A DNA stretch of 64,000 nucleotides from Scilla litardierei (lineage: Eukaryota > Streptophyta > Magnoliopsida > Asparagales > Asparagaceae), in assembly GCA_030789695.1 (NCBI GenBank), contig CM061139.1, forward strand, positions 109,714,837 through 109,778,836, in the 5' to 3' direction. Within the stretch, counting starts at the first letter, position 1. Each line of letters opens with the position of its first letter. The notes under the pieces are model-generated. The model had not been told where the DNA came from. It saw nothing but the letters and a program-made list of their open reading frames with translations, and searched no databases. A program made the position numbers and the translations under genes. This document shows, one piece after another, positions 1-64,000 of the stretch.

Positions 1-1088
1 CTCAATCTTAAAATCCATGGGCTAATCTATTAGCCCTTGATGGAACTACTCACGCATAATAGAAATAACAACAAAATATTCAAGAGATGCAATAGAATTC
101 ATCACGACAATGGAAAACATCAAAAGCAATAGAAAGTGTAGAGGATCGTTACCAACGCATCGAGAAGCAATAATAATCCAAAGAGAATTAAGAACACATG
201 ATTCCTTGCGCGAGACAATAATAAAAATCAAAGTTTTGCTTCATATAAAATAAGAACGGCACAAGTTCTCAAAAAACCTAATTAAAACTAAACTAAGAGT
301 TTTTCTAAAATTCCTCTCGGAAAATAAAGCTAAAATGTCCTTAAATACATAGGGGGAAGATCCCAAAAAATCTCAGAAAATCTGGGTACTTGGGCCCACA
401 AACTAGGCTGGACGCGTCGGCTACTCAACAGAGTAGAGGAGCCTGCTCGGTTGAGCCAGCTACTGGCTCCCCTTGCTGCTACTTCTTCGTCTGGCGGATA
501 CGGGTTACTCGGTCGAGTATCCCCCTGCTCGGTCGAGCTACAATAGATCTGAAATTCCTCCAAAACGTCGCTATGTTTCTTTTCGCCTCGGGTCGAGCAG
601 GTAAGCTGCTCGGTCGAGTTGCTTTGCTGCTCGGTCGAGCTGGGATGCCTTGGAGAGAAGCTCAAAATCTTCATCTGTTTGGATCGACTCGGGTTGAGTC
701 ACACGTCTGCTCAGTCGAGTATGTCAGAGCTGTTTCCTTTGTGATTTCAGCATGTCAGCTCGGCCGAGTAGCAGATGCTACTCGGTGGAGTCACCTAGGA
801 AATTGATCTGAACATTGCCATTTTCTCGTTCTCTTCTCCTTATCTCCTCCAATCTTCTTCCACTCCTCGGCGAACTCCCATGGAGCGTTGCCAATAACGT
901 CTCTGACGTGTAGTATGTGTCCATGTCCCAAAATAGCTCTGATTTGCTCCAAAACTCCTGAAAATCCAAAAAGCTATACAAAACTCGAATATGGTGTTAG
1001 AAGCGCGATAATATGCGAAAATATGGAGTTTGGAGGCGGAAATGACATAAAATGATGCTGTAAAAACATGTAAAATATGGACACATCA
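1..1088 (-). mobile_element. LTR fragment of gypsy-type family E, inverted
   Basis: Read on the minus strand, this segment starts with TGATGTGTCCATATTTT at 1,088 and continues through a block rich in CTCGGTCGAG-type palindromes (about 400-790). It then reaches a CCGACGCG...GTGGGCCC...TATTTAAG block and a GGGCTAAT...TTAGCCC motif near the window start. The same order occurs on the plus strand at 37,887-38,364 plus 47,592-48,160, so both belong to one LTR family. The rest of this copy lies outside the window. The 114-aa and 138-aa open frames over the palindromes are not supported as genes. Confidence 0.75.
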
Positions 1089-1639
1089 ATTACCCAAAAA
1101 GGTGGGAGTAGAAAAACAACAATAATAGTGCTAACCAAACTAAAAAATCATGTGAGTATAAAGACTGAGATATTTAATGTGATACCAAACGAAAATCGAG
1201 AAAGCACGAAGGTGTATCACACAAATACGTATCAAAACCCATTAAAACTAAGTTGACTAGAGGAATAGAAGTCCGATAGCAACATGTATTATGCAATTCA
1301 TCTCTACATTCAATTAATACAATTAATAGCACATGAAGAGACAAAATTGTACGACATTCACATGAGAGAGTAATAGAGCCAAAAGAAACATCATGCACAT
1401 ATATGTAAAAGAGAGCATACATGGAGTACACAAAAATATCCAACTCCACATACAAAAGTGTATGACCAACATACATACATGTATCCAATGTGACACAAGA
1501 ACAAACACTAACAGAAAAACATCTATATATGGAGCTATACATCCAACACATATCAATACATCAGACTTAGACTCTCAAACCTAAGAAAAAAATCTAGGTC
1601 ATAGGGTGAGTAGTTGTTAAGAAGTATCAGCCCAGCTGA
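1089..1639. other. Unassigned AT-rich stretch
   Basis: I recognise no gene, repeat boundary or RNA here. The overlapping frames of 125 and 77 codons read as low-complexity Cys/Tyr/Val strings without a domain. By position it lies between an env-like pseudogene and the family E LTR, so it is probably the 3' untranslated or LTR part of the decayed minus-strand copia element. Confidence 0.4.
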
Positions 1640-2990
1640 ACGATGGTGGAGTCCTTAGGAGCTCTCATCTCAACCTGAAAGCCCTGGGTCTCCATCTTTG
1701 AAGAAGCCACGACAGCAGCAGTATCAGAGTCATCCTGAGGAGCTCGAAAGGCAGGATCAGCAGAACCAACATCAGATAGCTCTGGAATCGGAGAGATGAA
1801 AGGAAGATGAGGCTGGGTGACGTCAGCAGGAGGGCCCTAAGCATCACCCGAAGCAGTGGTATGATGGATATCCTGAGTGCTCTGAGCAGCATTAGGCCGA
1901 AGGTACTGCTGGAGGGATGCAGGGAAATGTATGCCATGACGCTGGAATGATATATGGAACAGCTCACCAGATACCTTCTTGTCCAACTTGACAAGAAGGA
2001 AGTCACGAGTAGGTGCAACTGAGGATGAAGGGATCGACGAAACACCAGGAGGAGTAGCAGATGAAGAAGTGCCAGAAGAAGTCTCCTCTTCTTTGCTACA
2101 GTCAACAAAGCCGAAGAGGACTTCGACTTAGCAGATGCATCAAGAAGTGGGCCAAGTGGGACATACTCATAAGCAGAAAGATCAATACCAAAATGGCGAA
2201 GGACATGAGTAACGATACATCCATAAGGAATATGGGAAGTGGTGGAGGTGATCTCGATATGGTCCATCCTGTCAAGTATAACCCCTGCCCAGTTTACCTC
2301 CATCACTGAGAATATCACATACATGCATTTGAGTATCTCATGGGATGGCTGGTCAGAAGATCCGTACTTGGCAGGATGTTGGACTTAACCACGTGGTGGA
2401 CAGCCAACCTCTAGGAGTGAACATGGAGGATATGACTCCAAAAGCGAGGATATAAGGAACCTCACATAACATGTCCTGAAGGACGGCCTAACCTAGATTA
2501 ACAACAGTAGATATGAAGATGTCAGCTAGTAAGGATCTGGTGGAGGGAATCCTAAGAATAGTCCCTAAAAGCTTGTGGTCAAGCTTGATTGGGGCCACTG
2601 AACAATGGTGACTAAAATCTCCGACTCGATATATTTACTGCGAATGCGGTTAGCATAGAATAATTTAACGAGCATGGGGTACGGTCTAGGAGAATCATCA
2701 TGGGAATACCGAAAGAGATCGACCAACTTGGTCGCAGTCAAAAGCTGGGAGAGATTCTCGGCAATGAAGGCTTGATACGCTATGAAACGCTCCTTGGAGG
2801 AGGATGCAAGTTTGGGGACCATGACAATGAAATTCAGCAAAAAATGAAAAACTAAGGCACGATAGAAATGAGACTGAGAGAGAGTTATACCAATGTGATG
2901 GAGATGGAGGCTGACGTAAGGAGGATCACGGAAGGAGTAGGACGGCTGGACAGTGGCTGAGTCGATGGAGAGGGTAATGATCGACAAAGT
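1640..2990 (-). pseudogene. Env-like third ORF of a SIRE-type copia element, decayed
   Basis: Frames on the minus strand, joined across shifts near 2,570 and 2,330, give one degenerate protein. It contains LASSSKERFIAYQAFIAENL, a segment ending LVKLFYANRI, the stretch LLGTILRIPSTRSLLADI, then VMEVNWAGVIL and YGCIVTHVLRHFGIDLSAYE. This order resembles the env-like / 'plant transposon protein' ORF that follows pol in SIRE/Maximus-type Ty1/copia elements, where a role in infection or movement is unproven. It sits downstream, on the same strand, of a copia RNase H tail at 3,743-3,917, which fits that layout. Stops and at least two frameshifts make it non-functional. The lineage call is from memory of the family and could be wrong in detail. 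Confidence 0.5.
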
Positions 2991-3742
2991 TGAGAGAAGG
3001 GAGGAGATCGGGTTCTATTTGAATCGCAAGAGAGAGAGAGGAAGGCAAAGATCGATGGTTATAAGAAATTGCGGGAGAGATCCGGGCCGTTAGATCAAAA
3101 AGAACGTCTCAGATCAAGGGCTACAAACTGCCATACTCGGCAGACATGCGACTGATGCACATCATGCAGTCACCTGTCAAACCCTAATAAAAAATGACTC
3201 AGAAAGCAGACATGCACATGTAGAAGAAAATACAGTCGCCTGTATATGGACAGGTACCTGTGAAATGACTTACATGTGCCTACCGCACAGTAAAATTTTG
3301 AAGGAATTTTGAGCCATTTCTCGGGGCAGGCGCCTGATGACAAAATACAGTTGCCTGGTGGATGACCAGGTGCCTGTAAAATGACCATCAGTTGTCTGTC
3401 AAGAATAAGAGTTATAAAGGCTAAAAACTGGATATTGGGCAGTCGAATGTAGAAGAAATTTCAGTCGACTGTCCTGGTTCTGAAATCCAGAATTTAGTTA
3501 GAATCAAGTATTTGAGACTTCGCACCCTTAGACCTATAGTCTAATCACTTTAATAACATAAAATAACCATCATGAGCATATAGACTAATACACATATCAA
3601 TCATATTAATCTAATCATCAAATCATCAAAAATGTCTAATAAATCTCATTGAAAACAAATGTGAAAATATGACATATTCAACATGAGATATAGAAATGAT
3701 CATATGAGTTCAGAAATGTTATAACATATGAAAAATGAACTC
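2991..3742. repeat. Spacer with short palindromic repeats
   Basis: No ORF is supported. Between 3,160 and 3,480 there are repeated imperfect palindromes built on CAGTCGCCTG, CAGGCGCCTG and CCTGGT...ACCAGG (loop GGATG), about 50-60 bp apart. The stretch separates the env-like pseudogene from the pol tail on the minus strand. Confidence 0.45.
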
Positions 3743-3917
3743 CTAGATCTCAGATTCACCCATAATCCCTAATTCTCCACGCAACCTCACAAATGAATCT
3801 TCTTTAAGAGGTTTAGTGAAGATGTCGACGATTTGTTTTTGGGTTTCAATGTACTCTAAGATGATGTCCTTCTTAGCTACATAATCATTAATAAAATGGT
3901 GTCTTACATCTATGTGT
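3743..3917 (-). pseudogene. C-terminal end of Ty1/copia RNase H
   Basis: The minus-strand translation reads HIDVRHHFINDYVAKKDIIL, then a segment containing QKQIVDIFTKPL, and ends GELGIMGESEI before a stop codon. HI(D)xRHHF followed by DIFTKPL is the diagnostic C-terminus of plant copia RNase H. The upstream remainder of pol is cut off exactly where the D'-type LTR begins (3,918), so that LTR inserted into, or was joined to, this gene. The final 57 codons are open, but nothing of the catalytic core remains here. Confidence 0.85.
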
Positions 3918-4652
3918 TGTAGGGATTTTCAAGGTCCCTTAGGGCTAATTTAAACATCTCGTCTAAGTCGGACGATCTTAATTTAAATAAGCAGCGTAAA
4001 AACCAATTATTAAACTATTTAATAATTACTGCCCTAAGAAAAAATCCCTTAGCCAGAATTATCTACTGACTCGAGTTGGGTCTGACCAACTCGAGAAAGT
4101 TCTAACTAATACAGAATATGAAATGCATAAATAAATATGACTCACCCCGGAATCTTGCCTTGGAACCGGCAAGATGTTCCGCACCGTCTTGCGCTCCAAA
4201 ATATGAGCCGCATCCTGAATCGCATCGTGTCGCTCTTAGTCGCGAACTGGATCACTTCTCGAGCCGCACCTTATCTCCGAGCCCATCACTAGTCGTAGAA
4301 TGTTTCACTTGAGTAAACCAGTGTCGTAAACTTCCGAATTAGATTCGGACCTCCCCGTTGCCTTGCTAGGACTCGATTGGAGGACATGAAAAATTAATAG
4401 AGGAAAGGAATAATTTTAAGTCTTGATCATGTTTGCTCAAATAATTAGGAGCTCCTTAATCAGAGACTTGGTGCAAAAAACAATGAAGAGAGGGCACCCC
4501 TATTTATATAGGAGGCCTGCCCCTCCTCATTTACCACGAGCAATGTGGGACAATAATATGTCGCAATGGGGTTGATTTCATAAGAAGTCTAAACTTCTAA
4601 AATCCACCATAAATCCATTTCTGAGTTTCGACTTTCAAACAACCTGTCAAAT
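3918..4652 (-). mobile_element. Truncated copia-type LTR (family D')
   Basis: Starts TGTAGGGATTTT and matches the first ~730 bp of the LTRs at 29,509 and 36,016 in order. Shared landmarks are TAAGTCGGACG, a 10-bp hairpin at 4,070-4,095, GGCAAGATGTTCCGCACCGT, a GTTTCAC hairpin, a reverse-oriented TATA (CTATTTATATAGG near 4,500) and CAACCT..CAAATCGAAG. Similarity stops at about 4,652. Orientation is taken from the full-length D element, whose primer site and TATA lie on the minus strand. Divergence from D is much larger than between the two D LTRs. Confidence 0.75.
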
Positions 4653-5182
4653 CGAAGATCATATTATTGCCATCGTATTCTAGCTCTGTTACCATTGAGA
4701 CCAAGAAAACTGACGTGAATTGAGAATTTTTGATGTAAATTTCATGATAATATGAACGGATCGAATTAAGCTGCACATGCTATCTTTTTCTTGTCCTTGA
4801 AAGTTGATGTTTAAAAAAGAATGTTATGCTAGTCAATCACCTCCATAATTAAAACTCCAATTGCACAAATAAAATAGAAATTTTATAGGGATTTGTCTAT
4901 TATATTTTGATTTTAAAACAATGTGGGTCTGATTTACCATTTACTAACTAGTTCATGCATGCTCACCATTGGTAATTGTTACGAGTGTACATGGAGATGA
5001 GCAGAAAGATGCATGTTATTTTGGCTAGTCCGCATGTCTGTCCCTCAAGGACATAAAATAATAGGTTCATTAGATATCTGTCTATCATGTAGCCTTTTAT
5101 TTTTTCAAAAAAATTCTTTAAATCAAGTTATTTGCGCTTTGATCTTCAAAATTTATTAATCTGATTGAGAAAAAGGGATAGG
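4653..5182. other. Unassigned flank with iMet-type primer site
   Basis: GCTCTGTTACCA at 4,683-4,694 is the reverse complement of TGGTAACAGAGC, one base from the usual plant copia iMet-tRNA primer site, so a minus-strand copia end is likely. I recognise nothing else. The last five bases, ATAGG (5,178-5,182), are the left target duplication of copia element A. Confidence 0.45.
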
Positions 5183-5331
5183 TGTTGTGAACGGTTATTT
5201 AACCGGAGTTGGTTTAGATTCTGGGCTATCCTAGAGATAGGCCCATATCATTGTAGCCCATATTTGTATTCTCCCCTATTGCCTATAAATAAAGAGCTGG
5301 TGGTTCCTCCTCCAGTAGTTGATTCATAACA
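5183..5331 (+). repeat. 5' LTR of copia A with TATA box
   Basis: TG...CA ends, 149 bp, with TATAAAT at 5,284-5,290. It is followed directly by ATTATCAGCACGAG, a primer-site-like motif often seen next to short plant copia LTRs (tRNA not assigned here). Confidence 0.88.
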
Positions 5332-7008
5332 CATTATCAGCACGAGACTCTAGAAAATTTTTCTTTCCACAATTTTTTCGTTCGTTGCAAAGGCGAAGGC
5401 GAGAGGAGAAGGGAGATCCGCGCGCGCGGTGCTAAGGCTTCCTCAATCGAGCGTCGTCATCTGCGTAAGGCTTCGTTCAACCGTCGCTATATCCGGAGGA
5501 CGGATATAGAGGTAAATCGCTAAAAATGATGTTTTTAATCATACGTATGATTGTTCTTCCCCTAGATCTCGCAAGATCGACACGGGGATTTACTAGATCG
5601 CCTAAAAACGACAAATTTTTCGTCCCAAAAACCCAATTTTTAGGGTTCCCCACCCCTACCGTCCATGGCCGCCCCCCTTAGGGGAGGCGGCCGGCGCCGT
5701 GTCCGTCCCCCTGCAGAGGGGCGGCCGATGCCCCGCCACCGTATCCCCTGCAGGGGGTCGGCGGCCCCTATCGCCGTCCCCCTGCAGGGGGGCGGCCGCC
5801 CCCCTCGCTGTTCGGCGGTTGTACGGGGGCGGCGACGGCTAACCTAGCCGCCGCCCAAAAACCCTACTGGGCCTACGAGCCCAGATTCATACAAAAATTT
5901 TTTTTTTTGACTGCGGGCCTGAATCCCACAGCCAACCGCGGGCTTCAAGCCTACAGGCCAGTTCTTCTTCAAAAAAAAATTGCTGGCCTGAAGCCCGCAA
6001 GCGAACTGCAGGCCTAAGGCCCACAGGCCTCAGGCCCGCAGGCCTTGTTTCAAAAAGAAGAAGAAGAAGAAGAAGAAGAAGAAGAAACCGGGGGAGGCTA
6101 AAAATAAGCCTTAAAAGGCTTTTTGGGCTAAACATTAATTAAAAAGGGCGTTTGTGGGCCTAAAAATTCGTGAAAAATTACGGTATACTATGGGGCAATA
6201 AGTGGACATATAAAGGATTATTGGGAACTATTGGGGGATTTGGGGATGAATTTAAAAAAGAAAAACTTCTTTCTTATACGAAGAACATGTTTAATTATTG
6301 GGCTCTCTTTCCAATTCTTGGAATAAACCCAAAATTTTGCACAACCCTTGCATTAAATGATTTCTTCTGTAAAATCATCTATACATGCTCTGCATCGCTG
6401 GCCTATTCTGTGGATATTACATGCGTGGTTGTGCATTATACTTAAGCTTAATAATTAGGAAGATCCTGCGACCGCTCTGCCGTTAGTCACCTAACCTTTC
6501 GGTGTATGACGTTGCCCATTGGTCCAATAATTATTAAGTAATTAAATTGTTTTTGCATCTCTGCGAATATTAATGCCTGTGATGCCTGTGATGAAAATGT
6601 CTGGTGAAAATGTTTGATGAGCACAAAATTTCTGCATGGATGGATAATTGCGGTTTTTGGATCGGCTGTTTAAGTCCCACATTTTATTTTCCTGCACTTT
6701 TCTTTACTTTTGAGAGAAATTGTAGTGAGGAAATTATGTAAATGTCCAAGACCGGAGACCATTTCCATAGAGACGGAGGCAACAATTGAAGCTGAAGCTC
6801 TTATATGGGGTCCACAGGGGTTTCCAAAGTTGCAATTTTGTTTTAAAGCTTTCATTTGTGTAATATGGACTGTAATGGGACTTTAGACTATTTTTTATGT
6901 GGGACTGGCCGATCCACGCAATTAGCCCTTCATATTAAAATTGCCTCCGCATGAAAATGTTTATGTTTAAATTATTAATTCATGCATATTTGTGCTCTGC
7001 TAGATAAA
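5332..7008 (+). other. Untranslated leader of copia A
   Basis: About 1.7 kb between LTR and gag. 5,640-5,850 is extremely GC-rich and repeats CCCCTGCAGGGG-type palindromes three times. 5,920-6,050 repeats GGCCTGAAGCCCGC-like words. 6,055-6,087 is a GAA microsatellite. The 60-aa Arg/Pro/Gly frame at 5,665 and the minus frame over the GAA tract are composition artefacts. I see no host gene. Confidence 0.6.
6055..6087 (+). repeat. (GAA)n microsatellite
   Basis: Uninterrupted AAG/GAA triplets, about ten units, inside the copia A leader. Confidence 0.9.
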
Positions 7009-7969
7009 ATGGCTAAAATTGCAAGTGTCGATTTCGAAGTGCTGGATGCATCAGGAAGAAACTATCTGAGCTGGCAGCTCGATGTGAAGTTTCATCTGCG
7101 GGCGAAGTCCCTCATTTCTACTGTGACTAATAATTAAAATGTAGGCGATATAGAAAAGGTGCAAGCCATTATCTATATTCACCGCCATGTGGACAAGACC
7201 CTAAAGGCTGAATACCTTACGGTCGAAGATCCACTTGAGCTATGGACTGCCCTTGAGGATAGGTATAAACATCAGAAAGAAGTTATACTCCCAAAGGCAC
7301 GATATGAGTGTGAGAACCTGAGACTGCAGGACTTTAAGTCTATTGCTGAGTACAACTCAGCACTTTTTAGCATCACCTCACGCCTGAAGTTGTGTGGTGA
7401 AAAAGTCTCAGAAGGTCGCATGTTGGAAAAGACGCATACATCCTTCCATGAAAAAGATGCGATACTAATGCAGCAATACCGTGAACGCAAGTTCACCAAG
7501 TATTCTGAGCTACTGTCATGTTTACTCATGGCTGAACAAAACAGAGAGCTTCTCCTCGCCACTCACAACATGCGCCCCTGGCACTGCCCCCATCCCAGAA
7601 GCTCATAATGCCTCTTCTTCTCGAAAGAAGAGGGACAACAAACGAAAAGAAAGACCACAGAAGGGGGGACAGAACAAAAGGGCTAGTGGCCAAGTCCAGC
7701 AACGAAGAAATGAAAGTAAGGGGAAGTTCACATGGCGCAGAAATGACAAAAATAGAGATGATGCACCCCCACCCAAGAGGGAATGGAAAGACCATTGCCG
7801 TAGCTGTGGCATGAAAGGCCACTGGTCCAGAGTGTGTAGAACTCCGCAGCATATCCAGGATTTGTATAAAGAGGACAAGAAAAATTAAGCTGAAATAAAC
7901 CTGATGACCTCTGATGCTCCAGTCAAGCTTACAGCTGACGACTTCGAAAATGATGACATGCTTAATTAG
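7009..7969 (+). pseudogene. Copia A gag (capsid and one zinc knuckle)
   Basis: Gag packages element RNA into virus-like particles in the cytoplasm. The ATG at 7,009 opens MAKIASVDFEVLDASGRNYL, typical of copia Gag N-termini. A TAA after codon ~42 interrupts it. The frame goes on through LELWTALEDRYKHQKEVILP, RLKLCGEKVSEG and MAEQNRELLLATHNMRP, shifts near 7,560, then reaches a basic stretch and the zinc knuckle CRSCGMKGHWSRVC (CX2CX4HX4C) at ~7,795-7,838. A second stop (7,886) interrupts the tail, which ends at 7,969. Copy C reads through at that second stop, showing the ancestral frame. Confidence 0.85.
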
Positions 7970-8099
7970 CCCCTATTTTTATCTTAGCAATTTGTTTTGA
8001 GAATAATTTATGTTATGAGAGCATTTGAATTATGTAATTTGTTTTGAATAAAAATGTTTATCTGAAATGCATGTGCCTATTAGATTCATCTTTTAATAG

Positions 8100-10740
8100 A
8101 TGAACTGCTCTCATGACTGATTAGTAGACAATAAACACGTACGATTTTTTAATACAAAGTCCAATATCAGGGCAATATTGAAGATCCAGGGAATGCAACA
8201 CCGTTGCCCACCAAAAGACACAGAAATAAAGGATGCACTAATCTCTCCGAATTTCAAAAGAAACTTTCTAAGTTTCAAGGACATCCGTTTCAACGGATTC
8301 CATTTGGAAACAGCAAATGTAACTGAAAAACAAATTACTGTATGTAACGTCTCAAGAAAAAGGAGTAAAATCCATACTTGAACGTTTTGAGAGCCTTGCA
8401 GGCCTCAACCATACAAAGATTCGAAGAAAGGAAGCGAAATTAAACGGAGCACCTGAAGTGCCCGACATCAGCCAAGTTTTTACACTGGCACGATAGACTT
8501 GGCCACCCTGGATCAGTGACGATGCATTGCATCTTATCCCATGGGTATGACTTGAAGAACCAGAAGATTCTTCAGAAGGGAGAATTCCCTCACATCCCTT
8601 GCTATAAGGGAAAACTAATTACAAGGCCATCTCTACGAAAAATTGAAAAAGAATCTCCACTCTTCCTCAAAAAGAATATAAGGAGATAGATTTGGATAAA
8701 ATCCACCCCCTTGTGGGCTATTTCAGCACTTCATTGTACTGATAAATGCATCCTTAGAATATTCGTATGTGTGTCTACTACAGACCCGCAAACTTAGCTT
8801 TTCCAAAGCTATTGGCACAAAAATAAAAATGTTGCGGGCACATTTCCCAGACAATAAAATTAGAAAATAAGTCTGGTTAATGTTTGGGAAATATACCTCC
8901 CGGTCTTTCAAGAGTACTGCCAAGCAACGGGAATAGAAAATGAACATACAGTGTCGCATGTTCATACCCAAAATGGGTCGGCAGAGTCACTGATAAGTAG
9001 ACTCCACTGGATTGAACGTCCATTAAATCCCGATTTACCGATGGATGCATGGGGACGTGCAAATTTCTGCATGCTGCATCGTAAATAAAAGATCCTCTGG
9101 AGGTCAGAGTCTCCAATGCAACTTGCATATGGAATGCCACTTAACATTTCTCATCTGAGAATTTTTGGCCGTGCAGTTTAAATCCCCATCGCACCACCAC
9201 AGAGGACAAAAATGGGTCCTCAATGTCACCTAGGTATCCATGCAGGGTTTGACTCACCCTCACTTATAAGATATCTAGAACCCCAAACGGGGGACGCATT
9301 TAAGGCGCATCTTGAAGACTGTGATTTCTATGAGACGAGTTTCCCCAAAATAGGCCCAGTTACTGGAAAATCTGGCGCGAAGCAAATTATAACGTGGGAT
9401 ACAAAATGCTTGACGCACTATGATTCGGTAACATAACAAATGTGATGATGGGATCCTGAAGATCCTCCACAGAACAATGTTCACCACTTACCGAACTCAT
9501 TTACTGAAAACCAGAACATTGTCAGATCACATATCCCTGCTGCAAAAACTCCAGCTAGGATTGACATTCCCGAAGATGGATGCAATCCACCAGCAGTAGA
9601 AGTGGCTAATCCTCAACAGAAAAGAGGCAGACCACCAGGCTCCAAGGACATAAACTCTTGGAGACCTTCAGACAATACGACCACATGACAATGAGCTCAT
9701 GTCCACACCCACACCCTTCCCAGAATACACTGCAGAGGAACTACCGGGAAAAAGTGAAATTGAAAGTAAATGTTGTACGTACTGGGGAGGTATTGGACAG
9801 ATAGAACACAAATTGTCGACAATGTATTCACGTATCATATTGCCATATACATCGCAAAAGCGATTATGTTTATAAATTATCGTTCCATACTCCGTTGCTA
9901 GAAGGCGAACGTAGAGATTGGCCAAATGTGGAACGTGGCAATAAAAGATGAGCTGGACTCACTTATGAAACGTGAAATGTTCTGACCTGAAGTCCAGACA
10001 CCAAAAGGTGTCAAACATGTGGATAAAATAAAGTATTGCATACATAAGAAAAATAAATACAAAATCGTATGCTATAAGGTACAACCTATAGCCCAAGGAA
10101 AATTTCGCTGATACTGGGGATCGAACAAATTAAAATGAGCATGTCTCATAAATGATGCATCAGTCTCCCTAAGTTATCAAAACCGAATACCTTACGATTT
10201 GGCGAAGGAAAATTTTGGATATGTTGTTAATACCTTCGGGGATATCTTGGTAAAGATAATTTCCACATTTCCTTAAATGTCTGAATAGACTTAGGGACGT
10301 CTATTCTATTGAAGAAAACCAATAAGAATAATGTACAACCAAGAGAATCGCTTGACAATGCAATGATTCCTACCGAGGGTCGTCTTTGCATCTGAGCAAA
10401 GAGCAGGATTTGAGATCATAGTTGTAAACAACTCAAATCTCATCGGATCTCCTGAAGAGAAAACCGAAACATTTGTTCAAGCCTGACCTTTAAACATGAA
10501 ATAAAAAGACCTACGCAAATATAAAGTCATGGCTTATAAAATCCTGTTACATACGCCCAGAAGCGCGTTGGAGAAATTAAAAGGACCATTGTCATCCAAT
10601 GTACACCTATGGTAGTACACTCTATGGATGTACAAAAAGAACCCTTCCGATCGCTGGAAGAGGGGGAGGATATAACTGGTCCTAAAGTCCTTTATCTAAA
10701 TGCAATCATGCACTCCTGGCTAACTGCACGCGTCCCGATA
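8100..10740 (+). pseudogene. Copia A pol: pre-integrase, integrase, RT (5' part)
   Basis: Fragments in scattered frames follow copia order. WHDRLGHPGSVTMHCIL with CYKGK (~8,490-8,620) is the gag-pre-integrase zinc region. FIVLINASLEYSYVCLLQTR (~8,730) and VSHVHTQNGSAESLI with AWGRA (~8,950-9,055) are integrase core. GIHAGFDSPSLIRYLEPQTG (~9,225-9,290) is the integrase C-side. VAIKDELDSLMKREMF with VQTPKGVKHV (~9,935-10,020) is the start of RT. LNAIMHSWLTARVPI (~10,700) is RT/RNase H linker. No open stretch exceeds ~75 codons. The gene stops at ~10,740, where gypsy B sequence starts, and resumes at 19,093. Confidence 0.85.
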
Positions 10741-10751
10741 TAATAGTAACT

Positions 10752-11473
10752 CTGAGGTTTCGAATTCATGCATGAAAACTAACCTATAAAGACAAAAAAA
10801 ACAGTAACTCTGGAATGTGATGCCTTTTCCTTGTTGTGATAATGTGATGCATTTTCCTTGTTGTGATAATGTGATGCATTTTCCTTGTTGTGCTTCCTTG
10901 TTGTGCACTATGATTGGAGTAGTAGAGTTGTGGAGTTCCTACTGGGCACGCTGTGACGTGCCCTCTTTCCCTACAGGTCCAGGTACTAGTTCTCAGGCGA
11001 CGGGTCCGGGAGTGGAGACCCCGGAGGGCAGCTCGTCTCAGCAGGGTCCGTAGTGTTCGTGGTCAGTGTGGGTCGCTTGGTGTAGTCTTGGGTTGTGTGT
11101 GTGATGATAGTAGTGTTGTGCCCCTGTTCCCTTTGTACCCCGTAGGGTTGAGTTGTACTATTGTAGGAGTTGTTGCTGTTTAGGGTTGTACAGTGGACTT
11201 GTATGATACTAGTTGCATAGTTATGGTGCTCTGTGAAGTATGGGTGTTCTGATTGTAGTACTTTACTTTGCTGCCTGTGTTGTGGTACCTTGTACTTTCT
11301 TTTGCGTTGGAGCTGTACTGTTCTTTTTTTTTCAGTTCGTACTTTACTACCTGTATTTCCTCAGCGGTTACAGTGGCATGCGAGTCATTTAGTATACTTA
11401 TTAGCACAGGGTATTCCTAATACCGCGGCTTGTCACGCCGATCCTCCCTATTTGGGGGTAGCGGGGCGTGACA
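10752..11473 (+). repeat. Truncated 5' LTR of gypsy B
   Basis: Aligns from CTGAGGTTTCGAATTC with 18,397-19,092 of the 3' LTR and ends GGGGCGTGACA. It holds three copies of a 26-bp unit (ATGCNTTTTCCTTGTTGTGA) at ~10,816-10,893, where the 3' LTR has two. Confidence 0.85.
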
Positions 11474-11592
11474 GGTTTTGTGGTGGCCCATGCAGGTCAC
11501 CGCACACTGCGATGCATGTAAAGGGAATACATGTAAGGCTCCAATATTTCAGTACATGGTACTAATGCATTTGTTCTGTTTCCCACCTGCAG

Positions 11593-12786
11593 ATGGAAGG
11601 TGGGAACGGGACTTCAGGCGGGATCGAAGCTTCTGACGGTGGGATGGATCCAGTTGGTGATGTGCATTCTTCAGATGACAGGACCTTAGAGTCGGCCCTG
11701 ATGGCTAAGGTTTTGATGGGTATTTTAGAGCACATGGGTCAAATGGAGGAGAGGGCAACAGCGCCGAAGCCACCGAGCTATAAGGGGTTTAGGGCGCTGC
11801 GTCCATGATATTTCTCGGGCAGGGAGAGTAGCCTAGAGGTGGATGAGTGGCTGCGGCATACAGAGGATGATCTGACGATGTGTCGGTTTCCCCGAGACGG
11901 TTGGGTTGAGTTGGTAAGGCGCCAGTTGACCCATCAGGCCAGAGACTGGTGGGAGGCCCAGGAGAGGAGACTGAAGGGGAACATTGCTTGGGAGACCTTT
12001 CGGGAGTTGTTTGAGGCCAAGTTCCTTCCAGAGGCGGCGAAGGAAGAGTTGAGATAGAGATTTGAGCACCTGACTCAGAGTAGGAGGACAGTGGATGAGT
12101 ACGATGCAGAGTTCTCATTGCTGAGCAAGTATGCGCCCGAGCTTATAGCGACAGCCGCCACTAGAGCCAGGCGTTTTCGCATGGGACTAGACGTAGAGTT
12201 TCGGGCGGCCATGTCTACTCAGGAGTTGTTGACTCAGGAGGCTGTGCTGCGGGCAGCCAGACAGCATGAGACCCACCTACGGAGTCTGGGGAGGCCACCA
12301 GCCAGTGATAGATGACCGGTCACACAGCAGAGGACCACCCCTGGCCCAGTTCAGCAGGTGACATTCAAACGACCGGGGGCTCCACCTTCGGCACAGAAGG
12401 GGCCTTCATGCTACAGATGCGGGAAGGCGGGGCATGTGCAGCGAGATTGCCTATTTTCGAGTGCCAGGTGTTATACATGTGGGGAGCCGGGTCACATCAG
12501 CAGATTTTGCCCACGGTCGGGTCATGCTCTAGCACCATCAGCATCGACAGCGGTCCGGCCCGCACCGCAGAGACCTCTCCCACCACCTCCGCAGTGGCTT
12601 GCCCTTTCGGCATCGCCAGGACCGAGGCCGACTGCACCGAGAGGACCCCCTCCACCTCCTCAGCAGCGACGAGGGTACCAGGGGGCATCTCCTCCACCGA
12701 GGCTACAACAGTATACTATGACCCCATTAGGGACATCGGAGGGTGCTAGTCGGGTGATCACTGGTATGAATCTTGCCCCTCTGTAG
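11593..12786 (+). pseudogene. Gypsy B gag with two CCHC knuckles
   Basis: ATG at 11,593 follows a strong splice-acceptor-like TTTCCCACCTGCAG. The protein reads through three in-frame stops (near 11,806, 12,054 and 12,313). The capsid core includes VDEWLRHTEDDLTMCRFP, LTHQARDWWEAQERRLKG and FRELFEAKFLPEAAKEELR. The nucleocapsid part has CYRCGKAGHVQRDC and CYTCGEPGHISRFC (~12,410-12,510) and a Pro-rich tail. Length (~395 codons) is normal for chromoviral Gag. Without readthrough the product would be a short fragment, so it is non-functional. Confidence 0.88.
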
Positions 12787-12824
12787 TCTATTTAATTTTA
12801 GCCTCAGTTGTTTTATTTAGCTAG

Positions 12825-13743
12825 TTGGCTAAGTTTTATTGTTGTGATACTTTAGGTATTGTTAGAGTAGCCTCCTACCCTGCCTTGTCTCTATTTGACT
12901 TTGGGGCGTCACATTGTTTTCTGTCTAAGAAGTTTGTGACACAACACTCCATAGTACTTGACACCTTAGCTGCTAGTTGGAATGTTCACACCGGGAATGG
13001 GGTCATTTGTAGTGTTTCTGGGATACGGAACTGTCTAGTTGAGATCGGGGGGGGATTGTATGCAGACTTTTTAGTGATTGAGTTGCCCGACTATGAGGCA
13101 GTGTTTGGTATGGATTGGTTAGGAATATTCTATGCTAATATAGACTGTAGCCTAAGGAGGATAGTTTTTCGGATCCCTGACCATCCAGAGTTTGAGTTTT
13201 GGGATGGTAGTAGTGAGCTTGAGCCTTTGAAGTTCCGAGCGATGGTCGTGGAGTATTTGGACATGGAAGCAGAGCCAGTGTTACCAAGGGTTGTTGAATA
13301 ATTTCCTGACATCTTTCCAGATGATATCTTTGGATTACCCCCAGATAGGTCCCTGGAGTTTACTATTGATCTGATTCCAGGCACCCAACTGATAGCGAAG
13401 GCTCCATACCGAATGGCCCCACCAGAATTAGCAGAGCTTCGCAATCAGTTGACTGATTTATCAGATAAGGGATTGATTCGCCCAAGTGTGTCACCGTGGG
13501 GAGCGCCAGTGTTGCTCGTAAACAAAAAGGATGGATCACGGAGGATGTGCATCGATTATCGGAAATTAAATAAGGTGACGGTGAAGGATAAGTATCCCCT
13601 TCCCCGAATCGATGATATCTTTGACCAACTCGGTGGATCCCGAGTGTATTCGAAACTGGACTTGAGAAGTGGGTATCACCAAGTGAAGGTGCGGAATCTG
13701 ATGTTCCGAAGACCGCATTTCGGACTCGGTATGGTCACTACGA
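12825..13743 (+). pseudogene. Gypsy B protease and N-terminal RT
   Basis: The protease region has LSLFDFGASHCFLSKKFV at ~12,885-12,940, where the family has D-S/T-G-A. Here the second residue is Phe, so the catalytic loop is altered. The flap and Asp-rich end follow (LPDYEAVFGMDWL). A TAA at ~13,300 separates it from RT, whose fingers follow: [40 protein letters not shown] and [15 protein letters not shown] frameshift at ~13,690 breaks the RT before its catalytic motif. Confidence 0.88.
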
Positions 13744-14749
13744 GTTTTTGGTGATGCCTTTTGGAGTGACGAATGCCCCAGTTACTTTTATGAGGCTGAT
13801 GAATCAGGTCTTCTTCGAGTATTTGGATAAGTTTGTGGTGGTATTTATCGATGACATCCTGGTTTACTCAAAGAATGAGGATGAGCATGCTGAGCATTTG
13901 CGGATTGTTTTGAATACTATCAGGAAGCACCGTCTCTATGCCAAGTTTAGCAAGTGCCAATTTTGGTTGACCAAGGTTGCGTGTCTTGGGCACATAGTCT
14001 CTGGGGATGGAGTGTCCGTTGATCCTGAGAAGGTTGCCGCAGTAGAAAGTTGGCCTATACCTCGGACAGTCACGGAGATTCGAAGCTTTTTGGGGTTGGC
14101 TGGATACTATCGGAAGTTCATTAAGGATTTCTCGAGGATTGCCTCGCCGTTGACTCATCTGACGAAGAAGGATGTTGTGTATGTCTGGTCGGAGGATTGC
14201 CAGCGTGCGTTTGATGAACTGAAGCATCGTTTGACTACTGCCCCTATCTTAACCATCCCTGACCGTTTAGGTGGTTTTGAAGTTTTCTGCGATGCATCTG
14301 GGAGAGGGCTAGGCTGTGTCCTTCATCAGCATGGACGAGTTATAGCATATGCTTCAAGACTATTGAAGGAGCATGAGCTGAACTATCCCACTCATGACCT
14401 GGAATTGGGAGCAGTGATTCTGGCCTTGAAATTGTGGAGACATTTCCTGCTAGGTGAGCATGTGAAAATATACACCGATCATAAGAGTCTGAAATACGTG
14501 TTCACTCAGAAGGAGCTTAATATAAGACATCGTCGATGGTTGGAATTAATGGCTGAGTATGATGTCGACCTGCAATACCATCCTAGGAAGGTGAACGTGG
14601 TGCCAGATGCTCTTAGCCGACTGCCCGCCGTGATGAGGTTAACTTCCCAGCCACAACTTCGATGGGCAATCCGACAGATGGGAATAGAAGTTGTACTCCC
14701 AGGAGAGAAGACTGTTATGATGGACTGCAGATTCAATCTAATTTGGTGA
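13744..14749 (+). pseudogene. Gypsy B RT palm to RNase H
   Basis: This copies element RNA into DNA and removes the RNA strand. The frame opens at [16 protein letters not shown] and has the catalytic FIDDILVYS, then the thumb ([20 protein letters not shown]). RNase H follows with [33 protein letters not shown] and [12 protein letters not shown], keeping the acidic residues. It ends at DALSRLPAV and shifts frame at ~14,690, leaving the integrase in the next frame. This half looks catalytically sound and is cut off only by the flanking shifts. Confidence 0.9.
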
Positions 14750-16155
14750 ACAGGATCAAGGCAGCTCAGTCAGGGGATGCCAAGTTAAAGAGGATTCGAG
14801 AGCAGGTGGAAGCTGGACTTCGGACCGATTTCTGTGTTCACGAAGATGGATCATTGAGGTTTGGGAGTCGAGTTTGTATGCCGAGTGGCGATATTCGGGA
14901 AGAATTATTAAAGGAGGCACACGGTTCCTCGTATTCTATCCATCCTAGAGGAACCAAAATGTACCGTGATATGAAACAATACTATTGGTGGTATGGAATG
15001 AAGAAGAGTGTAGCCAAGAGTGTGGTGTCCTATTTGTTCTGCCAGCAGGTGAAGGCTGAACACCAGAGAACTGCGGGATTGTTACAGCCTCTCCCTATTC
15101 CGGAACAGGTGACTATGGACTTCGTGACTGGTCTACCTCGGACCCCTAGAGGTAATGATGCGATTTGGGTCATTATCGATCGATTGACCAAGTCGGCACA
15201 TTTTATTCCGTTCCGAGTTGGACAGTCCACAGAAACTCTGGCAAAGAGGTACATGGAGGAGATTTTGAGACTGCATGGAGTTCCTGTGAGTATAGTATCC
15301 GACAGAGATAGCAGATTCACTTCTCATTTTTGGAAGAGCCTACAGGCTAGTCTGGGGACGCGACTAAATTTCAGTACTGCGTATCATCCTCAGACTAATG
15401 GGCAGTCGGAAAGGACCATTCAGATTCTTGAAGATATGCTGCGAGCATATATGCTTGATTTCAAGGGATCGTGGGAGGACCATCTACATCTGGTTGAGTT
15501 TGCATACAATAATAGCTACCAGGCAAGTATTGGTATGGCTCCCTTCGCAGCTCTGTATGGAAGGCAATGTAGGTCCCCCTTAAGTTGGGATGATGTTGGA
15601 GATAGAGAGTTTTTGGGACCCGACTTGGTGGCAGCAACAACGGATGTGGTACGGACAGTTAGAGAGAATCTGCGCATCGCGCAGGACCGATATAAGCATT
15701 GGGCTGATACAAAGCGGCGACCCTTGGAATTTCATCCAGGAGATTATGTGTTCCTAAAGATCTCATCGATTCGTGGAACTATCCGATTTGGCAAACGCGG
15801 GAAGCTGAGTCCCAAATATATTGGTCCATTCGAGATCTCCGCCAAGGTCGGTGAGGTTGCCTATCGGCTAGTATTGTCGCCGTCGCTCGAAGGTGTGCAT
15901 AACGTGTTCCATGTGTCTCAACTTAGAGGATACGTGGGAGATCCCAATCATGTTGTAGACTTCTCAGAGATAGAAGTACGACCAGATCTCACTTATGAGC
16001 AGCAACCAATGGCTATCTTGGACCGGAGACAGAAGACACTGAAGAAGAAGACCATTGACTTGGTGCGAGTCATGTGGCAACAAGAATCCCCTGGTGAGTC
16101 CACATGGGAACGCGAAGACGAGATGAGAGACAGATACCCTCACCTGTTTATGTAA
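14662..16155 (+). pseudogene. Gypsy B integrase and chromodomain
   Basis: An open stretch of ~495 codons covers the end of the RNase H linker, the zinc domain, the DDE core and the C-terminal chromodomain. Zinc domain: EAHGSSYSIHPRGTKMY and SYLFCQQVKAEH. The family has Cys-X2-Cys here, and the first Cys is Tyr, so HHCC is broken. Core: TMDFVTGLP (D), SDRDSRFTSHFW (D) and NGQSERTIQ (E). The GKRGKLSPKYIGPFE motif precedes a chromodomain ending ESTWEREDEMRDRYPHLF, which in this family steers insertion to marked chromatin. It needs fusion to upstream pol, which two frameshifts prevent. Confidence 0.92.
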
Positions 16156-16315
16156 GTTTCCTATCCCTGTATCAATATCTCTTTTGATAATCTTGAGTGC
16201 AAATTCGGGAAGACAATGGTGTAGGGTAAATAAATATAGAGGCCCCTGGGAATTAGAGTATCTTCTTCTTAAACTAGAACCCTTGACCTTTGAAAGTTCG
16301 AGGACGAACTTTAGT

Positions 16316-16330
16316 TTAAGGAGGGTAGGA
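16316..16330 (+). promoter_or_regulatory. Polypurine tract of gypsy B
   Basis: AAGGAGGGTAGGA directly before the 3' LTR start TGCCATGG. It would prime plus-strand DNA synthesis. Confidence 0.8.
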
Positions 16331-19092
16331 TGCCATGGCCTATTTGGCACTATACGGCGACTGACACGGTGGTCCTCTACGCACGAGTAGAGGGAGTCTA
16401 ATGAGTTGATGAGAGGTGATGTGGCGTGTATGTGGCTGGTGGCAGTCATGTAAATTCGTGAAGAGGGTAGGTGCATTTTGGTAATTTGACTACACGGGTA
16501 GAATTGTGTGTGTAGGGTAAAAGTGGGTATGTAAAGAATGTCAAACTTGTAAATTTAGAAAGAGTGGGTTAGAGTGTGAGGGGCTAGTGTGAAAAGGGAT
16601 GGGTTTAGTGGCACACCCGTAAATTCTTAGAAAGGTCAAGGGCAAAACAGTTTTTTGGCAAAAATTGTTGTGCGTACATACTTAAGTCGTGTGTGTATAA
16701 AGTAATGGCAAACTTGTAAATACTTGAAAGGTGGGGAGGTAATTTTGGAAGGGCATTTAGGTCATTTTACCATGTGCATGCATATCCTAAGACAATTCTA
16801 GAGTTAGATATTTTTCCAAGGAACTTCTAAACCCTTCTTTAAACTTCTTCTTCTTTCTTTTTTCATTCTTATCTTTCTCCCTCTCACCCCTATCCCATTT
16901 TCAGTTTATCAAGCCTCCCAAAAACCCTAATTTTCTTTCCAAAAAGTTCAAGGAAGCCATAGCTTTTCAAGGAGAAAGAAAGGAGAAAGAAGAGAAAGAG
17001 AAGAGAGAAAGGAGAAGGAGATTCATTGAGATAGGAACTCTACTTTGGTTAGGGAATTTTTCTTACGGTTTATGAGATTGTTATGGTGATAATTATATTG
17101 TTCAAGTCTTTGATTTCATGTTTCATATGTGCAATAGTCCCAAAGATCCAATTTTTACCTTGTATTTGCTAGCAAATCATCGTCTCCTAAAAATAGAATT
17201 CTGCATGTGTGTTTGCACATCAATTTTTATTTCTGTAGTTGGAGTCACTTTCTGAAAAAAAAATACGTAGCTGTAGATCTTGAAGTCCTACCCCAAATTC
17301 ATATAAAATTTGTCATATGTTGAGCTCAATAAGTAGGAGTAAAAATTCATTGTTTGCAAGATGTCTGAAATTCTGTCAAGCTGTACACGGTTTAGCAAAA
17401 TGAGCACTATTACCTGTACACTCCATGGATTTTGTTGATCTTGGTCTTGTTGGAACTTAAGAAGTTTTCCTCAAAGTTCATCAGATGATTGTATGTCAAA
17501 ATTCTAGCTAGAACATGCTTACAATTGGGTTTCAACACAGGCTCAGAATTCTGTCTGAAAAACAGTCTGGGTATGCTGCACAGATTAATTCACTATAAAT
17601 CATATACTGCATATTTCTGCATGAAATTTTATGGGTGAATCCAGAACTGTTATATCTTCAACTTTCATTCTTTGAGTTTTGTCAAATTCATAATAGAGAT
17701 GGGTTAAAAATGCTGTCTTCCCAACTGTTCTGGCAATTTCAGTATGCTGGATGGTGTTGAGTGAAGTTGGAAATGTGTGATATTGCTAATTTTTCACTCC
17801 AAATGCATGAATGATGTTGCTGTATGTATGTAAGATTAGTTAAGCTATTGGTTACAAAAATTGATGATATGATTCTCTTCATTTATGTGGCGCTCATTAT
17901 GTGTTTGTTAAAATGCCTGAATAAACTTGAGATTGAAGCAACATGGAAAATGGCATTTTTAATTTGTGTGACGTGTTTTACCCATGATAAATTGTATATG
18001 ATCAATGAGGTTATGATACATGGCTTATGGAGTATGCAAGTTTGTTGTGACCATCTCGAATGAATTTGGATATCATTTACATACTTCATTTTACATGCTA
18101 AATACCCTAGGATTAATGATTAGCTAAAAGATAACCTAGGGATACTTTGTTCCACTTGAAGTGGGTGAGGGCCCTAGGAGGGTTGGGGGAAACCTCGGTA
18201 ACGAGTGGGCATGCAGGGATGGACTGCTGGGTTGTGGACCACTCCCGACGGGCCCTCAGCGTCGGGGAGTTGGTGTGGTCGTGGTTGAGTTGGTTGAGTT
18301 GGTGAACGGCTTCTTTCGTAAGAGCTTGTCTCAGGAAGTTGTAGCATTCCACACACCTTACCGGGTGAGGTCCAGTCCCTGATGTCTGACCCGTTGCTGA
18401 GGTTTCGAATTCATGCATGAAAACTAACCTATAAAGACAAAAAAACAGTAACTCTGGAATGTGATGACTTTTCCTTGTTGTGATAATGTGATGCCTTTTC
18501 CTTGTTGTGCTTCCTTGTTGTGCACTATGATTAGAGTAGTAGAGTTATGGAGTTCCTACTGGGCACGTTGTGACGTGTCCTCTTTCCCTACAGGTCCAGG
18601 TACTAGTTCTCAGGCGGCAGGTCTGGGAGTGGAGACCCCGGAGGGCAGCTCGTCTCAGCAGGGTCCGTAGTGTTCGTGGTCAGTGTGGGTCGCGTGGTGT
18701 AGTCTTGGGTTGTGTGTGTGTGTGATGATAGTAGTGTTGTGCTCATGTTCCCTTTGTAACCCGTAGGGTTGAGTTGTACTATTGTGGGAGTTTTTGCTGT
18801 TTAGGGTTGTACAGTGGACTTGTACGGTACTAGTTGCACAGTTATGGTGCTCTGTGAAGTATGGGTGTTCTGATTGTAGTACTTTACTTTGCTGCCTGTG
18901 TTGTGGTACCTTGTACTTTCTTTTGTGTTGGAGCTGACTGTTCTTTTTTTTCAGTTCGTACTTTACTACCTGTATTTCCTCAGCGGTTGCAGTGGCTTGC
19001 AAGTCATTTAGTATACTTATTAGCGCTGGGTATTCCTAATACCGCGGCTTGTCACGCCGATCCTCCTTATTTGGGGGTAGCGGGGCATGACA
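16331..19092 (+). repeat. 3' LTR of gypsy B
   Basis: Runs from TGCCATGGCC to GGGGCATGACA, 2,762 bp, with short TG..CA-type inverted ends. The part from 18,397 on matches the truncated 5' LTR at high identity. The internal ORFs at 17,824 and 18,113-18,418 have no domain. Copia A pol resumes at 19,093 (TATCCACAGTG). Confidence 0.85.
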
Positions 19093-19330
19093 TATCCACA
19101 GTGGGATGGCCATCTACTACAGATCTGCAAAGCAACTTATGAAGGCAACATCATCCTATCATTCCGAGATCCTCACCATTTCAGAATCACACCAATGGTG
19201 TATTTGAGGGCGCCTGGTGGTACATCACATCCCAGTTACGACTGGGATAGAGGCTGGTATTGTGGAGCTGTCCACCTAGTCTGAAGACCACATTAGAGGC
19301 GACGAATCTTAGCACACCTCTCCAGAGCTT
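19093..19330 (+). pseudogene. Copia A pol, 3' end after gypsy B
   Basis: Matches copy C at 23,660-23,890 almost base for base (ACTACAGATCTGCAAAGCAACTTATG...). The decayed RNase H tail carries stops and gives no recognisable intact motif, but its identity is fixed by collinearity with copy C and with the pol part ending at 10,740. Confidence 0.7.
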
Positions 19331-19829
19331 CTGGATTCAGCAGCTGTTCAATGGTGATAATATTTGTAATATGTGTATATTTTCGGAATGTTGTAAATAG
19401 GAGTAATGAAATATGCCTAAGAGATCTGAAAGCCTAAGAGATTTTACAGATCAGGGGGAGTTGAGAGAATTTGTACTCTTTTATCTTAGCTATGGTTTTT
19501 CCCACTGGGTTTTCCATAGCCAAAGATTTTAACGAGGCAAATCACATCAACTCTGGATCCTGAAGTATCCACCCCTCTGTGACGCTCAGAATCCAGAAGT
19601 ATTCTTGAGCAGAGTCACTTGTACAAATCAGGGGGAGTTAAAGAGCGTTTGTGCTCTTTTTCCTTAACTATGATTTCTCCCACAGGGCTTTCCAAAGTTA
19701 AAGGTTTTAACGAGGCAAATCTCACCAACTCAGGATCCCGAAGTATCCACCCCATGTGAGACTCTACTATGCTTTGAATCCCGAAGTATTCACGAGCAGA
19801 GTCCACACCTATGGCTGGATAAGGGGGAG
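19331..19829 (+). repeat. 3' untranslated region with triplicated purine tract
   Basis: TCAGGGGGAG or AAGGGGGAG occurs at ~19,448, ~19,628 and 19,821, each followed by a ~180-bp related unit (CTTTT..CTTA.CTATG.TTT.TCCCAC..GG, TTTTAACGAGGCAAAT, GGATCC.GAAGTATCCAC). Only the last tract abuts the LTR. Copy C has the same arrangement at 24,005-24,388. Confidence 0.8.
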
Positions 19830-19978
19830 TGTTGTGAACGGTTATTTAACCGGAGTTGGTTTAGATTCTGTGCTATCCTAGAGATATGCCCATATCATTG
19901 TAGCCCATATTTGTATTCTCCCCTATTGCCTATAAATAAAGAGCTGGGGGTTCCTCCCCCAGTAGTTGATTCATAACA
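19830..19978 (+). repeat. 3' LTR of copia A
   Basis: 149 bp, TGTTGTGAACGG to TTCATAACA, with TATAAATAAAG at ~19,931. Followed by target duplication ATAGG (19,979-19,983). Confidence 0.9.
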
Positions 19979-20295
19979 ATAGGCGAAAACATTTTTAACA
20001 CATAAACTTTATGCATCGCTGACTTTAATATTGTGAAGCGTATGATTTTGAGGATTCCGTGCTAATTTATAAATAGGATTTCAACAAAAGCATCAAACAT
20101 AGATATCCCTCTAATTCAATCTAAAAACAGTAATAGATTTCTTAACCCGGTCAAACTTAACACTTTGGCATTATCGCACGGGATAAATGGTCAGACAGAT
20201 TAAAGGGGATCCGGGTAGACATTTTAAAGGGATATTGAACAAAAAAGGAGTTCATATTACCCCAATTGAGGCTTCCCTAACAGTCAAATTTCCTA
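19979..20295. other. Flank between copia A and copia C
   Basis: The first five bases are the right target duplication of copia A. The remaining ~310 bp are AT-rich and I recognise nothing in them. They may be continuous with the flank left of 5,178, since A inserted between the two. Confidence 0.5.
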
Positions 20296-20669
20296 ACAGA
20301 TGCTCATAATGCCTCTTCTTCTCGAAAGAAGAGAGACAACAAAAGAAAAGAAAGACCACAGAAAGGGGGACAGAACAAAAGGGCTAGGGGCCAAGTCCAG
20401 CAACGAAGAAATGAAGGAAAGCACAAGTTCACCTGGCGCAGAAATGACAACAAGAAGAATGATGCACCCCACCCAAAAGGGAATGGGAAGACCAGTGCCC
20501 TAGCTGTGGCATGAAAGGCCACTGGTCCAGAGTGTGCCGAACTCCGCAGTATCTCCAGGATTTGTATAAAGAAAACAAGAAATATAAAGCTGAAACAAAC
20601 CTGATGACCTCTGATGCTCCAGTCAAGTTTACAGCTGACCACTTCGAACATGATGACCTGCTTGATTAG
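20296..20669 (+). pseudogene. Copia C gag tail with zinc knuckle
   Basis: Begins at ASSSRKKRDNKRKERPQKGG, a basic RNA-binding stretch. A frameshift at ~20,465 leads into CPSCGMKGHWSRVC (CX2CX4HX4C) and then QDLYKENKKYKAETNLMTSD, ending DDLLD at 20,669. The N-terminal capsid part is absent. Unlike copy A, the frame runs through the tail without the extra stop. Confidence 0.82.
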
Positions 20670-20929
20670 CCTTCTATTTTTTTATCTTAAGCAAATTGTT
20701 TAGATCATTTCATGTTATGAGAGCATTTGAATTACGTAATTTGTTTTGAACGAAAATGTTTATCTAAAAATGCATGTGCATATATGATTCATCTTTTAAA
20801 TAGATGAACTGCTCTCATGACTGATTAGTAGACAATAAACCCATACGATCTTTCAATATAAAGCCTAACATCATGGCCATATTGAAGATCCAGTGAACGC
20901 AACACTGTTGCCCCCAAATGACACAGAAA

Positions 20930-23890
20930 CAAAAATAAAGGATGCACTAATCTCTCCGAATTCCAAAATAAACTTTCTAAGTTTCAAGGACATCCGTTTC
21001 AAACAGATTCCATTTGGAAACATCAAATGTAAATGAAAACAAATTATTGTATATAACGTCTCAAGAAAAAGGAGTAAAATCCATACTTGAACGTTTTGAG
21101 AGCCGTACAGGCCTCTACCATACAAAGATTCGGAAAAAGGAAGCGGAATTAAACGGGGCACCTGAAGTGCCCGACATCAGCCAAGTTTTTATTCTATCAT
21201 GATAGACTTGGCCACCCTGGATCAGTGATGATGCACCGCATCTTATCCTATGGGTATGACTTGAAGAACCAGAAGATTCTTCAGAAGGGAGAATTCCATC
21301 GTATCCCTTGCTACAAGGTAAAACTAATTACAAAGCCATGTCTACAAAAGTTGAAAAAGAATCTCCACTCTTCTTCAAAAAGAATATAAGGAGATAGATG
21401 TGGAAAAATTCCACCCCTCGAGTGGGCTATTTCGGTACTTCATTGTACTGATAAATGCATCCTCAGAATATTCGTATGTATGTCTACTACAGACTCGCAA
21501 CTTAGCTTTTCCAAAGCTATTGGCACAAAAATAAAAATGTTGCGGGCATATTTTCCAGACAATCAAATATAGAAAATAAGTCTGGTTAATGTTGGAAAAT
21601 ATACCTCTCGGTCATTTCAAGAGTACTGCCAAGCAACGAAAATAGAAAATGAACATACAGTGTCGCATGTTCATACCCGAAATGGGTCGGCAGAGTCACT
21701 GATAAGTAGACTCCACTGGATTGAACGTCCGTTAAATCCCGATTGCCAATGGATGCATAAGGACATGAAAATTCTGCATGCTGCATCTTAAATAAAAGAC
21801 CCTTTGGAGGTCAGAGTCTCCAATGCAACTTGCATATGGAATGCCACCAAACATTTCTCATCTGAGAATCTTCGGTCGCGCAGTTTAAATCCACATTGCA
21901 CCACCACAGAGGACCAAAATGGTCCTCAACGTTGCTTAGGTATCCATGTAGGGTTTGACTCACCCTCACTTATAAGATACCTAGAACCCCAAATGGGGGA
22001 AGCATTTAAGGCACATCTTAAAGACTGATTTCGATGGGACGAGTTTCTCCAAAATAGGCCCAGATACTGGAAAGTCTAGCGCGAAGAAAATTATAACGTG
22101 GGATACAAAAAGCTTGACCCACTAAGATTCGGTAACAAAACAAATGTGAAGATGTGATCCTGAAGAACCTCCACAGAACAATGTTTCACCACTTACCAAA
22201 CTCATTTACTTACAACCAGAAGATTGTCAGATCACACATCCCTGCTGCAAAAACTCCAGCTAGGATTGACATACCCGAGAATGGATGCAATCCACCAGCA
22301 GCAGAAGTGGCTGATCCTCAACAGAAAAGAGGCAGACCATCAGGCTCCAAGGATAGAAACTCCTCGAGACCTTAAGACAATACTACCACAGGACAATGAG
22401 CTCATGTCCACACCCTCACCCTTCCAACTGCAGAGGAACACTGCAGAGGAACTGCCAGGAAAAACTGAAATTAAAAGTAAATGTTGTACGTACTGGGGAT
22501 GTGTTGGATATATAGAACATAAATTATCGACAATGTATTCCCGTATTATATTGCCATATACATCGCAAAAGCGATGATGTATATAAATTATCGTTCCATA
22601 CTCTGTTGCTAGAATGCAAACATAGAGATTGGCCAAATGTGGAACGAGGCAATAAAAGATGAGCTGGACTCACTTATGAAACGTGAAATGTTCGGACTTG
22701 AAGTCCAGACACCAAAAGGTGTCAAACATGTGGGTAAAATAAGTATTGCACACATAAGAAAAAATAAATATAAAATCGTATACTATAAGATACAACCTAT
22801 AGCCCAAGGGAAAATTTCGCTGAAATTAGGGATCGAACAAATTAAAATGAGCATGACTCATAAATGATGCATCGGTCTCCCTACGTTATCAAAGGCGAAT
22901 ACCTTATGATTTGGTAAAGGAAATTTTGGATAAGCTGTTATTGGATGTTGTGACGGCATACCTTTGTGGATATCTTGTTAAAGACATATTCCACATTTCC
23001 TTAAATGCCCGAATAGACTTCGGGATTCTATTCTATTGAAGAAAAACAATAAGAATAATAAATAATGTACAACCAAGAGAATCACTTGACAAATCAATGA
23101 TTCCTACTGAGGGTTGTCTTTGCATCTACGCAAAGAACAGGATTTGAGATCATAGTTGTAAACAACTAAAATCTCATCGGATCTCCTGAAGAGAAAATCG
23201 AAACATCTGTTCAAGCTTGACTATTAAACATGCAATGAAAGACCTAGGCAAATATAAAGTCATGGCTCATAGAATCTTGTTACATACGCCCAGAAGTGCA
23301 TTGGAGAAATTAAAAGGACCATTGTCATCCAAAGTACACCTATGGTAGTATACTTAATGGATGTACAAAAAGAGCCCTTCCGATCACTGGAAGAGGAGGA
23401 GGATATACCTGGTCCTAAAGTCCATTATCTAAGTGCAGTTAAACACTCCTGGCTAACTACACGCGTCCCGATATAGCAGTTGCAGTAAACTCATTAGACA
23501 GAGATAGTTGGCACCTAAAAAGGGCCATTGGACTGGAGTTAAGCCTTCTGCGCTCCCTCCAAGGGTCGAAAGATTTGGACTTATAATATGAAGTATCATC
23601 CTCCAATGTTTATGCAAATGCAGGTCACTGGTCCGGTCCCTATATTGAGAAACCACAGAACGGGTACCCACAGTGAGATGACTATCTACTGCAGATCTAC
23701 AAAGCAACTTATGAAGGCAACATCATCCTATCATTCCGAGATCCTCACCACACCAATGGTGTATTTGAGGGCGCCTGCTGGTACATCTCATCCCAGTGAC
23801 GATTGGGATAGAGGCTGGTATTGTGGAGCTGACCACATAGTCTGAAGACCACATCAGAGACGACGATACTTAGCACACCTCTCCAGAGTT
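20930..23890 (+). pseudogene. Copia C pol remnants
   Basis: The same landmarks as in copia A appear in broken frames: RLGHPGSVMMHRILSYGYDL (~21,210), the integrase core with VCLLQTR (~21,480) and SHVHTRNGSAES (~21,670-21,710), GIHVGFDSPSLIRYLEPQMG (~21,940), EAIKDELDSLMKREMFGLEV (~22,650), and the RT/RNase H end (~23,440-23,880). No catalytic motif survives in an open frame longer than about 115 codons. Stops and small indels differ from those of copy A, so both decayed independently. Confidence 0.82.
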
Positions 23891-24388
23891 TCTGGATTCA
23901 GCAGCTGCTTAATTGTGATAACTTTTTAATCTGTGTATATTTTCAGAATGTTGTAAATAGGAGTGATGAGATAAGCCTAAGTGATCTGAAAGCTAAGAGC
24001 TTTTACAGATCAGGGGGAATTAAGAGAATTTGTACTCTTTTCCCTTAGTTATGGTTTTTCCCACTGGGTTTTCCATAGCCAAAGGTTTTAACGAGGCAAA
24101 TCACATCAATTCTAGATCCTGAAGTATCCATTCCTTTGTGACGCTCAGAATCCAGAAGTATTCATGAGCAGAGGCACTTGTACAAATCGGGGGGAGTTAA
24201 AGAGCGTTTGTACTCTTTTTCCTTAACTATGGTTTCTCCCACAGGGTTTTTCATAGCTAAAGGTTTTAACGAGGCAAACATCACCAACTCAGGATCCTGA
24301 AGTATCCACACCATGTGAGACTCCAATTACGCTCAGAATCCTGAAGCATTCATGAGCAGAGTCCACACCTATGGCTGGATAAGGGGGG

Positions 24389-24531
24389 TGTTGTGAATGG
24401 AAATACTAGAGTGGTTAGGATTGCGGGTATCTTAGGGATACACCCATATCTATGTATCTTATCTTTCTACTCTCCTGTCCTGCCTATAAATAAAGGGCTG
24501 GGGGTTTCTCCCCAGCAGTTGATTCATAACA
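24389..24531 (+). repeat. 3' LTR of copia C
   Basis: TGTTGTGAATGG...TTCATAACA with TATAAATAAAGGGC. It is diverged from the copia A LTRs in its first 70 bp but shares the TATA region and the hairpin-like GGGG...CCCC stretch after it. Confidence 0.85.
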
Positions 24532-24819
24532 TGGACTAAATTTTTGTACATGCCTTAGAGCCTTTATTTTTCATTATTTTTTAATTTTATCTTGAAATAA
24601 ATGTACTCTTATTTTTGAAGAGATTTCGAATGCAGACATGGATGTAATTAATTTTAGATTCATTTTGTTACTTGTTAAGAAGTAAGTATGAAGAACATGT
24701 AAGATATTTTTCACTGACCCGGGGTGTATTTAAATCAAGATGAAAAGAAAAAAGTTTCACAAATTTTCCCCCTTTATTTAAGCATGTCTAAGACATAAAA
24801 AAACAAGATTTGCAGAATG
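24532..24819. other. Unassigned AT-rich DNA
   Basis: No open frame, repeat or RNA recognised. Lies between copia C and the primer-site-like motif of LTR X, so it may be leader or internal sequence of the X element. Confidence 0.35.
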
Positions 24820-27031
24820 GCTCTTATACCAATGTATGGAAATACTGTTAGGGTTATAAACAATTTAGAAATATGTGGAAGACTAAAAAATCAAAAAAAT
24901 TCTAAACATAACAATAAAAGCCAAGAACAAGTGCAAAATATGAATTAGTGCTGAATATAAATACTCACATTTGCATGGATATACTTTAGCGATGCCCGTG
25001 GATCTAAAACTTTTTTGGTGAAGATCCAATGCTCATTCAACCAACCATGCATGCTAAATGTTTCACCTCGATGATGAAGCTCTTTCACGATCCATGAGCT
25101 CTCTTAGAACTCGAACCCAGACCTCTATGCTTACTAATGCAAATGAGGAAGAGAAGAAAAAACTTCTATTTAGAGCAAAAGATTCTCCCTAAAAAAGGTT
25201 CAAATTTTTACTCTTAAAAGAACGTGGATGCTAGGTATTTGATTCTCTGGTTTGAGTTTAAGTGCATTGAGAGAAGAGGAGAGGACACCTTAATTTAGTG
25301 ACAGGGATCATCCAAATTTTGAATTTAAATTAGAACCAAAGATTATCCCTAAACGTGGAATTAGAAGAAGGCTTTTCATTAGGTTTTCTAATCCAAATTG
25401 GATTTTATATTTGAATCCAATTCTTATCCTAAAACAAGGTGGGACTATTAAACTAAAACGCCTAGAAATTCTACAACGCTTAGGATTTCATATTGGATTA
25501 AACTCTATGAATTTGGACTGGTTTTTGATTCAACTCTTGGATTAAACTTGTACCAAAACAATAAACCAAACCCTAATCCTCACATGATGGCCAGTAGTCC
25601 ACTAACAAATCCCGTTAGTCGACAGATGAATGAAACAAAAGCATATTTTGTTTCATGTATAGGTTAATCGACCAAGGCATTGACTAACATGTGTTAATTG
25701 ACTAACTGACAACCCTGAGTCGACTCCTATTTGCCATAAAGCCATTATTTGACTAATGAGTCGACTAATCTTCTGTACGGGTTTGGATTAGATTTTTTCC
25801 TTTCTTCTTTAGCTTCAATATTCGTAACTCTTGATGAACATTTCTCATGCCCATTCGCAACTCCTTAAGATGCATTTTTTCCCCTCTTGAATATGTTTAT
25901 CACAACTCTTTGTGATCCATTCTGTATATCTCATATATATATAGTTTATTCCTTTGTTTTTCATGACGAGCCATCATCGGTATGAGACTCTAAAAGCTCG
26001 ATTCCAATCCAACAATGTCATGATCATACATTACGTTCATGTCACAGGTACAACAGTGATGCTATCTGTGTATGCTGACCATCCATTTTGAAATTGTCAT
26101 TTGACCAAATTTGGCCAGTCGGTGTGAGACTAGGATCTCATCTGACCAAATTTTTCCAGTCAGTGACAGCAATCGTGCAGTTCGGTCCCTTCATCAAAAT
26201 TATGTCACTAAGGTGTATAAGGTACATAAGCTGTCAAACCCTAATAACACATTAAACTTGAGTCATACATGCAATTCCATAGTTTGAGGTGGGATGAAAC
26301 TCGTTACTCTTAAGAAGTTTATCCATTCCACTATGGTCAGGGATTTACTATGCATCAATTGGCTCCTTGTGACACTAACATCCCAAACATGAGGAGACGA
26401 ATCTCTTCTAGACCGTCGCTCTCTTCGCTGGCTTTGGTATATACCCAGCGAGTACCTATGCAAAAATTACATTTGTCGTTGGTGAGTAAAAGCCAAAGTG
26501 TAGCCTCTCACATGCAAGGTCCTTAGCGCGTTTCAGGTCAAATGGATTATGCTGCAACAACTGCCACCTGAGAGCTTCTATTGATAGTCAGAGTATGATT
26601 CCAGTATAGAAGCTTCTCTTGGAGTCGTTCTTTAAACTTGTTTTATAACAAGCATATGTGCATTGTCTCACGATATCCTCGCATCGAGTGCTTATGAGAC
26701 TAGCCACTACGATCACTATGATAGAGATCAATGCACATTGGTCTATCCGGAATATCAATGTCCCGTGTTCGTATTCTTTTAACCAGGAACATTTAGAATT
26801 TGTGCGTAAACAGATCGATTGAGTCTCATTATCATGATTTGATCATGATCCCAATGTCCTCACACATTTCCAAGCACTTTAGACATGAAATAACAACATA
26901 ACAACATACGTGCTCAACTGTATTAATAAATAACGTAGATAAAGAATTACCAAATATGATACTATTATTTTGAACAAGATATTTTAGAATTACAATAATT
27001 GGTTAATGTAAGTGCATACATTCCCCCAACA
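24820..27031 (-). mobile_element. Old copia-type LTR X with primer site
   Basis: 24,846 TGTTAGGG to 27,031 CCCCCAACA gives a 2,186-bp LTR with inverted TGTT/AACA ends. On the minus strand it is followed 14 bp later by TGGTATAAGAGC (24,820-24,831), a two-base variant of the plant iMet primer site, so it is the 5' LTR of a minus-strand element. The part 26,050-27,031 aligns loosely with 30,745-31,871 in element D. No matching target duplication is visible. The 66-codon frame at 26,263 is not a gene. Confidence 0.65.
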
Positions 27032-27779
27032 AAGAGAGACCGAAGAACTTGAAGGAATTTCGTTGAATTTCACGTGAATACTGTGCAACGCCGGCCACAA
27101 ATGATCGCTTCGATATTTGTTAATGGAGAAAACATGTGAGACTCCAACAGAGCAGAACATGTGCATATACTACTTATTATATTAGTGCTATGAGAAGTAT
27201 CCAGAAGGACGAAAAACTTTTGGATGCTAATTTATTCAGCAGACCTTTCACGTTTTGTCTAACTGGAGAATTATTGCAACTTTTATAGTTTAATTCATCC
27301 AACACAAAGGAAATGATAACCTTTTACAGTGCCCTGATTTGATTTCAGTAGACTTTGGCCAAAATACACGAGGGAAATGAGCCGCGAGGGGCCACCCGAT
27401 GTCGGAGAAATCCACGTCCACGTCCCGACGTGCGCTGGCACAGTTCATTAAAAAAACAAAGTAGCAACTGCTCATTAAAAGTTTGTATTGTCGATTGGTA
27501 AGATTACAACGTGTAAGATTTGGGATCGATGTATGCAGGAAAAAACAAACTTACTGTTTATTTTACTACATTAGTATGATGTCTTAGATCCTCTACGTCA
27601 GTACTCGGGGGCGGATTTAGGAGCGTGCGGATGCGTGTATCCGCATATGTGAATTCTTAAAACCGTCATCTGTTGGAATATGGTTTACATGCACATTGTA
27701 TACAGCAAGATGATTGTTGAAGGAGAGAAACTCAGTCGATCGAGTTGTTGGACACGATTGTTGAAGGAGAAGCAAGATG
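27032..27779. other. Unassigned DNA
   Basis: Mixed composition, with a 61-codon minus frame at 27,290 that has no domain. I see no LTR end, terminal repeat or host exon. It is one of the few stretches that could be unique sequence. Confidence 0.35.
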
Positions 27780-29508
27780 ATCAACAAACTGCCACATTGG
27801 GGGCATTTTCAGACAAACTATCCGTCGGGGGAGGCCGGAATGGCTCCTAAACTAAATCCAACGCTTAGGATGTCGACTCGCCCAACCACATCCTCCGAGG
27901 CTGCCGCAAGACTTCTCAGCGTCATGATCATCAACATGATAACGGGGGTTCTCCCGCACCCGGAGTTATCAACCTCTCTCCAAAGATCCTATGCCGGGAG
28001 ATTGATGACAGTATCCGTGGGGTGAAAGTGCCCCAGAGATTCCACACCTCATATCTCCTTCTCGGATGAAGACCTGGAGGGCGTAGAACTACCACACGAT
28101 GATGCCGTTGTCATCACGGCCACCACCAAAGAGATCACCGTAAAGGCTGCTTGTCGACACTGGAAGCTCGTGCGACATACTCTTCTTCACTATGTTGGAG
28201 AGGATGAAAATGTCTACCATGGAGTTGACAACCTGTACGGGACCCCTGGCGGGATTCATCAGGCATTCCGCCCCGATAGCGGGCATCATTACCCTACCGG
28301 TGACCCTCGGTATGTATCCTCGACAAATCACTCGTCTAACCAGTTTCATGGTAGTGAAGATCAACTCGGCATACAATGAGATCATCGAAAGACCTCTGCT
28401 GAACGCCATTGCAGTGGTGGTATCAACCTTCCATCAGATGATCAAGTTTCAGACCCCCAAGGGAGTCGGAAGTGCGAAAGGGAATCAGAAACAAGCGCGA
28501 TCGTGTTACACGCTGTCCACCGCCTTGAGGAGGATCGAGCAGGCGTCTCCAGTCGACCCACTGATTGAAGATCGACGACTTGTCGCAGTCGAAGAAACGA
28601 AGAGCATCAAAATCTCCGACGAGGAAGAAAAACCCGTTTCAATTGGGTCGCTGCTCCCTTGTGACCTAAAAGAGCGGTTAATAACTCTCCTAAGAGAACA
28701 CACTAACATCTTCGCCTGGACCCTGAAGGACATGCCCGGCATCAACCCTGAGGTAGCATCCCACAAGCTGGAGGTAGACCCGACCTCCAAGCCGATGAAA
28801 CAAAAGAAGAGAAACATGGGAGGCGAAAAGATGAAAGCCACGATCGAATAAGTTGATCGACTCGTGGAAGTTCGCTCCATTCGGAAAGTCAAGTACCCTG
28901 AATGGCTCTTAAATGTCGTGATGGTCAAGAAGGCGAACGGCAAATGGCGAATGTGTGTCGACTTCACCGAACTTAACAAGGCGTGCCTTAAGGATAGCTA
29001 CCCCTGCCACGAATCGACCATCTGGTCGATAATGCTTCGGGCTACGAGCTTCTCAGCTCATGGACGCCTTCTCAGGATATAACCAGATTCAAATGGCACT
29101 GGAAGACGAGGAAAAAACTTCTTTCATCACTGATCGAGGTATATTATGTTACACCAAAATGCTATTCGGTTTGAAAAATGCAGGGGCCACGTACCAATGA
29201 ATGATGAATGACGTCGTCGAGGCTCAAATAAGGCAAAACCTAGAAGTCTACGTCGACAACATGTTGGTTAAGTCGAAGAAGCCATCGGATCACATTGTGG
29301 ATCTCCGAGAGATATTTGCACAGATCCGGCAATACAACCTTTGGCTAAACCCCGCCAAATGTATATTCGGGGTTCGTTCTGGGAAATTCCTCGGGTTCAT
29401 GCTGACGAAACGGGGGATCAAAGACAACCCCAACAAGATCACTGTCATCATCACGATGAAGGAGCCCTGACTCTTAGAGAGCTCCAGTGGCTGAATGGAA
29501 GGATAGCA
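27780..29508 (+). pseudogene. Tat element H: protease and RT 5' part
   Basis: Protease: the SFSDEDLEGVELPHDDAVVI stretch (~28,060) and LVDTGSSCDILF read across a frameshift (~28,145), then PIAGIITLPVTLGMYPRQIT and MIKFQTPKGVGSAKGNQKQA. Linker: LITLLREHTNIFAWTLKDMP (~28,680). RT: EWLLNVVMVKKANGKWRMCV (~28,900), then SGYNQIQMALEDEEKTSFIT after a shift, GLKNAGATYQ and YVDNMLVKSKKPSDHIVDL (~29,250). The catalytic YVDD is YVDN here, which alone would abolish RT. The gene is cut at 29,508 by element D inside the LNGRIA motif. The G element at 55,072 holds a better-preserved protease of the same lineage. Confidence 0.87.
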
Positions 29509-30729
29509 TGTAGGGTTTTCTGGGACCCTTAGGGCACAAAAACTCTATGCTCGTCCTAAGTCGGATGGAACATAGACAGAAATAGCAGCGGAAAAAATTA
29601 ACATGTTAATCTAATTAACAATTAACCCTAAGGTCCAAGACACTAATCCAAGATCTATGCCGACTTGGGATGGATCTTACCATCCCAAGAAGGATCTAGC
29701 CTACTGCGATTAAATTAAACTAATGCTTAAACACATACCCGGAATCTCAACCCTGGAGCAGGCGAGATGTTCCACACCGTCTTCTGAGCCACTCCCATCC
29801 CACGCCGAGCCGCTCCTTGAACCGCTCCCCGAACCGCTCCTCGAACCGCTCCGCATCCCGAGGCGATCAATCCCGTGTCGCCGAGCCAACCACGCACTGA
29901 AGAAAGTTTCACGCGAGTGAAACCTCCGCCTCGATTTAGGATCTGAATCCGAACTCCTTTGCGGCTTTGCTAGAGCCCTCAGGAGCAAGGTAGAAATTTA
30001 TAGAGAGAGGAGAAATATTAATTTAGCTTAGATCCGAGCGTGCTCCAACATTTACGAGAGCCGCTCAGATCTAGAGCTTGGGACGAGTTTTAGAGGAAGG
30101 GGGCAGACCCCTATTTATATAGGCGGCTGACCCCTCCCCTCTACTCAATTTCCGATGTGGGACTAAAGTTGGAGTTAATTAATTCAATTTAGTTTGCCTT
30201 TCACAAAGGCTAAACTTCCGTGAATTTTAACTCCCTGACCGTTGAGCTTCAATGTTGGTACAACCTACCAAATCGAAGAGGGTTCAACGGTAAACGCGTA
30301 GGAAAAAACGGCTCGTCAATCCGAGTCCGTTTGACCCTTCAAACAATTGTCCAAAGTTAGCCAAAAGTCATGCTTCTCTCAGAAACGTAGCCGTCAAGAA
30401 AATACTAGGTTTCAAAAAACCCTAACCAGAAAATTCGGGCTTGGTGGGCCTCCATTTTCGCTGGTTTCAGCCCAACAGTTTGGGCTGACTTGTTTTGCTA
30501 CAACTTGTGCATTTGGACTCCGTTTTTGACGCGGTTTGAACCTGCGTTTAGAGCGGGACGATCCCGTCATCTAGGTAACCTTTTCAATGCGTTTATTTAA
30601 TTAAATATAGTCTTAAAACAATTTAAGACACATTTAATCTCTTTTGCATCATATGCAAATTAGTCCCTATCTAGGCTTAAATTATCATTTGCATCAAATA
30701 CAAATGATCCGAGTGCATATTCCTCTACA
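29509..30729 (-). repeat. 3' LTR of element D
   Basis: 1,221 bp. Contains a perfect 10-bp hairpin (29,664-29,689), a GTTTCAC-GCGA-GTGAAAC hairpin (~29,905-29,922), a GAACCGCTCC minisatellite (~29,815-29,855) and a minus-strand TATATAAATAG (~30,112-30,122). Confidence 0.88.
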
Positions 30730-31912
30730 TCTCCCACTTGCACTCAGGATCATTTATCCCGAATGCAGGAGATGATTGCAAATATCTTTTGCAATATTTT
30801 ATCCCTTGCATCAAATGCAAATTATTCTCCCTAACTAATTTCTACCTATTACTAGACGAAGGTCACACTCTGTGTGAGACCCTACAGCCTGACCCTTACA
30901 ACAGGTTGGGCTCGAAGCCCTATACGGTAGTGACCACGAGCAGTGGTTGCCGTCCCTGCTTCAGGAATCATCATTATGTGGTTGACTCATTGACATGAGT
31001 ATTGTCGGGACCACCCTGACTGTTTCCGTGATGAATTCCGCAGTTATAGTCTCTTCGTCTAAGCTATGTCGTATAGATCAAGTCTAGGGTACGGTCAAAC
31101 TGTCAACCCCAAATAACTTGACTCCGGTTAGTTTCTATCGATCTTTTAGTCAAAAATGTTGGACTTCTTCCAACATACTCTGGCTAGAGTTTTTACTAAA
31201 GACCGAACTAACCCTACGACGCTAACTCCCATTGACCGGGAGAGACGAATCCTCTCTTGGTCATTACTCTCCTCATATGCTGCAAGTGTCACCCAATCAA
31301 AGACCTTTCGACAGGCCTTGCGTCGAAGCTAGGTCATTTGATCTAAGTGGCACCATTCACGCACAGGTTCGTCAAAATGACCTCAAGTCAAAAGACCAAC
31401 TAGCCTATCATCACTCAGAGTCATCATTGACAGATTGGTCAATATAACCATATGATAACTCTTGTGGATCGTTCAGTGAACTCATTCTCTAATGAGCACA
31501 TGTGTCTCGTCTACGACTTCGCTAAGTCAAGCGATCATGAGATCATCGCTACCGCTAAACGGTGAAGACTAAGACACAATGGTCTATCCGATGTTTCGAT
31601 ATCCTTGTCTCGAAACATCTACGACCACGAACCCTTTTAGACTTATGCTACAGACGGTCAAACATTTCTCCATGATCGAGATACTCATCTCGATACATGT
31701 TTGACCTTGCATAAAGTCTCAGGACTTTACCTAAGTTAATATCTAATGTTAACTACATTACAACATAACTTTAGATAAATTATTACCAAACAGCTTACTG
31801 TTATTTCGAACAAGATGTTTGTGCTATTCACACATGAAGATAGATAGCCTCGAGGGTATCATCTCTCAACATCTCCCACTTGTACTTAGGCCCATTTATC
31901 TCGATATCTTAT
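30730..31912 (-). repeat. Internal 3' segment of D with duplicated purine tract
   Basis: TCTCCCACTTG occurs at 30,730-30,740 and again at 31,872-31,882. Both copies are followed by related 30-bp sequence, and the second is preceded by CTCAACA, which looks like another LTR start (TGTTGAG on the minus strand). The segment between them aligns loosely with the inner part of LTR X. It contains strong hairpins, for example 31,640-31,718. Confidence 0.65.
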
Positions 31913-31978
31913 ACCGTTTTTACACATAAGTTTTTCCTGACTTCATGTGATAGAGCCTTCGTGAGTGGATCTGCTAAA
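31913..31978 (-). pseudogene. RNase H C-terminus remnant in element D
   Basis: On the minus strand the sequence reads LADPLTKALSHEVRKNLCV, matching the plant copia RNase H tail (xADPLTKxL). It lies just upstream, on the same strand, of the second purine tract, as in an ordinary copia element. Nothing upstream of it reads as pol. This is all that remains of coding sequence in the element. Confidence 0.7.
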
Positions 31979-31979
31979 A

Positions 31980-34790
31980 CCGTCTACACTATAGACTTAA
32001 GGGGTTTCTATGTTCATGTTAGACCAACCATTTGAATCTCATTCAAATAATTCACTTGGTCGTTCGGAATCTATAATAATTTTATTTACTTGGATCTTAT
32101 CCAGTTCATCGTACCTTACGATAATCATTAGTTAATGGTCATTTCAAATGGCTCATTTCTATTTCTGATAAAGTGTCAAACCATTTGATAACTTTGTCAA
32201 AATAAATGTTCTATCCCTTTGATGTCTCGCATGTAATTTATATGCTCCCACTGACCTTGAAAACTTTCTGGTTAATTCATATAAGTTGGTCCGTCTAAAT
32301 CATATTTAGAAAAACGAACTTATAAGTGAATGTTCCAATTTTCATGGTCAACTTTGAGCGTTTTACATCGAGCGTGGTCCGAATAGATCTGTGCATATCT
32401 GCTGGCGAGACTGTTTCAACATAATCCATTTTATAGGAATTAGGATGAAAACTGTTCTCGACCAACATGATTGCACTTCACTATTTTTCTTTCTGCACAA
32501 ATCTTTAAACTTAAAGATTTACTTGTAGAAAGTGAGGAAAACATTTTCCTTGGGCACGTAAACTAAATTCCAAAATTTATTTGCGCACACGGACCTATTC
32601 TGATTGCATCAAATTTTAAATCGGAGTACCTACTCCGAATTTTCATCCTAGAAGTTGGCTAAGTCATCATCAATTATGATGTCTAACTCGACTCTTCGTC
32701 TCACGAGATTCGAGTAATTATACAACTTCTTAATGATTGATTTTATGAATATCTTATTGATAATGTCCTCACAGGACATTATCAAAACCTAGGCATTACT
32801 ATCTGGGACTTAACCCAGAAGGAGGACTTAACTCAGAGTCACTTACAATGGATCAAACCAAGTCTAACTAAGTGTGATTCATACCTTTTAACACACTGAC
32901 GTATTAACAGACTTGACCTGAGAGAAAATCATATTTTCTTTTAATTACGCAAGATTTAATGTAGCTAAGTATTTGACCATTCGATCTAATCGAATCAGTT
33001 TTAATACTTTAGTCATTTCGTTCTTTATTTTATCAGACTTGTGTTTCATCAAGAACACATGTCTTAATAAAATATACGAATAACTTAATTTGGTTAATCT
33101 AGACTCGGGCACATCAGTATGTATCAGACTGAGTTCGACAACTCATTCTCCCACTGTCTTACAGATGGGTTTCGGCCATTCTATCTACGAGGATAAGACT
33201 CACAAGTGTCTGCAGACTTCATAATACGAGAGGTCGGACCCCTCTTTATGTGACTTGTGAAGCTTAGTCTCTCGATACGGCCTAGTCTATATTTCCATAC
33301 AAGTCTGCTACTATCTTGTGTATTTATATATATTAACATTTAATATATATATATTATCGTTATACATAAATTACTAACGCAAAACATTGCTTCAGATGCG
33401 AGGTGACGACATTCGTCAAATTGTGTTAGACGTCTTTTGTATAACAATAATTATAAAATCGTGACATCAAAATATGTCACATTTTCATTTCCTCCTACTT
33501 ATGCCTTTACTAATGATAAATTAAACTATTAAACTCGATTGACTTTCCGGAGTGCCTTCTTCCTTTTTCTAAATCACATTTAGATATAAATAGCCCAACA
33601 TAAATAAATAGCTATGCAAGCATCTCATGTATCCAAACGCCTGAGTGTTGCAATCTTGAGTGTAGCTCAAGAAGTTGCTTGTCTCAAGATCCGGTTGGGA
33701 TACATAGTCTTGCACCACTCATGCACTCGTATTCGACTCAAACGGTTTGATCGAATTCTCGAACTTTACGGATCAGAATTGTTTGTCCATACAACCTTGA
33801 GAGTAGCTCGACAAGTTGTAGGGAGAAACATACTTCGAATATCCTATATGTTCAAGCTGCCTCATATAGAGACGAGTGACATGTAGCGTGAATTTATTTG
33901 TTAGACCCGGAACTTAATGAAATCATATTTCTTAAGTCTGTTCTTTAGAAGGTCATTTCAATGTCAACGAGAATATAGTTTAATCCTATCAATTAGAATT
34001 TAACTTGATTTTCAATTAATCAACCTATTTGACCAATTAACTAATTCCATTAAAAAATTATATTTCGATTCCTTCGGTAAACATAGTCTTGCCCTAGTTT
34101 AGCATATGTTTAATATTAAATATAGGTAGATTGGCATTCATCTATCTATATCCTCCCACTATTTTTACGATCGTTTTAAAGCTTAATAACGAACGATTTA
34201 ATCGAATTAAAATATTTAAAATTTAGTGAAAGAGGGATCCAATCATCCTGAACCTCACAATCTTGAGGAGACTCAACAAGTTGATTGGTTCCATGATTGG
34301 TAGACTAACTCTTAGTCAATCACATCACATGTGACTCCCTATCGTTTTTACCCACAGTCACTTATGATCTTGAGGAGACTCAACAAATCATAATGACTGG
34401 TCTAGTCAGACCCTTGATTTCGTGTCCAGATTTGACTTAGATCGATGCTCGAGGAGACCTGACGTATCGATTTGGGTCAAGTCTAGACTACATCACATGT
34501 ATGTTGGAGTTTGTTCCTTAAAGATAAACATGTCATAGCTTGAGGAGACTCAACAACTATAATTGTCTTCTTTGAGTTACCAAGCTCCAAAATCAAGGAG
34601 GGATACGGATTAGTCTTTAATAAGATTTATAACGCATTGACTAGATATAGTCCAGGGTGTCATACAATCATGATTCGCGACATTGCGGTCCAGCGGACAC
34701 AGCCAGGGAATTGACTAAGCCAGGATCACTATCCCTTAAAGGGTGATCCAGAACTCTTAGCCAAGCACATTGACTGGATCATGGTCCATT
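31980..34790. repeat. Chain of adjacent hairpins in element D
   Basis: Consecutive inverted repeats with short loops cover most of this stretch. Examples: 32,030-32,048 (8 bp, loop CTC), 32,649-32,730 (outer AGAAGTTG/CAACTTCT enclosing two hairpins), 32,757-32,785 (13 bp perfect, loop CAC), 33,174-33,282, 33,359-33,445, 33,626-33,707, 33,781-33,825, 34,235-34,300, 34,352-34,400, 34,426-34,486, 34,504-34,590 and ~34,690-34,770. Six between 33.6 and 34.6 kb share an apex like CTTGAG-GAGA-CTCAA with different but complementary arms. No protein frame is supported. Confidence 0.75.
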
Positions 34791-35234
34791 GAATGAAGCT
34801 TGTCATTTTTGTATGTATGCCATAGACTAAACAGCTTTTATTAACAACTAATTAATCCTATCAACTAGTTGCATCCTTAAATTCAAAAATTTTAGGATTT
34901 GTTTAATAACTTTTATTAAGACCTTATCAACTATAAGATTCACGTGTTATCCTAATCGTTATTAGGATTTTAATAAACTTTATTAACAACGCTAAAAGCG
35001 AAGTCCTTTAATGAGAATTAATTATAACAATTAGAATTAAGATTCATTAAAAGGACTACCCTAATCAGGAATTAGGTCTTGGAGTGTTGTTAATGTTTTA
35101 TTAAAACATAGCATGTCATTAAAATTCAAGTAATAATTTTTAATCATCTTTAATGGCTAACCTAAAGGGTTGTCTTGTGTTATCAAATAAGGGACAAGAT
35201 TATGCATAGCCATTAACATAAGATTACACTAATT

Positions 35235-35715
35235 TTATCGCATAAAATAAAAGTGTACAACTATTTAACAATTTAAATAGAACAATGTCTATCACATAAA
35301 CAATTTTAGCATGCAAACATAAATTTAACATTTAAATTTAAAATATGATTTTAAAATATTTTATTTTTATCTCATAAAAACTTGTTTTTAAAATCACAAA
35401 TTTGCATGCTACTTTAAAAAATTTATCGCATAAAAATTTTAACATGTAAAATCAGTTTTAAAATATCTCATAAAATTAAAAACATCATTTTAAAAAAAAC
35501 TTCCATGCTTAAAAAATTTATCATATAAAATTTTTAGTCACTTTAAACTTATCGCATAAATTTTAAAAGATTTAAAATAAGTTTTAAAAATTATCACATA
35601 TATTTTTAAACGTCATTTAAAATTTTCCATATTCAAAAATTTATCACATAGATTTTTAAACATCAAAAACATTTTTAAAATTTATCTCATAACTTTAAAA
35701 ACATTTTTAAAAGTA
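35235..35715. repeat. AT-rich dispersed motif array in element D
   Basis: The word TTTATC(G/A)CATAAA and close variants recurs about ten times, separated by TTTTAAAA-rich spacers of 20-50 bp. No ORF. Lies near the 5' end of the element on the minus strand, close to a second iMet-like primer motif (35,773-35,784). Confidence 0.6.
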
Positions 35716-36015
35716 TTTAAAAGCATTTCATATGTTTAATAAAATCGCAGGCTAGATCGTAACACAAACCTGGCTCTGATACCACTGTAGGGTATCACTC
35801 TGATATCATTGCGACGCTGTTAAGGCCCATCATCCATGGCACCCTAGACCCGTCACAAGATACCTCAGAAACTTGTTTTACGGCATGCCTCTCGACAATG
35901 CCCAACCCATTATAAGATCACCATCTTATCGGGACTTGGTACGGTAAGAGCGATTACTTCGGGTCGGCTCATAACCCGAGAACCCGTACTCAAGCTCAAC
36001 AAGCTCTGATGCCAC

Positions 36016-37240
36016 TGTAGGGTTTTCTGGGACCCTTAGGGCACAAAAACTCTATGCCCGTCCCAAGTCGGACGGAACATAGACAGAAATAGCAGCGGAA
36101 AAAATTAACATGTTAATCTAATTAACATTTACCCTAAGGTCCAAGACCCTAATCCAAGATCTATGCCGACTTGGGATGGGTCTGACCATCCCAAGAAGGA
36201 TCTAGCCTACTGCGATTAAATTAAACTAATGCTTAATTAAACACATACCCGGAATCTCAACCCTGGAGCAGGCGAGATGTTCCGCACCGTCTTCCGAGCC
36301 GCTCCCGTCCCACGCCGAGCCGCTCCTCGAACCGTTCCCCGAACCGCTCCTCGAACCGCTCCGCATCCCGAGGCGATCAATCCCATGTCGCCGAGCCAAC
36401 CACGCGCCGAAGAAAGTTTCACGCGAGTGAAACCTCCGCCTAGATTTCGGATCTGAATCCGAACTCCTTTGCGGCTTTGCTAGAGCCCTCAGGAGCAAGG
36501 CAGAAATTTATAGGGAGAGGAGAAATATTAATTTAGCTTAGATCCGAGCGTGCTCCAACATTTACGAGAGCCGCTCAGATCTAGAGCTTGGGACGAGTTA
36601 TGAGGAAGGGGGCAGACCTCTATTTATAGAGGCGGCTGACCTCTCCCCTTTACTCCACAACCGAGGTGGGACTATTAATTTGGAGTTAATTAAATCAAGT
36701 TAGTTTGCCTTTCACAAAGGGCAAACTTCCTCGAATTTTAACTCCCTCACCGTTGAGCTTCAATGTTGGTACAACCTACCAAATCGAAGAGGGTTCAACG
36801 GTAAACGCGTAGGAAAAAACGGCTCGTCAATCCGAGTCCGTTTGACCCTTCAAACAACTGTCCAAAGTTAGCCAAAAGTCATGGTTCTCTCAGAAACGTA
36901 GCCGTCAAGAAAATACTAGGTTTCAAAAAACCCTAACCAGAAAATTCGGGCTTGGTGGGCCTCCATTTTCGCTGGTTTCAGCCCAACAGTTTGGGCTGAC
37001 TTGTTTTGGCTACAACTTGTGCATTTGGACTCCGTTTTTGACGCGGTTTGAACCTGCGTTTAGAGCGGGACGATCCCGTCATCTAGATAACATTTTCAAC
37101 GCGTTTATTTAATTAAATATAGTCTTAAACAATTTAAGACACATTTAATCTCTTTTGCATCATATGCAAATTAGTCCCTATCTAGGCTTAAATTATCATT
37201 TGCATCAAATACAAATGATCCGAGGGCATATTCCTCTACA
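36016..37240 (-). repeat. 5' LTR of element D
   Basis: 1,225 bp, same landmarks as the 3' LTR, with the hairpin at 36,170-36,195. Ends CTCTACA followed by the target duplication TAGCA. Confidence 0.88.
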
Positions 37241-37886
37241 TAGCAGCCTTAGGACGATTCCTGTCTAAGTCAACCGAGAGGTCATTGCCTTTTCTCAAGG
37301 TGTTGAGGAATGCGATAGCCTCTGAATCGAATGGTAAGAGAGCCATCAAATGAGATGCAGACTGCAAAAAATCCTTCTTCGAGCTAAAGGAGTACCATCG
37401 CACCCTACCGCTATTGACGAAGCCAGACAAGGATGACCAACTCATCCTCTACTTGGTCGCCACTGAGGAGGCCGTAATCTCGGTGCTCGTCAAAGATGAC
37501 ACAGGGGTACACTGGCTCATCTACTACGTCAGTTAGGTTCTCCGAGGTATGGAGGTCAACTACACGAGGATCAAAAAGATGGCTTTCGCACTGGTCCAAT
37601 CTGCAAGGAGGCTATAGCCATATTTTCAAGCGCACACCATCTTGGTCCTCATCGACACTCCCCTAGAACAGACCCTGAAGAGGCTCGATCGTTCAGGTAG
37701 AATGACAAAGTGGGGGGTCAAACTAAGCAAGTTAGACATTCAGTTCAAATCAAGGATTGCCATCAAAGGACATGCTCTCGCTGACTTTATCGTCAAACTC
37801 ACCTATGACGATGGCCCTCCCAGAAGAGGTATATGCAACTGGCTCATTCCCTGAGGCTGCCCCCTCGTCCTTGACAAGCGTCAGCC
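37241..37886 (+). pseudogene. Tat element H: RT thumb and first RNase H
   Basis: Continues the frame interrupted at 29,508: ALGRFLSKSTERSLPFLKVL, then FFELKEYHRTLPLLTKPDKD, LILYLVATEEAVISVLVKDD, MEVNYTRIKKMAFALVQSAR and ending IKGHALADFIVKLT at ~37,805. Three in-frame stops. It is the connection plus the gypsy-type RNase H of the Tat polyprotein. Broken off at ~37,887 by the family E LTR. Confidence 0.85.
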
Positions 37887-38364
37887 TGATGTGTCCATAT
37901 TTTCCATATTCTTATAGTATCATTTCATTGCATTTCATATCATATTCGCATCCAAAATCCTAATTTTTATATACGATTACGATTCTAATGGTATATTCGA
38001 GTTTCGTTTAGATTTGGGTACTCGCAGGGGGTTTGGAGCTATTTAGAGCTGATTTGGGATGCAGACACATCCAGCACGTCAAGGACGTCATAGGAAAGGC
38101 TCAGTAGAAGTTTGTCGAGGTTTGGAAGCAGATAGGAGGAGAGGAGAAGGAGCGACCGCGAGAAAGGAGCAAGAACCCAAGCCAGCCATTTTCCCAGATG
38201 ACTCGACCCGAGCAGCATTCTGCTGCTCGGTTGAGCTGACACGCCAATCCAGCCGGGAGATGTTCACGAGCCGCTCGATCGAGTAGAGAGGTGACTTGAC
38301 CGAGTCAACCCAACTCAAGCTTCCTCCAATAAGCATACGACTCGACCGAGCAGGACCTACTCGA

Positions 38365-39782
38365 TGATTAGGGTTCAATATTGTATATTTTACCCCTCAT
38401 TAGATGGCATTTTATGCATAATTTGTATTCATTTTGGCTCCGATACGCACATTTTGATGATATCACTTAATATTGGAGCTTACCGTTTTTATATGCTTAA
38501 ATCATAATTTTTCCATCTTATTAGCATCTTCATCTTGGTCTTCTATTATTTTTCAGTTGAATTTCGTGAAGTCCCGATTCCAACGCATATTTTTCCAGAA
38601 TTTTTGGAGGTCGGAGCAATTTACTACATTTTTAGAAGACAATGTGACGGTGTTGAAAATTTCTGGGCTAGAAAGTCTGCTTTTCCCCTCTTGTTCAGAA
38701 TTCTGCTATCATTCCAGTATATATTTCGGCCTCCTGATATTTTTCAGTGATAGTACACTTTGTTACGGTTCCATCACCGCCTGGAACGCGTCATTCCGAG
38801 GTCGGATGATTTTTCTAGAATTTTTGCAATACAGGGTGACGGTGCTGAAATTTCTGCAGATTTGGGCATTAGTTGCGGGTTTGGACGCGGATCCGACCCG
38901 TTTGGGCTGTTTTCAAACCCGAAATTCTGAGTCAATTTCTTGGGCTTTCCTCCACTCTTTTTCCCTCATTCCTTCTTCCTCATTCTTCATCTTAGGGTTA
39001 GGGTTTTGGTGGAGCAACAAAGAAGCACGGAGGAGCATTTGGTTTGGGTTTTGTTCTTCATTGGAGATATTGGTGAACTCTTTCCATCTCCTTGTGTATT
39101 TTGATTTAGTGAATTGTAATGATAATGGATGATGTTTTTAGAAGTAAAAATCTCTCTTTTCTTGTTATAATGAGCCAGATCTTCTTCTTGTGTGGTTGTA
39201 TGGTGATTTGTGTTTGCTTTGGCTTTGGTTTTCAATCTTGCATGTTTTAATGATTATGTGGTAGAATTGATGAGATATAATTTGAATTAGGGATCCTAGT
39301 AGGTGTCCCTAGAGTGGAGTTTGCCTAGTGGTACCATTCTTGTATGCTTGGTTGTTTATTATCTCAATTTTTCATACCATACTTTCATTGCACACCAAGT
39401 GTTTGATAAAATGCCACATCCACCGATTGCGTTTTCCTTAGCCGGAAAGACAATTGAGTTATCCTCGGATTGAACCCATATGCTTAGCAACCTCATTCCC
39501 ACACACCACACAAGCTTCCTCGCCTATTTGCCTCTCCGATTCTCGAACCCTAGGATGTTGGTTTGGTAGATGGTTTCACACACATTTTCACACACTTCCA
39601 CCCCGTTAGTGTAGTTGGTTGTTAACCGCCGTTACCCTTCCTACATCAATTGAATTTGTGATTGCAAAACGACTTGTCCCCGTGATCCGACCCGGTCTCA
39701 CCGGATATAAATTTATTACTTGACGTCCTCCTACACTTGGGAGTAGCGCTCAAGCATCACATACTTGAGATGCGTTCAAGCA
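38365..39782 (+). repeat. LTR 1 of the tandem element
   Basis: 1,418 bp, TGATTAGGGTTC to GCGTTCAAGCA. The 219-codon and 82-codon open frames inside it recur in all three LTRs but show no domain. Confidence 0.9.
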
Positions 39783-39784
39783 AT

Positions 39785-39802
39785 TGGCGCCGTTGCCGGG
39801 GA
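39785..39802 (+). promoter_or_regulatory. Primer binding site (Asp tRNA), copy 1
   Basis: TGGCGCCGTTGCCGGGGA, complementary to the 3' end of plant tRNA-Asp and typical of Athila-type gypsy elements. The second copy is at 43,690-43,707. Confidence 0.9.
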
Positions 39803-39990
39803 CAACGGTTTTTGCATTTACATTTTCGATTGATTTTGAAAATCTTGGCGAGATACTTCCCACTATTAGTGTGAGTCTTTTCTGATTCTTTATTTCTCAC
39901 TTTTTGATTTGAGATTTCTTTATTTTTCACTTTTTGAGTCCTTTGCTATCTTTATTTTCATTTTCTTTTATAAAAATTCAAAAAAAAGTT

Positions 39991-41094
39991 ATGGACTTTA
40001 ACGGCATAAATTCTTTGTATGATGCACTTTCATTTTCTTTGCACAGGACCACTTCTTTGAAGCTCAAAATTGCCGGCTTTGCTAAAATTGACGGTGAATC
40101 CTTCTATCAAGCTTGGAGGAGGTTCATGGATTTATTAAGCGGCTGTCCACATCATGGATTCACGATAGACCATCTTTTCCAGTTTTTCTACGAGGGGTTG
40201 CAGGAGGAGATGCAGGACTACATGGCGATGTTGGACGATGGATCTCTATTTGACATGTCACCTGTGGATGCTTGGGAGTACTTGGAGTCCTTGGAGGATA
40301 TGTCACGACCATTGGATGAGACTTCAGGGAGTGATCTATTAGCGCCATATCACGATACCATTGGAGTATCCCTTGACCAAGGAGAGCAAATCATGGACAC
40401 ACCCTTGCAACCCTTGGACGAGGAACTTCAATTGCTTATTCAGACACATGAGGCTCAATCCCGATATTTTCTACGGAGCATGGAGACTCGAAGCCAGTAT
40501 ATCCATGAGATCATTTCCAGTCTCGCATTGCTTGCCTCTTGCTTGGGAGAAGGTAATCAAACCACTCAAAAACTTTTATTATCTGATTTGGATTCATCTT
40601 CTCTTGTAGGAGATTTGTGTGAAGATGTAGAGGACGATCGTGAAATTTTGTATGGAGTGGAGGAGGAGACTAGTAGGGCCACGAGCTCATCAATCATTTT
40701 GGTGGAGTCCGAACCATGCTCTTCCCCAATCTTGTCCCAAAATCCATCATTCCTCTCCCCTGTGGGCATGCATCATATGGAGATGGACGCAATCACTTTA
40801 GGGAGTTTTCGTCAACTTGATTTAAATTCTTTATCTTATGTTGACGACTATATTTGGATCACTTTTGTTGAAAGGCAATGGTGTCGGCTTTGGATTAACA
40901 CATCCTCTCTCCCGCTGGGCACGATTGGAAATTTTATGGAGGGAGCACTTGTTGGTGTGTTGCTAGGGTCCAAAGTGATTTGTGGAGGGACGACGCTTAC
41001 AGAGGAGCGTAAAGATCTAATTGAGCAACTTTCCTCACCGTTATACATCCGAGATCCTCCTTTTGACCCCGGTGATCTCCTTCTAGTAGTATAG
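39991..41094 (+). CDS. Gag-like protein with novel C-terminal half, copy 1
   Basis: Intact 367-aa ORF, and the first ATG after the primer site is chosen. Residues ~31-105 match the second half of Athila-type capsid: GESFYQAWRRFMDLLSGCPH, then HLFQFFYEGLQEEMQDYMAM and SPVDAWEYLESLEDMS (compare ETLYEAWERFKDLQHQCPHH in element F). The usual N-terminal capsid part and zinc knuckle are missing. The remaining ~260 residues are acidic and Ser/Leu-rich, ending YIRDPPFDPGDLLLVV, and match nothing I recognise. It may act in packaging or may be a relic. It is the only ORF of the internal region. Confidence 0.72.
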   Translation: MDFNGINSLYDALSFSLHRTTSLKLKIAGFAKIDGESFYQAWRRFMDLLSGCPHHGFTIDHLFQFFYEGLQEEMQDYMAMLDDGSLFDMSPVDAWEYLESLEDMSRPLDETSGSDLLAPYHDTIGVSLDQGEQIMDTPLQPLDEELQLLIQTHEAQSRYFLRSMETRSQYIHEIISSLALLASCLGEGNQTTQKLLLSDLDSSSLVGDLCEDVEDDREILYGVEEETSRATSSSIILVESEPCSSPILSQNPSFLSPVGMHHMEMDAITLGSFRQLDLNSLSYVDDYIWITFVERQWCRLWINTSSLPLGTIGNFMEGALVGVLLGSKVICGGTTLTEERKDLIEQLSSPLYIRDPPFDPGDLLLVV

Positions 41095-41188
41095 AAATTT
41101 TAATTTAATGCACTTTCTATGCTTTTTAGGATAGTTTTATTTCAATAAACCTCTACTTTTTCAACATTGAGGACAATGTTTGTCTTTA

Positions 41189-41205
41189 GTTGGGGGGAGA
41201 GTAGT
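41189..41205 (+). promoter_or_regulatory. Internal purine tract downstream of the gag-like ORF
   Basis: TTAGTTGGGGGGAGAG, preceded by ACATTGAGGACAATG, a context seen at the end of pol in many Athila-type elements. Repeated at ~45,094. The true 3' tract (TTGTGGGGTG or TTGGGGGGTG) abuts LTR 2 and LTR 3 about 1.07 kb later. Confidence 0.5.
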
Positions 41206-42268
41206 CGGTGGTTTTAGGATGTTTAGTTAGTTGTTTTCGTTTTAATTTTTTTTTGTTGGCGACATCCATTTTGACATCACCAATATCTTGCGAGCATATA
41301 ATTGACCCTCCTTGCTCATTTGCTAGCTTTGTGCTTAGTCCCTTATATGCTTCATATTCATGCATACATTTGGATTCAAATCTTATGTTCAAACTCCTAA
41401 ATAGTGATTGTCATACATTTTATTGCTTTTTCTTCATGGGATCAACTTTAATATGCCATTCATAAAAATAGTGCAAATTCGATGAATTTTGTCTTCGATG
41501 TGGGTTGGATTAGTTTTGTGCAAACTTTGTGATGTACGAGTTGGATTAAGTCATTAGTGTAATTTGGTGTTCAATTTGATGGAATTTGGCTTTGGATATA
41601 CGCTTGGTTTATGCTTGAGGAGTGGTTGATTGGTGTGTTAAAAAAAGAAAGAAAAGAGAAAGAAAAGAAAAGAAAAAGAAAAAGAAAAAGAAAAAAAAAG
41701 AATAAGTGCATCGTTCTTCTAGTTTTGTCAAGTAGCCGGGTCCTCATGAAACATTGGGGATTCGTGTCGAAAGATAGGATTTAGGGGAGTGCACGAAAGA
41801 AAAATAAGTGAATCTTAGGTGATTCGAGTTACTAGGTCCGCGGGGTCCTTTTTGGCCCAATGCCCCAAAATCTTCTGATTTGGGAGTCATTGACCGAACC
41901 CTCGTTACATGGGTCATTCTAAGTTTCATATTAAAAAACATGAATAAACATTATCCACATATCAAACTTCCATGAATTAAGAAAGCTAAGTGTTATTTTT
42001 GGCCAAGTTCTTGAAGATTGTAATACTATGACACGCTTATGTTTTAATCTCAATGAATGCAAACTTTGCTTGTACTTTGTTGGTTTGAGCCATATTGGAG
42101 TTTTGGTCTTGGATTTGCTCTATTTTATGAGTTGGTATATTGGAATTGAGTTTATATTGAAAAAATTTCATGTGCCATGAATATTGTGCAGTTTGATGTG
42201 TGTTATATTGTGAATCCGAATATATCGCTTGTTTTGCTAGGGACTAGCAAAAAGCTAGTTGTGGGGTG
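41206..42268 (+). repeat. 3' non-coding part of internal region 1
   Basis: About 1 kb without a supported gene. It holds an AG-rich microsatellite (GAAAA/GAAAGA, 41,640-41,703) and an ACTAGC-AAAAA-GCTAGT hairpin (~42,243-42,259) just before the purine tract. The same layout lies at 45,111-46,173, with the microsatellite at ~45,545-45,608. Confidence 0.75.
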
Positions 42269-43687
42269 TGATTAGGGTTCAATATTGTATATTTTACCCC
42301 TCATTAGATGGCATTTTATGCATAATTTGTATTCATTTTGGCTCCGATACGCGCATTTTGATGATATCACTTAATATTGGAGCTTACCGTTTTTATATGC
42401 TTAAATCATAATTTTTCCAGCTTATTAGCATCTTCATCTTGGTCTTTTATTATTTTTCAGTTGAATTTCGTGAAGTCCCGATTCCAACGCATATTTTTCC
42501 AGAATTTTTGGAGGTCGGAGCAATTTACTACATTTTTAAGAAGACAATGTGACTGTGCTGAAAATTTCTGGGCTAGAAAGTCTGCTTTTCCCCTCTTGTG
42601 CAGGATTCTGCTATCGTTCCAGTATATATTTCGGCCTCCTGATATTTTTCAGTGATAGTACACTTTGTTACGGTTCCATCGCCGCCTGGAACGCGTCATT
42701 CCGAGGTTGGATGATTTTTCTAGAATTTTTGCAAGACAGGGTGACGGTGCTGAAATTTCTGCAGATTTGGGCATTAGTTGCAGGTTTGGGCGCGGATCCG
42801 ACCCGTTTGGGCTGTTTTCAGACCCGAAATTCTGAGTCAATTTCTTGGGCTTTCCTCCCCTCTTTTTCCCTCATTCCTTCTTCCTCATTCTTCATCTTAG
42901 GGTTAGGGTTTTAGTGGAGCAACAAAGAAGCACGGAGGAGCATTTGGTTTGGGTTTTGTTCTTCATTGGAGATATTGGTGAACTCTTTCCATCTCCTTGT
43001 GTATTTTGATTTAGTGAATTGTAATGATAATGGATGATGTTTTTAGAAGTAAAAATCTCTCTTTTCTTGTTATAATGAGCTAGATCTTCTTCTTGTGTGG
43101 TTGTATGGTGATTTGTGTTTGCTTTGGCTTTGGTTTTCAATCTTGCATGTTTTAATGATTATGTGGTAGAATTGATGAGATATAATTTGAATTAGGGATC
43201 CTAGTAGGTGTCCCTAGAGTGGAGTTTGTCTAGTGGTACCATTCTTGTATGCTTGGTTGTTTATTATCTCAATTTTTCATACCCTACTTTCATTGCACAC
43301 CAAGTGTTCGATAAAATGCCACATCCACCGATTGCGTTTTCCTTAGCCGGAAAGACAATTGAGTTATCCTCAAATTGAACCCATATGCTTAGCAACCTCA
43401 TTCCCACACACCACACAAGCTTCCTCGCCTATTTGCCTCTCCGATTCTCGAACCCTAGGATGTTGGTTTGGTAGATGGTTTCACACACATTTTCACACAC
43501 TTCCACCCCGTTAGTGTAGTTGGTTGTTAACCGCCGTTACCCTTCCTACATCAATTGAATTTGTGATTGCAAAACGACTTGTCCCCGTGATCCGACCCGG
43601 TCTCACCGGATATAAATTTATTACTTGATGTCCTCCTACACTTGGGAGTAGCGCTCAAGCATCAAATACTTGAGACGCGTTCAAGCA
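42269..43687 (+). repeat. LTR 2 (middle) of the tandem element
   Basis: 1,419 bp. Preceded by a purine tract and followed by a primer site, so it serves both as 3' LTR of unit 1 and 5' LTR of unit 2. It has one extra A relative to LTRs 1 and 3 (~42,539). Confidence 0.9.
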
Positions 43688-43895
43688 ATTGGCGCCGTTG
43701 CCGGGGACAACGGTTTTTGCATTTACATTTTCGATTGATTTTGAAAATCTTGGCGAGATACTTCCCACTATTAGTGTGAGTCTTTTCTGATTCTTTATTT
43801 CTCACTTTTTGATTTGAGATTTCTTTATTTTTCACTTTTTGAGTCCTTTGCTATCTTTATTTTCATTTTCTTTTATAAAAATTCAAAAAAAAGTT

Positions 43896-44999
43896 ATGGA
43901 CTTTAACGGCATAAATTCTTTGTATGATGCACTTTCATTTTCTTTGCACAGGACCACTTCTTTGAAGCTCAAAATTGCCGGCTTTGCTAAAATTGACGGT
44001 GAATCCTTCTATCAAGCTTGGAGGAGGTTCATGGATTTATTAAGCGGCTGTCCACATCATGGATTCACGATAGACCATCTTTTCCAGTTTTTCTACGAGG
44101 GGTTGCAGGAGGAGATGCAGGACTACATGGCGATGTTGGATGATGGAGCTCTATTTGACATGTCACCTGTGGATGCTTGGGGGTACTTGGAGTCCTTGGA
44201 GGATATGTCACGACCATTGGATGGGACTTCAGGGAGTGATCTATTAGCGACATATCACGATATCATTAGAGTATCCCTTGACCAAGGAGAGCAAATCGTG
44301 GACACACCCTTGCAACCCTTGGACGAGGAACTTCAATTGCTTATTCAGACACATGAGGCTCAATCCCGATATTTTCTACGGAGCATGGAGACTCGAAGCC
44401 AGTATATCCATGAGATCATTTCCAGTCTCGCATTGCTTGCCTCTTGCTTGGGAGAAGGTAATCAAACCACTCAAAAACTTTTATTATCTGATTTGGATTC
44501 ATCTTCTCTTGTAGGAGATTTGTGTGAAGATGTAGAGGACGATCGTGAAATTTTGGATGGAGTGAAGGAGGAGACTAGTATGGCCACGAGCTCATCGATC
44601 ATTTTGGTGAAGTCCGAACCATGCTCTTCCCCAATCTTGTCCCAAAATCCATCATTCCTCTCACCTGTGGGCATGCATCATATGGAGATGGACGCAATCA
44701 CTTTAGGGAGTTTTCGTCAACTTGATTTAAATTCTTTATCTTATGTTGACGACTATATTTGGATCACTTTTGTTGAAAGGCAACGGTGTCGGCTTTGGAT
44801 TAACACATCCTCTCTCTCGCTGGGCACGATTGGAAGTTTTATGGAGGGAGCACTTGTTGGTGTGTTGCTAGGGTCCAAAGTGATTTGTGGAGGGAAGACG
44901 CTTGCAGAGGAGCGTAAAGATCTAATTGAGCAACTTTCCTCACCGTTATACATCCGAGATCCTCCTTTTGACCCCGGTGATCTCCTTCTAGTAGTATAG
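43896..44999 (+). CDS. Gag-like protein with novel C-terminal half, copy 2
   Basis: Same length as copy 1 and also fully open. By eye 16 residues differ between the copies (for example Ser/Ala in the DDG(S/A)LFDM motif, Glu/Gly in AW(E/G)YLES, Trp/Arg in ERQ(W/R)CRLW), against about three silent differences. This pattern gives no sign of purifying selection since duplication. The gag-like segment and the unknown acidic C-terminal region are both kept. Function as in copy 1 is unproven. Confidence 0.72.
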   Translation: MDFNGINSLYDALSFSLHRTTSLKLKIAGFAKIDGESFYQAWRRFMDLLSGCPHHGFTIDHLFQFFYEGLQEEMQDYMAMLDDGALFDMSPVDAWGYLESLEDMSRPLDGTSGSDLLATYHDIIRVSLDQGEQIVDTPLQPLDEELQLLIQTHEAQSRYFLRSMETRSQYIHEIISSLALLASCLGEGNQTTQKLLLSDLDSSSLVGDLCEDVEDDREILDGVKEETSMATSSSIILVKSEPCSSPILSQNPSFLSPVGMHHMEMDAITLGSFRQLDLNSLSYVDDYIWITFVERQRCRLWINTSSLSLGTIGSFMEGALVGVLLGSKVICGGKTLAEERKDLIEQLSSPLYIRDPPFDPGDLLLVV

Positions 45000-46173
45000 A
45001 AATTTTAATTTAATGCACTTTCTATGCTTTTTAGGATAGTTTTATTTCAATAAACCTCTACTTTTTCAACATTGAGGACAATGTTTGTCTTTAGTTGGGG
45101 GGAGAGTAGTCGGTGGTTTTAGGATGTTTAGTTAGTTGTTTTCGTTTTAATTTTTTTTTGTTGGCGACATCCATTTTGACATCACCAATATCTTGCGAGC
45201 ATATAATTGACCCTCCTTGCTCATTTGCTAGCTTTGTGCTTAGTCCCTTATATGCTTCATATTCATGCATACATTTGGATTCAAATCTTATGTTCAAACT
45301 CTTAAATAGTGATTTTCATACATTTTATTGCTTTTTCTTCATGGGATCAACTTTAATATGCCATTCATAAAAATAGTGCAAATTCGATGAATTTTGTCTT
45401 CGATGTGGGTTGGATTAGTTTTGTGCAAACTTTGTGATGTACGAGTTGGATTAAGTCATTAGTGTAATTTGGTGTTCAATTTGATGGAATTTGGCTTTGG
45501 ATATACGCTTGGTTTATGCTTGAGGAGTGGTTGATTGGTGTGTTAAAAAAAGAAAGAAAAGAGAAAGAAAAGAAAAGAAAAAGAAAAAGAAAAAGAAAAA
45601 AAAAGAATAAGTGCATCGTTCTTCTAGTTTTGTCAAGTAGCCGGGTCCTCATGAAACATTGGGGATTCGTGTCGAAAGATAGGATTTAGGGGAGTGCACG
45701 AAAGAAAAATAAGTGAATCTTAGGTGATTCGAGTTACTAGGTCCGCGGGGTCCTTTTTGGCCCAATGCCCCAAAATCTTCTAATTTGGGAGTCATTGACC
45801 GAACCCTCGTTACATGGGTCATTCTAAGTTTCATATTAAAAAACATGAATAAACATTATCCACATATCAAACTTCCATGAATTAAGAAAGCTAAGTGTTA
45901 TTTTTGGCCAAGTTCTTGAAGATTGTAATACTATGACACGCTTATGTTTTAATCTCAATGAATGCAAACTTTGCTTGTACTTTGTTGGTTTGAGCCATAT
46001 TGGAGTTTTGGTCTTGGATTTGCTCTATTTTATGAGTTGGTATATTGGAATTGAGTTTATATTGAAAAAATTTCATGTGCCATGAATATTGTGCAGTTTG
46101 ATGTGTGCTATATTGTGAATCCGAATATATCGCTTGTTTTGCTAGGGACTAGCAAAAAGCTAGTTGGGGGGTG

Positions 46174-47591
46174 TGATTAGGGTTCAATATTGTATATTTT
46201 ATCCCTCATTAGATGGCATTTTATGCATAATTTGTATTCATTTTGGCTCCGATACGCGCATTTTGATGATATCACTTAATATTGGAGCTTACCGTTTTTA
46301 TATGCTTAAAACATAATTTTTCCAGCTTATTAGCATCTTCATCTTGGTCTTCTATTATTTTTCAGTTGAATTTCGTGAAGTCCCGATTCCAACGCATATT
46401 TTTCCAGAATTTTTGGAGGTCGGAGCAATTTACTACATTTTTAGAAGACAATGTGACTGTGCTGAAAATTTCTGGGCTAGAAAGTCTGCTTTTCCCCTCT
46501 TGTGCAGGATTCTGCTATCATTCCAGTATATATTTCGGCCTCCTGATATTTTTCAGTGATAGTACACTTTGTTACGGTTCCATCGCCGCCTGGAACACGT
46601 CATTCCGAGGTCGGATGATTTTTCTAGAATTTTTGCAAGACAGGGTGACGGTGCTGAAATTTCTGCAGATTTGGGCATTAGTTGCAGGTTTGGGCGCGGA
46701 TCCGACCCGTTTGGGCTGTTTTCAGACCCGAAATTCTGAGTCAATTTCTTGGGCTTTCCTCCCCTCTTTTTCCCTCATTCCTTCTTCCTCATTCTTCATC
46801 TTAGGGTTAGGGTTTTGGTGGAGCAACAAAGAAGCACGGAGGAGCATTTGGTTTGGGTTTTGTTCTTCATTGGAGATATTGGTGAACTCTTTCCATCTCC
46901 TTGTGTATTTTGATTTAGTGAATTGTAATGATAATGGATGATGTTTTTAGAAGTAAAAATCTCTCTTTTCTTGTTATAATGAGCTAGATCTTCTTCTTGT
47001 GTGGTTGTATGGTGATTTGTGTTTGCTTTGGCTTTGGTTTTCAATCTTGCATGTTTTAATGATTATGTGGTAGAATTGATGAGATATAATTTGAATTAGG
47101 GATCCTAGTAGGTGTCCCTAGAGTGGAGTTTGCCTAGTGGTACCATTCTTGTGTGCTTGGTTGTTTATTATCTCAATTTTTCATACCCTACTTTCATTGC
47201 ACACCAAGTGTTCGATAAAATGCCACATCCACCGATTGCGTTTTCCTTAGCCGGAAAGACAATTGAGTTATCCTCGGATTGAACCCATATGCTTAGCAAC
47301 CTCATTCCCACACACCACACAAGCTTCCTCGCCTATTTGCCTCTCCGATTCTCGAACCCTAGGATGTTGGTTTGGTAGATGGTTTCACACACATTTTCAC
47401 ACACTTCAACCCCGTTAGTGTAGTTGGTTGTTAACCGCCGTTACCCTTCCTACATCAATTGAATTTGTGATTGTAAAACGACTTGTCCCTGTGATCCGAC
47501 CCGGTCTCACCGGATATAAATTTATTACTTGACGTCCTCCTACACTTGGGAGTAGCGCTCAAGCATCACATACTTGAGACGCGTTCAAGCA
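46174..47591 (+). repeat. LTR 3 of the tandem element
   Basis: 1,418 bp. Ends GCGTTCAAGCA and is followed directly by CTCGACTGAG of LTR E, giving the right target duplication. Confidence 0.9.
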
Positions 47592-48728
47592 CTCGACTGA
47601 GAAGAACCTACTCGACCCGAGCATGCAGATCGACAATTTGAGGAGAAGCTCAGACCCCCTGACGACTCGACCGAGTAGGCAGGATACTCGACCGAGTAGC
47701 CTGTATCCATTTCAAGCAGCACAGCACCAGAATCCTGTCTGCTCGACCGAGTAGCCACCTGCTCGGTCGAGCAGCCGACGCGGCCAACGACAAGTGGGCC
47801 CCAGACTTCCCATATGTATTTAAGTCTTTTTTCCAGACTTTTTCCAGGTCGAAAACTTTTAGATAAATTTGGAGTTCTAGCTTTGATTTTTATTGAGAGT
47901 TCTAGATCAAGGTTTTGGATATTTTGTGCCGAAAAAAGTAAATGTTCGATTTTTATTTCTTTTAACTGCGTAAAATTTCTGGATCTGGATTTTCTCATCA
48001 TCATCTATTACGCTACTTACTTTCGGTACGTAAAGATCTCTACTTTCCTATTTTCTCTAATTGCAATTATGAAGTCCAATCTAAAAATCGCAGCTTTCTT
48101 TTTCCTATTTGCCATGTCTGAGTAATCTTATCTAGGGCTAATGGGTTAGCCCTATGATCACAAGAAAAAGATATGAAGCTAGGATTTTTTTGGTGGTGTT
48201 GGGAATAAAAGGGGAGTACTTTGGTTGATCCAGCCAATTCCATAGGAGAACTCGTACTGGAATCATGCCCACAGTCTGTGGAATTGATTAACTTAAGGAT
48301 TATCTTAAGGATTTAATTAGGGAGTTAGTGGATCCAACCAAGGCTCGTGACCATGCCCGGGTCGTGCCTTGAGGGGATCAACCGATGAACTATATCACTA
48401 AATTGACGGCTATCGCCATTGTGTCAAAGTACATAGAAGCTTCAATCCACGAGAGTGGTACGAGCTAAGGGACCAACCTCATAAACCCAGCGCAACTTAG
48501 GAACCCTAGCCTAACATCGACCTCTGACGGTCCTAGCGGTGATTCCTAAGGCCCTAGTTTCTTTATATTGAACCGACAACATCAAACCAACAATCTTCCA
48601 ACTGACTGCTAGTTCTTTCTGAGATCTAAAAATATTCTAAGACTCGTTACACCGTCACTGTCTCTATGGGATTCGACAATCTTTTATACTATAATTTGAC
48701 ACCGTCCGCTTGTGGATAAAACCCAGAA

Positions 48729-49200
48729 TCGACACCTAGGAACCATAAAGTGCTTGGCGACCATGACACCGCTAGGTGGCTTTAGTTGTAAGTTTTGGGC
48801 ACGTCACAACCCACCAAGCAGAACGAAAGACGGAAGTGAAGACGAGGGAAACTGGATCGTCCAAGTCGACGGTTCGGCCACAGCCGGAAGAGGGGCTGGA
48901 ATTATCATCCAAACATCCGCGGGTGACATATTTGAAAACACCCTTCGTTTCGATTTCCAAATCACTAATAATGTTGTGGAATATGAAGCGGCCATCAACA
49001 GACTCCGACTGGCTCGAGCCCTGGGGGCGAGAGTGGTCCAACTACTCAGCGACTCCAGCTTCATCGTCCATCAATTGAACGGGACCTTCGAAGCATGTGA
49101 CGACTCAATGCAGAGTTACGTGCAAGTCGCTAAAGCAGAGCTCGCCACATTCGCTCGGGTAGAAATTCATCACGTGCCAAGGTCGAAGAATCATTGAGCT
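48729..49200 (+). pseudogene. Tat element H: second (archaeal-type) RNase H
   Basis: The frame resumes after LTR E. It reads NWIVQVDGSATAGRGAGIII, FDFQITNNVVEYEAAINRLR, ARVVQLLSDSSFIVHQLNG and VEIHHVPRSKNH, then a stop followed by ADALSKLASS. The D..E..D pattern and VPRxxN.xADxLSxLA end are those of the additional RNase H that marks the Tat lineage. Core acidic residues are kept, and one stop near the C-terminus breaks the frame. Confidence 0.87.
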
Positions 49201-50570
49201 GACGCCTTGTCGAAGCTTGCATCGTCCTCCCACGCAGGAGTCGGTCGGACCATGTATGTATAACATCTACCACATCCCTGCAAACTGGCACAAGAACTGC
49301 CGAACCTCGATCAAAAGGCCACATGGATGGATCCAATAATCCGTTACCTAAACAGCGGGGAAAAATCGACCAACCCAGTGGACGCACGAAAGCATTAGCA
49401 GAAGGCCTACCAATTCGTCTTGCTAGATGGTTCATTGTTCAAAATATGATGGACCAGGTATGACATCTTCCACTATCTTAAATGCTTAGTCCAGCAGGAA
49501 GCGCACTACGTGATCCAGGAGATCCACGAGGACGACTGCATGAATCATTATGGAGAGAAATCCATAGCCCTGAAGGCCGTAAGACATGGGTATTTTTGGC
49601 CAGCAATATTCAAAGATGCCGTCGAATACGTTCGATGGTGCTCGACCTGCCAAAAGTTCTCAAAGATCAGCTCAGCTCCACCAACTGATCGGATCCCCAT
49701 CGTCAGTCCGGTCCCTTTCGCCAAATGGGGACTGGACCTCCTTGGACTATTCAGGCCAGCGAGTGGGAAACGGAAATATCTAATAATGGCTATCGACTAT
49801 TTCATCAAGTGGATCGAAGCGGTGCCTCTATCCCGAATCACCTGGAAGGAGGCTCGAAGCTTCATCTGAAAGTCTGTCGTCTGTCATTTTGGCATCCCAC
49901 AATCTATAGTAACAGACAACAGGACACAATTCAACATCACGGCTTTATAGACTTCAATGCAGAGTTGAAGATCAAGCTGCACTTTGCCTCCGTCGCCCAT
50001 CCCCAGGCGAACGGCTTGGCTGAGTCAGCCGACAAATCCATCCTCGGGCCCGTGCGGAAGAGAATAATTGGGTTCGAGGGAACTTGGTCGGACGAAATAA
50101 CCGGAATATTATGGTCATATAGAACGACCCACAAAACCTCAATGGGCAAAGCACCATTCATGTTGGCCTACGGATGCGAGGCTGTCATCCTTGTCGAGGT
50201 CAATGAGCGACCGCTTCGTCTCAAATACTTGGACGAAGAAAGAAACTCAGAGGGCCTCGAGCTCAACCTACAACTAGTGGATGAGGTCTGTGAACAGGCG
50301 TTAGTGACCATCATCGAACAAAAGGGGCGCATGGCCCGCTACTTCAACTCGAAAGTCCATGAACGCAGCTTTCGCATGGGCGACTTGGTGCTGCGTAAGG
50401 CCGCTTTCACTCCCGAGATCCTCAAGCAGGGGAAGCTCGCTGCAAAATGGGAAGGACCCTACACAGTGATCGATATACTCGGTCCTGCCACCTATCGACT
50501 CGCTACTTTGTATGATAGGGAACTTCATCATCCTTGGAACGTGGAACATCTGCAAAAGTATTATCAATGA
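49201..50570 (+). pseudogene. Tat element H: integrase
   Basis: Zinc domain: EIHEDDCMNHYGEKSIALKA and YVRWCSTCQKFSKIS (HHCC present, 49,515-49,670). Core: FAKWGLDLLG (D), IPQSIVTDNRTQF (D; Gly of DNGTQF lost) and, after a frameshift at ~49,925, HPQANGLAESADKSIL (E). The C-terminal part runs KAPFMLAYGCEAVILVEVNE, KWEGPYTVIDILGPATYRL and WNVEHLQKYYQ at 50,570. Stops at ~49,398, ~49,446 and ~49,867. It is the last gene of H, and no chromodomain follows, as expected for Tat. Confidence 0.88.
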
Positions 50571-50663
50571 TTGTACTAAAAGGGTAAAATGACCGTTCAT
50601 TTTTTATCCCATGCATGTTCACTATGAATGCAAAGTAGATCGTTCTTCGACATCAGTCGAAAT

Positions 50664-51205
50664 ACCCTCGTCGGCCGTAAGTCGAAGGTGCCTAGCCCCC
50701 TCGCCACTGAACGACCCTCGTCGGCCGTAAGTCCAAGGGGCCTCGCTCCTCGTCACTGAACTACCCTCGTTGGCCGTAAGTCGAAGGGGCCTTGCCCCTC
50801 ACCACCGAACGACCCTCGTTGGTCGTAAGTTGAAGGGGCCTCTCCCCTCGTCACTGAACAACCCTCGTCAACTGTAAGTCGAAGGGGTCTCGCCCCTCGC
50901 CATCGAACGATGCTCGTTGGCCGTAAGTCAAAGGGCCTCGCCCCTCGCCATCAAACGACGCTCGTTGGTCGTAAGTCGAAGGGGCCTCGCCCCTCGCCAC
51001 CAAACGACCCTCGTCGACCGTAAGTCGAAGGGGCCTTGCCCCTCGCTGCCGAACGACCCTCGAAGGCCGTAATTCAAAGGGGCCTCGCCCCTCGCTGCCG
51101 AACAACACTCGTCGGTCGTAAGTCGAAGGGGCCTCGCCCCTCACCACCGAACAACCCTCATAGGTGCATATACCGAAAGAGGCCCGCCCCTCTCTACCCA
51201 AAGAA
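50664..51205 (+). repeat. 49-bp tandem array in the 3' region of Tat H
   Basis: About eleven units of ~49 bp, consensus CCTCGTCGGCCGTAAGTCGA then AGGGGCCTCGCCCCTCGCCA and CCGAACGAC, 80-90% alike by eye. Each unit has the inverted words AGGGGCCT/CCCCT. Tandem arrays at this position are known from Tat elements. The 116-codon minus frame over it is an artefact. Confidence 0.88.
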
Positions 51206-51946
51206 GTGTGATTTCTGGTTTAAAAGGTTATATTCATTAAGTGAATATGCATAACCTATCCCTGACATAACTTGCCTAAGGATTTCTATGAAATCTCAAG
51301 TTAGGTCGTTGAAGGGACATACACATGCAGATATTCAGATAAGAAGGGAATGCGAATAAAGAAACAAAGTCGCAAATTTTTTTCTTCATTGATTCAAATC
51401 AAAGAAATTACAAAATTTGGAGTTACAGAAGGACTGCCTAAAAGGGAGGGGGAGCACTCCCTGACACCAAAACGCTGGTGAAAGCCTCCATCGGCTTCAC
51501 GAGCTTAGTCATGAGCTCGGTCTTCATCGAAGGCGCACCACGAGCTCTTCATAGGACGGCTCATGTATCCTAACTGGTGCAAACATGCCTAAATGGATCT
51601 AATGAGGAGTCAAGATCAGTTAGAAAGATACCTTAGAAAGAACAAGAAAACTCCGAAGGAGGCAACGAAGGAATCAAGCTTTTGAAATGAAAATGAAAGC
51701 TGAACAAGAAAATCTTTTCTCTTCACGTTCTTTTCTTTTATACGGAGGAGCCCAACAAACTGATGGTCAATGAGGGACACGTGTCTGAGACCGGTCTAAG
51801 AAGCGAGGAGGATCGATTCAGAAACGAAAGGTTTTGAGCGGCATAAATCAAATCAAACATTTTGACAACCATGCGCATTTAAGGAGATTACACATCATGC
51901 AGTCTCAATCAACGCATTTTCTGAGACACGAATGATGGGGGGTCAT
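51206..51946 (+). other. 3' untranslated region of Tat H
   Basis: No intact gene. On the minus strand 51,440-51,560 reads MKTELMTKLVKPMEAFTSVL followed by VSGSAPPPF and a stop, possibly the end of an antisense extra ORF like that at 59,200-60,853. A purine tract GATGGGGGG (51,934-51,942) precedes the LTR. Confidence 0.5.
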
Positions 51947-53436
51947 TGTTAGTGCCGGGTACGGATCATGAAAAGAATGTCTAGATACCCGACCCATTTC
52001 ATGCCTATGACCCGAAGTCCGTCATTAAGGCGGAGTAATACCCAGTTAAATTAACGACTCACTCGACCGTTAAGATCCCACTGATATTCAGGGGGAAGTT
52101 AATGAGACCGAGTAAATGGGTAGCCGTTATCACCAATCCCGGAGAAGATCCCGCCCAAATCAATAAGGGACGGTTAGTCGCCATCACCGGAGCAATGCTT
52201 ACAAATAACCGAAAAGACAATGGTAAAAGGGTTCGAACTTCCAAGGTACATGTTACGACCTAAAGATCGTGGGAGTTTGACTTCTCTCCCAGAACCACTA
52301 ATATACCTCACTGGCTCGCCCCTCCCGAACGGGCGGCCGACCCAACGTCGGGGTACCCCTCGCCTGAACTTCAGGGGCCTGTAGGGCGTCAGCCGATCCA
52401 AAAGTCCGAGCCTACGGGGGATGGGCGCACCTCGACTTGCCCCCCCGATAGAGGCGCTTAACTGCTCTCGCTCGGTCCGCCAGGAGCAGTGCGCTCGAGG
52501 CACGCCCAGACAGTGCAGCCTCGGATGTTGACAGAGGCACACCCGTTCCCCCTACCAGCGATCCAGGATCCCTACCCAGAAATGTGAACGGCTGGGCCAA
52601 ACACCCCCCCGATCAGGCCGGCCCGGCGGCTGCTCTCGGACCTAGCCATCGGGAAACGCTTTGCTAGATCCTTGGCCCATCGGACACGACAAACGACCTA
52701 GTATAAGGACGCGACTGACACTTACACCGACAGACCATCTGACAAAGCACCCACAGGCCGATGCGCCCCCTGACACTTAATGCTTTCGGCCCTGACACCC
52801 TGCCAAAAGCGCCCCTGGCCGTTGCGTCGTCTGACAAAAGCGTGGCTGACACTCCTGTTCCTGACATCCTCGTCTAAAGCTTCCACTGACAGCAGGGCCA
52901 GCTCAGCACGTCGAGTCAGCATGCCAGGTCAGCCCCACCTAACCGCCTCCCATCAGGTATAAATACCCCCTCACTTCTTACGGTGAGGGGGTTGGCAAAT
53001 TCACTCTCAATTCTCATTAATCACACACAAGAGCAAAGGTCGTCCATATCTTTGTTCTTCCACTCATAGCTCGTCACGCAAGGTCGGCTCACCCTCAGTC
53101 CGACTTGCATGCCTAGCCCCCGCTTTAAGTCCTATTACTGACTTAGGCACCAGAGAGGCTAAGGGTTGGATCCCCAACCCGGCCTTTCTGACGAGTTGCT
53201 CCTCGTGCAGGTTAGCTTGTCACCACGGTCGCGCTCACCCCTGACCTAGGTAGTTCGGCTCCCTCCTGCATCCCACCGGATTCGATACCGTGGTCAGCCT
53301 CCACCATAAGCTTTGTCTCATCACCCCTCTAATCCCCCGTCAATAGCCTACCCTAATCCTGTCATTAGCATAACCACTGTGCCATTGGTTTCCCCTTAAT
53401 ACAAATTCATTATACACGAGTTCCACCCCCAAAACA
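51947..53436 (+). repeat. Tat LTR shared by H (3') and G (5')
   Basis: TGTTAGTGCCGGG to CCAAAACA, 1,490 bp, with a purine tract on its left and a primer site (53,439) on its right. It therefore serves as the 3' LTR of H and the 5' LTR of G. TATAAATAC at ~52,959-52,965 is followed at once by a perfect 10-bp hairpin (52,965-52,974 with 52,983-52,992). The short ORFs inside are not supported. Confidence 0.82.
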
Positions 53437-53438
53437 AT

Positions 53439-53455
53439 TGGCGCCGTCTGTGGGA
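53439..53455 (+). promoter_or_regulatory. Primer binding site of Tat G
   Basis: TGGCGCCGTCTGTGGGA, the standard primer-site sequence of Tat-lineage elements, two bases after the LTR. I have not assigned the tRNA. Confidence 0.85.
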
Positions 53456-53910
53456 GAAGCGGCTGAGGCCGCCCGACAGGCCCTCCTGGACGACAAGATC
53501 GCCCGACGCCAACTTCGCTTCATTATTGCGGAACGTGAAAGGCTTTGGAAGGAGAATGAAGAGAACCAGGTGATCCCAGAGGTGTCGGCGACGGGCCGGT
53601 GATGCAAGGACGATTGCGGCCCGTCGCTCGCCAGGTCTCCACCTCGGGGGCGAAGTCCACCCTGCCGGCATCTTTCCCCTGACCGTTTGGACAAAGAAGC
53701 TGTTCGTCGACAACTCCGCTTCCTCGCCACCGAACGCGAAAGGCTCCTGAGGGAGAATTAGGAGCGGAGAGAGGTCCCGGGGGAGACGGCCGGAGGGCGA
53801 TGGCACTGGGATGACCATAGCCTGCCGACCGCCGAGTCCTCAACCCGCGGAAGAAGTCCCCCAGGAGACCGCTTCGTTATTCCCCGGGGCACGACGACCG
53901 TCAACTACCG

Positions 53911-55060
53911 ATGCGTGACCGGAGCCAAACCCCAGAATGGCAGAGAGGGCATGCACTAGAGCGCCCCGCCTATCCTGAGGAGGCTACGCCACTGGTGCGA
54001 TGGATCACGTCCGCCCCGAGACCCATCAGATTCAAAGGCCCCCACCTGGCCACCTACAGTGGAAGGGGCGACCCCCTCTCACACGTGCAACAGTACCGGG
54101 GGGCAATGGAGGTGCAGGATGTGGATGACGCGTTCCTGTGCCGGCTCTTCTCGCAAAGCCTAATGGACACGGCGTTGGATTGGTACTTCGGCCTACCAGC
54201 AAGATCCATTGGGAGCTTCGGTGAACTGTCCCATAAGTTCTGCCAAGAGTTCCGGGCCGGACGTACGAAGAAGAAGCCCTTGGACTACCTCAGCACGATA
54301 GTCCAAGGGGAAGGAGAGACGACTGCGAAATACCTGCGTCGCTTCCAGGAGGAAAGGCGGGCGGTGGTGACATGCGGCGATGAGGTGCTCATGCTAGCCT
54401 TCAAGACGGGACTGTGGACACAGAGCCTCCACAAATCCCTGCTCCGAGATCCTTCGAGCGACTACGAGGCGCTAGTCGCTATGGCAGAGAGGCATGCACT
54501 GGCCGAGGAGACTCTCGGCATGAAGAAACTGTTCCCTCCGGCGAAGCCGCCCCAAGATGAGCCTCGATCGCATCTACGACCTAGGCAAGAAGACGGGTCT
54601 CGGGGGCGCGACCAGCTGGCCCAACCCAGGTGCGACCCGACAGGGCGTCACCCGCAAGATCGCCCAGGCCCAGCCTGAGAGTTTACCCCAGCCCAATAGC
54701 CTGCCCGAGCCGTCCTGAGGCTCAAGGGGCCCCTACGGGACCACTACACGCAGCTCAACGCCCCTATAATAGAGGTGTTGGCCGCGGCGACAAGGGCCGG
54801 ACTGCTGCCAGAGCTGCCCAGAGAGATGAAGTCGGACCCGACGTAGCAGGATTTCCAAAAGTACTGCCGGTACCACCGGGACCACGGGCATGACACCGTT
54901 GACTACTTCACCCTCAAGAGGGAGATCGAGCGGCTGATCCAGGCAGGCCACCTCGGGGGCTTCGTCCGGGGCAGGAGAGCGGACAAAGAGGATGGGAACC
55001 ACCAGAGGGCGCGGAGAGCGGATCCTCCACCGCGTGGTGAGCGGAAGGAACCCCTCCCCC
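53911..55060 (+). pseudogene. Tat element G: gag
   Basis: The ATG at 53,911 opens a 255-codon frame. Its capsid core contains LATYSGRGDPLSHVQQYRGA, VDDAFLCRLFSQSLMDTALD, WYFGLPARSIGSFGELSHKF and LDYLSTIVQGEGETTAKYLR. After a stop at ~54,676 the frame goes on through stops to YCRYHRDHGHDTVDYFTLKR, EIERLIQAGHLGGFVRGR, the usual Tat Gag C-terminal zinc-like motif (CxxHxxHGHxT). The region 53,456-53,910 before it reads as diverged leader or N-terminal gag without a clear start. Capsid integrity is good and the C-terminal third is lost. Confidence 0.87.
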
Positions 55061-55071
55061 CGAAGCCGGTC

Positions 55072-55833
55072 ATGTGCATAAACACGATATGTGGTGGACC
55101 GTCCTCCGGAGGAGCTTCGTCGTCAAGCAAGAAGGCGTACGCGCGGCAAGTGATGACGGTGGGTCTCGGCGGGGACACGAGGGGGAGGAGGGTAGCCTAC
55201 CCTCCCATTACCTTTAGCGACGAGGATCTGGAGGGAATCGAGCTGCCGCATGACGATGCCATCGTCATCGAGACCCAGATTGGGACGGCCGTCGTCAGCC
55301 GCCTCCTGATCGACACTGGGAGCTCTTGTGACATCCTATTTATGTCGACAATCGAGAAGATGGGACTAAAGCAGGCGGACCTGAGACCTTGCATCGGGCC
55401 CCTCGTCGGCTTCACCGGCCACTCGAACCCTATCGTGGGGGTGATCACCTTACCAGTAACCCTCGGAGAAGAACCACGGGTTGTCACCCGTATGACGTTG
55501 TTTGTGGTTGTCAACATCACGTCGACGTATAACGGGATCATAGGGCGACCGTACATGGCGGCCATCGGAGCACTCCCTAACTTGCTCCACCAGATGGTCA
55601 AATTCCTGACCCCGCGAGGGGTGGGGTTAGTGCGGGGGAGCCAGAAGCTGTCCAGGAGCTGCTACATGGGATCGACCAAACACAAGGGTCCGGAGCAAAC
55701 CTTGTTGGCCGATCTCCTCTATGAGAGGGAAGATTTCTGCAACCGAGGGCCGACACCCGCTGAGGGAACCATAGAAGAACCCGGGGCCGCAGAGGAGGAC
55801 CAGACCTGCCGCGACCGTCCCAGCCCCCCTTGA
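55072..55833 (+). CDS. Tat element G: protease, followed by no RT
   Basis: A 253-codon open frame with the active site RLLIDTGSSCDILF (DTG kept), then IVGVITLPVTLGEEPRVVTR, YNGIIGRPYMAAIGALPNLL and MVKFLTPRGVGLVRGSQ. It matures Gag in the particle. The frame ends at 55,833, and instead of an RT the sequence passes within 150 bp into the tandem array. So this element encodes Gag and protease only, and would need RT and integrase from a partner such as H-type elements. Whether the 253-codon frame is translated as a Gag fusion is unclear because of stops upstream. Confidence 0.82.
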   Translation: MCINTICGGPSSGGASSSSKKAYARQVMTVGLGGDTRGRRVAYPPITFSDEDLEGIELPHDDAIVIETQIGTAVVSRLLIDTGSSCDILFMSTIEKMGLKQADLRPCIGPLVGFTGHSNPIVGVITLPVTLGEEPRVVTRMTLFVVVNITSTYNGIIGRPYMAAIGALPNLLHQMVKFLTPRGVGLVRGSQKLSRSCYMGSTKHKGPEQTLLADLLYEREDFCNRGPTPAEGTIEEPGAAEEDQTCRDRPSPP

Positions 55834-55975
55834 TGAGGGCGGTCTGATCCCTCCGAGGAACACGGAGCACCAATCGAAGTGTAACCAGAAGTTGTAAGTT
55901 TCGAATGAAATATCGTCCTCCCTTTGCATTTTCAAATCTCGCTATCTCCGCCTGAAAATTTCAGCTTAAGACACA

Positions 55976-58560
55976 AGACTCAGGGGCAGGATCAATCCTC
56001 GCCACCCAAACCGGAGAGGGGCACGAGGCGAGCTATGCGCTCGCTCCCCCGCACCAAATGAAGACCTCTGGGGCAAGCTTATGGAGCTTCGCCACCCAAA
56101 ATGGAGCGCCATATGCCGGGTAGGTGACGGCCCAATACCCATCCGACTATAGAGGATGCGGGGAGGCGATGTCCCAATACCTGCCCTCTCAAAGACTCCG
56201 GGGCATGACCAATCCTCGTCACCCAAACCGGAGAGGGGCACGGGCCAAGCTAGGCGCTCGCTCCCCCCACCAAATGAAGACCTCCGGGGCAAGCTCACGG
56301 AGCTTCGCCACCCAAACCGGAGCGCCATATGCGGGGTAGGCGACGGCCCAGTACCCGCCCTCTCAAAAACTCCGGGGCAGGAGCAATACTCGCCACCCAA
56401 ACCGAAGACGGGATCGGGCCGAGCTATGTGCTCGCTCCCCTCACCAAATGAAGACCTTCGGGGCAAGCTTACGGAGCTTCTCCACCCAAACCGGAGCGCC
56501 ATAAGCGGGGTAGGCGACGGCCCAATACCTGTCCGACTATAGAGGCTGCGGGGAGGCGACGGCCCAATACCTGCCCTCTCAAAGACTCCGGGGCAGGACC
56601 AATGCTCGCCACCCAAACTGGAGAGGGGCACGGGCCGAGCTACGTGCTCACTCCCCCCACCAAATGAAGACCTCCGGGGCAAGCTTACGGAGCTTCGCCA
56701 CCCAAACCGGAACGCCATATGTGGGGTAGGCGACTGCCCAATACCCGCCCTCTCAAAGACTCCGGGGCAAGACCAATCCTTGCCACCCAAACCAGAGAGG
56801 GGCACAGGCCGAGCTATGCGCTCGCTCCCTCCCACCAAATGAAGACCTCCGGGGCAAGCTTACGGAGCTTCGCCACCCAAATCGGAGCGCCATATGCGGG
56901 GTAGGCGACGGCCCAATACCTGTCCGACTATAGAGGCTGCGGGGAGGCGACGGCCCAATACCCGCCCTCTCAAAGATTCCGGGGCAGGACCAATCCTCGC
57001 CACCCAAACTGGAGAGGGGCACGGGCCGAGCTACGCGCTCGCTCCCCCCACCAAATGAAGACCTCCGAGGCAAGCTTATGGAGCTTCACCACCCAAACCG
57101 GAGCGCCATATGCGGGGTAGGCGACGACCCAATACCCGTCCGACTATAGAGGCTGCGGGTAGGCGACGGCCCAATACCCGTCCTATCAAAGACTCTGGGT
57201 CAGGACCAATCCTCGCCACCCAAACCGGAGAGGGGTACGGGCTGAGCTACGCGCTCGCTCCCCCACTAAATCAAGACCTCCGGAGTAAGCTTACGGAGCT
57301 TCGCCACCCAAAACAGAGCGCCATATGCGGGGTAGGCGACGGTCCAATACCCGTCCGATTATAGAGGCTGCGGGGAGGCGACGGCCCAATACCCGCCCTC
57401 TCAAAGACTCCGGGACAGGACCAATCCTCGCCACCCAAACCGGAGAGGGGCACGGACTGAGCTACGCGCTCGCTCCCCCCACCAAATGAAGACCTCCGGG
57501 GCAAGCTTACGGAGCTTCGCCACCCAAACCGGAGCGCCATATGCGGGGTAGGCGACGGCCTAATACCCGTCCGACTATAGATGCTGCGGAGAGGCGACGG
57601 CCCAATACCCGCCCTCTCAAAGACTCCAGGGCATGACCAATCCTCACCATCCAAACCGGAGAGGGGCACGGGCCGAGCTATGCGCTCGCTCCCCCTACCA
57701 AATGAAGACCTCCGAGGCAAGCTTACGGAGCTTCGCCACCCAAACCGGAGCGCCATATACGGGGTAGGCGACGGCCCAATACCCGTCCGACTATAGAGGC
57801 TGCGGGGAGGCGACGGCCCAATACCCGTCCTCTCAAAGATTTCGGGGCAGGACCAATCCTCGCCACCCAAACCGGAGAGGGGCACGGGCCGAACTACGTG
57901 CTCGCTCCCCCCACCAAATGAAGACCTCCGGGGCAAGCTTACGAAGCTTCGCCACCCAAAACCAGAGCGCCATAAGTGGTGTAGGTGACGACCTAATACC
58001 CGTCTGACTATAGAGGCTGCGGGGAGGCGACGGCCCAATACCCGCCATCTCAAAGACTCCGGGGCAGGACCAATCCTCGCCACCCAAACTGGAGAGGGGC
58101 ACGGGCCGAACTACTCGCTCGCTCCCCCCACCAAATGAAGACCTCCGGGGCAAGCTTACAGAGCTTCGCCACCCAAACCGGAGCGCCATATGCGGGGTAT
58201 GTGACGGCCCGATACCCGTCCGACTATAGAGGCTACGGGGAGGCGACGGCCCAATACCCGCCCTCTCAAAGACTCCGGGGCAGGACCAATCCTCGCCACC
58301 CAAACCGGAGAGGGGCACGGGCCGAGCTACGCGCTCGCTCCCCCCACCAAATGAAGACCTCCGGGTCAAGCTTACGGAGCTTCGCCTCCCAAACCGGAGC
58401 GCCGTAGGCGGGGTAGGCAACAGCCCAATACCCGTCCGACTATAGAGGCTGCGGGGAGACGACGGCCTAGTACCCGCCCTCTCAAAGACTCCGGGGTAGG
58501 ACCAACCCTCGCCACCCAAACCGGAGAGGAGCAAGGGCCGAACTACCCGCCCTCCCAAAG
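55976..58560 (+). repeat. 216-bp GC-rich tandem array of Tat G
   Basis: About twelve units marked by AAATGAAGACCTCCGGGGCA at ~56,056, 56,272, 56,444, 56,662, 56,837, 57,052, 57,266, 57,485, 57,700, 57,917, 58,131 and 58,349. Most steps are ~216 bp and two are ~174 bp. The full unit contains two copies of GGCGACGGCCCAATACCCG about 42 bp apart, and short units have one. Because 216 and 174 are multiples of three, the minus strand stays open over long stretches (270-300 codons). These frames are not taken as genes. Confidence 0.9.
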
Positions 58561-59199
58561 TGGACCCGTGATCTCTTAACCCGAACATCAGGAAAAGAAT
58601 AATGGCACGCGGATAAAGGCGACCCTCGCGCAGGTCAAGGACCGATGAGAAACGCCTGGCCCCGATAAAGCACGCCGCCGATGTGACCCGTGAAAGTGAA
58701 GAGACACTCGGGGCAAGCGCCATTAATGACGACACATTCCCCGAGAGACAGTGGCTGACGAGTCACGTCTCGCGCCACCTGTTGGGAGCAGTTCCCGAAG
58801 GGCACGATTCAAATGAGCCCATTAATGGCACTAGCTCATCGCATTAATTGGAGGGGAACGGCCAAAGAGCTCCCCTATAAATACCCCCCTCTTTTTCTAT
58901 CCCTCACCCAGGCCTAGGACGGGCCCGGACTCTGTCGATGCGGCCCAAGCAAGGGGGCACCACACAATCGATTTTGGACTTCGGCATCAACGTTTAGCGA
59001 CCGTTTAGGCGGACTGATCCACCTCGCCCCGTTTCGACATTCCACATGACTCACACTTTGCTTCGCATCAAACCCTTGACATACTTGGTACGTCTCAACT
59101 TCCCTCTATCGACGACTCGACTATCTTTGACACCGCAAAGTTGGGGGCAATTATGTCCCGCACAAACAGACGACCTACATACATAACGAGGAAGAAGAA
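58561..59199 (+). other. Spacer after the array with TATA-like element
   Basis: No gene. CCTATAAATACCCCCC at ~58,872-58,888 looks like a core promoter, and AAAGTTGGGGGCAATTATG at ~59,141-59,159 like a purine tract. This may be a remnant LTR edge or the 3' end of the antisense transcript unit. I could not match it to the LTR at 51,947. Confidence 0.4.
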
Positions 59200-60853
59200 A
59201 AACCAACACAAGATCAATTCATTACATTTAACTAAATGGCAAAGCCATCCATAAAGCCCGTCACATGATACAACAAGACGTCGGGTCTAACCCTCATACA
59301 AGAAGAAACAGGATTCCCTACCCCTACGTTCTCAGCGACGACGTCTCTCTGCCGACCGAGCCCCCATATCCCTTGCCACTTGGCGAACACCCGCTTCCTT
59401 AGCCTCTTGCAACATCAGAACAACATGCTCATCATGGTAACGACGGATGGCGGCCTCGATCACACCGCTCTCAACTTCCCATTTCTCCTCCAGCCGCCTC
59501 TTCAGATACCCTTCTCCCTCTTCTCTGCCTCGATGGTCTCCTTTAGGCCGGCTATCTGCCCCTTCTGCACCTCGATCACCCTCTCCTTGTCATCCCTCCG
59601 GCGTGCTTCGACAGGATGTCATCCCTCTCCCGCGTCACCTCTAGGAGTTGGCGCTCGACCGTAGCTTTCGACGAATCAAAATACGCGGCCCGCCCCTTCT
59701 CTACCTCACAGGCCGCCACAACCCTATCCAGCTCCGCTTCCGTGTCCTTCAGCTTCCCCCTGATCTCACCGAGGTCTGGCCTCACTTTATCAAGAGCTGC
59801 TTTCATGGCGGCCACTGGAGTGCGGCGCTGCAGGGCCACCCTAGCCGTAACCATCTACAAAAAGACCCTGGTCAGCTGGACATGAGTAAAGAAAGCCTGT
59901 GGACGAGACGAGGGAATCGGCCTACCAGCATGACATGCCATACAGCAGAGCCGCACAACCACTCCACCCCCATGCGGGTCAAGGATTTACGGTCCCGTGG
60001 CAGCATGTAATACTCCACAAGGCATGCCACCACCCCGGCGTCCTCAAATATCGACTCATCACGGCTCACCTGAAAGGGCAGCTTATGGAGATGGTCGTCC
60101 GGTAACGCCTCAACCTCGTCTCGAGTCCTCTTGAAATGGATGAGGGTGCTCTCGCAACTCAGGCTCATCGACCTTTCCATATCCTGCAAAGGGATTCCGT
60201 ACGGCCATTTCTGAACCGGGGTTGCCTTTCGGGGCTCAACTACCTCCGGTACCCGCGGCAATACGGGGGGATCCACCCCCCACACAGACAAACCCATGGG
60301 GAGAACCTCGTCGAACCGGCTGGTAGAGGGACCCGACTCGGATGCCCTTCATCCCCGGTTCGCTCTCTCCTCACTTGAGACCTCGCCCCCTCGTTTTTGA
60401 GATCCCTCTTCGCATGCCACTCCCTTGCCTTGCTCACAAGAGCCATCGTTCTCTGCGACCGGGACTCCGGCTGACCCCGATACCTCCTTCGGCCCTTGCA
60501 TCACGTCCCCACCTATGAAGAAAAAAGATATCAGGGTAACCCTACCTAAGGGTTCGCCAAAAGTCGAAGATACCTAGGGACCAAAAGTCCTGGGTGAGTC
60601 GACTGTTTTGCGTCAGACTCGCTAACTGACGGTGTGCCTCAGGTAGCTCCGCCAGAATCTGTGCTTTCGCTAGATCATCCCCAGTTAGTTCCCCCCTTTC
60701 ATTCACTAGAGGGTTTCGTGCTCCCCAGTTCGACATCAACACCACGTCGACCGGTATCATCACGAAGGCGAACTCCTCAATCCAACCGCCGACATCGTCA
60801 GGCACCCCGAGGACAAGCTCCCGTCCCCTCCTAGCACAGACACAGTGATACAC
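59200..60853 (-). pseudogene. Antisense extra ORF of Tat G, possibly spliced
   Basis: Minus-strand segments run 60,853 to ~60,542 (GWIEEFAFVMIPVDVVLMSN, LAKAQILAELPEAHRQLASL), ~60,446 to 59,872 (REWHAKRDLKN, CESTLIHFKRTRDEVEALPD, IFEDAGVVACLVEYYMLPRD) and 59,854 to 59,576. The last segment is a coiled-coil-like LGEIRGKLKDTEAELDRVVA, EKGRAAYFDSSKATVERQLL. Acceptor-like TTTTTTCTTCATAG (~60,510) and TTTTTGTAG (~59,857) sit before two segments, suggesting introns. Tat elements are known to carry such additional ORFs in antisense beyond the main genes, of unknown role. The frames are interrupted and the segment borders are my inference. Confidence 0.45.
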
Positions 60854-60886
60854 CCCCCTCTTTCGAACTACGAAGAAATGTTGGAA

Positions 60887-62715
60887 TGATCACTCCTTAT
60901 TTTACACCTTTTTTCTGCATGATTGCATGCCATTTAGATCGCCCAAATCACGTTTTTCACGATATATCGACAAAATTGCGATGCTTTTCACGATTTGTTG
61001 TTTTTTTATCGTATTTCAGGAGATTTGGGGCGATTTGGAGTGATCCCATGATACACCTACTCCAGAGTGCCACCGATGACCTCCCCGAGGGGTATTTTGC
61101 TATTGGAGAGGAGCGGAAGAAGAAAGGACGTCGCAGGAGCGACGAGGAGGCCAAAACAAGCTGTTTGGGCATTTTTGGTGTCTCACTCGGCCGAGTGAAG
61201 GAGTCACTCGGCCGACCAGCGAGACATCGCTCGGCCGACCAGATCGGACACGTTTTATGTGTGCATTCGGCCGAGCGTCGGAAGCCACATCGGCCGAGTG
61301 ACGAGACCCCGTCCGCCCGAGTGGCACTCAGACGAAGCCCATCAAAAAGTGCCAACTTACTGTTTTTCGTTTGCCTGAGCTTCAGAAGACCCACTCGGCC
61401 GAGTGGAAAATGCCGACCGCCCGAGTACATAGAAGCCATCGGCCGAGTGACGACAACTCACTCGGCCGAGCCGCCCCCGAAGTGAAGACCCCCGAAGACC
61501 CAGACTTACTGGAAATTCTCAGGGTTTGTCACTCGGCCGAGCGACTTTTGTCACTCGGCCGAGTGCGACGCGCTGCCTGTAGCGAAAATTGCGATTTTCA
61601 GGCTGCGCAGGGGCATTTTGGTCACAGTTTTTTGGACGATTTTGGGGGGTATTTAACCCCAGTTTTTACCCTAGGTTAGGGGGCTTTTCTCTTTACTTTT
61701 TGCAGCTTTTTAGATAAAAACCTTTTAGCTTTAGATTTTTGTGATTGGAGAGGAGAGAAAAGTTTATTTTTGTTGGATTCTTGGAAGAACTCTATTGGTT
61801 TGTCTCTCTCTCCTTTAAAAATACTATTTTTATTGCTTATTTGAATATTGTGATGAATTCTCTTGTTAATTCCATTGATTATTTTTGTATTTGTGCTATG
61901 AATTGTGAGTAGTCTATACGTCTTGGGGCCTGGGGATGAACCCTACGAGCCCGATTTCAGATTTGTGATGATTTGGTAGAAATATTGCTAGAATTGATAT
62001 TAGGGTTAGTTTGGGATCGATTTATTACGGATGGCTAGGAGTTCATACCGATTGGGATTTGCAAGAGATTGGATCCCAATTCGATAGGAAACCCTAGAAA
62101 TCCGAATTGGGTTGAAATTGAGTTTCCGTAGTATCGGTTTGCAAGAGATTGGACCGATACTAGGGTTCTCGGTTGCAATTCCGTGCCGATACCCGTTTGC
62201 AAGAGATTGGACGGGTAGGAACTATCCCAACCTAGGTCACGGCCCGAGTTTGCACGAGAGTGGGCTCGTGGCGCGATTGAACGATGATGTTGACCCTAAT
62301 GCTAGCTTGCCTAGGCTAGGGTTTGCAAGAGATTGGACCCGAACCTAGGATAGCTATAGACCGGCAACAGCGCGAGAGCGTGAGCTAGGTTTTACATTCA
62401 GTTGCAACTAGTTCATCCGAGATTCTACCCTAGCAATTTTGATACCAATGAATCACATTGACGAGATACGGTGAGTAGGGGGGATTCCCCATTCCCTAGG
62501 CGTCTTTATTTGATTTGATATCTTCGTACTTTGTCTGACGATTGTGACAGGATCGCCAAAGGCAAATTCCCTCTTTTCTGTTCTTAATAGCCAGGTTGTT
62601 CGGAGCAAGCACTTTCATTCGTCCTCCCTGTGTTCGATAACCCGCTCGCCGCTACACCGTGCGCTTGCGGTAAAACTACACGGTCGCACTTTTGGGTTAC
62701 ATTCCGGAGCGATCA
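60887..62715 (+). mobile_element. 5' LTR of Athila-type element F
   Basis: TGATCACTCC...GGAGCGATCA, 1,829 bp, with 10-bp inverted ends (one mismatch). It contains a cluster of CACTCGGCCGAGTG-type palindromes (61,180-61,570), TATTTAAC within a GGGG...CCCC context (~61,645-61,660), and five copies of TTGCAAGAGATTGG-like loops with differing complementary arms (62,047-62,349). Open frames over the palindromes are not genes. The element inserted close to the 5' end of the antisense ORF of Tat G. Its 3' end is outside the window. Confidence 0.85.
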
Positions 62716-62721
62716 AGTTTT

Positions 62722-62739
62722 TGGCGCCGTTGCCGGGGA
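62722..62739 (+). promoter_or_regulatory. Primer binding site (Asp tRNA) of element F
   Basis: TGGCGCCGTTGCCGGGGA, six bases after the LTR. Identical to the site in the tandem element at 39,785. Confidence 0.9.
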
Positions 62740-62858
62740 GACGATTGTGTTTGATCTTACCACCCTAGCTATTTCTTTCTTTTTGTTTTTATTTCATTAT
62801 TTTTTATCTAACCCTTCCATTGTGCTAATCACTTCTTTGAAACTTTGTTTTCCCGTGC

Positions 62859-64000
62859 ATGAACACGAGATCAACGGCGGACCCTGAAGCTATATTATTT
62901 GATCCCGAGATTGAGCGTACTGCGCTGAGAATCAGAGCGGAGAGAAGACAAGATCCGGAAGGGAGGTTTATGACCAACCCGGAAACTGCGGAACAATTAG
63001 CGGCAAGAATGGCGAGGATTATTTCTATTCGAGATAGGCTTCGACCTAAGACCTCTTCTACGACCTCATCCATTGCCATGCCGGAGTTGGCGGCTGACAA
63101 GAATTTTGAGCTGAAGACTAGACTAGTGGTTCAGATGCAGCAGGATCCATTTCATGGGAATGCCCACGAAAATCCCCACTACCACATCCAGCTATTTCTG
63201 TCGAAGTGCGCCACATTTCAGATGACGGGGGTCTCCATCGATGCCATCAGACTGCGCCTCTTCCCCTTCACATTAAAGGATAAAGCACTTTATTGGTTGA
63301 GGACGCAAGCTGAGGGAGTCTTTACCACATGTGACGAGTTGGCGAGTGCGTTCATTGACAAGTTCTATCCGCCCTCCAAGACGGTAAAGATTCAGAGCGC
63401 TCTTATGTCCTTCAAGCAAGGACCCCAAGAGACACTCTACGAGGCTTGGGAGCGTTTCAAAGACCTGCAGCATCAGTGCCCGCACCATAGCATTGAAGAT
63501 TGGGAGCTAGTTCATAGCTTCTACAATGGTCTCCAACCGGGGACCAAGCAGATTATTGATGCCGCGGCAAATGGTGCCATCCTATCGAAGACTCCCGACG
63601 AAGCTACAGCCCTAATTGAGGAGATGGCCTCAAACAATCAACAATGGGGCGACGAGCGAGGACACTCTTCGTCCTCCTTGAAGTCATCTAGCTTCTATGA
63701 GGCGAAGGTCGTAGCGGAGCTGACAAACAAGTTCGATTCTCTCCACAAGGTGGTGGAGAGACTGGAGAAGTATATCACGGAGCCCCAAGGAACCCCTTCC
63801 ACATCCGCACCAACGAATCAAATGTGTGATTGGCAAGACCAATCTCAAGCTATGTATTTGGGAGGAGAGCAAGGAGAGGGATCCTTGGAGCAAGTTCAAT
63901 ATGTCGTGGGGAACCAAGGATATTGGGCCAACTCGGCCACTAGAAACCATCCCGGTTTCTCCTATGCCAACAATGAAGGAGCATTGAACCCACCGCAACA
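62859..64000 (+). CDS. Athila-type gag, open to the window edge (partial)
   Basis: The ATG at 62,859 (MNTRSTADPEAILFDPEIER) starts a frame with no stop through 64,000, at least 380 codons. Capsid: QMQQDPFHGNAHENPHYHIQ, LFLSKCATFQMTGVSIDAIR, FPFTLKDKALYWLRTQAEGV, SAFIDKFYPPSKTVKIQSAL, ETLYEAWERFKDLQHQCPHH and ILSKTPDEATALIEEMASNN. A coiled-coil-like stretch follows (ELTNKFDSLHKVVERLEKY). The usual position of the Athila zinc motif has only a lone Cys (MCDWQDQ), and SYANNEGALNPPQ, normal for the lineage, is the last part seen. It is intact as far as visible and probably the youngest element apart from the tandem array. Confidence 0.88.
   Translation, partial: MNTRSTADPEAILFDPEIERTALRIRAERRQDPEGRFMTNPETAEQLAARMARIISIRDRLRPKTSSTTSSIAMPELAADKNFELKTRLVVQMQQDPFHGNAHENPHYHIQLFLSKCATFQMTGVSIDAIRLRLFPFTLKDKALYWLRTQAEGVFTTCDELASAFIDKFYPPSKTVKIQSALMSFKQGPQETLYEAWERFKDLQHQCPHHSIEDWELVHSFYNGLQPGTKQIIDAAANGAILSKTPDEATALIEEMASNNQQWGDERGHSSSSLKSSSFYEAKVVAELTNKFDSLHKVVERLEKYITEPQGTPSTSAPTNQMCDWQDQSQAMYLGGEQGEGSLEQVQYVVGNQGYWANSATRNHPGFSYANNEGALNPPQ

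Follow-up and report, generated by a model that had tools for sequence, protein, structure and literature searches.

What keeps the two arms of a hairpin complementary when hairpins that share an apex are built on different arms? The question is raised by a run of six hairpins in element D, which lies within a 64-kb window, the whole stretch of DNA analyzed here (Table 1). The DNA is probably that of a plant, judging by the retroelements of the window and a plant snoRNA match. Two direct repeats of ~1.2 kb (29,509-30,730 and 36,016-37,241 in a BLAST self-comparison, 95.6% identical) run from TGTAGGG to CTACA, and a 5-bp target-site duplication, TAGCA, is read on both outer flanks; D therefore spans 29,509-37,240. 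Read along the minus strand, D consists of LTR, GTGGCATCAGAGC, interior, AAGTGGGAGA, and LTR, and the left LTR has a TATA box on the same strand (CTATATAAATAG; position 30111 on the plus strand), so retrotransposition has the minus strand as its sense strand. In the right LTR, one base of the TATA stretch is altered (CTATTTATAGAGG on the plus strand, position 36620), and the priming site GTGGCATCAGAGC is what we take to be the complement of the initiator-Met tRNA with one base off. With LTRs bounded by TG...CA, a target-site duplication, a primer binding site, and a polypurine tract all present, D is a complete LTR retrotransposon. Divergence between its LTRs is 0.037 (K2P) over 1,215 sites, the left LTR being taken 3 bases short at its right end in this count, as it is in the wobble count, the D-to-E pair count, and the comparison of the two LTRs described below.

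The long interior of D has no detectable gag or pol coding capacity. There are 110 to 154 stops per frame, and the longest stop-free run is 92 codons on the plus strand and 65 on the minus strand. Ten of the 21 interior stretches of at least 48 codons were compared with Pfam, with no match in those 10, and the 92-codon stretch has no homologue at an E value of 0.001. D thus offers no coding sequence in which the protease-integrase-RT-RNaseH order of Copia pol could be read.

Table 1. Positions of element D, its hairpins, and related LTRs within the 64-kb window
Feature	Position	Strand	Description
Element D	29,509-37,240	minus (sense)	~7.7 kb, LTR to LTR; TAGCA duplication outside
Left LTR of D (3' LTR in sense direction)	29509-30729	minus	On plus strand, TGTAGGG start and CTACA end
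Polypurine tract of D	30730-30739	minus	AAGTGGGAGA; adjoins left LTR
D interior	30740-36002		Non-coding, ~5.3 kb; hairpins cover ~60%
D interior part homologous to LTR E	30860-31871		62.9% over 383 bp, E 1e-15
Hairpin H1	33617-33712		Apex 33656-33670, TTGAG-TGTAG-CTCAA then GAA
Hairpin H2	33758-33856		Apex 33797-33811, TTGAG-AGTAG-CTCGA then CAA
Hairpin H3	34221-34320		Apex 34263-34276, TTGAG-GAGA-CTCAA then CAA
Hairpin H4	34349-34404		Apex 34370-34383, TTGAG-GAGA-CTCAA, exact
Hairpin H5	34420-34490		Apex 34449-34462, TCGAG-GAGA-CCTGA, degraded
Hairpin H6	34501-34593		Apex 34540-34553, TTGAG-GAGA-CTCAA, exact
Primer binding site of D	36003-36015	minus	GTGGCATCAGAGC; directly inside right LTR
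Right LTR of D (5' LTR in sense direction)	36016-37240	minus	From self-comparison
LTR hairpin, column 102	36106-36131		Loop CTA, identical in LTR X
LTR hairpin, column 167	36150-36218		Inner stem CTTGGGATGG-GTCTGA-CCATCCCAAG
LTR X	3918-4658		Relative of D's LTR, hairpin-rich; 63.9% over 797 aligned columns
LTR E	24834-27019		TGTATG...CATACA, bounds by eye; relative of part of D interior; not hairpin-rich

A first-pass annotation of this DNA had described at least six hairpins, six of them by position, with an apex close to CTTGAG-GAGA-CTCAA and mutually unrelated arms. All six are present, although our finder and the annotation place their limits from a few bases to tens of bases apart, and every arm pair that it quoted is found in the sequence. 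The common apex holds in part: TTGAG-GAGA-CTCAA is exact in three of the six, two have a five-base loop, and one is degraded. What the six share is better written as a module, consisting of a variable stem, C, TTGAG, either GAGA or NGTAG, CTCAA, CAA (GAA in H1), and the variable stem again. It includes a 1-by-3 internal loop (C against CAA) just below the apex, which had gone unmentioned. The register of the module is kept in five of the hairpins, with four or five of the five nearest arm pairs formed, and in H5 it is shifted by one and degraded. As RNA, the six hairpins fold with z scores of -1.55 to -6.29 relative to 200 shuffles when both strands are considered. The weakest is H3 (34,221-34,320), with z scores of -1.55 on the minus strand and -1.64 on the plus strand (14 and 12 of the 200 shuffles, respectively, fold as well); the strongest of the twelve strand-wise folds (six hairpins, two strands) is H5 on the plus strand, which forms a nearly continuous long helix through G.U pairs (MFE -36.1), with a z score of -6.3 versus -4.0 on the minus strand.

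Each left arm pairs with its own right arm, as had been proposed. When the left and right arms are assigned to each other in all 720 ways, with the apex excluded, the true assignment is the best at arm lengths of 20, 30, and 40 bases; when the arms are restricted to 7 bases each, 3 of the 720 assignments do as well under one score and 6 under another. The arms are largely unrelated between hairpins (mean ungapped identity 0.33-0.41), but CAA-Y/GTTG stands next to the apex in three of the six (at 33,650, 33,791, and 34,257), and calling them unrelated was therefore a slight overstatement. The left arms of H1 and H3 are also alike, at 76% over 21 bases with part of the apex included.

An alignment of the six hairpins (29 columns) provides a measure of compensation. 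In it, 86.7% of cells are paired, versus 74.0% in shuffled alignments, and the covariation score is 0.427 versus 0.185, neither value being reached in any of 500 shuffles. Both members have changed in five of ten pairs, a figure that 7 of 500 shuffles reach; four of the five belong to the arm stem. The shuffle control is near-degenerate for two- and three-sequence alignments (two of the three sequences being nearly alike), and we therefore place weight on slid frames, per-helix counts, and the six-sequence alignment. A covariance model built from the six recovers these same six, as it must by construction, and no other convincing member on either strand of the 64 kb; the best further match, at 7,475, has an E value of 0.025.

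The six hairpins lie in an element that is rich in hairpins throughout. Using a strand-symmetric finder that scores only Watson-Crick pairs, with cut-offs of 20 and 26 and local dinucleotide shuffles as the control, we found 38 hairpins in the D interior at a score of at least 20 (7.2 per kb, 60% coverage), versus 2.7 to 3.2 per kb (20 to 27% coverage) in four regions outside D. The richness extends into the LTRs of D (4.9 and 5.7 per kb at the same score), beyond the interval that had been annotated, and foldbacks of 80-100 bases with stems of at least 20 pairs are common in D. The hairpins exceed what chance would give in dinucleotide shuffles: at a score of at least 26, the interval 33,174-34,790 contains 8 hairpins (shuffled, 1.8 +/- 1.1, maximum 6; n=200), and the D interior contains 28 (shuffled, 7.9 +/- 1.9, maximum 15; n=200). 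When the window is divided into 28 segments (of unequal length, some overlapping; 60 shuffles each), the D interior segments have the highest counts, 11 and 15, and z scores of 4.2 to 5.7 are found for both of them, both D LTRs, and LTR X. Because segments 5,001-7,500 and 49,741-52,240 also score highly (z of 4.7 and 4.8), D tops the window yet is not its only foldable part; the z score for LTR E is -0.6. In a profile of folding energies, the plus-strand mean z reaches its minimum at 30-31 kb (-2.76; minus strand, -2.53), with 61-62 kb not far from it (-2.11 on the plus strand and -2.56 on the minus strand).

The relatives of D within the window can be asked whether pairing has outlasted sequence. 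The D LTR and LTR X have eight hairpins each, found independently, and four of these share the left apex column of the alignment (columns 48, 102, 167, and 546), with right apex columns differing by 0 to 2; two of the four have identical loops. The clearest compensation is at column 167 (36150-36218), where the arms are CTTGGGATGG/CCATCCCAAG in D and CTCGAGTTGG/CCAACTCGAG in LTR X. The inner 12 pairs, two of which lie beyond an A.A/G.A mismatch, comprise 8 unchanged and 4 doubly changed pairs, with none one-sided or broken; the mismatch itself is unchanged and flanked by doubly changed pairs, and all six loop bases are identical. The outer 10 pairs behave differently, with 4 the same and 6 unpaired in X. 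At column 102, the inner 6 pairs before an alignment gap comprise 4 that are the same and 2 doubly changed, with none one-sided. There is no compensation on the alignment at columns 48 and 546 (2 same and 3 one-sided, and 1 same and 1 one-sided, respectively). Over all aligned pairs, 34 are unchanged and 30 differ on one side, 8 contain gaps, and among those changed on both sides 12 of 30 are Watson-Crick and the other 18 do not pair; the covariation signal is thus confined to particular helices.

Covariation between D and LTR E appears only weakly in their alignment. Of 138 aligned pairs, 37 are unchanged and 63 differ on one side, and the doubly changed ones divide into 19 that pair and 19 that do not. 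The 19 of 38 doubly changed pairs that are Watson-Crick modestly exceed one-third (p 0.025), and the proportion is near the 0.39 of shifted frames. Pairs are Watson-Crick in register in 56 of 138 cases, versus 27 to 43 when the frame is slid, although 37 of those 56 are merely unchanged. Hairpins in E are not significantly stronger at 15 D apex positions at any of three tolerances (p 0.07, 0.34, and 0.17); a strong E hairpin lies opposite two of six D hairpins (p 0.039 and 0.009), and the other four give values of 0.37 to 0.94.

The explanation that we tentatively prefer, while rating it somewhat short of probable, is that D is a LARD-like element whose fold is kept by selection on a folded RNA used by the proteins of another element. 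The RNA of D would be recognized, packaged, and copied by proteins of another, autonomous element; since D is non-coding, it would need that element's Gag and reverse transcriptase. RNA would be the selected molecule and mobilization in trans the selected step. The repeated apex would be a binding site offered several times over, with the Gag of the partner as its likeliest ligand, and the arms would do no more than present the apex, so that their letters would be free to change. We suppose that the six hairpins descend from one through duplication and then diverged under a pairing constraint. Selection on structure was one of two possibilities offered in the first-pass annotation; it is supported by compensation, which is found within the set of six and at two hairpins common to the D LTR and LTR X, and only weakly by the D-to-E comparison.

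Several observations sit poorly with selection on an RNA. Among them are the outer pairs of the column-167 hairpin that are unpaired in X, the two shared LTR hairpins without compensation, the modest totals over all D-to-E and all LTR-to-X pairs, and the lack of hairpin richness in LTR E. Across the alignments, stems evolve no more slowly than their surroundings, and apex loops are no more conserved overall, which argues against it: identity between the D LTR and LTR X is 115/215 within stems versus 268/428 outside them and 17/31 in apex loops, and between D and LTR E it is 166/330 within stems versus 256/508 outside them and 24/43 in apex loops. A selected RNA should also have a preferred strand, because G.U pairs on that strand should be favored, and the absence of a preference thus counts against RNA selection. 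By shuffle-corrected z scores, 22 of the 39 hairpins in the D interior fold better on the plus strand (p 0.3), whereas raw energies favor the minus strand (just 10 of 38 are better on the plus strand, p 0.017) and 120-base windows lean toward the plus strand (mean z -1.72 versus -1.25 in 86 windows; p 0.12 on 43 that do not overlap). Individual hairpins lean either way, with 32,148-32,214 favoring the plus strand (z -5.4 versus -1.3 on the minus strand) and 35,642-35,732 the minus strand (z -4.1 versus -0.6 on the plus strand). GT:AC counts are 32:47 in stems, 20:12 in D-to-E pairs, and 9:11 in LTR-to-X pairs (pooled p 0.49). An rRNA control gives 26:16 at all aligned positions and 5:4 to 5:5 inside helices at lower cut-offs; as it has no clear bias either, the wobble counts have little power.

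The other possibility that had been offered, inverted copies written around a fixed apex, is a live rival, although it fits less well and we consider it fairly unlikely. Complementarity would here be a product of mutation, not selection: one arm would be copied from the other when the template is switched (snap-back) in reverse transcription or in DNA synthesis, with the stable apex as the fold-back point. Template switching has been reported to create and maintain hairpins, with GNRA and four-base loops enriched where compensatory changes are instantaneous (PMC8794818, from the available part of that account), and GAGA is a GNRA loop on the plus strand. The lack of strand asymmetry noted above, and stems that drift as fast as the remainder, speak for this process or, at the least, give RNA selection no support. 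The two LTRs of D provide a post-insertion control. With hairpin positions defined on the right LTR, 161 pairs are the same in both LTRs, 15 are changed on one side, and none on both. Among the one-sided cases, 11 are paired in the right LTR (the left having 8 unpaired and 3 G.T), 2 only in the left LTR, and 2 in neither; substitution rates are 0.043 in hairpin columns and 0.034 outside them. As the LTRs were identical at insertion and later changes are one-sided only, pairing has not been restored in the chromosome. Pairing is thus kept or made across rounds of replication, with no sign of stem repair in the chromosome. The control makes it less likely that template switching in host DNA replication has been frequent since D inserted. 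It does not count against template switching by reverse transcriptase and, were the arms written, would point to the reverse-transcription step.

Details of the hairpins themselves argue against writing. Extension from the apex would erase the mismatch beside it, and yet C stands against CAA or GAA in five of the six hairpins, with a shifted form in the sixth. The A.A/G.A mismatch at 36150-36218 is likewise retained between doubly changed pairs, and the apex columns and identical loops common to the D LTR and LTR X point the same way. It is decidedly unlikely, in our estimation, that the fixed tip serves as a seed and that reverse transcription rewrites both arms in each replication cycle, leaving stems matched while their letters drift; if this were true, hairpins would be inherited as shape, not as sequence, in an element without a protein gene.

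A third explanation, which we regard as improbable, is that D transcripts fold into miRNA-like or siRNA-producing stems and are Dicer substrates, whether as a target of defense or as a source of regulatory RNA. The frequency of long foldbacks in D would suit this, as would the nearly continuous plus-strand helix at 34420-34490. A defense target would be expected to be selected against, however, and no Rfam miRNA family reaches its gathering score in the 64-kb window; a mir-31 match in D is at chance level only (18 bits versus 51).

A function at the DNA level appears quite improbable. The inverted repeats would act as cruciforms or as structures in single-stranded DNA, for example in cDNA or in recombination, and the two strands would be equivalent, in keeping with the strand symmetry of folding and with the abundance of short inverted repeats in both LTR X and D. 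Against it, pairing is not maintained after insertion, interrupted stems with asymmetric internal loops make poor cruciforms, and we know of no step in the LTR cycle for which DNA hairpins are needed by the dozen. We hold it to be very improbable that a single hairpin was simply duplicated, in tandem or dispersed, and that the arms pair by chance or because composition is biased: CAA-Y/GTTG in three of the six fits common descent, but the chance part is contradicted by the arm assignments, by an interior hairpin count reached in 0 of 200 shuffles, and by the doubly compensated pairs; the duplication part is retained in the preferred explanation of selection on a folded RNA.

As far as sequence comparison can place it, D would be a LARD-like element with a new feature, the constant-apex hairpin family. 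The D LTR is 1.2 kb and that of the barley element Sukkula is ~4.4 kb, and the conservation of D structure was compared on LTR X and LTR E only. LARDs such as Sukkula, like D, have LTRs and a core domain without protein products, and they are assumed to be mobilized in trans and have a well-conserved RNA secondary structure (PMC7215508); unlike LARDs as described in the available part of that source, D repeats one apex module six times, each time on arms unrelated to the others. TRIMs, including Cassandra, are also non-coding LTR elements with conserved RNA structure, and the Cassandra structure is a super-hairpin of LTR with LTR plus a 5S domain (PMC7215508, available part). These two groups thus already provide non-coding LTR elements in which RNA secondary structure is well conserved. 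TRIMs have short LTRs and hardly any interior; D, by contrast, measures 7.7 kb and has 1.2-kb LTRs, a 5.3-kb interior, and many local hairpins, and the Rfam 5S model has no match in it. Retrozymes are non-autonomous plant retrotransposons around a structured RNA and resemble D in this respect (PMC4918200, available part), although D has no match to the Rfam hammerhead ribozyme, which in retrozymes lies in the LTR, at the gathering score or at E values up to 5.

Parallels outside these groups are looser. In RNA viruses and HBV, packaging signals comprise several stem-loops sharing a loop motif (RGAG for the HBV core), and the binding protein is known there, the likeness of D to them being one of layout alone (PMC7612645, available part). 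By this analogy the array in D could be viewed as a packaging-type layout of repeated stem-loops with a shared motif. Yeast Ty1 is, like D, an LTR element, and it is the one studied most thoroughly; its RNA structures serve packaging and priming, and its heptamer UCUCCUC, which pairs with GAGGAGA for reverse transcription (PMC4974528), also occurs in D, possibly by chance, within the sense-strand apices at 34263-34276, 34370-34383, and 34540-34553. Unlike D, Ty1 has its packaging sequences near the 5' end and most of its interior is dispensable; up to 5 kb can be deleted with no significant effect on transposition in trans (PMC4974528, available part). If Ty1 is a fair guide, such dispensability would count against a packaging role for the D array.

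The first-pass annotation had known of no LTR element built this way, and in the open-licence literature we likewise found no precedent for a repeated constant-apex module, nor any work on covariation in structured LTR elements. A stretch of 1 kb presents one apex module six times, on stems that are nearly unrelated, in an interior most of which folds. D offers a concrete, countable candidate for how non-coding LTR elements get packaged and copied by foreign machinery, and a natural test of compensation, with its two LTRs recording decay after insertion and its relatives recording what survives replication. The 18-base apex matched eight stretches of viral contigs, none with D-like flanks, and the polypurine-tract pattern matched two, one of them (L010) phage-like by its ORFs and the other (L009) having the same local sequence. 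Neither the 19-base pattern conserved between D and E nor the apex-pair pattern matched any viral contig; the apex-pair pattern had no match in the genome-contig collection, and the plasmid collection had no match to D.

We note some further features of D and its surroundings. A scan of both strands of the 64 kb finds the complement of the polypurine-tract core, CTCCCACT, at five places only, all on the plus strand in D (30731, 31873, 32245, 33148, and 34153); these copies may be additional sites of priming or may be left over from LTR junctions that were captured. A second polypurine-like junction lies at 31865-31904 (85% like 30723-30762), and a second priming site plus LTR start lies at 35773-35793 (95% like 36003-36023). 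These second junctions, together with the likeness of 30860-31871 to LTR E, suggest that D may have captured most of another element. Outside D, 38365-47591 has the repeat structure of a tandem LTR array, LTR-interior-LTR-interior-LTR with a period of 3904, in which the LTRs (~1418 bp) are 98.4-98.7% identical and the interior has a gag match just below the Pfam cut-off. Both units of this array have a match to the plant snoRNA snoR71 (Rfam, 51.9 bits; gathering score 40), at 40060-40160 and 43965-44065, antisense within the gag-like ORF. Simpler tandem arrays are present at 50664-51159 (49-bp units) and 55966-58556 (~216-bp units).
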